Of a stretch of 64,000 nt of DNA, positions 1-64,000 are shown in pieces. The translations under genes were made by a program, and so were the position numbers. Positions within the stretch are counted from its first letter, which is position 1; each line of letters starts with the position of its first letter. The stretch lies in contig NC_088305.1 of the NCBI RefSeq assembly GCF_032854445.1, positions 25,021,400 to 25,085,399 of the forward strand. The letters are read 5' to 3'. Origin of the DNA: Liolophura sinensis. Lineage: Eukaryota; Mollusca; Polyplacophora; Chitonida; Chitonidae. The notes under the pieces are model-generated. The model searched no databases. It saw only the letters and a program-made list of their open reading frames with translations, and was not told the origin of the DNA.

Positions 1-835
1 AATTATCAAGCTATAAATAAGAGGATACGGATGTGTATATATAATGAACAGAATCCTGTCCTATAAAAGCGTATACATGAGTAAGCTCATATTCAAACTT
101 TAGCAATTCCACATATATAGTTTAGTTTAGTGTATTACATCCACAACGATTTACATGGTATAGCCATCTTTACAATTTGCCCGTAAGAAAACACGACCTG
201 CTGTGGGCTCACAACATGAGGTAAAATGACTTCCTTCCCTCAGGCAAGGCTTTTTATACTCACTATAGTTGTTGGTCTTAACAACAAGTGAATCACACCG
301 ACTGGAAAACCTAGGTTGCACAGATTCTGATTTGAACACGCGCTGATACATTCTACCCCTCAGGCGCACACTGTTTACCCATTGGGGCGAGCTACGCCTG
401 ACAGTTAATCCGCTGTTATGAATTAAAATATAAAGATTTTACCATTTGTTTAATACAATTAAGATCATACCACATATTCCACTTTACAATACTTTTCTTC
501 TGTTAACAGCAACAACCTTTCGAAAGACTTGTATCGATATAATGGCTCGGTCGGGGAAGCGTACTTGCCCTCGGTAAGGCGTCTCAGTGAAGCAGCACTA
601 GATAAAAGAGCGGTGGAAATCCGTCCTGCAACAAGGAGCCACATTACATGCACTCTAAAGATTCCTTCGTTGTCATATGACTGAAAAATTGTTCAGTACA
701 ATGTTAAACCCCGAGCACTCACTTACTCACTCGGCCACGGAGACTCCAGCTAACAAAACAAATGGAAAGTTGGCTATGAGGCATGTTGTTTCCGGATAAA
801 TATCAGAAAGACGCTTTTTTTCTGTAATGTACAAA
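1..835. other. No recognisable gene; old repeat relics
   Basis: No exon with convincing splice sites or recognisable protein was found. The stretch 535-605 ('ataatggctcgg...ggtaaggcgtctca...gaagcagcactaga') is shared with 57942-57992, so it is a dispersed repeat relic. Confidence 0.5.
535..605. repeat. Dispersed repeat fragment shared with 57942-57992
   Basis: Shared words are 'ataatggctcgg', 'cggtaaggcgtctc' and 'gaagcagcactaga', in the same order and the same orientation at both places. The family is unknown. Confidence 0.6.
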
Positions 836-1220
836 TAACATGTATGTATATAGTATTTCCATTGAGACAATAACCTGGCTATGCCATCAAACTTTATTGT
901 TAAACAGGTTTATTTATCAACAAACTTAGTTTGAAATTCAGTTTGTCCAGTATTATTTGCGCTCAGATTAAATCATGTAACGTGTACTCTTGGTAAGTAG
1001 CTTTTAATGAAGCTAATAAATTATTTATTTATTTTCTTTGGTGGGATTGGGGGAGGTGGGTAGAGAGAAGGTGGTGGAGTGCGTGGTTTTAAAACTGGTC
1101 ATGCTCCAGGTCATGCCGCAAACCAAATGAATCTTTGGATCAGGCAAAGACCAATGCCTGGCTAGGCTCCCATGGTATACACTTTTGAGTAACTCGTCCC
1201 AGACATGCTTAGTGCACCTG
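836..1220 (+). repeat. Dispersed repeat, copy 1 of an inverted pair
   Basis: This stretch matches the reverse complement of about 8973-9383. Shared marks include 'ataacctggctatgccatca', 'tttgcgctcagattaaatca' and 'tatacacttttgagtaactc'. It includes an AATTTATTTATTT tract. No coding capacity is visible; it is probably a non-autonomous mobile element. Confidence 0.85.
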
Positions 1221-2007
1221 CATGGTCATAAAGACATGCATGGCTGGCCTATCTTCGCAACTGTAGACGTGTACCAATGTACAAGTGGGTTGAGCTCATG
1301 TCAAAAGTCACGAAACGGAAATTAAGTACTTCACTTTATAAGCCACACTACGAAATCCTATTTAATCCTATCAGCTGTGAGGTTTTGGGGAGTCGGAATG
1401 ATGCAATAAAGAGGATTGCATTGAGCAAACCCGGATGCCTTTGACAAGCAAAGTGATAAAAGAGACACCCACCGCCAAGAGAAGCAAGAAGCTGTCTTTA
1501 TATGTGTTATGTGACGAACTTCTGTTAATTAGGATTCGGAAAATAAAAGACATGCCTAATTAGGAACATTTTTAATTTGTTTTCGGCTCTAGGCTCCATA
1601 AACCATTTCCCTGTACGACGTAAGTCACAATATTCCTGTGAAAATGTTTTATATCCTGATGTGGACATCTGTTGGGACATTACGGCTGGTTAAAGAAGCT
1701 ATACCGGAGATTTTTCCGCGAATAAAAACCTCTTCATTAATCAAATTAAAGTTTTTCTATATAGCTAGATGAGCTCAAGTGACAGTATTTCAGTACATAT
1801 CAGACTCGTATCTGTATGTTATTTACAGTGTTAACATAATTCTACAGACTGAAAGTTATAGTGCGGTCCGTTTTGCAAAGGCTAAGAACTTCATTTCTTG
1901 ATTGAACGGTAACACGTGCGCAGGTGAGGCTGATATTTTGTGAAAGATAATCGTGTGTGCTATTTTAACATGATAGAGAGCCAAAACACGATTGAATTGT
2001 CATTCGC

Positions 2008-2049
2008 TGTTTTTTTTTGTTTTTTTTTTTTGGGGGGGGGGGGGGGGGG
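2008..2049. repeat. T-tract followed by a G-tract
   Basis: About 26 mostly T bases run into 17 consecutive G bases. The G run could form a quadruplex on the plus strand. Confidence 0.9.
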
Positions 2050-2191
2050 CAAAAATATTTAGTATAATCCCATTAATTTGGCCATGGTGTGTCATTATTG
2101 TGCCTTGGTGTTTCATAATGTGGACACTGTTTCTCCCCATACAGGTTTAAATGTCTACAGGCAAGTGGATATACATGTATTTTGTTCATTT

Positions 2192-2443
2192 CTTTATTTA
2201 TTTGATTGGTGTTTTACGCCTCGCTCAAGAATAGTTTACTTGTATACAACGGAGACCAGCATTACGGTGGGAGTTAGCCAGACAGAGCCCGGAGGAAACA
2301 TACGACCAATCGCAGGTTGCTGGGATACCTTCCCACGTATGGCTGGAGAGGAGGCCAGCATAAGCTAGCCAGGCTTGAACTCACAGCGACGGCATTGGTG
2401 AGAGGCTCCTGGATCATTGCGCTGTGGTAGTGAGCTAACCATC
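2192..2443 (-). mobile_element. tRNA-derived SINE, minus strand (diverged)
   Basis: Reads in reverse from the AATAAATA tail ('tttatttgattggtgtttta') to a degraded tRNA-like head. The middle block ('gcaggttgctgg', 'ggctggagaggaggccagca') matches the family consensus seen elsewhere in the window. Confidence 0.85.
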
Positions 2444-3399
2444 TCGTGGATATAGTATCTAATTACACGAACATAGTGATCTACACACATGGAGTAATGT
2501 ATAATACGTTGTACTTTATATTTATGTCTAACAAGGTTTTCCTCATAATTGCAACTTATTCCAGGTATGTCTTCATTTATGCTAGACTGATGAATTAATG
2601 AATGGAATCTCACACAGGAATATTATTTTCATTATTACAGAAAAATAGTTCCTGTGAGTAAACTTTCTTCTCTTTAACACATGTTTATGTTTGAAGTGTT
2701 ACACTGTGACTGGAATCAAGACCCCAATACCACTTCCTTCTTTATTGGGCTGTACATGTAATTCTCTATTTTAGGGTGTAAATTCCGTTTGTCGCTGCCA
2801 CCCGGTCATTTTTGATGAACAGGTGCATGCTAGAACAAGTATATAAATCATGGAAATTGTCAAAATTTTAACACCACTAAACGTTAACATTGTCTCTTGT
2901 GGAAAATTAGTGTGGGTAAAATTCCGGCTACAGACAAGGATTATGTACATCCGGGTTACAGCCAGCCGGAGTTGCATGTTAACCCCTGTCAGTCTGTGTA
3001 AACTAAACAGTTTGTTCAGTCTTACTGGGGCGTTCTACTCTCTGTGTATGTCAACCTCTCGTACATAGTTGTATGTAAGTGTGTCACACAAGCCTTGTAA
3101 CGCCCAGACGAGAAAAAAAGGCACACAAAAAAGTGTCCCACTTAAATTCTGATACACAGAGCTAGGCCTACGCAGTAGACAGCCCAGCTCTCCTCCCTTT
3201 CCCTGTACATCACGAAGTATACTCATTCCGCTAACGAAGTCGTCAACATGTTATGTGTGACGGAAAAGTCACTGTATCAGACCGTTCAAGTACTCAGTTG
3301 TCCGTTTGCTCATGTCAACTCACCCGTGTTCAGAGCCGTGGTGTAATCTGTCCATGCACTTCATCGAGACACTTTTCCAGCTTGATTCGCCCCAGTTTT

Positions 3400-3715
3400 A
3401 TCTTTCGTTTCGTGAGGCCCTGTGCTGAGTTTCATCAAGTTGTGATTGGTTTCGTGAGGTAGTGCTGACTTTCATTAAGTTGTGATCTGTTTCGTCTCGC
3501 TCTACTGAGTTTTCTCAATTTGTTTTCAGTTTTGTCAAGCTGTGCTGATTTTTTTTCAAGACATGCCCGGTTTCGTTCAGCTGTGAGGAGTTGTCGTCGT
3601 TGTAGAGAGTGTCGTGAAGTTGTGTTCGATTTCGAGTTCGAGTTTTATGAATTCACGTCCGGTTTCTGGAAGGTGTATTCAGTTCTATCAAACGGTTTCT
3701 TCAGGTTGCGTTAAG
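3400..3715. repeat. Degenerate short repeats (gtttcgt...ttcatcaag motif)
   Basis: Variants of a T-rich motif such as 'gtttcgtgaggt', 'tttcatcaagttgtga' and 'gtttcgtctcgct' recur at irregular spacing of roughly 45-55 bases. This is probably a diverged relative of the 65-bp array that follows. Open frames here look like by-products of the low-complexity sequence. Confidence 0.45.
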
Positions 3716-3829
3716 TGTCAAGACCTTCTGAGCTTTTCCCTGGTGTGAATGTCAAGCTCACGTCCGCTTCTTCATCATATTTATGCGCCTCCTGCACTTG
3801 TGCCCTCTTCAGCTAATGGGCATTCATGA

Positions 3830-4290
3830 TTTCATCCCAGAGTTTTCAGTTCCACCAAATGTCCACAGTTTTGGTTTCGTCATGTTAATTCAGATTTCAT
3901 CCAAGTGTTTACAGTTTCATCGAATACATATAGTTCTGGTTTTGCCATGTTAATCCTGATTTCACCCAAGTGTATACAGTATCATCAAATGTACGTAGTT
4001 CTGGTTTCGTCACGTTAATCCAGATTTCATCCAAGTGTTTACAGTTTCATCGAATACATATAGTTCTTGTTTTGCCATGTTAATCCTGATTTCATCCAAG
4101 TGTATACAGTATCATCAAATGTACGTAGTTCTGGTTTCGTCACGTTAATCCTGATTTCATCCAAGTGTTTACAGTTTCATCAAATGTACATACGTCTGGT
4201 TTTGCCATGTTAATCCTGATTTTATCTAAATATATACAGTATCATCAAATGTACATAGTTCTGGTTTCGTCACGTGAATCGTGGTATGTT
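3830..4290. repeat. 65-bp tandem repeat with 130-bp alternation, upstream of the receptor
   Basis: The anchor 'gttaat(c/t)' recurs at 3884, 3949, 4014, 4079 and 4144 and 4209 (diverged at 4274), exactly every 65 bases without indels. Two monomer types alternate: one with 'tttacagtttcatcgaatac', the other with 'tatacagtatcatcaaatgt'. About seven monomers are present. The array ends about 340 bases before the receptor ATG. Confidence 0.9.
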
Positions 4291-4359
4291 TCATCGACAG
4301 CAGGTGAATAGCAGTTGCACGAGCATTGTGTTACTGCTTATGCTATCTGAATGTGTCTG

Positions 4360-4590
4360 TGTCTCTTGTTTCACCGATCTCTTGCTAGTTTCACTGCCTT
4401 CATGTAGTTTCCCCAACCTCTTGGCCGTTTAATTAATCTCTTTATATATTCACCGTCCCATTCCCAGTTTAACTGTCCTCTTCCCAGTTTCGCTGTCTTC
4501 ATGGTAGTTTTACCAACTTCTTTTCCGTTTCATCGATCTTTTTATAGATCCTCATCCGAGTTTCACCGCCCTCAGGTTCACCTCCACTTT
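4360..4590. repeat. Degenerate CT-rich repeats (gtttcaccgatctctt motif)
   Basis: Loose repeats such as 'gtttcaccgatctcttgcta', 'gtttaactgtcctcttccca' and 'gtttcatcgatctttttata' fill the space between the 65-bp array and the receptor start. They may form part of its promoter or leader. Confidence 0.45.
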
Positions 4591-4596
4591 TCCTGC

Positions 4597-4620
4597 ATGC
4601 GCATGGCTAGACAGGTGTGA
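4597..4620 (+). promoter_or_regulatory. Upstream ORF in the receptor 5' leader
   Basis: Two in-frame ATGs (4597 and 4603) open a 7- or 5-codon ORF ending at TGA 4618-4620, six bases before the main ATG at 4627. If this stretch is transcribed, it would reduce or condition initiation at the receptor start. Confidence 0.5.
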
Positions 4621-4626
4621 GCGACA

Positions 4627-4805
4627 ATGACTTGTTCATTCTATACACACGGAGCTTATGTCTACTTTAGGTCAAATAATAGCCCGTTTTCGGGCTGGTT
4701 TGTCTGCCTCAGTTTGTCTTTTCTGGTCATCGCGCAGGCTGTTCAAGGTGTGGCCCCCACCCTAAACAACGCGGGATGTCACAGTACCGTATCAGTCTTA
4801 AAACT
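4627..4805 (+). CDS. Receptor exon 1: signal peptide and mature N-terminus
   Basis: The ATG at 4627 opens a 59-codon exon that ends in phase 2 at the donor ct|gtaagt (4806). Residues 24-41 (WFVCLSLSFLVIAQAVQG) form a hydrophobic signal core after an unusually long polar n-region of about 23 residues. Cleavage is probably near AVQG-VAP. No later Met is available before the core, so this start is required unless an upstream coding exon exists. The mature end carries one Cys (residue 51), which could be an early EMI cysteine. Confidence 0.75.
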
Positions 4806-7800
4806 GTAAGTATCAGTATCTACACGTATTGTTTGTTGATAAAATATCTACCGTATATATTTTATTCCATTTATGTTACCATTGTGAATGGGGGGAGCGG
4901 GATCAAGACATTTTTTCACTTTTTTCGATGAAGCCTGTCCTTTTTTCGATAGAGCCTGTAATTTAAATACTGAAGCAAAAAAGTACTAATACTTATATAC
5001 CCGACAAATTCTTCATGTGGAAAGCAAAACATAGGCGACGGTCGTAATGAAATAGACTATAGTCTATATTGTACCTTTGTGAGCAAAATAGATCTTCGGA
5101 CAGATACGCTAAGTGTCGAGAACTCGGAGTTTCTGTACAACGCTATCATTTATTTATTTATTTATTTATTTAAGCTGTATGAATATGTTATAGCCTATGT
5201 CTCACCTTAGCCCAGCCTGAGTAGCTCATCATACCGGTCCTAACCGCACAACTACTTTTTTCTTAGGAGCTACAAAACTAGTAATGCTAAACCTGATTTT
5301 ACATCACGAACTTAATGGTTGAAGTACATGTATAATGTCTTAGATGTGAAATTACTTCCAAGCTAAGTCATATTGGTCTGTTTACTAGAGGAACACATGC
5401 ATATACCTGGTTTAACAGTATTCATGTTTTTTGTCATAAAAAATTGAATTTTTGTAATTTTTTTTCCTTGTTGTTGATAAATGCTGCTATAAAACCAGGT
5501 GAAAAAGGTTAGCACATGTTTTTGACAATATATGTGGTGCTTTCGTTTTACGTTGTGCATCCTGGTACATTTTATGCGGGTGGCTCATCTTACTCCTCGG
5601 GTCAGCTTATCTCATTCTCCTCCATATGTAGTTTTGTTGAATAGTTAGCAAGCATCTACAGAAAAACGTATATTCGAAAGTTTTTTATGTGTACCCTTCA
5701 AATAGTTTTGCAATGGCAAGCTATGACCCATGAACCAAACAAAGTTAAAATCCACACGGTGTCGTCAAAGCACAAAAATCGGGCCAAACCAAAAACTAAA
5801 CGTGTTTGGAGAAACTCTGGCAGAAGGCTACAAAATAAGCTCATGATATCTTGTTAGTCTATGCTTAAACGTCTACTGTAAATACCGCAACTTTCTGTTT
5901 TTAATGAAAATGTAGCTCTGTTATTTTTTGTTTCTTCACGAAGAGTAAACGTTACCACAGCGGAAGCCGTGGTGAAGTCGTACAGCGTAAGGCAGTCCGT
6001 GTCGTGTGGACTATGGAGTCTAGGACGTTGTACCCGATACAGGTTAGGATAATAAGTTTTCACTGGTAGTAAAACTCGTATATCTGAATTCGTTATCCAA
6101 CGACATTCGAGAGATATGTCGTTATTCGGATCAGTCTGTTGTACATTGGTATAGGCCAGAGCATTTGTGCTCGTGACCTTTCTCTTATTTCTAAGGACAA
6201 CCTTTTCATATGGACCTTGGTGTATGAAATAAAGCGTTGTTATTGTTGTTTTTATTGTTGTTGTTATTATTATTATTATTATTATCATATTAATTTGTGG
6301 CGGTCTGTCTGTTTGCCTGGGCGTTTTCCATGCAAAACCGGCTCTATATATTTCCTGCTATTAAAATGTTATCTGCAGGTTCATTTTGTGTAAATTAACG
6401 TCTATCAAGTTCACAAACCAGTGTTTTAACTGCATAAACCAACATTTTAGTATTACAGGCAGAGGTGATAACCATCAGATTTATAAACCATTAGAAAATG
6501 TATCATGCTTATAGCGTTCTGCAATTCAGAATTTACCAGCTTTTATGTTAACCTGGTTACAAATGAAATGTTCCCATCTACGTATCTCTATCTTAACATC
6601 ACAACACTTTTTATTTACCTAATTCTGCCAAAGCCGTAGGGCTAGGGGCGTGTAACTTGCTACTATTTCAGCATTTACAAGCGCAATTAGAATAAAATCC
6701 TGACTGACATAGACTGATCGGAGGCCGTATTCCACAGGTTACGTGTGATCATTTGCCAGTTATCCCACTTTCGTTGCTGCTCTGGGTTTTCCCTCTATAC
6801 TGCCAGTCTTGTAATATATCAACCTTTGTTCACAGTCTACAGTACAGAATTGTTTACGAGACCAAACTGAGGCTGCGCACAGAGACTCACTACAGTAAGT
6901 CATGCTGTCCAGGCTGGAAGGGAGACAACTGTGATATAGGTAAGAGTTTTTTTTTTTTTTAAATATATCATTAACGTTTGTTTTGCTTTACGTCTAGTCT
7001 AGTTTCGGTCTTTAAACTAGATTTGTAACGTAGGTCTAGTTGGAAAGGTTAGGTGATTTAGTGCGCTCCCTCCGACACTACTATAATCCAAGCCTATAAT
7101 GATCGCTCCACTGAGATAACTCCCTTAGACAAGAGGAGATAACTGACAGGGTTCAGACATGATACTCCATACAGCATATAAATCATTATCTAAGCTCGGT
7201 TTACATCACTCCCACCACTAGACAGGCCTGACCTTTGGATCCCGCTCACGTGGGCTTATTTAGACTTAGCCTCATCACTGGTGTCTTCGCGCGGGACTGT
7301 TTAATAAGCACTCATCAACAAAATTATGTCAGGTGTTGGATATAATCGCGCGCACTTCAGATAAAGAGAATGTACGTGTGTTAAGTATAATTAGAAGCAA
7401 AGATTAAAACAAGATTTTCGTGATTCATGACATCATTTCCTGCCTCTTCGCCCTGAAACCAGTAATCTGGGAGTTGTTCAATATTTCTGTACAAAATTTG
7501 CTTGTACTGGCGGCACTTGATGTCAAAGGAATGTAGACATCAGAGCATGCCCTGTACAAGGAGTCTAGTCTGATAAAGTTTGACCAGAAAAACAAGCTGT
7601 GAATATGTACTTTGAAACCGATTTATGTAAAAGGATGTCAAATAGCAAAACGGTACATGTCTGATTCTCTTCCATTAACGTCCATGTTAAATTACCATGT
7701 TATTCTGTATAGTTTGCGGACGGGGTAAATTAGAACAGCCCTCAATATCCTGAAACAAGTGAATGTATGACTGTGGCTTATCGTCATATTATATAAATGT

Positions 7801-10800
7801 AGCAATATTAAAGCCATTTGTAGCGATCATATACGATACAAGGACAGTCTTGTTTCTTGTAAACATACACATAAAATTACTGCGTATTACTTCGGGACTA
7901 TTGTTAAATAATATATGGTTGATGTGGAGAAGTACTTTGTGGTCACTGGCGATGCAACGGCTCTAATGAGTATTCTTTATTGCAACATGTCCGAACAGGC
8001 CAAGATATTGTTTCTTTTGAAAACGAACATTGATACGCTCCATACGTGCTTAGTGTTCTTGGATATCGGTAACTTAGATGCTGATTCGCCCATATTGTTT
8101 GGCGTTTTTCTCTGAAACCCAGGTACAACGACATATGGGACAACAAAAACAACAACAACAACCACAACAATGCCACCAACAACAAGAACAACACCTCCAC
8201 GAACAACAAGAACAATACCACCAATACTGACAACAAGAACAGTACCACCAACACTAACAACAAGAACAGTACCACCAATACTAACAACAAGACCAACACA
8301 ACGGCAAACAACAGATATAAGAAGAACATCCCCGCTAACAACAACACCCATACAAACACTGCCAGCAAGTACAGTAGGTCCATGGCCGACACAAAGAACC
8401 ACGTCATCACTGCCCCTCCAAAACCTCATTCCCCTTGACCTGGACTCAAGCTGCAACAACTTCGACTTTGACTGATAAAGTAACAACGTGGACAACCTTG
8501 TCAACCTTCCAGTCATCTGAATCAACACCAACAACGCCTTCATCTGTTTGTGGCGTCGAGACACCGAAATCCCAGGTACTGTCACACGACCAAAATCTGC
8601 AGGCAGTTCCAGCCAACATAACCTTCGTTTGTCAAGTCCTGTTTTTTTACCACCGCGAAAAGCAACCGACGGAAATCGTCTGGCTGGTTAATGGTGTGCC
8701 TGTCACGACACTGTTCGAGGTGGACATCATGGAGGGCTTGGGAGAGAGCATAGCTGGAGAAAGAGTTAGAGGCATTCGAGTAATTTCCATCCTCACGGTT
8801 GTGAACGCTTCTGTCTGTATGGCAGGGGAGTATGTGTGCCAGGCCAGGGTGGGGCAGTGCAAACACAACAACAGTGTCTATCTGGGATGTCCTAAATTCC
8901 CCAGCTTTTCACATACACAGTATAACTTTGGAAACAGTAAGTAACTAATGTGTTTATTGTTTTTTGTTTTTTAAGCATGTCTGAGACGAGTTACTCAAAA
9001 GTGTATACCATAGGAGCCTAGCCAGGCATTAGCCTTTGTCTGATCCAAAGTCTCATTTGGTTTGCGGCACATGCGCAAAAGAAGGGGAATGGATCCCTTA
9101 AAAAATGCCAAGATCTGGACCATGACCAGTTTTAAGAACCACTCACTCCACCACCTTTTTCTCTCTACCCACCTCCCCAAATCCCACCAAAGAAAATAAA
9201 TAAATAATTTATTAGCTTCATTAAAAGCTACTTACCAAGAGTACACGTCACATGATTTAATCTGAGCGCAAATAATACTGGACAAACTGAATTTCAAACT
9301 AAGTCTGTTGATAAATAAACCTGTTAAACAATAAAGTTTGATGGCATAGCCAGGTTATTATCTCATTGGAAATAGTATGTACATAAATGTCATTTGTTCA
9401 TTTATTTTATTTATTTGATTGGTGTTTTACGCCGTACTCAAGAATATTTCACTTATACGACGGCGGCCAGCATTATGGTGGGCGGAAACCGGGCACAGCC
9501 CGGGGGAAACCCACGACCATCCGCAGGTTGCTGGCAGACCTTCCCACTTACGGCCGGAGAGGAAGCCAGCATGAGCTGGACTTGAACTCACAGCGACCGC
9601 ATTGGTGAGAGGCTCCTGGGTCATTACGCTGCGCTAGCGCGCTAACCGGCTGAGCCACGGAGGCCCCCTAATGTGTTTAGCAGACTGGTGTTTAATGTGG
9701 TACTAAAGATAATGTGGTACTAAAGATGATTTAGCACGCAAATACGTGTGTTTGTCTGTATGTCTGTATGTGTGTATGGCGGGATGAGGTTTATAGGTGG
9801 AAAAAACTGGATTGGTTAGCTTCCTCTGCGGCCGTGTGTGAGGCATGCAGCAACCTGCGGATGGTCGTGCGTTTCCCCCGGTCTATACCCGGGTTCCTCC
9901 CACCATACTGATGACCGCCGTCAAACAAGTGGAATATTCTTGAGTACGGCGTAAAACACCAATCAAGTAAATAAATAAATATACTAGACTGGTCGAAGTG
10001 AACTAACACGCTTAGCCTAGTCTAAATGACGATTTACAGCCATATAGCGTGGAAGATCTTTAGCGCTAGGCTTTGTAGGTGTGTATCTGTTTACTTTAAT
10101 CCGGGTCAAGGGGCTTGTATATGCAGTACGCAGTTTTCATATGACCGCTATATCCACAGTTAAATTGAAAGCCTTACGCAGATACCTTGTATACCCATTC
10201 TGGTTTTCGGCCTCCGTGGCAGAGAGGGTGAGCCTGCCAATCCGGCGAAATGACTCTGTAGCCTCTCACCAATGCTGCTACTGTGAGCCCACCTCATGCT
10301 GGCTTCCTCTCTGGTCGTACTTTGGAAGGCGGTGCTCTTTCAACGGGCTCAGTCCTGTTTCCTCCCATCATAATGGTGGCCTCCGTCGTATAAGTGAAAT
10401 ATTCCTGAATACGGCGTAAACCAATCAAATAAATAAATAAATAAAAAGCAGGATATTGGGAATATGATTTTGGTTAAATAGACACTGTAATAGCCAAACT
10501 TAATGTTCAAAGGATACATGAAAAGGTGTATAAAACGAGTATGGTTTTGAGATTGGGTCTTGGCCTCAGTCTCAGCTTGTCTACTACTCTTTGACGTACG
10601 TCACACGTTGGAAAGTTAGTTAGTTGCCGAAAGTTCGACGGTTTGCACAAGGCTCTTTGGTTTTCTTTGTATATAATTAAAAAAAAAAACAAAACAGAAT
10701 GATCAAGCTAATAAAATTTAAAACTCTCCACCAATGATGAACCGATACGCTCAATCTAAAAGTAACAAAACTAACTTAAGTCAATTTCTAGGAATAACAC

Positions 10801-13800
10801 TCAAAATATGCCGGGGTGTTTTTGAAGTACGATAGAACTGTAAACGTGTAATTCTTCGAAATCTGGAGAAATGAAAAAAAGGCATTGCTGTTTGCACACA
10901 ATATCATGTAAGACAGTTGAAAAAGCTTTGTTTTCGTCTTACCGCTTGCTTTGTCGGCGTGTCACTGCGAGATACCCCATGCACTGTTCTTTTACATCAG
11001 ACATGTAGTCAATGAAACTTTTTCAACTGTGAAAATCTCATTGGCTTCTGTTATATTTTCAGGTTGTTGCCCAGAGATAGTACCAGTGAAAATGCAATCG
11101 ATTCCCCTATCCACCCCAATCAATATTGCAGCTCCCGCTGTCCTGGCTGGTCTCTTGGCTCTTGTCGCGATAGTTTTGCCAATTGTCGTCTATAAACGCA
11201 GTCGCGCCATTCAAATTTGGTTCAAGTACTGGTTTGGAGCTTTTGAGGACGACGGTGAGATGTGGCTATATTTGTATCATTAAACTTTCGTTATGAACTC
11301 GTGTGACAGCTTGACCGCTTCGGTGGCCTAATGGTTAGAACGTGGAGGCAGCATAATATATGTAAACATGACTAATGCCTCCCCGTCATATAAAAATATT
11401 GTTAAGTACGACGTCAAACCCCAAGGATTCGTCCATTCATTCATTCATCTGATAGCTTAAGTATTTATTGATTTATCTTTTTATTCCATTTATTTAATTT
11501 TAATTTAGTTATTTATTCTATTTATTTAAAACGGTGTTTTGCGTCGTATTCAATACTGTTTTACTTATGTGACGGCAACCAGCATTATGGCAGAGCCCGG
11601 GAGAAACCCCTGACTAAACGCAAGTTGCTGGCAGATCTTTCCACGCCGAGCTTTAAGCTCCAAACGGAACATTAATGATTAAACAAACCAACAAATGAAA
11701 TTGGTGTCGCCATTATTATGCCGTGTGTTTTGTACTAATTAATGACTTCTCCATTATATAAATGCGCATAGCAGGGAAATTTTATTTCTGTCACTGACGT
11801 CTAATATATAGCCAGAACATGAATGCATTTCTTTATCTAATTCTGCTTAAGCCTTGGTGCTATGGGGATTTAAGTTGCTACTATTTAAGCATTTACATGA
11901 AATGTTGGAATAAAACCTTAACTGAGGTAAACTGACAAGCGGCTGTATTTCATCGGTTACGTTTGACCATTTACCAACTATCACACTCTATGCTGAAACT
12001 GTTTATATTAAAACTACATTGATATTAATTGTAAAGTTATACTTTTGATTAAAGATCAAAAATCTTGTCTACATTTCATATTTCATGTTATTTCAGATGG
12101 CAAATTGTACGACGTCTACGTATCCTTTGACATTGAGGACCAGACCGTTTTACGTTTTGTCCTGTGTAACATTCGGGAGTTTTTGCAACAAAATGACTAC
12201 ACGGCTTTCGTGTTTCCTGTGGACTCCCAGCCAGGGATGAGTAAGTACCGCTGACCACTACTCTTTATTTAACTTATATGCTTCCGTAGTCCTTTCATGG
12301 TTTGTACTGAACGTTGTTGTGGAAACGTTGTTGTCTTTCGATTATTGGTCGGGAAAGTCCATTTTGGTTGACGGCTGGTAAACGGTGTCTGCATGAATGC
12401 CTACACTATATAAACATCGGTGGCGGTGCAGAGGTTTCACGGATTCTAGAGAGTACAGCAAAGACACTACAGAATTAAAACGTAAACCATGAAGAAGTTA
12501 ATGTTTGCCTAACAGATACATGACTTTAACGATAATGGATACTGTACAGATGGCAAACAATCCTAACGTGTCGCTTTCTCAAGTGCCATAGTGAGGGGGT
12601 CTAATATCTCCATATCGGCAGCTTAATTCCATCCTTTAGGCCTTTCAGGTAAACATGGTATCTTTTGAGTGTTTAACATTACAAAGTCCCAGTTAACTTA
12701 ACACACCCATTCCTTATATGCTGTGCATCGTTATTCTAGGCACGGTTCCTAACGTCGACGGGGCTTAGCAAAACATCCACATAAATTAGATGGAGACCTG
12801 CGCAGCGAAAGGAACCTTACAAATGAAAGTTAATTGGGCACTAATGCAAATCACCAAACACAAGCGGTTTACACCCTTAACCGTAAGTCTAATGTACATG
12901 TGTACAATTACTTAACAAGGGAAATAACTCATGCCGTAGACCATGTATCTGATCGAATTTTTACCAGTTAGCCAAGAATATGTCACTAGCTAATTTCGGA
13001 TGCACCCCAGCTTGACCATAGTTCTCTTGAAAGAAAAAATTAGTATATTTCGTTACTAGATTGCATAGAAATGGTCATCGCGTTACTAGATTGCATACAA
13101 ATCGTCAATGCGTTACTAGATTGCATACAAATCGTCACCGCAAAGACAAGAATAGAAAACAGGCTACACAGCATAGGCCGGAATAGGGGAGTTTTGAGTT
13201 CGAACTCTTTCGTAGTAGAAGATAGAAAAAGTCCAACTGTATCATGTGACCTGTCAAAAATGTGAGGCAACTATTGTTGATCACCTTTACTATATTACGG
13301 CGTCTGAAAAGTGTAATAAAATCATTTAGAGTGCACTAATGGTAACAAAATTCAGGAATGGATTAAAGGAAAGAGGTATCTTTTGTGCGTATGGGAAAAG
13401 GTGAAAGACGTGATCAGTAAGTCATTTTCAAAAAAGGTTGCCTAACATTTTTCACCAGTCACATGGCACAGTCTGATTGATTTTACCTCTGACGACAAGA
13501 GATTTCCGAAACCCAAAGCTCCCCTACCACAAAAGAGGAAGGTTTAGCATAAATATTCCATGTAACTTGCGAACATGATGTCAGATACTTACTGAGGCGT
13601 TCGATCCCTTCCAAAAGTTAGTTTAAGTGCTTCAACTACACAGTGCATTCGACTGGCACGTTTGAAATTTTCTATTTGCATAAATTCAGATCAAGTCAAT
13701 GCATGCAGTACACTGAGGCGTTCGATCCCTTCCACAAATTAGTTTAAGTGCTTCAACTACACAGTGCATTCGATTGCCACGTTTGAAATTTTCTGTTTGC

Positions 13801-15040
13801 ATAAATTCAGATCAAGTCAATGCATGCAGTACACGAAGTGATAAAATTTATGAAGGCACTTATAAAAGAGCTTGTGAGATGTGCCCGTCTGTCTGAATCC
13901 GTCTGATCTGTCAGGCTATTTAGTAATCAACACACACCACTGTGAACGATGCAGTTTTTTTCTGATACTGGGTGTAGTTAGATAAGCTACATTTTGCGCT
14001 TTGTTCTTTGCACTTTGTTTATTCCATCCATCCACAATCCTGAAATGGAGTCATATCTGATATTTGTTACAGCGCAGTCGGCGTTCCCTCAGTTCGCTTT
14101 ACATCACTGCTACATTTTATACAGAAATTTCGAACAACCCTGAGGTCATGAGGCAGTCCGTGATGTCAGAAAACATAAAAACTCTCCACTTTTCGCTATA
14201 GTCATACTTTATAAACGTGCATTCTCTTCACCTAAAGTGTGCACAGTGACACAGTTTTATTAGTGAATGTTTATTATACAATTCCGCGCGAGTATATTAT
14301 TGTCTTCCGGTAGCAGTGATGTTAAGCGAGCGCAGAGAGCGACATATATGCTTTAAGGGGTATGGCCATGTCTAAGACTTTAAAATCGGGAATCTTTTTA
14401 CTATCTAACTTTTTACTCATCATAAGAGAAATAAGCGAATAACTAGTCGGTCTGGTTTCAGGATAGTGTGATTGGGTGCGGTGTCATGTCTGGTGTCATG
14501 ACATGGCATTCCAATGATGTAGCACTGTAAAAATGTTGGTAGTGGGTCAGGCAAAGACAAATAGTTTTGTTTACGTACATCTTACCATGAGTATCATATT
14601 TGTCGCTAATTTGTTAATTGTCGGTTTTGTTTTGTTTGTATTTGTTTTGTTTTGTTTTTTTACCATTCATAGGCAAGTCTGACAATATAGTAGAAGCCAT
14701 GAATCAGTGCCGACGAGTGATGGTCATTTTTAGCCAGAGTTATCGTTCTTGTGAGTGGTGCCGCTTTGAATTCCTAACAGCTCAAAGACTGTTCATTGGC
14801 GAACGTTTGAAGATTATACCTGTTCTTCTTGGAGAAACCAACAAACGTATTTTAAAAGACGACGATTTTTCAACTGTGCTGAAATTTATCCCATCCATCC
14901 ACATGTCTACAGACTGTGAAAGTCCACTTTCACCCTCAGCATCGAAACAGTTAAAACTGCGCATGCCCAGAAAACGAAGAAAAGAAGCATGCCGTAGGAG
15001 CTGCAGTATGGAGCTACGAACTTGTAGGTTGCAGTCATAA
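4627..15040 (+). CDS. EMI-like/Thr-rich/Ig/TM/TIR receptor gene, six exons (IL-1R/SIGIRR-like)
   Basis: Six coding exons join with matching phases: 4627-4805, 6836-6939, 8123-8936, 11063-11254, 12097-12240 and 14673-15040. All introns begin GT and end AG. Allowing for one frameshift in exon 3, the product is about 599 residues: signal peptide (about 1-41), EMI-like C-terminal half (about 51-94), Thr/Pro-rich stalk (about 96-235), one Ig domain (about 237-350), a transmembrane helix (385-409) followed by KRSR, and a TIR domain (about 433-560). Seen: box 1 YDVYVSF, a box-2-like DSQPG, CEWCRFEF, and a preceding DGKLYD. Known: Ig-TM-TIR is the architecture of IL-1 receptors and SIGIRR, which act at the plasma membrane in innate immune signalling through TIR-TIR contacts. 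Inferred: a single-Ig IL-1R-like sensor or adaptor with an added EMI/mucin ectodomain. The ligand is unknown. An internal exon between exons 1 and 2, completing the EMI domain, may have been missed. Confidence 0.87.
5150..5173. repeat. TTTA microsatellite
   Basis: Six tandem TTTA units in receptor intron 1. Confidence 0.9.
5180..6830. other. Receptor intron 1: no further exon found
   Basis: The EMI-like domain looks incomplete, so I searched for an exon with phase 2 at both ends. No stretch combined a good acceptor, a donor and cysteine-rich coding. Only microsatellites and AT-rich sequence are evident. Confidence 0.4.
6238..6286. repeat. TTG/TTA triplet microsatellite
   Basis: Tandem TTG and TTA triplets in receptor intron 1. 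The minus-strand open frame over it is low-complexity by-product. Confidence 0.9.
6836..6939 (+). CDS. Receptor exon 2: EMI-like C-terminal half
   Basis: The acceptor ttgttcacag|tctac and donor ag|gtaagag bound a 104-nt exon, phase 2 in and phase 1 out. It encodes a basic and aromatic stretch (YRIVYETKLRLRTETHY) ending in SCCPGWKGDNCDI. The CCPGW-G--C ending preceded by a YR-VYR-type strand is the hallmark of the C-terminal part of EMI domains (emilins, MEGF10-type proteins). The upstream half with its other cysteines is not evident. A 14-base T run lies just inside intron 2. Confidence 0.8.
8123..8936 (+). CDS. Receptor exon 3: Thr-rich stalk and Ig domain (frame break inside)
   Basis: The acceptor ctctgaaacccag|gt joins in phase 1. 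From 8125 to about 8400 the frame encodes a Thr/Pro/Arg stalk (TTRTTPPRTTR and variants), suited to dense O-glycosylation. That frame stops at 8475. The Thr-rich sequence resumes in the next frame from about 8400 (TWTQAATTSTLTD) and runs into an Ig domain: B-strand Cys in ITFVC (about residue 264), core Trp in VWLVNG (281) and F-strand Cys in AGEYVC (333), with ISILTVVNAS between. Extra cysteines lie at about 237, 326, 340 and 350. N-glycosylation sequons are NIT, NAS and NNS. The donor aca|gtaagt at 8937 gives phase 1. The break needs one base fewer (or two more), as expected from a sequencing error, a polymorphism or a real disabling mutation. Confidence 0.82.
8400..8475 (+). other. Reading-frame break in receptor exon 3
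   Basis: Threonine-rich coding sequence switches from the frame starting at 8125 (TGA at 8473-8475) to the frame containing 8435 (Ig domain). Both sides are Thr-rich, so translation should cross here. C and A runs at 8412-8424 and 8431-8434 are plausible sites for a one-base insertion error. No convincing short intron of the right length is visible. Confidence 0.75.
8973..9383 (-). repeat. Dispersed repeat, copy 2 of an inverted pair (receptor intron 3)
   Basis: Reverse complement of about 836-1220. About 35 extra bases at 9070-9105 are absent from copy 1. It lies just inside intron 3 of the receptor and is followed by a SINE. Confidence 0.85.
9400..9667 (-). mobile_element. tRNA-derived SINE, minus strand, full length
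   Basis: Complete copy in receptor intron 3. In its own orientation it has a head 'ggggcctccgtggctcagcc' (pol III A-box-like TGGCTCAG), a B-box-like 'gagttcaagtcc', a conserved body and a tail 'gagtacggcgtaaaacacca' plus AAATAAAT repeats. About 267 bp. Confidence 0.95.
9819..9981 (+). mobile_element. SINE, plus strand, 5'-truncated
   Basis: Begins in the family body ('cttcctctgcggccgt') and ends with 'gagtacggcgtaaaacacca' and an AATA tail. The tRNA head is missing. Confidence 0.88.
10209..10446 (+). mobile_element. SINE, plus strand, diverged
   Basis: Starts 'gcctccgtggcagagagggt', has the body words 'atgctggcttcctct' and 'cctcccatcataatggtggc', and ends in an AATAAATA tail. Several indels mark it as older than the other copies. 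Confidence 0.88.
11063..11254 (+). CDS. Receptor exon 4: stem, transmembrane helix, juxtamembrane
   Basis: The acceptor ttatattttcag|gttg and donor gacg|gtgaga bound a phase 1-1 exon of 192 nt. It encodes a short stem starting with two cysteines (SCCPEIVPV), a helix of about 24 residues (APAVLAGLLALVAIVLPIVV), a stop-transfer YKRSR, and an aromatic juxtamembrane stretch (WFKYWFG). A W/Y-rich segment here is typical of IL-1R-family juxtamembranes. This predicts a type I membrane protein. Confidence 0.85.
11318..11445 (+). mobile_element. Possible second SINE family (tRNA-like head)
   Basis: The head 'cggtggcctaatggttagaa' resembles a tRNA A-box region. The 3' part 'attgttaagtacgacgtcaa' followed by CATT repeats resembles a SINE tail different from the main family. 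Confidence 0.45.
11520..11648 (-). mobile_element. SINE fragment, minus strand, degraded
   Basis: 'acggtgttttgcgtcgtatt', 'cagcattatgg' and 'caagttgctggcagatcttt' are diverged reverse-strand matches to the main SINE. The head is absent. Confidence 0.75.
12097..12240 (+). CDS. Receptor exon 5: first half of TIR domain
   Basis: The acceptor gttatttcag|atgg and donor atga|gtaagt bound a phase 1-1 exon of 144 nt. It encodes (D)GKLYDVYVSF (TIR box 1, preceded by the DGK-YD signature of IL-1R/SIGIRR-type TIRs), helix alpha-A (VLRFVLCNIREFL), and a strand ending FVFPVDSQPGM, the box 2/BB-loop region. The usual basic residue before the box 2 Asp is replaced (PVD rather than RD), which may change BB-loop contacts. 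Confidence 0.85.
   Translation: MANCTTSTYPLTLRTRPFYVLSCVTFGSFCNKMTTRLSCFLWTPSQG
13051..13140. repeat. Three perfect-length 30-bp tandem repeats
   Basis: 'cgttactagattgcatacaa' starts at 13051, 13081 and 13111, exactly 30 bases apart with 2-5 substitutions. Lies in receptor intron 5. Confidence 0.95.
13591..13833. repeat. 121-bp tandem duplication
   Basis: 'actgaggcgttcgatccctt' starts at 13591 and again at 13712. The two units differ at only a few bases over 121 bp, so the duplication is recent. Receptor intron 5. Confidence 0.95.
14673..15040 (+). CDS. Receptor exon 6: second half of TIR domain and C-tail
   Basis: The acceptor taccattcatag|gcaag joins in phase 1 and makes SKSDNIVEAM. The exon continues with CRRVMVIFSQSY and CEWCRFEF, strongly conserved TIR core elements, then KIIPVLL. 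The box 3 FW pair expected near the end of a TIR is not seen; DFSTVLKFIPSIH occupies that place. The C-tail is Ser-rich and then strongly basic (RMPRKRRKEACRR), stopping at TAA 15038-15040. Confidence 0.85.
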
Positions 15041-15097
15041 CATTTTGTCTGGAGAACAATACTCTGCACCTACCCTACTATAGCTAGAGACCCAATC

Positions 15098-15131
15098 AAT
15101 AAAGACCGAAACAATAAACCCAATCAATAAA
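15098..15131 (+). terminator. Polyadenylation signal cluster for the receptor gene
   Basis: Three AATAAA hexamers lie at 15098-15103, 15113-15118 and 15126-15131, 58-91 bases after the stop codon. A short 3' UTR ending just beyond is likely. Confidence 0.6.
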
Positions 15132-15139
15132 GACCATGA

Positions 15140-16450
15140 ATGTATCCACCGGACGACGTTTCATCCTTAATAGCTGAAGACTGAAGTCTTGCAGAAACAA
15201 ACTTTGTTCTTTCTCGGCTAAAATATGTCGCTCGTTTAAAAGCAAGCATAACCTGCACTGATTTGCTGTTCGATGTATTTATGTATATATGTATGCTTGG
15301 GGTTTAACTTCGACTCGGAAATGCTTTTTCAGTCCTATTGATATTTCAAAACTACGGAACACTTAGCTAATGTATGGTACGATTGTTAACCCTAGAATGT
15401 GCTCTCATAACCTTGCCGGTTTGCTCCCCCCCACCCCCCACCCCCATCCCACCAAATAATAAATGCCGTCCCAATTCAGGAACTAATAATCCACAGCACA
15501 CGCTAGACACCGAATTACTTGGAGTCAAAACCAACATTCCAATACCAATAATGGATGCTCCACACCAATTTCCAAAACAACGATCAACACAAGAAAACTA
15601 GGATGGATTCATGTAAGGAGAAATACAGAAGCAGTTTCAGCGGTGCCTGACTCATTTGCCATGGACATTAGCCTTTATTGATGTAATTTTGGGTGAACCT
15701 TCTACTTACCATTGTTCACACTTGTTGCATGAAAACATTTCACCTTTGACGAGGACTTTCTCGAAGAAAATGTACTTACTCATTTCCTTTCTGACCATCT
15801 CCACCGGGACCATTTAATGGCTGTCATGAAACAGTCGATTAAACATGACGCAAGAAGGGCTGCCCCAATTACGTGGGTCTAAATAAAATGGAAATGGCGG
15901 GTCAAAAACAAGGAGTATTTTTATGTGATTTGAATGAATGCTTGGGTTTAACGTCATACTTAACAATATTTCAGCCATTTAGTGTGTTTACATATACTGT
16001 GTCTTCTTGTGGCAGGGTAACTCCATACCACCAAAGTACTGTCGCCAATAAAGTATTATGCTGACGACCAGCTTTCCACAATGAGCATCTGAGAAGAGGC
16101 TCATTGACTAACAAAAGAACAAACCTAGTCTCTGCAACTGCCCAGTGATGCAGTGCAATATTTACTAAAGTCAACCTGTCAGTTTGTCCAATGAGTAAGA
16201 TGTTTCCTGCATAAAGTAATCATGTGATTCTGACCTTTGCTGCCCAGCCAAATGTTCATTCTTTCCTTTGCGTCTACGCTTGGTTAGCTGACTCGCAACG
16301 TATTAAACATTCACCGTAAGAGAATAATGATTAGCCGTTGTACAGGAAATTATAATTGAAGACGCACATCATAGAGAATAAAATCAGAGTAGCGACGACA
16401 ATGTGATAGCTATTCGACTTTGAGGAGCGTTTCTCCCACCATGTGGCCAA
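15140..16450. other. Intergenic, no gene recognised
   Basis: A C-rich run at 15424-15450 and AT-rich sequence. No exon-like stretch with good splice sites was seen. Confidence 0.4.
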
Positions 16451-16454
16451 AGAA

Positions 16455-16790
16455 ATGGCCACAGACCCCCATTAGTTTTCTATAGGCGACAATGTTAAAG
16501 TTCAGCGCTGTAGCTCAGTCCCAAACATTCCGTAGGCAATAAGCTTTGGTGTATACCTGGCCCAGTCTGTGGGAAAGAAGCCATTAAACTCTTGACATAG
16601 GTTGACCGTCAAAATCTGGACCTTTCTATGCCGGCAGCTCGAAGGGGTGCCTTTCAAAGCCAAGGGGACGTCAATCGTATCCTCATCACTACCTGTCTCC
16701 TTGTGTCCTCTCGCCCAGAATTTCAAACTTTCATCATTCAAACTCATACCTGCCCGAAGCTTAGACAATTTCCACCATTTTGATTTCAAG
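16455..16790. repeat. Direct repeat, copy 1 (partner 19238-19500)
   Basis: 'cccccattagttttctata', 'tcagtcccaaacattccgt' and 'gcttagacaatttcca' recur in order at 19238-19500. The partner lacks about 65 bases of the middle. It overlaps the minus-strand coding-like stretch 16520-16810. Confidence 0.9.
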
Positions 16791-16810
16791 TATGCACCTG
16801 TACAACAAAA
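16520..16810 (-). pseudogene. Unrecognised coding-like terminal exon
   Basis: On the minus strand an acceptor tttttgttgtacag|gtgc is followed by about 90 open codons (KWWKLSKLRAGMSLNDESL ... YGMFGTELQR) ending in a stop. The composition looks protein-like and non-repetitive. A second, decayed copy lies at 19238-19500. I do not recognise the family. It could be the last exon of a minus-strand gene, a retrocopy, or part of a mobile element. Confidence 0.3.
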
Positions 16811-17959
16811 ACGGCAGGCTGGCAGCAAAAAAAAAAGACTTTACACCCTAAAATACACAGATTTGCATTCGTCCCTACCGAAAAACGGAAGTTGTAATGG
16901 GGGTCTGTGTCCTATCACACCAGCCAACTTTTTGCAAAATCAATAATTTTTGCACCACATAGTTCCTACTATCTCTTAACCTCACACACAAAGTTAGGGC
17001 TTGATACATGCAAAAACTTTTGAGGAGGAATTTAACTTGGAGTACCCCTATCTTGGAAATGCGTCTGTTTGTCCGCTCTCAAGCACGAAGTTCAAAGCTC
17101 TGTAGTGCACATACCGTTCAAAATATCTCAACCAGATCAAATGTTTTGGAAAGCTGCCATGTATATTTGCAAGAAAAATGAAAAAAATCCAATGACTAAG
17201 TATTTTACATTTTCCAATAACAAACATTTAGAAAATTATGGATTTTCAAGACGATTTTCTTGTTTACAGCAGTGCAAAGAAAATAGTTAAAGGCCAAAAG
17301 CGCAAAAATATATATCAAAAGATAGGTAATTTATCTGACAATTCACTTACAAAATATAGGACATGCCTTTTGGTAACTTTGTGAAAAATTTGACTTACAG
17401 TGATACACGGTGGAGGGGGAGTAGCAAAGCGGATTTTCAAAATTCCAGAAAAGTCCACTTTGATCAATATCAAAGTAAACATATGTATCCAAACTGATAC
17501 AAAAATGCTCATAGGCACAGTTTCCATGGATAGGGCTTAAAAAAAGACTAGTATCCCGTTTACATACTGATTCACATTATATAAAACCCTGTAAAAGAAC
17601 ACCCCCCCCCCCCTCCTTCCCCATCTCCCCACCACTGCCATTGGTTGGCTGGTTTACCTCAACTGGCTTACCACAGTGCAAAAGAATCCCACCACCTGTG
17701 TTGTTGCCTCAGACTAAATTAGTACTTTCCACATAACAAACACCAAAGTGTGACACTGGCATTTACAAGAGATAAATAGAGGGGAGAAATATGAATTTGC
17801 CACTTACAAAAAGAAAGCCACACAGTACATGCACATTGAACATTCAGACAGTCAGCAAGGCAACCTTCCCAACACATGATGAAGGGACTCATAAAGGGAG
17901 AAAAAGTTATACTTTTTAACCTGTAACAACACAGAAATCCTTAAATAAACAGTGAGAAA

Positions 17960-18195
17960 TTACATCCGTAATAAGGTTCCACACTGGGTATTCCTGGGTG
18001 GGCATGAGGAATGGATATTTAAACTGCCCGAACATATATGAGAAACCTGTGAAGTTTCCCCCGAGAAGGTGGGGGGGTGGCAATTGGGGGGATCTGTCAT
18101 GGTGTAGTTCCGAACCAATGACGGGGATTCTAGGTCGGCCAAGGGAGTGGAGGGCTGCATCCGATTGGTCAGGCCTTTGAGGAAGCTGAACGGCT
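17960..18195 (-). pseudogene. Unrecognised coding-like stretch, Pro/Ser/Thr-rich
   Basis: On the minus strand, after a cgctag acceptor-like site, about 78 open codons read PFSFLKGLTNRM, then MQPSTPLADLESPSLV, and end GTLLRM and stop. Low-complexity explanations do not fit, but no domain is recognised. It may belong with the terminal exon at 16520-16810. Confidence 0.25.
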
Positions 18196-19237
18196 AGCGG
18201 GACCCCACCCACCTCGGTAGATCCCAGTTTAATATATGCATACACCAGGCAAAGTTCACTGAAGCCATGTTTGAGAGACAAGGTCTAAAGAGGGAAACCA
18301 AGAAGAAAGCCCAAAAAGTATTGAACTAGGATGTGAAAGCCATGTGTAGCTGTCTATTTTCTCAACCTGTGTGTGAGGACATCGGAAACATGGAAAAAAA
18401 AATCCCAGCTGCCTAGGGAAGTGGATGCCACACTGCGCCAAATACTACAACAATATCCCAACAGACTGCACTTACATGTATGCTAGATACTTGAAATCGA
18501 TAATTTTTGTTCCATCGCCGTACATAATGTGTGAGTAACTTGTCAGAGGAATGAATACACACATGCAATGGCAACTACATGCCTACAGTGGTTTATTTTT
18601 AAGTTTAAAGAGGAAAATTAACCTTATCCACTTCAAATCTAAGCCCAATACAGCAGCCAGTGTTGTGGCAGAGATGCCTGATTTTAATGTTTTGTGACTA
18701 CAGGTTGATTTGATGCACATTTACCTAGTGTGTGGTGGCACACATGGGAAGAACCTGATTAGGTTTGTAAATTAAATACATGCTGGCCCTCTCTACTACT
18801 CTAGCCAAGTAAATTAATCTGTTTTCATCCACATGTGTGAGGCTGGGCCCTTATATGTGATGCAAGGCCTTATTAACCATCCTTAATCACACACCCTATC
18901 TACCAGCCAGATACTCCAATTTCACTCACAGCACTCAAATTTTGCATTATTTATCCAATGTCAGCCCCAAAACAGACATTTTAAAAACCAGGAACAATGA
19001 AACGTTGTCGGTGTTTGTTCAAGCCTGCTCACACACCTGTACTACCCTTGACCACAGAGTGTTTTAGCCGATTTTTAGACAATTATGTGAGGAAAATATA
19101 GAACTAAAAAGCTTTAAAACTGCTCAATCAAGTTCAATGCAAACTACATCGCAGATGTACCCACCAAATATTATCAGGCTGCTGCGAAATCTGAGCACAC
19201 AGTGACATATTAAGTGGTTTGGCACAAGTGGACAGAT

Positions 19238-19500
19238 CAGGCCACAGACCCCCATTAGTTTTCTATAAGCGACAATGTTAAAGTTCAGCACTGTAGCTCA
19301 GTCCCAAACATTCCGTGGCCAATAAGCTTGGTGCATACCTGGCCCAGCCTGTGAGAAAGAAGCCATAAAATTCTTCACACAGGTTGACTCGCATCCTCAT
19401 CACCACCTGTCTCCTTGTGTCCTCTCGCCCGGATTTTCAAACTTTCACCATTAAACTCATACTTGCCCAAAGCTTAGACAATTTCCATCATTTTGATACC
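19238..19500. repeat. Direct repeat, copy 2 (partner 16455-16790)
   Basis: Same orientation as copy 1, with a deletion and stop codons in the corresponding minus-strand frame. It ends where the reverse-transcriptase remains begin. Confidence 0.9.
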
Positions 19501-19505
19501 AAGCA

Positions 19506-20165
19506 TTCAAGTTGATTGAATTTCTCATTAACAGGATCTATGTGAAATTTGGGGTGACCAGATATCAACAGTGTATAGGTATTCGGTTGGGTACAGATTG
19601 TGCCACGCTTTTGGCTGACTTATACCTGATCTCGTATGAATGCGACTAAATGCAGAAACTATTAAGGAGTACTCCTCACCTGACCCGATTTTTCTCACGG
19701 TATATTGATGATATCCTAGATTTAAACAATTCACAAAGAGCAAGGGCCGTGAAAAATATGTACCCACCTTCGCAGGATTGAAAGGAAACCACCCAGATGG
19801 TACGTCTTACCTAGACCTACATTTGTACATAGACCGAAACGGTTCTCTCCCCCGCAATCAAAACGGATAGCTTCAATTCTGACATTGCAAATCATCCTTA
19901 CTTGGACACCAATATACCGAAGGGCCCTGTACATGGCATGCACATATCTGGCCTTGTAGCGTTCATTAGATCGTGTGTTATGTGACGATTTCTATCAAAG
20001 TCAGAAATTATACTGCAAAATCTAGTGTGTCAAAGTTATTTCATCAAACGCCTTCACTCTAAGTTTTTTTTAAAGTTTTATAATGATTATAATTCTCTTC
20101 AAAGTAAATATATGGACAGAGCGCACAGAATATCTAGCGATCCACTTCATGCATGTGTCAGTTCC
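19506..20165 (+). pseudogene. Decayed reverse transcriptase (Penelope-like or related retroelement)
   Basis: One frame from 19512 reads LIEFLINRIYVKFG, then IGIRLGTDCATLLADLYLIS, a stop at about 19646, then RYIDDIL, the Y-x-D-D catalytic motif. After a frameshift near 19770 comes SYLDLHLYIDRNG. Another frame gives SDIANHPYLDTNIPKGPVHG and then FYNDYNSLQSKYM. This order (G-I-P-M-G-T-like, YIDD, YLDL, N-I-P-x-x-P-x-x-G) is a reverse-transcriptase lineage common in aquatic invertebrates, often classed with Penelope-like elements. No intact ORF, endonuclease or terminal repeats are seen. Confidence 0.75.
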
Positions 20166-20229
20166 GCTTAATTCGAGGTTAGGAATGCGTTTTCATGGTG
20201 CTGAATTAGATCACATTAGGCTACAATCA

Positions 20230-20432
20230 AACTCAACTCGCTGTGAGTTCAAGTCCAGATCATGCTGGCTTCCTCTCCGGCTGTAAGTGGGAAGGTCTTC
20301 CAACAACCTGCGGACGGTTGTGGGTTTCCCCCGGGCTGTGCCCGGTGTCCACCCACCATAATGCTGGCCGCCGTCGTATAAGTGAAATATTCTTGAGTAC
20401 GGCGTAAAACACCAATCAAAAAAAAAGAAAAA
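20230..20432 (+). mobile_element. SINE, plus strand, head missing
   Basis: Starts at the B-box region ('cgctgtgagttcaagtccag') and runs through to 'gagtacggcgtaaaacacca' with an A-rich tail. Confidence 0.92.
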
Positions 20433-20439
20433 AATCAAA

Positions 20440-21480
20440 GCGCAACTGAGATGCATATATTATTATCGACATCATGTATACTAGCATGGTACAGGATTTG
20501 AATACTACTTTCACTTATTCGCTTAAAACGTTTCCAACAGCATTTAAGCTCGTTAAGATTGTCTCTTTTCATAATTCCATCTTAACTTTGTACTTCATTT
20601 TCGAAGTTTTCTTGGTGGTTTGTGTTGGACGTCATTTTGAGAATTGACGTTGTGATTATTATCCTGGAAGCGCCCATGTGGGTTGTCGTGTTGGTATAGG
20701 AAAGACTGTTTCGACGCATAGATTTGATCTGGTTTATTTCACCCATGCTTGAATAAACGTGACCGCCCGCATATATACATGTACATATGTAGAAATACGT
20801 AAGATACTACAACACTGACAGACTGATTGTCTGAATGACTGACTGACTATCAGACTGACAAGCAAATAAACGCCAGCAAAAACAGACGGAGATTCATCTG
20901 TGAATAAGCAGCAGCTTTCTAGTCTTATATATCAAATGACAAATGTCGACATTCTTGTAGAAACAAGGTATTTTGGTATAAAACACATCGGATTAGCGAC
21001 TGTGGAACTCATCTTCTTTTACTTGTCTATTCCGGAAGAGTTGAGCCACAAATATACGTTCTCTCTGCATGGGACTATGGGAACAAGATCTTCTTTCAAC
21101 AACCCGCTGAGCCTAGTCCCCGCTGGCAAGGTTGACTTGTCTAGACTTGTGCAATAAACTTAACAACTGAAAATGAAGCGCTATATTGTTTACATGTAGT
21201 TTTAAAATCCTGAAATCTGAAAAAAATGACTTATGTGCGCCATGTATATAGGGACACCTCGAGGACTTGAGGCGGCCATATGCGTTTCCCAAAGCCACAT
21301 ATGGTGGCCACAGTTGATTCAGATGGTCAAATATGCTGATTATTTTTTCTGTTAATATAATTCGCTTCCTTATTCTAAATGTATAGCACATGACAAGAAC
21401 AGCAAACTATTAGGCTACCAAAGCCTGCCGTGTAATAGTGTACATGGCTTGAACAGAGAAGTTGTTTTCACATTCACTGT
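20440..21480. other. Intergenic, nothing recognised
   Basis: AT-rich sequence with a short GACT-type repeat near 20815-20860. Open frames up to 92 codons show no recognisable domain or splice context. Confidence 0.4.
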
Positions 21481-21625
21481 ACCCTTATATAGAGCCTCGA
21501 GTAATGAGGTCACGGCGTTGTTCACGCAAGGCGCCCCTTGCCGAGCAAAGGGCATCTTTGTAGAAAATCGCTTTTTCACAGCGCACTTACTAGTGAGCAG
21601 AGCAGTGTAACGTCTTTCACCTGTG

Positions 21626-22073
21626 TCAGCTAGACTGGATCTACGTACGAAACGTGGAGCCCAGCTTCGGTTATACAGACTTCGACGAGGACAATTTCAT
21701 TAAAAAAAAAAACAGCTCGAACCCTACCTTATTTTGCTATCCACCGATTCCCTTAGTCGAACGAACCTGAAACATGTCAAAGCCGACATCGGTAAACCAG
21801 CTTTCAACAGCAATCCAGCAGTTTAAACTTTGAATCGAGCAAACTAACGTCCACCATCTTGGTAATTCAAACTTCCGGCGGAGCGACAAGCCGCGAAAAC
21901 TTTATCCCAGAACTCAGAGAGTCCGTGGATAGCAAACTACATGAAATAAGGTAGGGTTCGAGCTGTTGTTTTTAATAAAAATGTCCTCGTCGAAGTGAAT
22001 GAAAATGTCCTCGTCGATGTGTATATAAGCGAAGCTATGCCCTACGTTTCGTACGTAGGTCCAGTCTAGCTGA
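21626..22073. mobile_element. Fold-back/MITE-like element with about 120-150-bp inverted arms (copy A)
   Basis: Left arm 21626-21746 ('cagctcgaaccctacctta', 'ctacgtacgaaacgt') is the reverse complement of 21924-22073 apart from an extra 'cgaagtgaatgaaaatgtcc' block on the right. The interior is about 180 bp and non-coding. No clear target-site duplication was found. Counterpart 35372-35823. Confidence 0.85.
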
Positions 22074-22261
22074 GCTACCTTCACCGACATAAAGAAAAGA
22101 TATATTCCACATTTAATTATTTTAGTGCATCTTCTACGAAAGAAGAATTCAGTCGGATGACGAGATGTACATAGGCGGCTTATACAGTGTTTAATGTTTA
22201 CAGAAAAAGACGCATGGGTCCATTTAAATATTGTGTCAGAGCTTGCACTTGCTGAAGATAT

Positions 22262-22312
22262 GTCCTCCTAAACAATGCCCGGTGTCCTCCCAAACAATGC
22301 CAGGATGCATGA
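22262..22312. repeat. 22-23-bp 'aacaatgcccggtgtcctcc' repeat, two copies (copy A)
   Basis: Two units here against about seven in copy B (36020-36170). Confidence 0.85.
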
Positions 22313-22746
22313 TGGAGAACCTGAAACCTCTTGATCCCAGTGATTGTTTGTTTGGTGTTTAAAGCCTTACTAAAATAAATGTCACTTCCTACTACGGCTG
22401 TCGATTACGGGACTAAGTCCCGAGAATGCCGTTACAGTTAGCCTATCATGGTTCTTGCATGACAAACTAACTAACTGAAATTTTAAATTTAAATGCAATT
22501 GTTTATCACATGCAGTTATATCAAACTGTATAGTATGAATATAATTTATTCATATGTATATTTTGCCAGCATGTATCGTACTTTTCTTCCTCTTCGAAAC
22601 TGTGGTAACACCAGTACATATAAAATATTATCATCAATCGAAATATTAGCTAATAAAAGAGAAAAAAAAGACATAAAAACAAGCTTTCCATGAAAATGTT
22701 TGTTCTCTTCCTCTTTTAAAAGAAAAATTTGATAAAACTGCCCTAA

Positions 22747-22962
22747 GGGCCTCCGTAGCCGAGGTGGTTAGCGTTCCAATGCGGCGAAATGATCCAACAA
22801 TCTCTCACCAATGCAGTCGCTGTGAGTTCAAGTCCAACTCATACTGGCTTCCCTTCCGTGAGATGGTCATGGTTTCTCACCACTATTAAGCTTGCCGCCG
22901 TCGTATAGGTGGAACATTCTAGATTACGGCCTAAAACACCAATCAAACACATAAATAAATAA
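22747..22962 (+). mobile_element. SINE, plus strand, internal deletion (copy A)
   Basis: Head 'gggcctccgtagccgaggtg', B-box 'gagttcaagtcc', and a body shortened after 'cttcccttccgtgag'. The tail is AAATAAATAAA. The same insertion is at 36611-36823, as part of the larger duplicated locus. Confidence 0.9.
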
Positions 22963-23141
22963 ACCTGTCTTACAGTATAATGCTTAAATGGTATGCCACC
23001 GAATTTTCAAAATTTACTACCGTTTTACTACTGCATCATTACCGTGACTCGTCAGAACAAAAGGTCGAAATGGAACCTCTTCGAAATCTCTACAGATTTG
23101 CCATTATATGTGCACAAGCTCATCTACACTCACTTAAATTC

Positions 23142-23181
23142 TCGAGTACGGCGTAAAACACCAATCAAATAAATAAATAAA
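23142..23181 (+). mobile_element. SINE 3' tail fragment (copy A)
   Basis: Only 'gagtacggcgtaaaacacca' plus the AATA tail remains. The counterpart is 36997-37036. Confidence 0.8.
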
Positions 23182-23196
23182 CATTCACTTTAACAT

Positions 23197-23286
23197 CATT
23201 CGTGTGATATCTGAACTTAAGAACTTAAAGAACCCTATCAACTTCGTGTGATATCTGAACTTAAGAGCTTAAAGAACCCTATCAAC
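23197..23286. repeat. 44-bp tandem duplication
   Basis: 'tcgtgtgatatctgaactta' occurs twice, 44 bases apart. It is also present in copy B at about 37057-37145. Confidence 0.9.
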
Positions 23287-23492
23287 ACCCTAATATAACC
23301 TTAAGTCTTATGTGTGTCTATGAAACATGTGTCCAAAACATTCTTCACCAAAGTACGCCAAGTGAAATTTGAGGTCGGAGGCATGTCCCTAAGCGAACTA
23401 TGTAAAACTGTGACGGATCGGGGCAAAACGTCGTTGTTTCGCACCATTATTTGTGCTATAAATCCTCTGCACTCATTTCTGCATGGCCCCTG

Positions 23493-24160
23493 TGTTACCT
23501 GACCCATAATACGTCATGTTACCTGACCCATAATACGTCATGTTACCTGACGCATAATACGTTGTGTTACCTGACCCATAATACGTCGTGTTACCTGACC
23601 CACAATACGTTGTGTTACCTCACCCATAATACGTCGTGTTACCTGACTCATAATACGTTGTGTTACCCGACCCATAATACGTCGTGTTACCTGACCCACA
23701 ATACGTTGTGTTACCTCACCCATAATACGTCGTGTTACCTGACTCATAATACGTTGTGTTACCCGACCCATAATACGTCGTGTTACCTAACCCATAATAC
23801 GTCGTTTTACCTAACCCATAATCCGTTGTGTTACCTGACCCATAATACGTTGTGTTACCTGACCCATAATACGTTGTGTTACCTGACCCATAATACGTCG
23901 TTTTACCTAACCCATAATCCGTTGTGTTACCTGACCCATAATACGTTGTGTTACCTGACCCATAATACGTTGTGTTACCTGACCCATAATACGTCGTTTT
24001 ACCTAACCCATAATCCGTTGTGTTACCTGACCCATAATACGTTGTGTTACCTGACCCATAATACGTTGTGTTATCTGACCCACAATACGTCGTGTTACCC
24101 GAACCATAATGCGTTTTTTTACTTGACTTATAATACGTTGTGTTACCTGACTCATAATGC
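23493..24160. repeat. 24-bp minisatellite, about 28 copies (copy A)
   Basis: Unit 'gttacctgacccataatacg' plus 'tcat' or variants, 24 bases. Because 24 is a multiple of three, an open frame (CYLTHNTS repeated) spans it; this is not taken as a gene. Confidence 0.95.
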
Positions 24161-24169
24161 CATTTGTGG

Positions 24170-25490
24170 CCTTTCTCACTAAATATAATTCCTATTTCCT
24201 TTTAACACATTTTGTTTTTCTGTCTCACATCAGAATACTGTCTATGGAAAGTATCCATTGAAAGGCGTTCCTGTTAGTAGCCCAGACATATGTAGGTAAG
24301 GCTCTCAACTTACACCAACTAGCAATAAACATTTACAGTAAACATTTCAGGTGACTGATGTCGTTTTCTGCTTGCCAAAGGAATGACTTTTGCGTGGTAT
24401 GTGGGATATCTCATAACAAGAATACTGTTCTTACAACTTGTGGCCACCACATGACTCATCAAAGTGAGGAAAGTACCATTTGTGGCCCGATCGGCCACAT
24501 TTGGCGGCTACTTTTCAAATGGCACCTTTCTCTGGCTTATCTGTCATGATTCTGTAGTTTGAGATGAAACATAAATATAGTGACTCATATCTTCAATCCA
24601 GTTAAAGAATATATCAAAAGATAGGGTTTTTTTCGTTTGCGATGTTTGATCGGAATACATGTTAAGAAGGGATAAAGCTATTTTCCAAAAATATCGCCAC
24701 TGGCGTCCTTGAAAAGCAAAACTTTTCGTATAAAGCATTATGTATTTTTGTGAACATGTTTTTCTCTTTTCGATAGAAAACTCAAATGATTTAGTTTGTG
24801 CGTTTCTACTGCTGTATAAAGAAAATTTCATGTTCTACTGTAATACATAAAAGGTATTCCACGGATCTCTCAAGCATTACTTTTATACTGGTTTGTTATT
24901 AAATTTACTCCTCTGCTTATAGAACTGTGGCCAGTCGTAACAAAACGTCGCGATTTGTGCGTGGTTCACTGCGGGATAAGACTCATTCACGCATTGGATA
25001 GTTGTATTTCACAGGAGGTCTCAATTGCCGTCAGATAAACCCAGGTTCCGGTTTGCAGTTGTACGGAACGTTAGGACCATCCATCCAAAACCTAGTCAAT
25101 ATCGTTTTCGAGGATTAATTATTTGTTTCCGATGCTACATGACAATCGTTATTAATGTCACAAGAGATTCTTATGTCATTTATCAAAACGGTCTTTATGT
25201 GGCCATATTTATTGTGACGTCTCCGTGAATTATTATGTGGAGGACAGCAGACATGACGCAGATATGACATCCTATTCCGCAGTACATCCGTGTCATAACG
25301 ACCAGGTAACTTTAATCAATCAATCAGTCAAATATGCATACGTGATTTTATGTATCAATCAATTTCCGGTCCAAACAACGGCCGTTAAATGCAACCTACA
25401 ATATAAAGAAATATATGTTTTAGTTGAAATAGATTGCCAATAAATAAAAGCTCTTTGCTGACATCCTAGGTTTTACAAATGTAGTAATTA
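24170..25490. other. Non-repetitive part of copy A without a recognised gene
   Basis: Conserved in copy B (37590-38900). Short open frames only; the two copies translate differently after indels (for example after 24,420), which argues against coding there. Confidence 0.4.
25020..25120 (+). other. Weak exon-like stretch shared by both copies
   Basis: After a tatttcacag acceptor, about 33 codons read GLNCRQINPGSGLQLYGTLG to VNIVFED and a stop. The same frame is open in copy B (38398-38497). No family is recognised, and it may be chance. Confidence 0.2.
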
Positions 25491-25499
25491 CTGTCAGAC

Positions 25500-28418
25500 A
25501 GCAGTGATCAGCTTACTGCTGATATAGAGTGATAATTACTGCTGACAGGCTGACAATTACTGCGGATGGGTTGACAATTTTTTGCGGATGGGTTGACAAT
25601 TACGGGTGATAAAGAATGACAATTACTGCTGATAGGGTGAAAATTACTGCTGATAACGTGACAATTACTGCTGACAGAGTAATAATTACTGCTGGTAGGC
25701 GAACAGTGATTGCTGATTGGGTGACAGTTACCGGCAATAGGGTGCCATTTACTTATGTAACTGATTCGTGTATTTAACCGTACTGAAGAATATTTCACTT
25801 ATGCAACAGAGGACAGCATGGTGGTGGGAGGGAACCGGGCAGAATCCGAGAGAAACCCACGTTTCACTCATACGAGGAAGATCAGCAGACCTTCCCTACG
25901 GCCTGAGAGGAAATCAGCATGAAATCAGCAAACTCACAGCGAGGTGACTTTTACTGCTGATAGAGTGACAATGAATGCTGATACAGTGACAATTACTGGT
26001 GATAGGGTGACAGTTACTGGTGATATGGTGACAGGTACGGGTGATAAGGTGACAATTATCGATAAAACGGTGATAATTACTGGTGATAGGGTGACAATTA
26101 CTGCTGACAGGGTGACAGTTACTGGTGATATGGTGACAGGTACGGGTGATAAGGTGACAATTATCGATAAAACGGTGATAATTACTGGTGACAGAGTGAC
26201 AATTACTGCTGACTGGGTGACCGTTACAGGTGATAGGGTGGCAGTTAGGGTGATAGGTGATAATTATTGTTGATAGGGTGACAATTAGCGCTGACAGGGT
26301 GACAGTTACAGCTGATAGGGTGGCAGTTACGGGTGATAAGGTGACAATTATTGGTGATAGGGTGACAATTACTGGTGAAAGGTTTACAATTACTGGTGAT
26401 ATAGTGACAGGTACAGGTGATAAGGTGACAATTATCGATAATACGGTGATAATTACTGGTGACAGAGTGACAATTACTGCTGACTGGGTGACCGTTACTG
26501 GTGATAGGGTGACAGTTACTGGTAATAGGGTGACATGTACTGGTGGTAGAGTGACAATCACTGCTGACAGGGTGACAGTTACAGGTGATAGGGTGGCAGT
26601 TACGGGTGATAAGGTGACAATTATTGGTGATAGGGTGACAATTACTCTTGACAGGGTGACAGTTACAAGTGATAAGTGACAGTTACTGGTGATAGGATGA
26701 CAGATACTGGTAATACGGTGATAATTACTGGTGATAGGGTGACAGTTACTGGTGATAGGTGGCAATTACTGGTGATAGGATGACAGATACTGGTGATAGG
26801 GTGACAGTTACTGGTAATAAGGTGACATGTATTGGTGATAGAGTGACAGGGTGGCAGTTACAGATGATAGGGTAGCAGTCAGGGTGATAGGTTACAATTA
26901 TTGGTGATAGGGTGACAGGTACAGGCGAAAGGGTGACAATTATTGGTAATAGGGTGACAGTTACTGGTGATATGATGACAGATACTGGTGATAGGGTGGC
27001 AGGTACAGGTGAGAGGGTGACAATTACTGGTAATAGCGGGAAAGCTACAGGTAATAGGGTGACAGTTACTGGTGATAGGTTGAAAATTACTGGTGATATG
27101 GTGACAATTATCGGTAATCGGGTGGCAGTTACTGGTAATACGGTGATAATTACTGGTGATAGAGTGACAATTACTGTTGACAGGGTGACAGTTACAGCTG
27201 ATAGGTGACAATTACTGGTGATAGGATGACAGATACTGGTAATACGTTGATAATTACTGGTGGTAGGGTGACAGATACTGGTGATAGGTTGACAATTACT
27301 GGTGATAGGATGACAGATACTAGAGATAGGGTGGCAGTTACTGATAATAGGGTGACATGTACTGATGGTAAAGTGACAATTTCTGCTGACTGGGTGATAG
27401 TTACAGGTAATAGGGTGGCAGTTAGGGTGATAGGAGACAATTATTGATGATAGGGTGACAGTTACTGGTGATAGGGTGACCGTTACAGGTGATAGGGTTG
27501 CAGTTAGGGTGATAGGTGACAATTATAGGTGATAGGTTGACAATTACTCCAGACAGGGTGACAGTTACAAGTGATAGGTGACAATTATTGGTGATAGGAT
27601 GACGGATATTGGTAATACGGTGATAATTACTGGTGTTAGGGTGACAGTTACTGGTAAGAGGGTGACAATTACTGGTGATAGGATAATATGTACTGGTGAA
27701 AGAGTGACAGTTACTGGTAATAAGGTGACAGGTGCAGGTGATAGGGTAACAGTTACCGATAATAGGTAACTGGTCATAGGGGGATAGTTACTGCTGATAT
27801 AGAATGACAATTACTCCCGACTGGTGAAAATTACTGCTGATAAAGTTAAAGTTACTGTTGATAGAGTAAAAATTACTGGCCATAGGGTGACAGTTACTGG
27901 TCATAAGGTGATAGTTATGGCTGATAGGGTGATAGTTACTCGTGATAGGGTGATAATTACTGGTGATATGGTGATTGTTACTGGTGATGAGGTGACAATT
28001 ACTGGTGATAGAGTGACAGTTACTGATCATGAGGTGATAGTTATGGCTGATAGGGTGATAGTTACTCGTGATAGGGTGATAATTACTGGTGATAGGTTGA
28101 CAGGTACTGGTGATAGGGTGACAATTACTGCTGATATGGTGATAGTTACTGGTGATGAGGTGACAATTACTGGTGATAGAGTGACAGTTACTGGTCATGA
28201 GGTGATAGTTATGGCTGATAGGGTAATACTTCTCGTGATAGGGTGATAATTACTGGTGATAGGTTGACAAGTACAGGTAATAAGGTGATAATTACTGCTG
28301 ATATGGTGATAGTTACGGGTGATGAGGTGACAATTATTGCTGATATGGTGATAGTTACTGGTGATGAGGTGACAATTACTGGTGAAATAGTGACAGTTAC
28401 TGGTCATAAGGTGATAGT
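25500..28418. repeat. 21-bp minisatellite, about 2.9 kb (copy A)
   Basis: Unit 'acaattactggtgatagggt' plus 'g', 21 bases, with drifted variants and an old SINE near 25.8-25.9 kb. Long frames on both strands (TITGDRV and its reverse) arise because 21 is a multiple of three. Confidence 0.95.
25777..25941 (-). mobile_element. Degraded SINE inside the 21-bp minisatellite (copy A)
   Basis: 'gaagaatatttcacttatgc', 'ggacagcatggtggtgggag' and 'cagcagaccttcc' are reverse-strand SINE words. It splits the minisatellite. The counterpart is 39200-39371. Confidence 0.75.
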
Positions 28419-28551
28419 TATGTATAGCGATATTAGCGATAGTGTAGCTATATCAGTGATACTAACAATAGTAGTCATGGTGGCGATAGTAGTGATAGTA
28501 AATAAATACTGACGTTAACAGTAGTAGCCATAGATACTACTGTTAGTTAGA

Positions 28552-28827
28552 GAGAGTGAGTGAGTGAAAGTTTTAACGTCGCTTTCAACAATATTTCAGT
28601 TTTATCGCGACAATAAAACGTCAAATAGTCGATCTACTACGGATAATTCCTTTACTATTCAGTCAAAAAGGACACCAGAAGTCACATAACAAACACAGAC
28701 GGTAGTTTAAAATTACAGCTTTCCTGCCATACCAATGGCAGAGAGAAAGTCAAAAATAGTATCACTTTCTACAGAATTGAAAAGTTCTGAAAGAGAGCTC
28801 ACGTGATAAAAGGAATCTCGTACAGGA
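28552..28827 (-). mobile_element. LINE 3' fragment, minus strand (only in copy A)
   Basis: A 276-bp insertion flanked by a 13-bp duplication 'actgttagttaga' (28539-28551 and 28828-28840). Its 3' tail is a GTGA/TCAC repeat. The sequence is the reverse complement of the last 260 bases of the insertion at 31888-32642. Copy B has the empty site near 44,128. Confidence 0.93.
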
Positions 28828-29257
28828 ACTGTTAGTTAGATGGTACATGTAGCGATAATAGTGAAAACAGCGACAGTAGCTATAACAGCGATATTAGTGA
28901 TAGCAGTAATGGTAATGATAGTGGTGAGAGCGAAAATAGCGATAGTAATGATAGAAAAAACATTAGCGATAAAAGTGATAGCGACAGTGGAATGGTAGTA
29001 ACCACAGTGGTAATAATACAAATAGTAACGACAAAAGCAACATTTCATTCAGTCAGTCGATACCCAGGATTCCTTGTTAATTTTTTATCAAATTTTGTTG
29101 TTTAAGCATCGACCAAGAGTTGCGTAAAGTTGTCTGCTTATCATTATTATGTATCGTGTTGAGGTGTATATAATAGTTTTTAGGTCAGTGGATGAAATTG
29201 GTACCGATAACTGGCGGAATCAGTCGATCAGTCAGTTCAAATAATCTTTGCCTACAG

Positions 29258-29500
29258 CTCTGTGCCAGGCCGGTGAGGTGGAAATGAAGACGAATGCTAC
29301 ATGACTCATGACTGATATGACTGGATTCTTTTTGAGCGGACCTTGCCTTGGAGACGAAAACTCTGCTCTTCCCGAGACTATTCGAAGTTTTAGGTCTGTA
29401 AGCCCCAATGACTGTGCCTATAAATTTTCATCCGCCACGGATGTAAAAGCCTTTGGTTTTGGCACCACTTGCAAGATTGAAGTGACAAGCTGTGTTTCAG
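29258..29500 (+). pseudogene. Secreted-protein exon 3, inverted (copy A)
   Basis: Same exon as 43694-43453 but on the plus strand, opposite to exons 1-2 of copy A. In-frame TGA at 29302-29304. From 29308 the frame is open: MTDMTGFFLSGPCLGDENS through SSATDVKAFGFGTTCKIEV. Donor ttcag|gtaagt. Confidence 0.65.
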
Positions 29501-29995
29501 GTAAGTTTCACACCTCGTCTGTATCTTTCACCTGGCAGGTGTATGTCTTTTTGCCTATGCAAAGCGATTTTTTTTGTTCCTTATTCCAGTTGTGTTTAAC
29601 GTCATACTCAAGAAGATTCTTTCAGTGTTACTGGTGAAAGAAAGCAGTAGACCACCGCCCCACTTCAGACAAGTGATAAACCTACTGACTTAAAGCCACA
29701 GTCGTAGCAGCATTACCTGTGCCATCATTAGTCAGAGTCTGACTAGATTAGGAAAAGAAGAACGATTGATAACCAAGTGGCCTACCGAGGGCTACGCGAT
29801 CAATATTGCAGTGGTGTAAAACTATTTACCACTTGTGCTTTAAATGTATACAGGCCATGATTATCGATATCGACAGTCCTGACATATAGTAGGATTGTCA
29901 TCTTACGAAGCTAGCGGAATCTACCAGCCATAATGAACAACAATCTTCAACTATAATGAACAAATTGGACAAACCATTGTTTAATCGCCTGGTTT

Positions 29996-30271
29996 TGATT
30001 GATTGATTGATTTATTTGATTGGTGCTTTACGCCGTACTCAAGAATATTTCACTTACACGACTGCGGCCAGCATTATGGTGGGAGGAAAGCGGGCAGTGC
30101 CCGAGGGAAACCCACGACCATCCGCAGGTTGCTGGCAGACCTTCCCACTTACGGGCGGAGAGGAAGCCACCATGAGCTGGGACTTGAGCTCACAGCGACC
30201 GCAATGGTGAGAGGCTTCTGGGTCATTATGCTGCGCTAGCGCGCTAACCAACTGAGCCACGGAGAGCCCCC
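29996..30271 (-). mobile_element. SINE, minus strand, full length (copy A, inverted block)
   Basis: Complete copy in reverse: a TTGATTGATTGA tail, then the body and the tRNA-like head 'gctaaccaactgagccacgg'. The same element is on the plus strand at 42677-42952 because the block is inverted between the copies. Confidence 0.95.
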
Positions 30272-30633
30272 GCCTTGTTTTGAGACAGTATTCAAGTTGC
30301 CATTCCATTATACTTGTTTCATTGAGGGGTTTGCAGCGCATTTAGAATTATGTCTTTTATACGGCAGTAGTGTGCATGGATGTAGAACACTGGACAAAGC
30401 CTTGATCTAATAACTGTGTAGAAATGAACTAACTTGTTCTTCAACAAATTGTCATTTGCTGCAAGTTCGACGCTCTAGAAAACTTGGCCAGTGAGAGTGA
30501 TTGATGTTGAAATGAGTGAATGAAAAAAGTCCTCATGAAGTCCGATTTCGATTTATTTATTTCCCTTTTCTCTCTCCTAAGTTCAAAGTTATGGGCCGTT
30601 CTTTATCGGTGTTCGATTTTTCATCCTTTTCAG

Positions 30634-30710
30634 ACCCTGGGGAGGGCGACAATGGTGATGGGTGTGGCTGCGATGATAGCGACAGCAGCGATGGAGGCAA
30701 TTCGGACTAA
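30634..30710 (+). pseudogene. Secreted-protein exon 4, inverted (copy A)
   Basis: Acceptor ccttttcag|accc, the same acidic tail ending NSD and a stop. Stranded away from exons 1-2 by the inversion. Confidence 0.5.
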
Positions 30711-31089
30711 TTAATCAGCAACAACCCAGGCTTGTTATCCATTATTAGCGACCGGAAATGATATTCGTGTAGTGCGCACCTGACATTTTGTTCTCAATAA
30801 CAAAGCAGATTAAATTTATTGTTTTAATGAATAATGTTTGGTTAATTATAATCTTTGTGGATTGCCATTTTCCAAGGTTTACAAATTGGTGTTTGTAAAA
30901 TTAATTTCTCTTAACACTTGGTCATTTGTATGACCTATCGGTAAATGAGTACATATAATGCATATTTGGACAACCAAGGAGATGCCAGGTTCGAACCCAG
31001 CTCGTGCTGGTTTAGTCGAGGCTTTTGTCATCAGCTCTTTTCGATGATGTTCCCGACAGAAAGCTGTGGCTTCCTCCGAACACTCCGGT

Positions 31090-31275
31090 TTTCTCCATAT
31101 ATTAGCAGTAATTGTCATCCTGCCAGAGGAAATGGTCACCCTATCAACAGTATTGGTCACCCTATTAACAGTAATGGTCACCCTATCAAAAGTAATTATC
31201 ACCCTATCATCAGTAACTGTGACCCTTTTCACCAGTAACAGTCACCCTATCAGCAGTAACTACCACGTTATAACC
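31090..31275. repeat. 21-bp minisatellite units in opposite orientation (copy A)
   Basis: 'cagtaatggtcaccctatca' units are the reverse complement of the main 21-bp array. They mark the right end of the inverted block. Confidence 0.92.
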
Positions 31276-31289
31276 AGTAACTATCACCC

Positions 31290-31872
31290 TATACTACAGT
31301 GTATCACCACTATCGCTACTATCACTAATATCGCTATACTACAGTGTATCACTACTATCGTTAGTATCACTAATATCGCTATACTGCAGTGTATCACCAC
31401 TATCGCTCCTATCACTAATATCGCTATAATATCGCTAATATCGCTATACAATCGCTAATATCGACACTAATCATTAATATCGCTATACTGCAGTGTATCA
31501 CTACTATCGTTGCTATCACTAATATCGCTACACTATCGCTAATATCGCTATACAATCGCTAACATCGCTACTTTCACTAATATCGCTTTACTACAGTGTA
31601 TCGTCACCATCGTTACTATCACTAATATCGCTACTATCACTAATATCGCTACTATCATTAATATCGCTATACTACAGTGTCTCACCACTATCGCTATTAT
31701 CACTAATATCGCTATACTACAATGTATCGCTACTATCGTTAGTATCACTAATATCGCTACACTAACGCTAATTATCGCTATACAATAGCTAATATCGCTA
31801 CTTTCACTAATATCGCTATAGTGTATTACTACTAGCGTTAGTATTACTAATATCGCTACACTATCGCAAATA
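31290..31872. repeat. 9-bp minisatellite 'tatcgctac/tatcactaa' (copy A, left of the LINE)
   Basis: Mixed 9-bp units (tatcgctac, tatcactaa, tatcgctat) with a longer unit containing 'actacagtgtatcaccac'. Continues at 32658-32970 after the LINE. Confidence 0.93.
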
Positions 31873-31887
31873 TCACTATAAAATCTC

Positions 31888-32642
31888 CTGACGGTTCCAA
31901 GAATGATGATGGCGTGGCTTCTGCCGCTGTCCTTGGGCCCAGAACCATTTCAACTCGGTTTCCAAATTCCTGTTCTGTATTTACCGCGGAAGCCAAGGCC
32001 TGGAATCCCTGGGAATACTGCTGCAGATGAAGCCGCGAAGGCGGGCTTTGCATTCCGTTACTACCCAAACTGACGTTCCATATTCGGACTTGCGTTCACT
32101 TATTTGCTCCTATCTCAAGCGCTTGTTTCAGGCTCAATGGGATGACCAGACAACCAACAAACTGCATGATATTCGTCAGTTTGTTGGTCCAGCGCCTTCC
32201 CTTTCACGGCATCGTCTCCGTTCTTGCATTTTGAGGAGGTGTCGTATCGGTCACACACGTGCTACGCATGGGTATTTGTTGAAAGGAGAAGATGCTCCTC
32301 ATTGCTTTGCTTGTGATCAACGGTTCACAGTCAAGCACATATTGCTTGACTGTGGCGACTTTGCTCCTGTACGAGATTCCTTTTTATCACGTGAGCTCTC
32401 TTTCAGAACTTTTCAATTCTGTAGAAAGTGATACTATTTTTGATTTTCTCTCTACCATTGGTATGGCAGGAAAGCTGTGATTTTAAACTACCGTCTGTGT
32501 TTGTTATGTGACTTCTGGTGTCCTTTTTTGACTGAATAGTAAATGAATTATCCGTAGTAGATCGACTACTTGACGTTTTATTGTCGCGATAAAACTGAAA
32601 TATTGTTAAAAGCGACGTTAAAACTTTCACTCACTCACTCAC
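31888..32642 (+). mobile_element. LINE 3' fragment with RNase H end and zinc-knuckle-like C-terminus (only in copy A)
   Basis: A 755-bp insertion flanked by 'tcactataaaatctc' (31873-31887 and 32643-32657). It encodes GIPGNTAADEAAKA, the end of a LINE RNase H domain, then after a frame change a C-terminal domain with CFACDQRFTVKHILLDC (C-x2-C...H...C). This is typical of I/Jockey-type non-LTR elements. 5'-truncated, with a CACT-repeat tail. Copy B has the empty site at about 45,375-45,385. Confidence 0.92.
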
Positions 32643-32657
32643 TCACTATAAAATCTC

Positions 32658-32970
32658 AATATCGCTACTATCACTAATATCGCTATACTATCGCTATCAC
32701 CAATATCGCTATACTACCGCTATCACTAACATCGCTATACTATCACTACTATCGCTAATAGCGCTCCTTTCACTACTATCGCTATACTACCACCACTATC
32801 GCTACTATCACTACTATCGTTATACTATCGCTAATATCGCTACTATCACTAATATGGCTATACTATCGCTAGTATCGCTACTATCACTAATATGGCTACA
32901 CTATCGCTAGTATCGCTACTATCACTAATATCACTGATATCGCTATAATGTCGGTAATATCGTTACCACA
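32658..32970. repeat. 9-bp minisatellite (copy A, right of the LINE)
   Basis: Continuation of 31290-31872. Confidence 0.93.
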
Positions 32971-32974
32971 ATAT

Positions 32975-33765
32975 TCACCTTCGGTATTAGTCCTTTGGCC
33001 TGCAAAAGACGCAAATGGAACGTTAGTACATAACTGATTATAAATTTACTAAAGAGAAATGTGGTCTGACTAAAACAAAACCGGGCTTCATGCATGACAA
33101 TTGACATCCAGAGACATGCAGAGCTTTATTCGAATATTAATTACCCTCACTGGCAAAGTTGTATAAAGCGCCAATCTGGCGGCAGATGGCAGTTTGTCAA
33201 CCAATGATTTATCTCCAGTTGTTAGATCAGGTACAGTTCAATGGACTTAGTCCAGTTTCCTCCAACCATACACTCATCTGTCGTCTATGAGTGATATTAT
33301 TCTTCGACCGCTTAAAATTCTTCATCCAGTAAATAATTAATGAACTTCCATACTAATCGGAAACAAGACTAATTTAATTATTTGTCCCAACTTGTTCATT
33401 ATACTCTAGTGTATATAAAACCTTACTATGAGGCTACAAGGATCGAAACTGGCAAAGTCGAAAACGCGATAATTTTGAAAAAATATAAAATAAAATCTTC
33501 AAACTAAAACGCCTGATCATTCCTAGCACATTTATCCAGACCAATAAGTTCTATGAAGATGAAGGGAAAACTGTATAAAACAACATTAAACCATAACGTC
33601 TTACTCTAGCGCCACATGCGTAGAACTTTGCTACGTCTAAACCTGGATATTTTGCAGAAAATCATATATAATCTCAGAATTAAGAAAAAAATCATCAGGA
33701 AGATCTACTAAAATATGCAAACACAAAACATCTCTCTGCGACTTCATGGAACGAAATTACCTCAC
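32975..33765. other. Copy A, downstream flank of secreted-protein exon 2: no gene seen
   Basis: AT-rich sequence matching 45,815-46,626 of copy B. No exon-like stretch recognised. Confidence 0.4.
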
Positions 33766-34072
33766 CTTGACATAAAAAGCTTTTCCGCATACCAACGTGC
33801 ATGTACATCGACATCGACAGCGACAACACTTTCCTACTATTTCCCATTGCCTCGCCGTACTTAGATAAAGGGGATATATGAAAAAGGTTTTTCCTTGCAC
33901 ACAGCTTCTCACTTTTACTTCACTTTTTACTGTTTACAAAAGGAACCGTCAGTGAAAGAATACAGAGAGAGGTTCAATGCTTAGAAGATATCCCTGGAAC
34001 TTGGAGAGCAAATAGATGTAGGTTCACATACGACAGTCGTCAACACTTCTGCCTCACCCGTCTGACACTGAG
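33766..34072 (-). pseudogene. Secreted-protein exon 2, internally deleted (copy A)
   Basis: Splice sites match copy B, but about 55-60 bases inside the domain are missing (the region encoding DFNDQLFTTVNFSSSSN in B) and several one-base indels break the frame. It cannot encode the domain as written. Confidence 0.7.
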
Positions 34073-34679
34073 CTGTAACAAGGGCAATACAGATCGAGCG
34101 AGTGATTGACTAATTAGACCAGTTACCGTTGCCAAGTGCTATTCACTGGCATATGTTAGAAGCAGCCACAGTATCCATAATGAAAGCTGTTTGCGTACAG
34201 CGTTTCCTGGGTCCAAGTTGTTAGCGTTTTTACCATTCCAGTAGCCTGGTGCATTTAAGGAGTTCATGACAATCAAAACAAAAAAAGAAGACCCAAATGG
34301 TTAACATACTTGCAAGTTTGTTTCGAGCACATTTGCCCTGCTGTAGTTAAGGGGATGGGAGAAGGGCAATATGTCATTTCTGTGTAAGATAAAGGCTTAA
34401 ACCGTACAAACCATTCATTCAAAACTTAGAAGAAAAAATACCAAAAAATCACGAATGGTTTTGAATTTATGTTTCAGTACAGATCAGTTCGCGACATAAC
34501 AATGTATGTACTTGTTGTTCAGTAACACTGCGATGCTGGTATATTACAATACACAGTGCGCTTTGAAAAAAAAACCATGGAAAGATAGCTCTGCCACCAA
34601 AGTCACTTTCCAGTCAAATTTGTGAAACTATGAAGACAAAGTTACTGCAAGTTGCAGTATGACTGAGGCAAAAACTCAC

Positions 34680-34757
34680 CATGGCCGCCAGGGGGCGCAA
34701 CCAGGAGGCACAGAACTGCCAACAGAACGGACATGTCCTGGTGTCTTGGTTTCAACC
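34680..34757 (-). CDS. Secreted-protein exon 1, signal peptide (copy A)
   Basis: ATG at 34734-34732. The same signal peptide as copy B except that the last codon is CAT (His) instead of CAA, and the donor is catg|gtgagt. Exon structure as in B. Confidence 0.7.
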
Positions 34758-35028
34758 TGAAAATTCTAAGTAAAATTCGATTTGCTAAATTTTCACAATT
34801 AAGATGTAGATGAAAGTATTACCATTCCCATGAATCTGCCAGTCACCGAGAGCATTTTGCTTTAGCACCTTCTCGAAAGTTTACAGAGAATCTTAATCTT
34901 AAATCTTGGTAACTGATTCTGTCAGAGATTCAGCATATGAAGGCATCTATACTGATAAATTTGACAAGAGTAGATGTCAAGCCAGTAAAATTCTCCTGGA
35001 AATATGGAAGCGATAGCACAGGAATATT

Positions 35029-35228
35029 NNNNNNNNNNNNNNNNNNNNNNNNNNNNNNNNNNNNNNNNNNNNNNNNNNNNNNNNNNNNNNNNNNNNNNNN
35101 NNNNNNNNNNNNNNNNNNNNNNNNNNNNNNNNNNNNNNNNNNNNNNNNNNNNNNNNNNNNNNNNNNNNNNNNNNNNNNNNNNNNNNNNNNNNNNNNNNNN
35201 NNNNNNNNNNNNNNNNNNNNNNNNNNNN
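35029..35228. other. Assembly gap, exactly 200 N
   Basis: A run of exactly 200 N is a conventional scaffold join of unknown true size. Both sides begin or end the duplicated locus. Confidence 0.99.
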
Positions 35229-35371
35229 ACCCTTATATAGAGCCTCGAGTAATGAGGTCACGGCGTTGTTCACGCAAGGCGCCCCTTGCCGAGCAAAGGG
35301 CATCTTGTAGAAAATCGCTTTTCACAGCGCACTTACTAGTGAGCAGAGCAGTGTAACGTCTTTCACCTGTG

Positions 35372-35823
35372 TCAACTAGACTGATCTACGTACGAAACGT
35401 GGAGCCCAGCTTCGGTTATACAGACTTCGACGAGGACAATTTCATTAAAAAAAGAAAAAACAGCTCGAACCCTACCTTATTTTGCTATCCACCGATTCTC
35501 TTAGTCGAACGAACCTGAAACATGTCAAAGCCGACATCGGTAAACCAGCTTTCAACAGCAATCCAGCAGTTTAAACTTTGAATCGAGCAAACTAACGTCC
35601 ACCATCTTGGTAATTCAAACTCCCGGCAGAGCGACAAGCCGCGAAAACTTTATCCCAGAACTCAGAGAGTCCGTGGATAGCAAACTACATGAAATAAGGT
35701 AGGGTTCGAGGCTGTTGTTTTTAATAAAAATGTCCTCGTCGAAGTGAATGAAAATGTCCTCGTCGATGTGTATATAAGCGAAGCTATGCCCTACGTTTCG
35801 TACGTAGGTCCAGTCCTAGCTGA
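35372..35823. mobile_element. Fold-back/MITE-like element (copy B)
   Basis: Same element as 21626-22073, with a few single-base indels. Confidence 0.85.
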
Positions 35824-36019
35824 GCTACCTTCACCGACATAAAGAAAAGATATATTCCACATTTAATTATTTAGTGCATCTTCTACGAAAGAAGAATTCA
35901 GTCAGATGACGAGATGTACATAGGCGGCTTATACAGTGTTTAATGTTTACAGAAAAAGACGCATGGGTCTTCTGGCCATTTAAATATTGTTGTCAGAGCT
36001 TGCACTAGCTGAAGATATG

Positions 36020-36170
36020 TCCTCCTAAACAATGCCCGGTGTCCTTCCAAACAATGCCCGGTGTCCCTCCCAACAATGCCCGGTGTCCTCTCAAACAATG
36101 CCCGGTGTCCTCCCAAACAATGCCCGGGTCCTCCCAACATGCCCGGTGTCCTCCCAAACGAATGCCAGGA
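36020..36170. repeat. 22-23-bp 'aacaatgcccggtgtcctcc' repeat, about seven copies (copy B)
   Basis: Tandem units of 'aacaatgcccggtgtcctcc' with small indels. An expansion relative to copy A, or a contraction in A. Confidence 0.9.
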
Positions 36171-36610
36171 TGCATGATGGAGAACCTGAAACCTCTTGAT
36201 CCCAGTGATTGGTTTTGTTTGGTGTTTAAAGCCTTACTAAAATAAATGTCACTTCCTACTACGGCTGTCGATTACGGGACTAAGTCCCGAGAATGCCGTT
36301 ACAGTTAGCCTATCATGGTTCTTGCATGACAAACTAACTAACTGAAATTTTAAATTTAAATGCAATTGTTTATCACATGCAGTTATATCAAACTGTATAG
36401 TATGAATATAATTTATTCATATGTATATTTTGCAGCATGTATCGTACTTTTCTTCCTCTTCGAAACTGTGGTAACACCAGTACATATAAAATATTATCAT
36501 CAATCGAAATATTAGCTAATAAAAGAGAAAAAAAGACATAAAAACAAGCTTTCCATGAAAATGTTTGTTCTCTTCCTCTTTTAAAAGAAAAATTTGATAA
36601 AACTGCCCTA

Positions 36611-36823
36611 GGGGCCTCCGTAGCCGAGGTGGTTAGCGTTCCAATGCGGCGAAATGATCCAACAATCTCTCACCAATGCAGTCGCTGTGAGTTCAAGTCC
36701 AACTCATACTGCCTTCCCTTCCGTGGGATGGTTTCTCACCACTATTAAGCTTGCCGCCGTCGTATAGGTGGAACATTCTAGATTACGGCCTAAAACACCA
36801 ATCAAACACATAAATAAATAAAC
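36611..36823 (+). mobile_element. SINE, plus strand, internal deletion (copy B)
   Basis: Same insertion as 22747-22962, with small differences such as a missing 'gatggtcat' and base changes. Confidence 0.9.
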
Positions 36824-36996
36824 CGTCTTACAATATGCTTAAATGGTATGTTACCGAATTTCAAAATTTACTACCGTTTTTACTACTGCATCATTACCGT
36901 GACTCGTCAGAACAAAAGGTCGAAATGGAACCTCTTCGAAATCTCTACAGATTTGCCATTTATATGTGCACAAGCTCATCTACACTCACTTAAATT

Positions 36997-37036
36997 CTTG
37001 AGTACGGCGTAAAACACCAATCAAATAAATAAATAA
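36997..37036 (+). mobile_element. SINE 3' tail fragment (copy B)
   Basis: Counterpart of 23142-23181. Confidence 0.8.
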
Positions 37037-37356
37037 ACATTCACTTTAAACATCATTCGTGTGATATCTGAACTTAAGAACTTAAAGAACCCTATCAACT
37101 TCGTGTGATATCTGAACTTAAGAGCTTAAAGAACCTTATCAACACCCTAATATAACCTTAAGTCTTATGTGTGTCTATGAAACATGTGTCCAAAACATTC
37201 TTCACCAAAGTATGCAAGTGAAATTTGAGGTCGGAGGCATGTCCCTAAGTTCACGCCGAACTATGTAAAACTGTGACTGATCGGGGCAAAACGTCGTTGT
37301 TTCGCGCCATTATCTGTGCTATAAATCCTCTGCACTCATTTCTGCATGGCCCCTGA

Positions 37357-37586
37357 GTTACCTGACCCATAATGCGTTGTTACCTGACCCATAATACTGT
37401 TGTACCTGACCCATAATGCGTTGTTACCTGATCCATAATAAGTCATGTTTACCTGACCATAATGCTTTGTTACCTGACCCATAATACGTCGTTTTACCTA
37501 ACCCATAATCCGTTGTGTTACCTGACCCATAATACGTTGTGTTACCTGACCCATAATACGTCGTGTTACCTGACTCATATACGTTA
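37357..37586. repeat. 24-bp minisatellite, about 9-10 copies (copy B)
   Basis: Same unit as 23493-24160, much shorter and with more indels. Confidence 0.95.
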
Positions 37587-38904
37587 CATATTCTTACGTA
37601 GCTTGAAGCCATTCAAAGTGCAGCGAATGTCATTTGTGGCCTTCCTTAGTAATATAATTTCTATTTCATTTTAACACATTTTGTTTTCCGTGGCGTTCCT
37701 GTTAGTAGCCCAGACATATGTAGGTAAGACTGTCAGCTTACACTTACTAGCAATAAACATTTATAGTAAACATTTCAGGTGACTGATGTCGTTTTCTGCT
37801 TGCCAAAGGAATGACTTTTGCGTGGTATGTGGGATATCTCATAACAAGAATTACAACTTGTGGCCACCACATGACTCATCAAAGCGAGGAAAGTACCATT
37901 TGTGGCCCGATCGGCCACATTTGGCGGCTACGTTTCAAATGGCACCTTTCTCTGGCTTATCTGTCATGATTCTGTAGTTTGAGATGAAACATAAATATAG
38001 TGACTCATATCTTCTATCTAGTTGAAGAGTATATCAAAAGATAGAGGTTTTTTCGTTTGCGATGTTTGATCGGAATACACGTTAAGAAGGGACAAAGCTA
38101 TTTTCCAAAAATATCTCCACTGGCGTCCTTGAAAAGCAAAATTTTTCGTATAAAGCATTATGTATTTTTGTGAACGTGTTTTTCTCTTTTCGATAGAAAA
38201 CTCAAATGATTTAGTTTGTGTGTTTCTATTGTTGTATAAAGAAAATGTCATGTTCTACTGTAATACATAAACGGTATTCCACGGATCTCTCAAGCATTAC
38301 TGTTATACTGGCCAGTCCGTAACAAAACGTCGCGATTTGTGCGTGGTTCACTGCGGGATACTCATTCACGCATTGGATAGTTGTATTTCACAGTAGGTCT
38401 CAATTGCCGTCAGATAAACCCGGGTTCCGGTTTGCAGTTGTACGGAACGTTAGGACCATCCATCCAAAACCTAGTCAATATCGTTTTCGAGGATTAATTA
38501 TTTGTTTCCGATGCTACATGACAAACGTTATTAATGTCACAAGAGATTCTTATGTCATTTATCAAAACGGTCTTTATGTGGCCATATTTATTGTGACGTC
38601 TCCGTGAATTATTATGTGGAGGACAGCAGACATGACGCAGATATGACATCCTATTCCGCAGTACATCCGTGTCATAACGACCACGGAAACATACAAGCAC
38701 AGTCAGGTAACTTTGATCAATCAATCAATCATGCATACGTGATTTTATGTATCAATCAATTTCCGGTCCAAACAACGGCCGTTAAATGCAACCTACAATA
38801 TAAACAAATATATGTTTTACTTGAAATAGATTGTCAATAAATAAAAGCTCCTTTGCTGACATCCTGTCTATATTTTACAAATGTAGTAATTACTGTCAGA
38901 CAGC

Positions 38905-41835
38905 AGTGATCAGCTTACTGCTGATATAGAGTGATAATTACTGCTGATATAGAGTGATAATTACTGCTGACAGGCTGACAATTACTGCGGATGGGTTGAC
39001 AATTTTTTGCGGATGGGTTGAGAATTACTGGTGATGGAGAATGACAATTACTGCTGGTAGGCGAACAGTTATTGCTGATAACGTGACAATTACTGCTGAC
39101 AGAGTAATAATTACTGCTGGTAGGCGGACAGTTATTGCTGATAGGGTGACAGTTACCGGCAATAGGGTGGCATTTACTTATGTAACTGATTCGTGTATTT
39201 AACCGTACTGAAGAATATTTCACTTATGCAACAGAGGACAGCATGGTGGTGGCAGGGAACCGGGCAGAATCCGAGAGAAACCCACGTTTCACTCATACGA
39301 GGAAGATCAGCAGACCTTCCCACCTACGGCCTGAGAGGAAATCTGCATGAAATCAGCAAATTCACAGCGAGGTGACTTTTACTGCTGATAGAGTGACAAT
39401 GAATGCTGATACAGTGACAATTACTGGTGATAGGGTGACAATTACTGCTGACAGGGTGACAGTTACAGCTGATAGGTGACAATTACTGGTGATAGGGTGA
39501 TAATTACTGGTGATAGGGTGACAGTTACTGGTGATAGGTTTACAATTACTGGTGATATGGTGACAGGTACAGGTGATAAGGTGACAATTATCGATAATAC
39601 GGTGATAATTACTGGTGACAGAGTGACAATTACTGCTGACTGGGTGACCGTTACAGGTGATAGGGTGGCAGTTAGGGTGATAGGTGATAATTATTGATGA
39701 TAGGGTGACAATTACTGCTGACAGGGTGACAGTTATAGCTGATAGTTGACAATTATTGGTGATAGGGTGACAATTATCGGTAATAGGGTAACAATTACTG
39801 CTAACAGGGTGACGGTTACAGGTGACAGGGTGGCAGTTAGGGTGATAGGTGGCAATTGTTGGTGAAAGGGTGACAGTTACTAGTAATACGGCGATAATTA
39901 TTGGTGATAGTGTGACAGTCACTGGTGATAGGTTGACAATTACTGGTGATAGGATGACAGATACTGGTGATAGGGTGACAATTACAGGTAAAAGGGTGAC
40001 ATGTACTGGTGGTAGAGTGAAAATTACTGCTGACAGGGTGACAGTTACAGGTGATAAGGTGACAATTATTGGTGATAGGGTGACAATTACTGCTGACAGG
40101 GTGACAGTTACAAGTGATAGGTGACAATTACTGGTGATAGGATGACAGATACTGGTGATAGGGTGACAGTTACTGGTAATAAGGTGACATGTATTGGTGA
40201 TAGAGTGACATTGTGGCAGTTACAGATGATAGGGTAGCAGTTAGGGTGATAGGTGACAATTATTGGTGATAGGGTGACAGGTACAGGCGATAGGGTGACA
40301 ATTATTGTTAACAGGGTGACAGTTACTGGTGATAGGGTGGCAGGTACAGGTGAGAGGGTGACAATTACTGGTAATAGCGGGAAAGCTACAGGTAATAGGG
40401 TGACAGTTACTGGTGATAGGTTGACAATTACTGGTGATATGGTGACAATTATCGGTAATCGGGTGGCAGTTACTGGTAATACGGTGATAATTACTGGTGA
40501 TAGAGTGACAATTACTGTTGACAAGGTGACAGTTACAGCTGATAGGGTGGCATTTAGGGTGATAGGTGATAATTATTGGTGATAGGGTGACAATTACTGC
40601 TGACAGGGTGACAGTTACAGGTAATAGGTGACAATTACTGGTGATAGCATGACAGATACTGGTAATACGTTGATAATTACTGGTGATAGGGTGACAGTTA
40701 CTGGTGATAGGTTGACAATTACTGGTGATAGGATGACAGATACTAGAGATAGGATGGCAGTTACTGGTAATAGGGTGACATGTACTGATGGTAGAGTGAT
40801 AATTACTGCTGACTGGGTGATAGTTACAGGTAATAGGGTGGCAGTTAGGGTGATAGGAGACAATTATTGATGATAGGGTGACAGTTACTGGTGATAGGAT
40901 GACCGTTACAGGTGATAGGGTTGCAGTTAGGGTGATAGGTGACAATTATTGGTGATAGGTTGACAATTACTCCAGACAGGGTGACAGTTACAAGTGATAG
41001 GTGACAATTATTGGTGGTAGGATGACGGATATTGGTAATATGGTGATAATTACTGGTGTTAGGGTGACAGTTACTGGTAAGAGGGTGACAATTACTGGTG
41101 ATAGGATAATATGTACAGGTGAAAGAGTGACAGTTACTGGTAATAAGGTGACAGGTGTAGGTGATAGGGTAACAGTTACCGATAATAGGTAACTGGTGAT
41201 AGGGGGATAGTTACTGCTGATATAGAATGACAATTACTCCTGACTGGTGAAAATTACTGCTGATAAAGTTAAAGTTACTGCTGATAGAGTAATAATTACT
41301 AGCCATATAGTGACAGTTACTGGTCATAGGGTGATAGTTATGGCTGATAGGGTGATAGTTACCCGTGATAGGGTGATAATTACTGGGGATAGGTTGAAAA
41401 GTACAGGTGATAGGGTGACAATTACTGCTGATATGGTGATAGTTACTGCTGATGAGGTGACAATTACTGCTGATAGAGTGATAGTTACTGGTCATGAGGT
41501 GATAGTTATGGCTGATAGGGTGATAGTTCTCGTGATAGGGTGATAATTACTGGTGATAGGTTGACAGGTACAGGTAATAAGGTGATAATTACTGCTGATA
41601 TGGTGATAGTTACTGGTGATGAGGTGACAATTACTGGTGAAAGAGTGACAGTTACTGATGATAGGGTGATAATTTCTGGCCATAGGGTTCCTGGTTATAA
41701 CGTGGTAGTTACTGCTGATAGGGTGACAGTTACTGGTGAAAGGGTCACAGTTACTGACGATAGGGTCATAATTACTTTTGATAGGGTGACCATTACTGTT
41801 GATAGGGTGACCATTTCCTATGGCAGGATGACAAT
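38905..41835. repeat. 21-bp minisatellite, about 2.9 kb (copy B)
   Basis: Same array. Beyond about 41,690 it continues into units that, in copy A, lie inverted at 31,090-31,275. Confidence 0.95.
39200..39371 (-). mobile_element. Degraded SINE inside the 21-bp minisatellite (copy B)
   Basis: Counterpart of 25777-25941. Confidence 0.75.
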
Positions 41836-42238
41836 TGCTGCTAATATATATGGAGAAAACCGGAGTGTTCGGAGGAAGCCACAGCCTTCTGTCGGGAACC
41901 TCATCGAAAAGAGCTGATGACTAAAGCCTCGACTAAACCACCACGAGCTGGGTTCGAACCTGGCACCTCGTTGGTTGGTCCAAATATGCATTATATGTAC
42001 TCATTTACCGATAGGTCATACTAATGACCCAGTGTTAAGAGAAATTAATTTTACAAACACCAGTTTGTAAACCTTGGAAAATGGCAATCCACAAAGATTA
42101 TGATTAATAAAACATTATTCATTAAAACAATAAATTTAATGTGCTTTGTTATTGAGAACAAAATGTCAGGTGAGCACTACACGAATATCATTTCCGGTCG
42201 CTAATAATGGATAACAAGCCTGGGTTGTTGCTTATTAA

Positions 42239-42315
42239 TTAGTACGAATTGCCTCCATCGCTGCTGTCGCTATCATCGCAGCCACACCCATCACCATTGT
42301 CGCCCTCCCCAGGGT
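42239..42315 (-). CDS. Secreted-protein exon 4, acidic tail (copy B)
   Basis: Acceptor tcatccttttcag|accc; phase 1 gives DPGEGDNGDGCGCDDSDSSD and then GGNSY and a stop. A simple acidic tail. An alternative frame without stops exists, but the phase favours this one. Confidence 0.5.
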
Positions 42316-45300
42316 CTGAAAAGGATGAAAAATCGAGCATCGATAAAGAACGGCCCATAACTTTGAACTTAGGAGAGAGAAAAGGGAAATAAATAAATCG
42401 AAATCGGACTTCATGAGGACTTTTTTCATCCACTCATTTCAACATCAATCACTCTCACTGGCCAAGTTTTCTAGAGCGTCGAACTTGTGGCAAATGACAA
42501 TTTGTTGAAGAACAAGTTAGGTCATTTCTACACAGTTATTAGATCAAGGCTTTGTCCAGTGTTCTACATCCATGCACACTACTGCCGTATAAAAGACATA
42601 TTTCTGAATGCGCTGCAAACCCCTCAATGAAACAAGTATAATGAATGGCAACTTGAATACTGTCTCAAAACAAGGCGGGGGCCTCCGTGGCTCAGTTGGT
42701 TAGCGCGCTAGCGCAGCGTAATGACCCAGAAGCCTCTCACCATTGCGGTCGCTGTGAGCTCAAGTCCAGCTCATGGTGGCTTCCTCTCCGCCCGTAAGTG
42801 GGAAGGTCTGCCAGCAACCTGCGGATGGTCGTGGGTTTCCCCCGGGCACTGCCCGCTTTCCTCCCACCATAATGCTGGCCGCAGTCGTGTAAGTGAAATA
42901 TTCTTGAGTACGGCGTAAAGCACCAATCAAATAAATCAATCAATCAATCAAAACCAGGCGAATTAAACAATGGTTTGTCCAATTTGTTCATTATAGTTGA
43001 AGATTGTTGTTCATTATGGCTGGTAGATTCCGCTAGCTTCGTCAAGATGACAATCCTACTATATGTCAGGACTGTCGATATCGATAATCATGGCCTGTAT
43101 ACATTTAAAGCACAAGTGCTAAAATAGTTTTACACCACTGCAATATTGATCGCGTAGCCCTCGGTAGGCCACTTGGTTATCGATCGTTCTTCTTTTCCTG
43201 ATCTAGTCAGACTCTGACTAATGATGGTACAGGTAATGCTGCTACGACTGTGGCTTTAAGTCAGAAGGTTTATCACGTGTCTGAAGTGAAGCGGTGGTCT
43301 ACTGCCTTTTCTTTCACCAGTAACACTGAAAGAATCATTTTTGAGTATGACGTTAAACACAACTCGAATAAGGAACAAAATAAAATCGCTCTGCATGGAC
43401 AAAAAGACATACACCTGCCAGGTGAAAGATACAGATGAGGTGTGAAACTTACCTGAAACACAGCTTGTCACTTCAATCTTGCAAGTGGTGCCAAAACCAA
43501 AGGCTTTTACATCCGTGGCGGATGAAAATTTATAGGCACAGTCATTGGGGCGTAAAGACCTAAAACTTCTAATAGTCTCGGAAGAGCAGAGTTTTCATCT
43601 CCAAGGCAAGGTCCGCTCAAAAAGAATCCAGTCATATCAGTCATGAGTCATGTAGCATTCGTCTTCATTTCCACCTCACCGGCCTGGCACAGAGCTGTAG
43701 GCAAAGATTATTTGAACTGACTGATCGACTGATTCCGCCAGTTATCGGTACCAATTTCATCCACTGACCTAAAAACTATTATATACACCTCAACACGATA
43801 CATAATAATGATAAGCAGACAACTTTACGCAACTCTTGGTCGATGCTTAAACAACAAAATTTGATAAAAAAATTAACAAGGAATCCTGGGTATCGACTGA
43901 CTGAATAAAATATTGCTTTTGTCGTTACTATTTGTATTATTACCACTGTGGTTACTACCATTCCACTATCGCTATCACTTTTATCGCTAATGTTTTTTCT
44001 ATCATTACTATTGCTATTTTCGCTGTCACCACTATCATTACCATTACTGCTATCGCTAATATCGCTAATATCGCTAATATAGCTACTGTCGCTGCTTTCA
44101 CTACTATCGCTACATGTACCATCTAACTAATAGTAGTATCTATGGCTACTACTGTTAACATCAGTATTTATCTACTATCACTACTATTGCCACCATCGCT
44201 ACTATCGTTAGTATCACTAATATCGCTACACTATCGCTAATATCGCTATACAATCGCTAATATCGCTACTATCACTAATATCGTTATACTACAGTGTATC
44301 ACCACTATCGCTACTATCACTAATATCGCTATACTACAGTGTATCACTACTATCGTTAGTATCACTAATATCGCTATACAATACCTAATATTGCCACTAT
44401 CATTAATATCGCCATACTACAGTATATCACTACTATCGCTACTATCCCTAATATCGCTATACTACAGTGTATCACCACTATCGCTCATATCACTAATAAC
44501 GCTACACTATCGCTAATATCGCTATACAATCGCTAATATCGACACTATATCTAATATCGCTATACTACAGTGTATCACCACTATCGCTACTATCACTAAT
44601 ATCGCTACTATCACTAATATCGCTATATTACAGTGTATCACCACTATCGCTACTATCACTGATATCGCTATACTACAGTGTATCACTACTATCGTTACTA
44701 TCACTAATATCGCTACACTATCGCTAATATCGCTATACAATCGCTAACATCGCTACTTTCACAAATATCGCTTTACTACAGTGTATCATCACCATCGCTA
44801 CTATCACTAACATCGGTACTATTACTAATATCGCTATACGACAGTGTATCACCACTATCGCTCCTATCACTAATATCGCTATACTATCGCTAATATCGCT
44901 ATACCATAGCAAATATCGACACTATCACTAATATCGCTATACTACAGTGTATCACCACTATCGCTAATATCACTAATATCGCTACTATCATTAATATCGC
45001 TATACTGCAGTGTATCACCACTATCGCTAATATCACTGATATCGCTATACTACAGTGTATCACTACCATCGTTACTATCACTAATATCGCTACACTATCG
45101 CTAATATCACTATACAATCGCTAACATCGTTACTTTCACTAATATCGCTATACTACAGTGTATCGTCACCATCGCTACTATCACTAACATCGCTACTATT
45201 GCTAATATCGCTATACTACAGTGTATCGCTACTATCGTTAGTATCACTAATATCGCTACACTCACGCTAATATCGCTATACAATCGCTAATATCGCTACT

Positions 45301-47660
45301 TTCACTAATATCGCTATAGTGTGTCACTACTAGCGTTAGTATCACTAATATCGCTACACTATCGCTAATATCACTATAAAATCTCCAATATCGCTACTAT
45401 CACTAATATCGCTATACTATGGCTATCACCAATATCGCTATACTACCGCTATCACTAACATCGCTATACTATCACTACTATCGCTAATATCGCTCCTTTC
45501 ACTACTATCGCTATACTACCACCACTATCGCTACTATCAGTACTATCGTTATACTATCGCTAATATGGCTATACTATTGCTAGTATCGCTACTATCACTA
45601 ATATGGCTACACTATCGCTAGTATCGCTACTATCACTAATACGGCTATACTATTGCTAGTATCGCTACTATCACTAATATGGCTACACTATCGCTAGTAT
45701 CGCTATCACTAATATGGCTATACTATCGCTAGTATCCCTACTATCACTAATATGGCTATACTATCGCTAGTATCGCTACTATCACTAATATCACTAATAT
45801 CGCTATAATGTCGGTAATATCGTTACCACAATATTCACCTTCGGTATTAGTCATTTGGCCTGAAAAATACGCAGATGGAACGTTAGTACATAACTGATTA
45901 TAAATTTACCAAAGAGAAATGTGGTCTGACTAAAACAAAACGGGCTTCATGCATGACAACTGACATCCCGAGACATGCAGAGCTTTATTCGAATATTCAT
46001 TAGCCTCACTGGCAAAGTTGTATAAAGCGCCAATCTGGCGGCAGATGGCAGTTTGTCAACCAATGATTTATCTCCAGTTGTTAGATCAGGTACAGTTCAA
46101 TAGACTTAGTCCAGTTTCCTCCAACCATACACTCATCTGTCGTCTATGAGTGATATATTCTTCGACCGCTTAAAATCCTTCATCCAGTAAATAATTAATG
46201 AACTTCCATACTAATCGGAAACAAGACTAATTTAATTATTTGTCCCAACTTGTTCATTATACTCTAGTGTATATAAAACCTTACTATGAGGCTACAAGGA
46301 TCGAAACTGGCAAAGTCGAAAACGCGATAATTTTGAAAAAAAAATATAAAATAAAATCTTCAAACTAAGACGCCTGATCCTTCCTAGCACATTTATCCAG
46401 ACCAATAACTTCTATGAAGATGAAGTGAAAACTGTATAAAACAGCATAACCCAAAACGTCCTATTCTAGCGCCACATGCGTAGAACTTTGCTACGTCTAA
46501 ACCTGGATATTTCGCAGAAAATCATATATAATCTCAGAATTAAGAATAAATTCATCAGGAAGATCTACTAAAAATATACAAACACAAAACATCTCTCTGC
46601 GACTTCATGGAACGAAATTACCTCACCTTGACATAAAAAGCTTTCCCGCATACCAACGTGCATGTACATCGACATCGACAGCGACAACACTTTCCTACAA
46701 TTTCCCATTGCCTCGCCGTACTTAGATAAAGGGGATATATGAAAAAGGTTTTTCCTTTGCACACAGCTTCTCACTTTTACTTCACAAATGTTGGAGGAAG
46801 ACGAAAAGTTCACTGTCGTAAAGAGTTGGTCATTAAAATCTATGCCGTGGGAACAAAAGGAACCGTCAGTGAAGAATACAGAGAGAGGTTCAATGCTTAG
46901 AAGATTTCCTGGAACTGGAGAGCAAATAGATGTAGGTTCACATACGACAGTCGTCAACACTTCTGCCTCACCCGTCTGACACTGAGCTGTAAACAAGGGC
47001 AATACAGATTGAGCGAGTGATTGACTAATTAGACCAGTTACCGTTGCCAAGTGCTATTCACTGGCATATGTTAGAAGCAGCCACAGTATCCATAATGAAA
47101 GCTGTTTGCGTACAGCGTTTCCTGGGTCCAAGTTGTTAGCGTTTTACCATTCCAGTAGCCTGGTACATTTAGGGAGTTCATGACAATCAAAAAAAAAGAC
47201 CCAAATGGTTAACATACTTGCAAGTTTGTTTCGAGCACATCTGCCCTGTTGTAGCTAAGGGGATGGGAGAAGGCAATATGTCATTTCTGTGTAAGATAAG
47301 GCTTAAACCGTACAAACCATTCATTCAAAACTTAGAAGAAAAAATACGGAAAAAATCACGAATGGTTTTGAATTTATGTTTCAGTACAGATCAGTTCGCG
47401 ACATAACAATGTATGTACTTGTCGTTCAGTAACACTGCTATGCTGGTATATTACAATACACAGTGCGCTTTGAAAAAAAACATGGAAAGATAACTCTCCC
47501 ACCAAAGTCACTTTCCAGTCAAATTTGTGAACTATGAAGACAAAATTACTGCAAGTAGAAGTATGACTGAGGCAAAACTCACCTTGGCCGCCAGGGGGCG
47601 CAACCAGGAGGCACAGAACTGCCAACAAAACGGACATGTCCCTGGTGTCTTGGTTTCAAC
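42239..47660 (-). CDS. Small secreted cysteine-rich protein gene, copy B (collinear, four exons)
   Basis: Minus-strand exons: 47660-47583 (coding from the ATG at 47637), 46986-46627, 43694-43453 and 42315-42239. All coding junctions are phase 1. The product begins with a clean signal peptide (MSVLLAVLCLLVAPPGGQ). Exons 2 and 3 encode paralogous domains: both start (A/L)QC/LCQ-GE-E, and near the end have NICEVKVRSCV or TCKIEVTSCV. Exon 4 encodes an acidic Gly/Asp/Ser tail (DGCGCDDSDSSDGGNS). No family is recognised; a secreted, disulfide-rich, defence- or matrix-type protein is a guess. Exon 3 has an in-frame TGA in both copies and a one-base deletion in B, so only exons 1-2 may be functional, or the gene may be decaying. 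Confidence 0.55.
42677..42952 (+). mobile_element. SINE, plus strand, full length (copy B)
   Basis: Head 'ggggcctccgtggctcagtt', B-box 'gagctcaagtcc', tail AAATCAATCAATCAA. The flanks 'aaaacaaggcg' and 'aaaaccaggcg' look like an 11-bp target-site duplication with one mismatch. Confidence 0.95.
43453..43694 (-). pseudogene. Secreted-protein exon 3, damaged (copy B)
   Basis: Acceptor ttgcctacag|ctc and donor ttcag|gtaagt. Reads LCQAGEVEMKTNAT, then an in-frame TGA, then LMTDMTGFF and, after a one-base deletion relative to copy A, the TCKIEVTSCV end. The stop is shared by both copies. Confidence 0.6.
44170..45815. repeat. 9-bp minisatellite, uninterrupted, about 1.65 kb (copy B)
   Basis: Same units as in copy A but nearly twice the total length and without the LINE. 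Confidence 0.95.
46627..46986 (-). CDS. Secreted-protein exon 2, cysteine-rich domain (copy B)
   Basis: Acceptor ccttgtttacag|ctc and donor tcaag|gtgagg, 360 nt, phase 1-1. Encodes AQCQTGEAEVLTTVVCEPTS, a middle with TDGSFCSHGIDF, and NICEVKVRSCV, then about 45 residues unlike exon 3. The donor that would match exon 3's end (after SCV) is mutated to 'aaaggaaa', so the exon may have been lengthened by donor loss. Confidence 0.65.
47583..47660 (-). CDS. Secreted-protein exon 1, signal peptide (copy B)
   Basis: Acceptor gaattttcag|gttg at 47661-47662, a 23-base leader, ATG at 47637-47635, 18 codons, and donor caag|gtgagt. The acceptor upstream of the ATG implies at least one 5' non-coding exon farther right. 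Confidence 0.75.
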
Positions 47661-47939
47661 CTGAAAATTCTAAGTAAAATTCGATTTGCTAAATTTTCAC
47701 AATTAAGATGTAGATGAAAGTATTACCATTCCCATGAATCTACCAGTCACCGAGAGCATTTTGCTTTAGCACCTTCTCGAAAGTTTACAGAGAATCTTAA
47801 TCTTAAATCTCGGTAACTGATTCCGTCAGAGATTCAGCATATGAAGGCATCTATACTGATAAATTTGACAAGAGTAGATGTCAAGCCAGTAAAATTCTCC
47901 TGGAAATATGGAAGCGATAGCACAGGAATATTAATTGAA

Positions 47940-50290
47940 ATGTTAAGTGCCGAGGGAAACAAACTCAGCCCAGTAGTATGTTAAGTCCAATTCCCATGCA
48001 TGAAAGAAATAATTCTGCATTACTTCATTGTCACTCTATACATTGATTATGTCCCCAAAGGACAATTGTATTGTAATAATTTCTCCAGTCGCCAGGGAAA
48101 ATGGTCATCCCAAGAATCCTAGCCTTTTATTGTCTAATAATATTTACTCAAGTATTATCCAGGCTTCATCATTTGTCTATGAATTTAGATAATGATAATA
48201 TATTGTCTTCTTGTCAGCCAGAACTTAGTGAGGTCTTTTCTACAACTAACGAGATACTCAGTTTATAGATTATTTTTTTCAGTTTGTTGAGCAAATTATA
48301 AAACAACATATATACAGTGCTCTTCTAGATCAAAGCAATGGCTTTGATAGAGTATGGAGAGATCCCAGTATGGAGAGAACGTTGAAGTCGCTAGAACAAC
48401 GTCTTGTAGTTCATGTAAGTAATCACGAAATTTACCTGAAGCTGCACGCCTAACTGTATATTTATGTTTCGATCCACGCAGCTGTAATCTATGCCCCAAA
48501 AGAAACCACAATTTAATTAACAGCATTTAAGGAGAGTGCTATTTTCTGTGTTTGAATGATGTCAGTTCTACTCCTTGTTCAATACATTCTTCTCTAATTG
48601 TTGCCCGGTAAACGTAATAACATTTATCGTATTAGGCTGAATGAAGTGTTATTGACGTCCCAGGACGTTATCGATAACAACCCTAGCTAGACTGTGAGTC
48701 GCATAATTTCAACACTTTTGATAAGGTGGCTTACACTCAAATTTAAAATGTTAATAACTGTATGAAAGGTGACCGGTGCTCCTGACACATGGTATTGTTA
48801 TATCTGAGAGCATAACACCACAAATGTTGGCAAGGACAATAGTCTTATAACTATACACTACAATAAACAGAAGGATTAATTTATTTTCCATATCGACTAA
48901 CTTGGATTAAAGGTAGTATTCTTTGCAAAAAGAGTACCTGGTTATTTTACCCAACAAAAATATGAACGCACGAAGCAATTTTATTTTGTTTTCCATCAGT
49001 ATTAAATAATGTGTTAACTCAACTATCAAGGTAAGTAATCATTATCAACTGTGTCTTCAATTTTCACCAAATTTTCACATTTTAGGGCATTAGTCCAGAA
49101 GCAATGACAGCATGAAATCATAGTGGTCGGTAGCAAAGATTAACCAAGAGTGATACAAAGTGAACCTATACGGTATAGTTACTTACCTTTGCCTTCAGGC
49201 GATGCCACGGGAGCAGAGTTATGAGAGTCAGTGTCTGAAGTCCAGGCATTTATAAGAATATTATAAAATGGAATGCTAATTTTATTCTGAAAATATATAT
49301 CATAAATATCACGATCAAAAGAGTATACATCACCGGTATTGTTTGCACACCCATCTTATTCTAAGATAATGCATTCCTCTTAGACGAATTGTAATGTATC
49401 AATTTTTCATCACATATCTGATGGCCGCTAATGTAGCTTATAATGACAGTCTACATTTTCTATGTTCAGAAAGTTTTCCTGACGCTCTGTTGACATTGAA
49501 AAATATTCCCATGTACAGCCATTCATCCCAGGCGCGATCACCAGACAGCATACATATCCAGTGATCTGTGATCCAGTGAGTGCATTTAGAAACTGGAAAT
49601 GTGTGCAAGATAACACACATATCAAGGACAATAAATCCTACAATGTATTGTATACAGACGTTTTGGAGTGGATTCAAACATTATGCTTTCGATCTATCGG
49701 ATCAATGGTAACTTACTTTCCTCTTTCAGCTGAACGGCGAAAACTTTCTTTACTATTTCAAACATTTGACCCTTCTGCCAACATCTGAACACCTTCACCC
49801 GCTCTGAATCGATTCATTCACTATCCTGGGAATCTTTCCTGTTGCCTACGGTGTCCAAAAAGTGCCAAAGGTGTACCCGTCGAAAACGGTTTCTTCGAGC
49901 AATTCTGAATTGATATCACCTCAGTACAAGGGAATGATAAAGGCCAAAACGTCGATCACTTGTATAGAGAGACAGTATCCTCCCACACAAACAATATAAT
50001 ATTGTTCAGCTGATTCCTTGTAGCTGTAAATTAATTTCAAGCTGTCAATACACAAAATCTCGTGTTCAGTTAATGTTAAGAACAATTTTTGGCATATATT
50101 TAAGCCTTGTTGCACTTTAAATTTCCGCCAGTCCGGTACGTCGTAGCCCACACTATGTCCAACAATGAAGGTACTGGATTCAAGAACCAATTTTTGGGGA
50201 GGTCAAGCAGTCGACCGAGTATTCGCCATTGCACCAATTAAAAAATACGATTCCAAGATTTTACGGGTACTGTTTTAAGGGTTTAAGCCA
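47940..50290. other. Mostly non-coding; possible old coding relics
   Basis: A plus-strand stretch near 49,560-49,970 shows protein-like reading in shifting frames (SYNVLYTDVLEW, KVYPSKTVSSSNSELISP, QYKGMIKAKTSI). The last resembles part of protein-primed type B DNA polymerases of mobile elements, but too weakly to call. Confidence 0.25.
49187..49234 (-). other. Candidate 48-nt exon, minus strand
   Basis: On the minus strand, acceptor gcctggacttcag|acac and donor gcaaag|gtaagtaac bound 48 bases without a stop in one frame (DTDSHNSAPVASPEGK, phase 1-1). It lies 1.5 kb upstream of the secreted-protein signal exon and could be one of its 5' exons or part of another gene. Confidence 0.35.
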
Positions 50291-50299
50291 TTTCTGCTG

Positions 50300-50557
50300 A
50301 ACTGTATGTGAGCTGTTCTCATTTAGTATAGGTACATGCTAAACTGTATGTGAGCCCTTCTCAGTTCAATATAGGTACATACTTAACTGTTTGTGAGTCA
50401 TTCTCAGTTCAGTATAGGTACATACTTAACTGTTTGTGAGTCATTCTCAGTTCAGTATAGGTACATACTTAACTGTTTGTGAGTCCATTCTCAGTTCAGT
50501 ATAGGTACATACTTAACTGTTTGTGAGTCATTCTCAGTTCAGTATATTTACATGCTG
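50300..50557. repeat. 43-bp tandem repeat, six copies
   Basis: 'aactgtttgtgagtcattct' starts at about 50300, 50342, 50385, 50428, 50471 and 50515. The inner copies are almost identical. Confidence 0.95.
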
Positions 50558-51006
50558 ATTATTATAGCCAGGTTAGGAGTACTACATCACCCTGCGCGTT
50601 CAATCCTGGCCTGTGACTTACCAGTTCCTTTTAGCCCTAAAACCCTATCACGATTGTATAATCCCAAAGGATCTTGGAGTATTGATTGATATAACAATCA
50701 CATAAATAATGTGTCATCTATAGGTATCATGTCTGCAGTTTCCTATATTTCTTCTATAGTTTTCCCAACAGTTTCTCACATTTTCTCATTTAGGCTTGGT
50801 GAGAGCCACTCTGTCTAATAGAGCAACCTGTGTTGTTTCATTCAACACAGGAATGTGTTACCCCAACACAAACGTGTGTTAAATAAATGTGGAGTACACA
50901 TATTTCTGTTACAAAAGATTGAAGCACGGACAAACGTCTTTTTCTGTGTGTGTGTGTGTGAAGTGAAATAGCCATAGAACAACTCAGTTTGATATATTAG
51001 TCAGCA

Positions 51007-51187
51007 GGACTTCCGTGATCTGTTGATTAGCGCAATGACAAAGGAACCTCTCACCATTTCGTGGAGAAAGTCTGTCACCAACGTGCAGATGGTGGTGTTT
51101 TTCCACGTGCTATGGTTCCCCTCCACCATAATGCTGGCCAACGTCGTATAAGTGAAATGTTCTTTAGTACGTTATAAAACGCTAAAG
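51007..51187 (+). mobile_element. SINE, plus strand, diverged and shortened
   Basis: 'acttccgtgatctgttgatt' head relic, 'ctctcaccatttcgtgg', 'ccaccataatgctggccaac' and 'gtcgtataagtgaaat'. The tail is degraded. Confidence 0.8.
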
Positions 51188-52009
51188 GAGGGGGAGAAGT
51201 TGCCCACCAAACTGCCCACTAAGTGACATGCCTAATCTTCCTGTAATTTTACAGATTTCTGTCATATATTTGACGTGTAAAAACTAACTTCTATTTAGTT
51301 TTTGTAACTCATCCTTATTCACAAGTCCTTATATATGTTACTCTGACCAGAGGCTTTATCGCATCCTGTCAATATCCAGTATTTTATTTATTTACACGTT
51401 GTAATATTTGCATATCAACAACGGCGATCACTTGAGTTTGAGGATCCTCTGTTCTTAAGAATTACGCCTTTATCGTCAATTTTAGGACACCGCCCACGCC
51501 AAAAAGCAGTCAACTATACGCGGAAGCCGAATGTGGAGGACAATCGAGGACAGTGTAAATCGCTTTGTTACTTTATAGGTATTACGTCATTGTGGTCAGC
51601 TTTAGGACACCGTGTTGACCACGTGGCAGGAACGTGGGAAGATCGGACGAGAGAATGATCGATCATGAGGTGTATGTAGTTTTACTGAAGCAATCACAAT
51701 GAATCTTGAAAACATGTCTCACATCTTCTGTTACAACCATCCAATCTCGAAGGAGCTATTCTATGATATAATTCAAATATTTATCCATTTGTCTGGTTGT
51801 GCCATTGTTTTCAAATCCTTAGCAGTTTGACATCGTTTCCAGCACGACTTTATCGTGAAGGTGTGTGAAGAAAACGGTTCTACCAAGCACAGTTCTTTCA
51901 ATTCAGCGCAATCGATTGGGCTGTTAACCGCATGTGTACTTGTATATTGATAAGTGTATAGCCACCACCCTTTGCCAGGTACTTGACAAACACATTTACT
52001 TCATACATG

Positions 52010-52194
52010 TATCCAGCTCATGCTGGCTTCCTGTCCGGCCGTGAGTAGAAAGGTCTTCCAGCAACCTGCGGATGGTCGTAGGTTTTCCCCGGGCTGTGCC
52101 CGGTTTCCTCCCACCATAATGCTGGTCGCCATCGTATGTGAAATACTCTTGAGTACGGCGTAAAACACTAATCAAATAAATAAATAAATAAATC
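52010..52194 (+). mobile_element. SINE, plus strand, 5'-truncated
   Basis: Begins 'ccagctcatgctggcttcct' and ends 'gagtacggcgtaaaacacta' plus AATAAATA. Confidence 0.92.
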
Positions 52195-53079
52195 ATACAT
52201 TTAAACCGCAGTTGAAGTAGCGACACTAGATTCGAACACCATCCCATACAGGTAAAGACTCCAAGGTCGCAACGAGCCAAAATTTCAAAGCTACTAGATT
52301 CACGTACTCTGACATCTTAATCAGTACTCAGCACTTTTTCTTGTGTAACACACTGATGTATTTGTTTAAATCCCACGAAAAACTGCAGGTTGATAACTTT
52401 ACTATCAAAACTTTCAAAAGCTATAAAAGTTATAAAAAGATATTTAAAAAGTGTGGAAAGTAAAGTCATGTTGCCTAATAGACTAAATTCAAGGGTATCG
52501 ATTGTAATGCAGAATTCTCTCTGGATAAAGCCCTGTACAAAAATCCCTTTTGCTCCCCCAAGATGGCCGCAACCGTCTCATATTTGGTTCAGTCTTATAA
52601 AGGCAATAGTCTAACTTGACCCAACAATGATCAAAGGCTGTTTTTCAATCTGTAATGTTTTAAAGTCTCTAGCCTTCAGTACAAATGTTATTCTTAATCA
52701 GACATTAGCCTAATTCGGGTCGCTATAACCTCTCATCATAACTTCGCATTTCATTCTCGAAATATACGACAGGTAAAAAGAGCCTTGTAACTCTGATATA
52801 TCTGATAAATGCCGTTATTGTTGTAAACAGAATGAGTCGCCATGGGGTAACAACTTTCTATTCTCATTGCCGACTTTTAAAGACTTTTTGTTTTCTCGAA
52901 TTTCTACAAATCCTCTATTTTCACTACACACCAAAACATTATAAAATACATTATCATGACATTTTTGTAGCCTTTCACCAGGATCGGCGTCTCACTAAAT
53001 TTGTACCGTATTTAAAAACAAGTCAACCACCCAAAAACAGTTCACATGACATAGACCTGTATATATCTACCATCATAAG

Positions 53080-53259
53080 GCGCCATGACCAACTGGGTAG
53101 CGTGCCAGTCGTACTTTGCAAGTTTGAAGTCTTTGCAACAACCTGGGAATTGTCGTGGGCTCTTCCCGGTTTTCTTTCACCATAATGTTTGCTGGCGTCC
53201 TATTAGTGAAACATTCTTGACTACGGCGTAATACATCAATCAAATAAATCAAATAAATC
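53080..53259 (+). mobile_element. SINE, plus strand, diverged
   Basis: Short head relic 'catgaccaactgggtagcgt', body words 'caacaacctgggaattgtcg' and 'caccataatg', and tail 'gactacggcgtaatacatca' plus AAATAAATC. Confidence 0.8.
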
Positions 53260-54557
53260 CTACCCACATAGTACCTAATTAATTAATCAGCACCTGATAG
53301 TGATCATACGTGAAAACAATCAAATTTATGTCAGTATGCCGTCTCTTGGACCAGCTACAAACCAGATTCCTGTTGATCTAATGTTGGTTATTTTTCTAAA
53401 AAGGGAAAATGTTTCTTCGGTAAACATTGTTTTTATTACTGAAAATAAAAGTGACGTTGTATCAAATGTCATGTGCACAAAGGCAGAAAGAAATCCTGAA
53501 CTCAAATACAGACAATTCGATCGAGGGCTGATTATTTGAACATAACTATAAATAGACCACAGTACTTCCATCTTTATGCACGAACGTTTTGCGCTGACAG
53601 TTCTAATAACTTCAAACGAAGAATCGAATATTCTTTACAGATTGCATACTGGTATCGCAAGCTCTCTCTAAACGCAATCGGTCCAGTACATCAGCTGATT
53701 CGTGTTTGCTGGCTCTATTGCACATATCGCTGGGTCATGTTACCATCTACTTTCCACTGAAGTATCACTAGCCATACTGTAACCTGTATTATTTTACGTA
53801 TCAGTGTATTCCTGTACATAAACTTAACATATGGATAACTCTTTATCTTGTAGCAATACAAAATTGCAGTGTGGTGTGCTTAGCACTACTGGGACGGAAA
53901 ATGCCACCTAAAATTAAACTCTCTTCTGATCTCATCAGTTAGAACTTTGCCCCTTATCTGATCATGGAATGGACCACTTCCGGAGCTTGGCAAACTGCGC
54001 AAAAGCAATCGTGTTGTTCATACATGTAATAAACACTGTGAAGCCGATCCATACTCGCATTTGTTACATCGATTTTTGTCTTTGATCATTTCTCACGAAT
54101 ATTTCCTTTTAGTGCTATTTTTTCATCGTATTAATTCCCAAACAGTTACCAAATCATCACACCAAAGAAAACCCAGCACGCGTCTCGCACATGTTCCTAC
54201 GCTATGAATTTTAACTCCGTTGTTTTTATAATAAAAGCTGACAAAAGAAGAACTTTTTTCACACGGCGATATGGGTACTTGTACGTGCACGTATACAAGT
54301 GTATTCAGCAACATGCTATGCGGTTATTTGTCTTATCTTGAGCGCGGACCTTTGGGCTGATTTGCTGGCTTGAATGATTAAAGGACCGGTTGGCTGTGAC
54401 CATCACTAAATAAAATGTATTTTGAGAATACCTTTGAGTAATCTAGTAGGTCTATAGACAATGTCTTTTGGGTAAACAAAAAAGGTGATGAATGTGCATG
54501 TATTTCCAGTATTGTCATCAGCTTGTTTATTACTCAGGTGTGAGCTACACACTCCGA

Positions 54558-54774
54558 GGGGCCTCCGTGGCTCAGTCGGTTAGCGCGCTAGCGCAGCGTA
54601 GGGACCCAGAAGCCTCTCACCAGTGCGGTCACTGTGAGTTCAAGACCAGCTCATGTTGGCTTCCTCTCCGGCCGTACGTGAGAAGGTCTGCCAGCAACCT
54701 GCGGATGGTCGTGGGTTTCCCCCGGGCTCTGCCTGGTTTCTACCCACCATAATGCTGGCCACCGTCGTATAAGG
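54558..54774 (+). mobile_element. SINE, plus strand, 3'-truncated
   Basis: A well-preserved head ('ggggcctccgtggctcagtc') and body, but the element stops at 'gccaccgtcgtataag' without the diagnostic 3' end or A-rich tail. A 3' loss is unusual for a retroposed SINE and suggests a later deletion. Confidence 0.9.
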
Positions 54775-55229
54775 CTTATAACTTTGTACTTACTTTATTT
54801 CCGAAACCTACATCTTGTACCTTCTGTAACATACACGTATCGGTCACCGTGACACTGAAGTAAATATTTTACTTATCGAGTTTCGAACAAGAGGTCGAGA
54901 AAGTTATATTTATAAAAAATATACAGTGGACAAAGCCAGATTAGTATAGTTAGAGATCAGTACAAGTATTTCCCACATAAAGTGGATATGCAATTTGGTT
55001 TAGCAGTGGCCGAGCATAGACAAAATCTGGTATGCCTTCAAGTGTCTGTGAATTGAGAAAAACGCTGGTTATAAGCAACTGATCACACAATCCCGAGTGC
55101 TTCAATGAAATTGGCATGTAAATCGATCATGATCTACAACTTGGAAATATAAACGGCTTCAGTGCCAAGACAAATCGTTTTCTGTTCCCCTAAAATAAGG
55201 AGCCGACAGGTCCCAATAATCTGGTCACT

Positions 55230-56935
55230 GGACATTATTCTAGACACCGGCAGTAATCTGCTCACTGATAGAAATTAAGACACTGATAATAGCCTGATAA
55301 CTGACACTAACCCGGACACTAACAGTAATCTGGTCACTGACAGTAGCCTGAGCACTGACGGTAATCTGGTCACTGACAGTAATCTGGACACTGACAGTAA
55401 TCTAGAAACCAACAGAAAACTGCACACTGACAGTAGTCTGGACACTGACAGTAAACTGGACACTAACAGTAAACTGACCACTGACAGAAATCGGGGCACT
55501 AAATGTAATTTGAACACTCACAGTAATCTGGACATCAACAGAAAACTGCACACTGACAGTAGCCTGGACACTGACAGTAAACTGGACACTAACAGTAAAC
55601 TGAGCACTGACAGAAATCGGGGCACTAAATGTAATTTGAACACTGACAGTAATCTGGACATCAACAAAAAACTGGACACTGACAATAATCTGGACGCCAA
55701 CAGTAAACTGAGCACTAACAATAATCTGGACACCAACAGTAAACTGAGCACTAACAATAATCTGGAAGCCAACAGTAAACTGAGCACTAACAATAATCTG
55801 AACACCAACAGTAAACGGAGCACTAACAATAATCTGGACACCAACAGTAAACTGAGCACAAACAATAATCTGGACACCAACAGTAAACTGAGCACTAACA
55901 ATAATCTGGACGCCAACAGTAAACTGAGCACTAACAATAATCTGGACACCAACAGTAAACTGAGCACTAACAATAATCTGGACACCAACAGTAAACTGAG
56001 CACTAACAATAATCTGGACACCAACAGTAAACTGAGCACTAACAATAATCTGGACACCAACAGTAAACTGAGCAATAACAATAATCTGGACACCAACAGT
56101 AAACTGATAAACTGAGCACTAACAATAATCTGCACGCCAACAGTAAACTGAGCACTAACAAAAATCTGGACACCAACAGTAAACTGAGCACTAACAATAA
56201 TCTGGATATCAACAGTAAACTGAGCACTAACAATAATCTGGACACCAACAGTAAACTGAGCACTAACAATAATCTGGACACCAACAGTAAACTGAGCACT
56301 AACAATAATCTGGAAGCCAACAGTAAACTGAGCACTAACAATAATCTGGACACCAACAGTAAACGGAGCACTAACAATAATCTGGACACCAACAGTAAAC
56401 TGAGCACAAACAATAATCTGGACACCAACAGTAAACTGAGCACTAACAATAATCTGGACGCCAACAGTAAACTGGGCACTAACAATAATCTGGACACCAA
56501 CAGTAAACTGAGCACTAACAATAATCTGGACACCAACAGTAAACTGAGCACTAACAATAATCTGGACACCAACAGTAAACTGATAAACTGAGCACTAACA
56601 ATAATCTGGACGCCAACAGTAAACTGAGCACTAACAATAATCTGGACACCAACAGTAAACTGAGCACTAACAATAATCTGGATATCAACAGTAAACTGAG
56701 CACTAACAATAATCTGGACACCAACAGTAAACTGAGCACTAACAATAATCTGGACACCAACAGTAAACTGAGCACTAACAATAATCTGGACATCAACAGT
56801 AAACCGGACACTGACAATAATCTGGACACCAACAGTAAACTGAGCACTAACAATAATCTGGACGCCAACAGTAAACTGAGCACTAACAATAATCTGGACA
56901 CCAACAGTAAACTGGACGCTGACAGCAAACTGACC
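55230..56935 (+). repeat. 18-bp satellite, block 1, 36-bp dimer units
   Basis: Basic 18-mer 'ctggacactgacagtaat'. From about 55,680 it is organised as 36-bp dimers ('ctgagcactaacaataat' + 'ctggacaccaacagtaaa'). The 8-base irregularity 'ctgataaactgagc' at 56,104 recurs at 56,580, so a block of about 476 bp was duplicated. The left edge is more diverged. Confidence 0.95.
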
Positions 56936-57149
56936 AAAGAGATATTCAACAACACGCTTAATGTGGCTGGTAACGACCCCTCCCCCCTTCCTCGTGTACA
57001 TATACACATAACTGAAGAAATATCCACACGTCGCATAAAAATCGATCATTTTCTGCTGCTTGGAAAACAATTTAGACAACCTAAATGGATGTGCAAATTC
57101 TTTTATTTTATTATATATTGTTTTATATTATTGACAGTACTCTACTTAT

Positions 57150-57690
57150 CCGCAAAAATCCGGACAATAACTGTCATCTTGAAACTGACAACAACCTGGA
57201 CACTGACAATAATCTGGACACTGACTGTAATCTGGACACTGACAGTAATCTGGACACTAACTGTAATCTTTAAACTGAGAGCAACCTGCTCACTGACAGT
57301 AATCTGGACACTGACTGTAATCTTGAAACTGACAGCAACCTGCAAACAGACAGTAATCTGGACACTGACAGTAATCTGGACACAAACTGTCATCTTGAAA
57401 CTGACAGCAACCTGGACACTGATTGTAATCTGGACGCCAACTGTAATCTTGAAACTAACAGCAACCTGCACACTGACAGTAATTTTGGACACTGACTCTA
57501 ATCTTTAAAATGACAGTAATCTGGACACTGACTGTAATCTTGACACCAACTGTAATCTTGAAACTGACAGCAGCCTGCACACTGGCAGTAATCTACTAAT
57601 CAGCAAAAATCTGGACACGAACGGTAATATTTAAAATGACAGCAACCTGCACACTGACTATAATATGGGCATTGATAGTAATCTGTACGC
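57150..57690 (+). repeat. 18-bp satellite, block 2, same orientation, diverged
   Basis: 'ctggacactgacagtaat' with variants 'cttgaaactgacagcaac' and 'ctggacactgactgtaat'. Separated from block 1 by about 200 unique bases. A faint continuation with similar words lies at 57,990-58,085. Confidence 0.92.
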
Positions 57691-57710
57691 TGGCTATATT
57701 CTAGACTTTC

Positions 57711-57752
57711 TGTCCGGTTTTTGTCCACCATGATGCTGACCACCATCATAGC
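57711..57752 (+). mobile_element. Possible small SINE fragment
   Basis: 'tgtccggtttttgtccacca' and 'tgatgctgaccaccatcat' resemble the body 'cggtttcctcccaccataatgc'. Short and uncertain. Confidence 0.4.
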
Positions 57753-57941
57753 CTAAGAAAGCAGTTATACAAGTTATACAAGACTTGTACGAGATAACGA
57801 TAATATATACATGTGCAATGCTTTTTGTGATGGGCATACACAAAGTTTAGTTAAAAGAGGAAGTTGTAACTTCCTCGCTTGGCGTTCAGCATGAAGAGGA
57901 TAGTGCAACGACTGGTTGACCCGTATGACTATAATGGCTCG

Positions 57942-57992
57942 GGCAGCCGGCTTACTTACCTTCGGTAAGGCGTCTCGTTGAAGCAGCACTAG
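57942..57992. repeat. Dispersed repeat fragment shared with 535-605
   Basis: Second copy of the same words in the same order, lying between the two opposed satellite blocks. Confidence 0.6.
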
Positions 57993-58105
57993 ACATCTGG
58001 AAACTGACAATACTCTGAACCCTGAAAGCAAGCTAGACTCAATTAACTGGACGGTGAGTTATCTTCACATTGACAGTAACCTGGCCGATCAATCTGAACA
58101 TCACC

Positions 58106-61100
58106 TGTGTATCCAGATGACTGCCACTGTCCAGATTACTGTCCGTGTCCAGTGTACTGTCCAGATGACTGCGACTGTCCAGATTACTGTCCTTGTCCAG
58201 TGTAATGTCCAGATCACTGTGATGTCCAGATGACTCCGATTGTCCAGATTACTGTCAACGTCCAGATTACTGTCCGTATCCAGTGTACTGTCCAGATCAC
58301 TGCGATTGTCCAAATTACTGTCAACGTCCAGATTACTGTCCGTGTCCAGTGTACTGTCCAGATCACTGCGATTGTCCAGATTACTGTCAACGTCCAGATT
58401 ACTGTCCGTGTCCAGTGTACTGTCCAGATCACTGCGATTGTCCAGATTACTGTCAACGTCCAGATTACTGTCCGTATCCAGTGTACTGTCCAGATCACGG
58501 CGATTGTCCAGATTTCTGTCAACGTCCAGATTACTGTCAACGTCCAGATTACTGTCCGTGTCCAGTGTACTGTCCAGATGACTGCGACTGTCCAGATTAC
58601 TGTCCTTGTCCAGTGTAATGTCCAGATCACTGTGATGTCCAGATGACTCCGATTGTCCAGATTACTGTCCGTATCCAGTGTACTGTCCAGATCACTGCGA
58701 TTGTCCAGATTACTGTCCGTGTCCAGTGTACTGTCCAGATCACTGCGATTGTCCAGATTACTGTCAACGTCCAGATTAACTGTCCGTGTCCAGTGTGCTG
58801 TCCAGATCACTGCCATTGTCCAGATTACTGTCAACGTCCAGATTACTGTCCGTATCCAGTGTACTGTCCAGATCACTGCGATTGTCCAGATTACTGTCAA
58901 CGTCCAGATTACTGTCAACGTCCAGATTACTGTCCGTATCCAGTGTACTGTCCAGTTCACTGCGATTGTCCGGATTACTGTCCGTATCCAGTGTACTGTC
59001 CAGATCACTGCGATTGTCCAGATTACTGTCAACGTCCAGATTACTGTTCGTATCCAGTGTACTGTCCAGATCACTGCGATTGTCCAGATTACTGTCAACG
59101 TCCAGATTACTGTCCGTATCCAGTGTACTGTCCAGATCACTGCGATTATCCAGATTACTGTCAACGTCCAGATTACTGTCCGTATCCAGTGTAATGTCCA
59201 GATCACTGCGATTGTCCAGATTACTGTCAACGTCCAGATTACTGTCCGTATCCAGTGTAATATCCAGATCACTGCGATTGTCCAGATTACTGTCAACGTC
59301 CAGATTACTGTCCGTGTCCAGTGTACTGTCCAGATCACTGCGATTGTCCAGATTACTGTCAACGTCTAGATTACTGTCAACGTCCAGATTACTGTCCGTA
59401 TCCAGTGTACTGTCCAGATCACTGCGATTGTCCAGATTACTATCAACGTCTAGATTACTGTCAACGTCCAGATTACTGTCCGTATCCAGTGTACTGTCCA
59501 GATCACTGCGATTGTCCAGATTACTGTCAACGTCCAGATTACTGTCCGTATCCAGTGTACTGTCCAGATCACTGCAATTGTCCAGATTACTGTCAACGTC
59601 CAGATTACTGTCCGTGTCCAGTGTACTGTCCAGATCACTGCGATTGTCCAGATTACTGTCAACGTCCAGATTACTGTCCGTGTCCAGTGTACTGTCCAGA
59701 TGACTGCGATTGTCCAGATTTCTGTCAACGTTCAGATTACTGTCCGTATCCAGTGTACTGTCCAGATGACTGCGATTGTCCGGATTACTGTCAACGTCCA
59801 GATTACTGTCCGTGTAGAGTGTACTGTCCAGATCACTGCGATTGTCCAGATTTCTGTCAACGTCTAGATTACTGTCCGTGTCCAGTGTACTGTCCAGATC
59901 ACTGCGATTGTCCAGATTTCTGTCAACGTCCAGATTACTGTCCGTGTCCAGTGTACTGTCCAGATCACTGCGATTGTCCAAATTACTGTCAACGTCCAGA
60001 TTACTGTCCGTGTCCAGTGTACTGTCCAGATCACTGCGATTGTCCAGATTTCTGTCAACGTCCAGATTACTGTCCGTATCCAGTGTACTGTCCAGATCAC
60101 TGCCATTGTCCAGATTACTGTCAACGTCCAGATTACTGTCCGTGTCCAGTGTAATGTCCAGATCACTGCGATTGTCCAGATTACTGTCAACGTCCAGATT
60201 ACTGTCCGTGTCCAGTGTACTGTCCAGATCACTGCGATTTCCAGATTTCTGTCAACGTCCAGATTACTGTCAACGTCCAGATTACTGTCCGTATCCAGTG
60301 TACCGTCCAGATCACTGCGATTTCCAGATTACTGTCAACGTCCAGATTACTGTCAACGTCCAGATTACTGTCCGTATCCAGTGTACCGTCCAGATGACTG
60401 CGATTGTCCAGATTACTGTCAACGTCCAGATTACTGTCCGTGTCCAGTGTACCGTCCAGATGACTGCGATTGTCCAGATTACTGTCAACGTCCAGATTAC
60501 TGTCCGTATCCAGTGTACTGTCCAGATCACTGCGATTGTCCAGATTACTGTCAACGTCCAGATTACTGTCCGTGTGCAGTGTACTGTCCAGATCACTGCG
60601 ATTGTCCAGATTACTGTCAACGTCCAGATTACTGTCCGTATCCAGTGTACTGTCCAGATCACTGCGATTGTCCAGATCACTGCGATTGTCCAGATTACTG
60701 TCCGTGTCCAGTGTACTGTCCAGATCACGGCAATGTCAAGATTACTGTCAACGTCCAGATTACTGTCCGTGTCCAGTGTAATGTCCAGATCACTGCGATT
60801 GTCCAGATTACTGTCAACGTCCAGATTACTGTCCGTATCCAGTGTGCTGTCCAGATCACTGCGATTGTCCAGATTACTGTCAACGTCCAGATTACTGTCA
60901 ACGTCCAGATTACTGTCCGTGTCCAGTGTACTGTCCAGATCACTGCGATTGTCCAGATTACTGTCAACGTCCAGATTACTGTCCGTGTCCAGTGTACTGT
61001 CCAGATCACTGCGATTGTCCAGATTACTGTCAACGTCCAGATTACTGTCCGTATCCAGTGTACTGTCCAGATCACTGCGATTGTCCAGATTACTGTCAAC

Positions 61101-61965
61101 GTCCAGATTACTGTCCGTATCCAGTGTACTGTCCAGATCACTGCGATTGTCCAGATTACTGTCAACGTCCAGATTACTGTCCGTATCCAGTGTACTGTCC
61201 AGATCACTCCGATTGTCCAGATTACTGTCAACGTCTAGATTACTGTCCGTGTCCAGTGTACTGTCCAGATCACTGTGATGTCCAGATGACTACGATTGTC
61301 CAGATTACTGTCAACGTCAAGATTACTGTCCGTGTCCAGTGTACTGTCCAGATCACTGCGATTGTCCAGATTACTGTCAACGTCCAGATTACTGTCCGTG
61401 TCCAGTGTACTGTCCAGATCACTGCGATTGTCCAGATTACTGTCAACGTCCAGATTACTGTCCGTGTCCAGTGTACTGTCCAGATCACTGCGATTGTCCA
61501 GATTACTGTCAACGTCTAGATTACTGTCCGTATCCAGTGTACTGTCCAGATCACTGCGATTGTCCAGATTACTGTCAACGTCTAGATTACTGTCCGTATC
61601 CAGTGTACTATCCAGATCACTGCGATTGTCCAGATTACTGTCAACGTCTAGATTACTGTCCGTATCCAGTGTACTGTCCAGATCACTGCGATTGTCCAGA
61701 TTACTGTCAACGTCCAGATTACTGTCCGTATCCAGTGTACTATCCAGATCACTGCGATTGTCCAGATTACTGTCACCGTCCAGATTACTGTCAATGTTCA
61801 GACTATGGTCGAGGTCCAGATTAGTGCCAGTGTCCAGATTACTGCCAGTATCCAGATAACTATGAGAGCGCAGATTTGTGCCAGTGTCCAGGATATTGTG
61901 TGTGTCAGGATTACTGCGAGTCTCCGTATTACTTCCAGTGTCCAGATTACTGCCAGTTGTTATAT
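58106..61965 (-). repeat. 18-bp satellite, block 3, opposite orientation, 66-bp higher-order units
   Basis: The plus strand reads 'ccagattactgtcaacgt', 'ccagattactgtccgtat', 'ccagtgtactgt' and 'ccagatcactgcgattgt': 18+18+12+18 = 66 bases, repeated about 55 times. This is the reverse complement of the 18-mer of blocks 1 and 2. Unit edges are diverged at both ends. Since 66 is a multiple of three, all frames are open over long stretches on both strands (for example CPDHCDCPDYCQRPDYCPYP). These are not counted as genes. Confidence 0.96.
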
Positions 61966-62227
61966 TACAGGTTGTTTATGACTATCTTGTTCATTGCACG
62001 CTTAATCATAATTTGTCTGTTCTTTACACATTTGTGTGTCTTTATACTTGCTATCACTTTAATCACGTGACTCGATTGATAGAGCTCTCTGATCAGTGAG
62101 AGTAGATTTAGAAGATCGGGTTGTGCCAGGTTTGCGAGAAGAAATGGTAATGCTTTGTGAATCTGTTGGAAATACAAGTTTAAAACTGTACATGCGTCTT
62201 TGTTTGTGTACGCAAGCATGCAATATA

Positions 62228-62337
62228 GTGTCCAGATTACTCTCAGCGTTCGGATTACTGTGAATACGCAGATTTGTAGCAGTAATGCCCAGAACACAAT
62301 CAATGTTGAGGTTACGGTCAGTGTCCAGAACATTGAG
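62228..62337 (-). repeat. Degenerate outlier of the 18-bp satellite
   Basis: 'gtccagattactctcagcgt', 'cggattactgtgaatacgca' and 'cggtcagtgtccagaacat' continue the block 3 motif after a gap of about 260 bases. Confidence 0.75.
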
Positions 62338-62339
62338 GC

Positions 62340-63330
62340 TATTGGTGCTTGATGTTAAATGAAAATGAAACGATTTGCTTCACCCTTCAGGCCTATTAGT
62401 TTCCCAAGTACATGTAGTAGAACAGATCTTTCTTGTTTTTGTTTTTTTTTTTCGAAAATTGATAAATGAAATATTTACTTCAGTGCCAAAGTAACTGAAA
62501 CTTTTGTATTATATAGGTTTCCTAAAGAATGCAGCTGTAAAAATTATAAGACCTGTGCGAGGTTAAAAGTGATTAAACCATTCCATGTGTGAAGGGCATG
62601 CATACAAGTTTAGATTATAAAAACACTCGCCGTCGTCTGCTAAGGATTTATTATGTCTCCCGTTAGACTTAATTCTGAACGTCTGTTAGCAAATTTACTT
62701 AAACATGTGTTAGAGTTTATAGGATGTGATTGAAATTGCACGCGTTTTTTCGAAAATCTAAAAGTGAAATATTTACTTCAGTGCCACACTGACCAACCCA
62801 AGGATTTTGTGTGATTATCATCAAAGTTAATTCTGAACTTCTGTTAGCAAATTTACGAAAACATGCGTTAGAGATCATAGGATTTGATTGAAGTTGTGTG
62901 CAATTGAAGAATATTTCGCTTTTACAACGATCGGTCCAAACCAGGGAGATCGAGCCTGGAGTAGATCAACAACCTCCGTGTGTACCTAGTAAATGTTCCT
63001 AGTTAAAGCCTTAGGCCAAACCAGCGAGATCTGGATCCGAGCCAGTGTCCTGTCGTCTGCAGAGAGAAGCATGCATGTAATAGGTGAATGAGGTGGCGAT
63101 GGGCTCGGTACGAGTAACACACACCTGAGTAATAAACAAGCTTATAAAAATGCTCGACAGACACGTCTCTTGACCAGCTTTTGTTGGTGACGCCAAGGAC
63201 ACGGTCTAAAGGCCTTCTGGGGTCCTTCTACGTAACTCAATCAAAGCTGTCAAATTAAGCAATTTGAGAGCTTAATGTTATAGGCGCAACACTTGTCGAA
63301 GATTGACTTGAAATAGGAAAGGGTGCTGCA
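62340..63330. other. Non-coding, nothing recognised
   Basis: Contains a partly repeated pair: 'gtgaaatatttacttcagtg' near 62,764 resembles 62,466, and 'ttctgttagcaaatttac' near 62,838 resembles 62,680 (old duplication of about 150-300 bp). No gene seen. Confidence 0.45.
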
Positions 63331-63349
63331 TTGGTAGGTAACTGGTCAC

Positions 63350-64000
63350 ACATAACCTGTGAGCCCCTGTCACTTGAGAGTACGGTGACTGGGATCTGCT
63401 CACGCATAACCTGTGAGCCCCTGCCACTTGAGAGTACGGTGAATGGGATCTGCTCACACATAACCTGTGAGCCCCTGCCACTTGAGAGTACGGTGACTGG
63501 GATCTGCTCACGCATAACCTGTGAGCCCCTGCCACTTGAGAGTACGGTGACTGGGATCTAGTAACACATTACCTGTGAGCTCCTGCCACTTGAGAGTACG
63601 GTGACTGGGATCTGCTCACGCATAACCAGTGAGCCCCTGCCACTTGAGAGTACGGTGAATGGGATCTGCTCACACATAACCTGTGAGCCCCTGCCACTTG
63701 AGAGTACGGTGACTGGGATCTGCTCACACATAACCTGTGAGCCCCTGCCACTTGAGAGTACGGTGAATGGGATCTGCTCACACATAACCTGTGAGCCTCT
63801 GCCACTTGAGAGTACGGTGAATGGGATCTGCTCACACATAACCTGTGAGCCCCTGCCACTTGAGAGTACGGTGAATGGGATCTAGTCAAACATTACCTGT
63901 GAGCTCCTGCCACTTGAGAGTACGGTGACTGGGATCTAGTCACACATAACCAGTGAGCCCCTGCCACTTGAGAGTAGGGTGACTGGGATCTAGTCACACA
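63350..64000. repeat. 54-bp tandem repeat running off the window edge
   Basis: 'cacttgagagtacggtga' starts at 63371, 63425, 63479, 63533 and so on, every 54 bases, about 12 copies to the last base. Open frames on both strands reflect the unit being a multiple of three. Confidence 0.96.

Follow-up and report, generated by a model that had tools for sequence, protein, structure and literature searches.

Does the chiton Liolophura encode a single receptor that joins an EMI domain and an Ig domain to an intracellular TIR domain, and if so, what would such a receptor do? The question is raised by the window, a 64,000-nt stretch of a Liolophura chromosome (NC_088305.1). Molluscan genomes contain many TIR proteins, and little is understood of what these bind and what they do. 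Our genomic comparison covers one species, Liolophura, a marine mollusc published as L. japonica and later corrected to L. sinensis. The explanation we lean towards, at somewhat better than even confidence, is that a chiton gene cluster encodes an EMI-stalk-Ig-transmembrane (TM) receptor with an IL-1R-like TIR, likelier to be a regulator or co-receptor than a lone activator, and that the copy in the window (copy A) is broken or misassembled while a second copy (copy B) is intact.

Gene structure and duplicates

Copy A spans positions 4627-15040 of the forward strand, with its start codon at 4627 and a stop codon ending at 15040, the limits given in the original prediction. It has seven coding exons (Table 1) instead of the six originally proposed, the seventh having been overlooked, and all six junctions are GT-AG with matching phases. 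The order of the product is signal peptide, EMI, Thr/Pro-rich stalk, one Ig domain, TM helix and TIR; domain matches and the intact copy B show that this order had been predicted correctly.

Table 1. Coding exons and exon 4 features of copy A, in window positions
Feature	Position	Strand	Content	Identity to copy B
Exon 1	4627..4805	+	Start codon, signal peptide, residues ahead of EMI match; ends in phase 2; GT donor	94.4%
Exon 2	5944..6042	+	First part of EMI (CGLWSLGRCTRY); AG/GT sites and phase	99%
Exon 3	6836..6939	+	End of EMI with CCPGWKGDNC; phase 2 to 1	98% over 102 of 104 bases
Exon 4	8123..8936	+	Thr/Pro-rich stalk, then one Ig domain; 814 nt, against 789 nt, fully open, in copy B	
GT...AG segment	8374..8575	+	202 nt; A would stay in frame if it were excised; the homologous stretch in B is open coding sequence	
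Frame break	8400..8475	+	Stalk frame reaches a stop at about 8475, Ig frame already open; copy B exon intact	
Exon 5	11063..11254	+	CC motif, TM helix, juxtamembrane segment; symmetrical phase 1-1	
Exon 6	12097..12240	+	First part of TIR, DGKLYDVYVSF through the box-2 place PVDSQPGM; phase 1-1	
Exon 7	14673..15040	+	Remainder of TIR (WCRFE, IIPVLL, LRMPRKRR), short tail, stop codon	96.7%

Copy A lacks one continuous frame. The phase matching claimed for its exons holds at the junctions but fails inside exon 4, where the frame changes between the stalk and the Ig domain. This break had not been noticed in the first reading. An intron within exon 4 would be compatible with the frame of copy A, but copy B is open throughout and the candidate segment is Thr/Ser-rich stalk, so it is probably not an intron; since the homologous stretch of copy B is one open 789-nt exon, the segment most likely codes for part of the stalk.

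Copy B is an inverted duplicate on the same chromosome, about 125,000 bases from copy A. It encodes a complete 624-aa protein from the same seven exons and splice sites, with an exon-by-exon identity to copy A of 93-99%, and because it is intact it fixes the architecture of the gene family. Between copies A and B, dN/dS was 0.084 in the TIR (12 silent and 4 other changes; Fisher p = 4e-6), 0.145 from the Ig domain to the end (p = 2e-6) and 0.229 over all measured codons (p = 6e-6); in the EMI-bearing exons 1-3 it was 0.535 (5 silent and 9 other changes), and constraint there is not clear. The gene structure is thus beyond chance: the second copy keeps the exons, the splice sites and the full frame, and silent changes outnumber amino-acid changes from the Ig domain onwards. 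Since the differences are mainly silent in the Ig and TIR domains, the break in copy A is best explained as a recent loss of the frame, as a broken allele, or as a fault of sequencing or assembly; copy B serves as the intact reference.

A third copy, copy C, has stops in the Ig and TIR domains. It retains exons 2, 3 and 6 and a portion of exon 4, all on one strand and in the usual order; the 9.9 kb examined yielded no exon 1, stalk, exon 5 or exon 7. Two further loci are exon-7 fragments. The cluster therefore holds, within about 150 kb, one intact copy, one frame-broken copy and one decayed copy, plus fragments, and so shows receptor genes of this kind both arising and being lost. Alternatively, copy A could be a pseudogene in a decaying cluster in which copy B is functional at most, so that the finding would be a broken duplicate. 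We hold this to be possible, at well under even odds: the frame break, the decay of copy C and the exon-7 fragments agree with it, whereas the dN/dS well below 1 in the Ig domain and everything downstream of it and the intact splice sites of copy A argue against it, and the assembly, described as built on 14X HiFi reads (PMC11068029), leaves a base error in copy A possible at that depth.

That the EMI and TIR exons belong to one gene, as originally claimed, is supported at the level of sequence by the intact duplicate. A wrong joining of two adjoining genes, one for an EMI secreted protein and one for an Ig-TIR receptor, is highly improbable: all six junctions are phase-compatible, exons 1-3 end without a stop, the passage from exon 3 to exon 4 is kept in both A and B, and the exons left in copy C are collinear with those of the other copies.

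Ectodomain and transmembrane segment

Searching the translation against Pfam recovered the predicted EMI and TIR domains, and the predicted Ig domain weakly, under its cut-off. The EMI match was over the cut-off in both spliced copy A (5.4e-7) and copy B (4.3e-6); exon 3 alone gave 1.1e-4, exon 2 alone gave no Pfam match, and the EMI region found no relative in the PDB (best E 1.2). The stalk of copy B comprises 143 aa, including 52 Thr, 18 Pro and 13 Ser, and is probably O-glycosylated. The Ig_3 match was 3.1e-4 when the Ig segment was searched by itself and 0.0027-0.004 in longer pieces, always under the curated cut-off, and copy B carries one such match. The domain shows the Cys-Trp-Cys pattern, as judged by eye, and its PDB matches are weak and Ig-like only (titin, 0.008); single-sequence AlphaFold modelling of the segment failed (mean pLDDT 31.7). 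In copy B, a hydrophobic peak lies at residues 25-43, in the signal peptide region, and a hydropathy peak of 2.78 at residues 416-434 corresponds to the TM helix. Pfam returned no EGF match at E 0.05 and no leucine-rich repeat match in copy B.

Motifs and affinity of the TIR domain

The TIR domain was matched by Pfam at 4.4e-15 in the C-terminal part of copy A, 1.7e-14 in copy B and 4.9e-8 in exon 7 alone. Its tail is about 20 aa. In IL-1R family TIRs, box 2 reads RDxxPG and box 3 contains FW, and the box-2 Arg and box-3 Phe-Trp are important for TIR function. By eye, the window family has PVDSQPG at the box-2 place, with the Arg missing, and SASKQLKLRMP at the box-3 place, with the Phe-Trp missing; the fold core, WC..E and the box-2 PG are retained. 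Neither absence had been noticed in the first reading. Simple box 2 and box 3 patterns occur in 39/43 and 36/43 of the other chiton TIR rows, respectively, some of the box-3 misses being trimmed rows.

The two missing motifs make a regulator or co-receptor more probable than an activator that works autonomously. The protein would be a single-pass receptor with a signal peptide, a Draper/MEGF10/NimA-like EMI domain, a Thr-rich stalk, an Ig domain, a TM helix and an IL-1R-like TIR. Its EMI/Ig ectodomain may contact a matrix, cell-surface or microbial ligand, and its TIR may dock onto other TIR proteins (Toll, EGF-TIR or MyD88), so that tuning or blocking of the pathway in the manner of SIGIRR, or a co-receptor role, would be more likely than firing alone; this judgement is based on the two absent motifs. 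As an activating pattern or damage sensor, the protein would instead cluster its TIRs on ligand binding to the EMI/Ig region, recruit MyD88 and thereby activate NF-kB, as TLRs do. The retained TIR features and the dominance of silent changes in the TIR are consistent with such a sensor, but the loss of two motifs that most other chiton TIRs keep makes it less likely than not.

We then asked where the TIR, a very divergent one, belongs. Its best PDB match was SIGIRR (7fcj; 2.2e-10 over query residues 8-156), followed by Roq1 (1.3e-5) and TLR2 (2.6e-5). With 7fcj as query against the chiton genome, long-frame TIRs led (9.6e-8) and the window gene, through exon 7 alone, came 45th of 83 (7.2e-5); this rank argues against a special tie to SIGIRR, although exon splitting handicaps the window gene. 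A genome search with PF01582 gave 109 matches for 120 candidates, and about 70 of the 109 fall within open frames at least 600 aa long, while the window TIR is split by an intron. The C-terminal piece of SIGIRR as query did not return other IL-1R members. Among the fetched chiton TIRs, phmmer found a Toll-type gene (L010) closest, at 47.0 bits (the SIGIRR PDB match scored 43.6 bits in a different search), and copy B scored higher with the Toll profile (71.4 bits) than with that of IL-1R (44.6 bits). 'Toll-type' is inferred here from TIR type and open-frame length, not from leucine-rich repeats. The motif DGK-x-(Y/F)D is present in the window family and in the EGF-TIR row, and in 0/42 other chiton TIR rows.

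For phylogeny, 56 chiton TIR regions were fetched and 14 were excluded by eye (incomplete, disrupted, highly divergent or belonging to another type), leaving 42; one of the 14 (L038) was used in its spliced form as the EGF-TIR row. Tree 1 (43 rows) dropped seven more chiton rows and copy A, and tree 2 (32 rows) dropped ten further chiton rows and MyD88. The L-INS-i run gave tree 2 and the same likelihood difference again, from the same alignment, and so is no independent check. In tree 2, the window TIR grouped with the EGF-TIR and four IL-1R-family TIRs (89/89, unstarred), and its nearest row was the chiton EGF-TIR (86/57, unstarred); the support for the grouping dropped to 75/50 once the EGF-TIR row was removed. 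Pairing with the Toll-type TIR L010 was not rejected (AU p = 0.181 in tree 2, 0.318 without the EGF-TIR and 0.126 with MyD88). When MyD88 was included, the window TIR joined it (95/81 in tree 1, flagged as long-branch; 86/79 in a rerun). The branch of the window TIR is very long, at 1.94 and 2.59 changes per column in trees 1 and 2, respectively. The predicted IL-1R/SIGIRR affinity thus has moderate, not firm, support from sequence comparison: the SIGIRR match, the DGK-x-(Y/F)D motif and the 89/89 group agree with it, but a Toll-type pairing is compatible with the data and the branch is long. The nearest row, weakly placed, is moreover of the EGF-TIR kind that the original prediction had named as refuting it.

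Both introns flanking exon 6 occur at the identical place and in phase 1 in the chiton EGF-TIR gene C7, one of them just after box 2, where the exon 11/12 border of vertebrate IL1RAP may also lie. The window family could be a divergent offshoot of molluscan EGF-TIRs in which the EGF ectodomain was swapped for EMI-stalk-Ig via phase-1 borders, outside the vertebrate IL-1R branch in particular. The shared introns and phases, the similar juxtamembrane ED.DGKL(F/Y)D and the tree pair point this way; against it, the pair is unstarred, identity is 28%, or 25% (E 0.002) when the second half is compared, and the C7 TIR keeps boxes 2 and 3, matches a TLR (3.3e-17) and IL1RAP (1e-16) about equally in the PDB and, among chiton genes, is closest to the Toll-type L010 (47%). 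We regard this origin as a serious minority reading. More speculatively, and with rather little confidence, phase-1 exon shuffling may have joined a Draper/Nimrod-type EMI and an Ig to an IL-1R-like TIR, giving a SIGIRR-like brake without the activating TIR motifs that evolved independently in molluscs; if true, this brake would be a receptor class coupling the recognition of matrix or corpses to Toll/IL-1 signalling. The common TIR intron borders suggest, in testable form, how a TIR cassette may gain new ectodomains.

Comparison with known receptors

In the literature searched, 'EMI domain' and 'TIR domain' never occurred in the same paper, in line with the prediction of an undescribed architecture; the EMI-stalk-Ig-TIR combination is new to that literature. 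Nimrod, Draper, MEGF10 and PEAR1 carry an EMI domain near the N-terminus of the ectodomain, as copies A and B do, and the CC-P-G-W/Y motif is typical of these receptors. In them, however, NIM or EGF repeats follow the EMI domain, whereas the window family has a Thr-rich stalk, and a TIR in place of their tail. The EMI domain of NimA is described as required for cell adhesion (PMC13076899), and a protein in which such a domain, also carried by clearance receptors such as MEGF10, is joined to a TIR would tie adhesion or clearance to Toll/IL-1-type signalling.

Toll and TLR proteins share the TIR, but their leucine-rich repeat ectodomain has no match in copy B. EGF-TIRs are a recognised category in oyster and Aplysia surveys; chiton C7 shares the single TM, the DGK-L-(F/Y)D box 1 and the TIR exon layout, but has EGF-like repeats where the window family has EMI-stalk-Ig, and retains RDFPPG at box 2 and FW at box 3. 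Copy B has the IL-1R family layout of extracellular Ig, single TM and intracellular TIR, with the Ig match under its cut-off. This layout is shared with the Ig-TIR and IL-1R-like proteins described from Nematostella, sea urchin and molluscs (PMC1896004, PMC2575513, PMC4346834), among whose features, as described there, EMI does not figure; the Nematostella proteins are reported with two or three Ig domains, unlike the window family (PMC1896004). SIGIRR (IL-1R8), whose regulatory mechanism has been described (PMC3705552, PMC8861086), shares one Ig, the TM and the TIR, and 7fcj likewise is without Arg at the box-2 place. SIGIRR nevertheless lacks the EMI domain and the mucin-like stalk, 7fcj has the box-3 FW that the window family does not, and the cytoplasmic tail of SIGIRR is given as 95 aa (PMC3705552), much longer than that of the window family.

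Structure of the window gene and its sister copies

Reading of the sequence resolved seven coding exons in the window gene (copy A), rather than the six of the original prediction, and all exon junctions had GT-AG ends with matching phases (2, 2, 1, 1, 1, 1). In the Pfam profile check, the predicted EMI and TIR domains were recovered from the spliced N-terminal part (EMI, 5.4e-7, above cut-off) and the spliced C-terminal part (TIR, 4.4e-15), while the predicted Ig domain, searched as a segment alone, matched Ig_3 at 3.1e-4, under its cut-off. In exon 4, a Thr-rich stretch and the Ig domain are read in different frames, the frame of the former staying open up to a stop at ~8475. Removal of a GT-AG segment of 202 nt from this exon would be frame-compatible, but the segment resembles coding sequence of the stalk. 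The end of a tandem repeat just 5' of exon 1, together with the upstream stretch, also adjoins an exon-7 fragment in locus L003.

Using the TIR and the EMI region as queries against the chiton genome (609,464,459 bases in 632 contigs; first published as Liolophura japonica, a name that the assembly's authors later corrected to L. sinensis, PMC12441733), we found a gene cluster on contig C11. Copy B is an inverted duplicate of copy A with 93-99% identity, exon by exon. Its exon 4 is one open exon of 789 nt, and its seven exons, with the same splice sites as copy A, encode a complete 624-aa protein with Pfam matches to TIR (1.7e-14), EMI (4.3e-6) and Ig_3 (0.0027), a stalk of 143 aa (including 52 Thr, 18 Pro and 13 Ser) and a TM peak at residues 416-434. 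In a decayed copy C (L002), exons 2, 3 and 6 and a piece of exon 4 survive, and both Ig and TIR contain stops; exon 7 fragments are present in L003 and L004. An Ig+TM query of the whole genome matched copies A, B and C only (6 matches, 9 candidates, E up to 0.1). The window gene is a real, frame-broken copy of a genuine receptor family.

Features of the window (C11:25021400-25085399) and of related loci (C, contig; positions without prefix are window positions)
Feature	Position	Remark
Copy A	4627-15040	window gene
Tandem repeat	3827-4280	65/130-bp
GT-AG segment	8374-8575	copy A, exon 4
Minisatellite arrays	23491-28414, 39371-45822, 55314-61861, 63342-64000	large, fill much of window; long open frames within are repeat artefacts
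173-aa open frame	31910-32431	by eye looks like end of non-LTR retrotransposon; no match in Pfam search
Open frame	34913-35356	run of N inside, either a gap or withheld sequence
Copy B (L001)	C11:24892103-24901328	minus strand
Duplicated block 3' of copy B (L004, L001)	C11:24886770-24892031	interrupted by ~2 kb, then resumes with repeated ~300-bp piece holding part of exon 7
L040	C11:24571592-24571894	~450 kb from window gene; 673-aa open frame, divergent TIR
EGF-TIR gene (L062, L061, L038)	C7:35014700-35035230	signal peptide, EGF-like repeats, TM, TIR
Two TIR matches in one open frame	C6:46414548-46415333	1148 aa; possible tandem-TIR protein
Two TIR matches in one open frame	C6:46402511-46403341	1180 aa; possible tandem-TIR protein

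Selection between copies A and B

With the stalk left out, dN/dS between copies A and B was 0.535 in exons 1-3 (5 silent and 9 other changes), 0.145 from Ig to the end (17 and 9), 0.084 in the TIR (12 and 4) and 0.229 over all measured codons; Fisher p values on rounded counts were 4e-6 for the TIR, 2e-6 from Ig to the end and 6e-6 for all. By these values, the region from Ig to TIR looks constrained in both copies over most of the period that followed their duplication, a conclusion that does not extend to the EMI exons. If both copies have been so constrained, the break in copy A would then be recent, allelic or an error; at the 14X HiFi cover of the assembly (PMC11068029), an error is possible.

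Affinity of the TIR domain

Using phmmer against PDB, the window-family TIR matched SIGIRR at 2.2e-10, along residues 8-156 to the MPRK end; other matches were Roq1 (1.3e-5), TLR2 (2.6e-5), IL1RAP (0.0021) and MyD88 (0.004). Two results count against a SIGIRR tie: in the reverse search of the chiton genome with SIGIRR, 44 other chiton matches ranked above exon 7 of the window gene, and the closest fetched chiton TIR outside the cluster was that of the Toll-type gene L010 (47.0 bits), also the top non-cluster row in the genome TIR search. Copies A and B share the motif DGK-x-(Y/F)D with the EGF-TIR row, whereas none of the 42 other chiton rows has it. The ILR-minus-Toll profile difference was -26.8 for copy B, -27.2 for EGF-TIR and -16.8 for SIGIRR, which was left out of the profile; L052 (-28.8) and MyD88 (-32.6) lay near copy B, and 35 of the 42 chiton rows fell under -70.

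The C7 EGF-TIR gene matched Pfam TIR at 2.9e-20 and EGF at 0.0027, the latter under cut-off. One phase-1 intron, within the D of DGK, precedes its TIR, and a second phase-1 intron interrupts the TIR in the second codon past the PG of box 2. The window gene has both at the same places and in the same phase. An exon border of vertebrate IL1RAP may also fall just after box 2. In that gene, exon 12 is swapped for 12b within the TIR (PMC3705552). Across the chiton genome, PF01582 gave 109 TIR matches, many clustered on C4, C10, C11, C12 and C13, and ~70 of the 109 lie in open frames of at least 600 aa without such an intron split. This large TIR expansion probably consists of Toll-type genes. The C7 TIR had near-equal PDB matches to a TLR15/TLR2 chain (3.3e-17), IL1RAP (1e-16) and IL1RAPL1 (3.9e-16), and its best chiton match outside its own gene was L010 (47%).

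In the TIR tree with MyD88, the window TIR fell in a seven-row group (EGF-TIR, MyD88 and four IL-1R-family rows; support 93/97). Its neighbour there was MyD88, a placement that carried a long-branch flag. In a second tree, with MyD88 and ten other rows left out, it paired with EGF-TIR (86/57) within a group including IL-1R-family rows (89/89). Trees constrained to pair it with L010 (p 0.181) or SIGIRR (p 0.146) instead were not rejected. Support for the window TIR with IL-1R rows dropped to 75/50 in a tree without the EGF-TIR row. We suggest that the family works like an IL-1R-type TIR receptor; in the strict sense it is at most a candidate member of the IL-1R family.

Ectodomain and probable signalling role

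The EMI domain is common to NimA, PEAR1 and MEGF10, and NimA-mediated adhesion in S2 cells requires it (PMC13076899). Surveys in oyster and Aplysia use IG-TIR and EGF-TIR as categories, and two genes of the EGF-TIR kind are listed for Aplysia (PMC4346834, PMC9334734); Ig-TIR proteins were described in Nematostella (PMC1896004). The combination of EMI, Ig and TIR appears unpublished as far as our literature searches reach, because no paper with both 'EMI domain' and 'TIR domain', with or without 'mollus', was found among the 5.39 million papers searched, which include few subscription papers. Bivalve TIR families were reportedly surveyed in 2017.

Among 43 chiton TIR rows, simple patterns found box 2 (RDxxPG) in 39 and box 3 (FW) in 36, L040 being the sole row without both. 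By eye, the window family lacks both patterns: it has VDSQPG at the box-2 place and ASKQLKLRMP at the box-3 place, two sites that matter for IL-1R1 signalling. The family is probably a regulator. SIGIRR acts through its TIR to interfere with MyD88/IRAK recruitment; two of its residues are changed, and its tail is 95 aa long (PMC3705552, PMC8861086). The tail of the window-family protein is ~20 aa.
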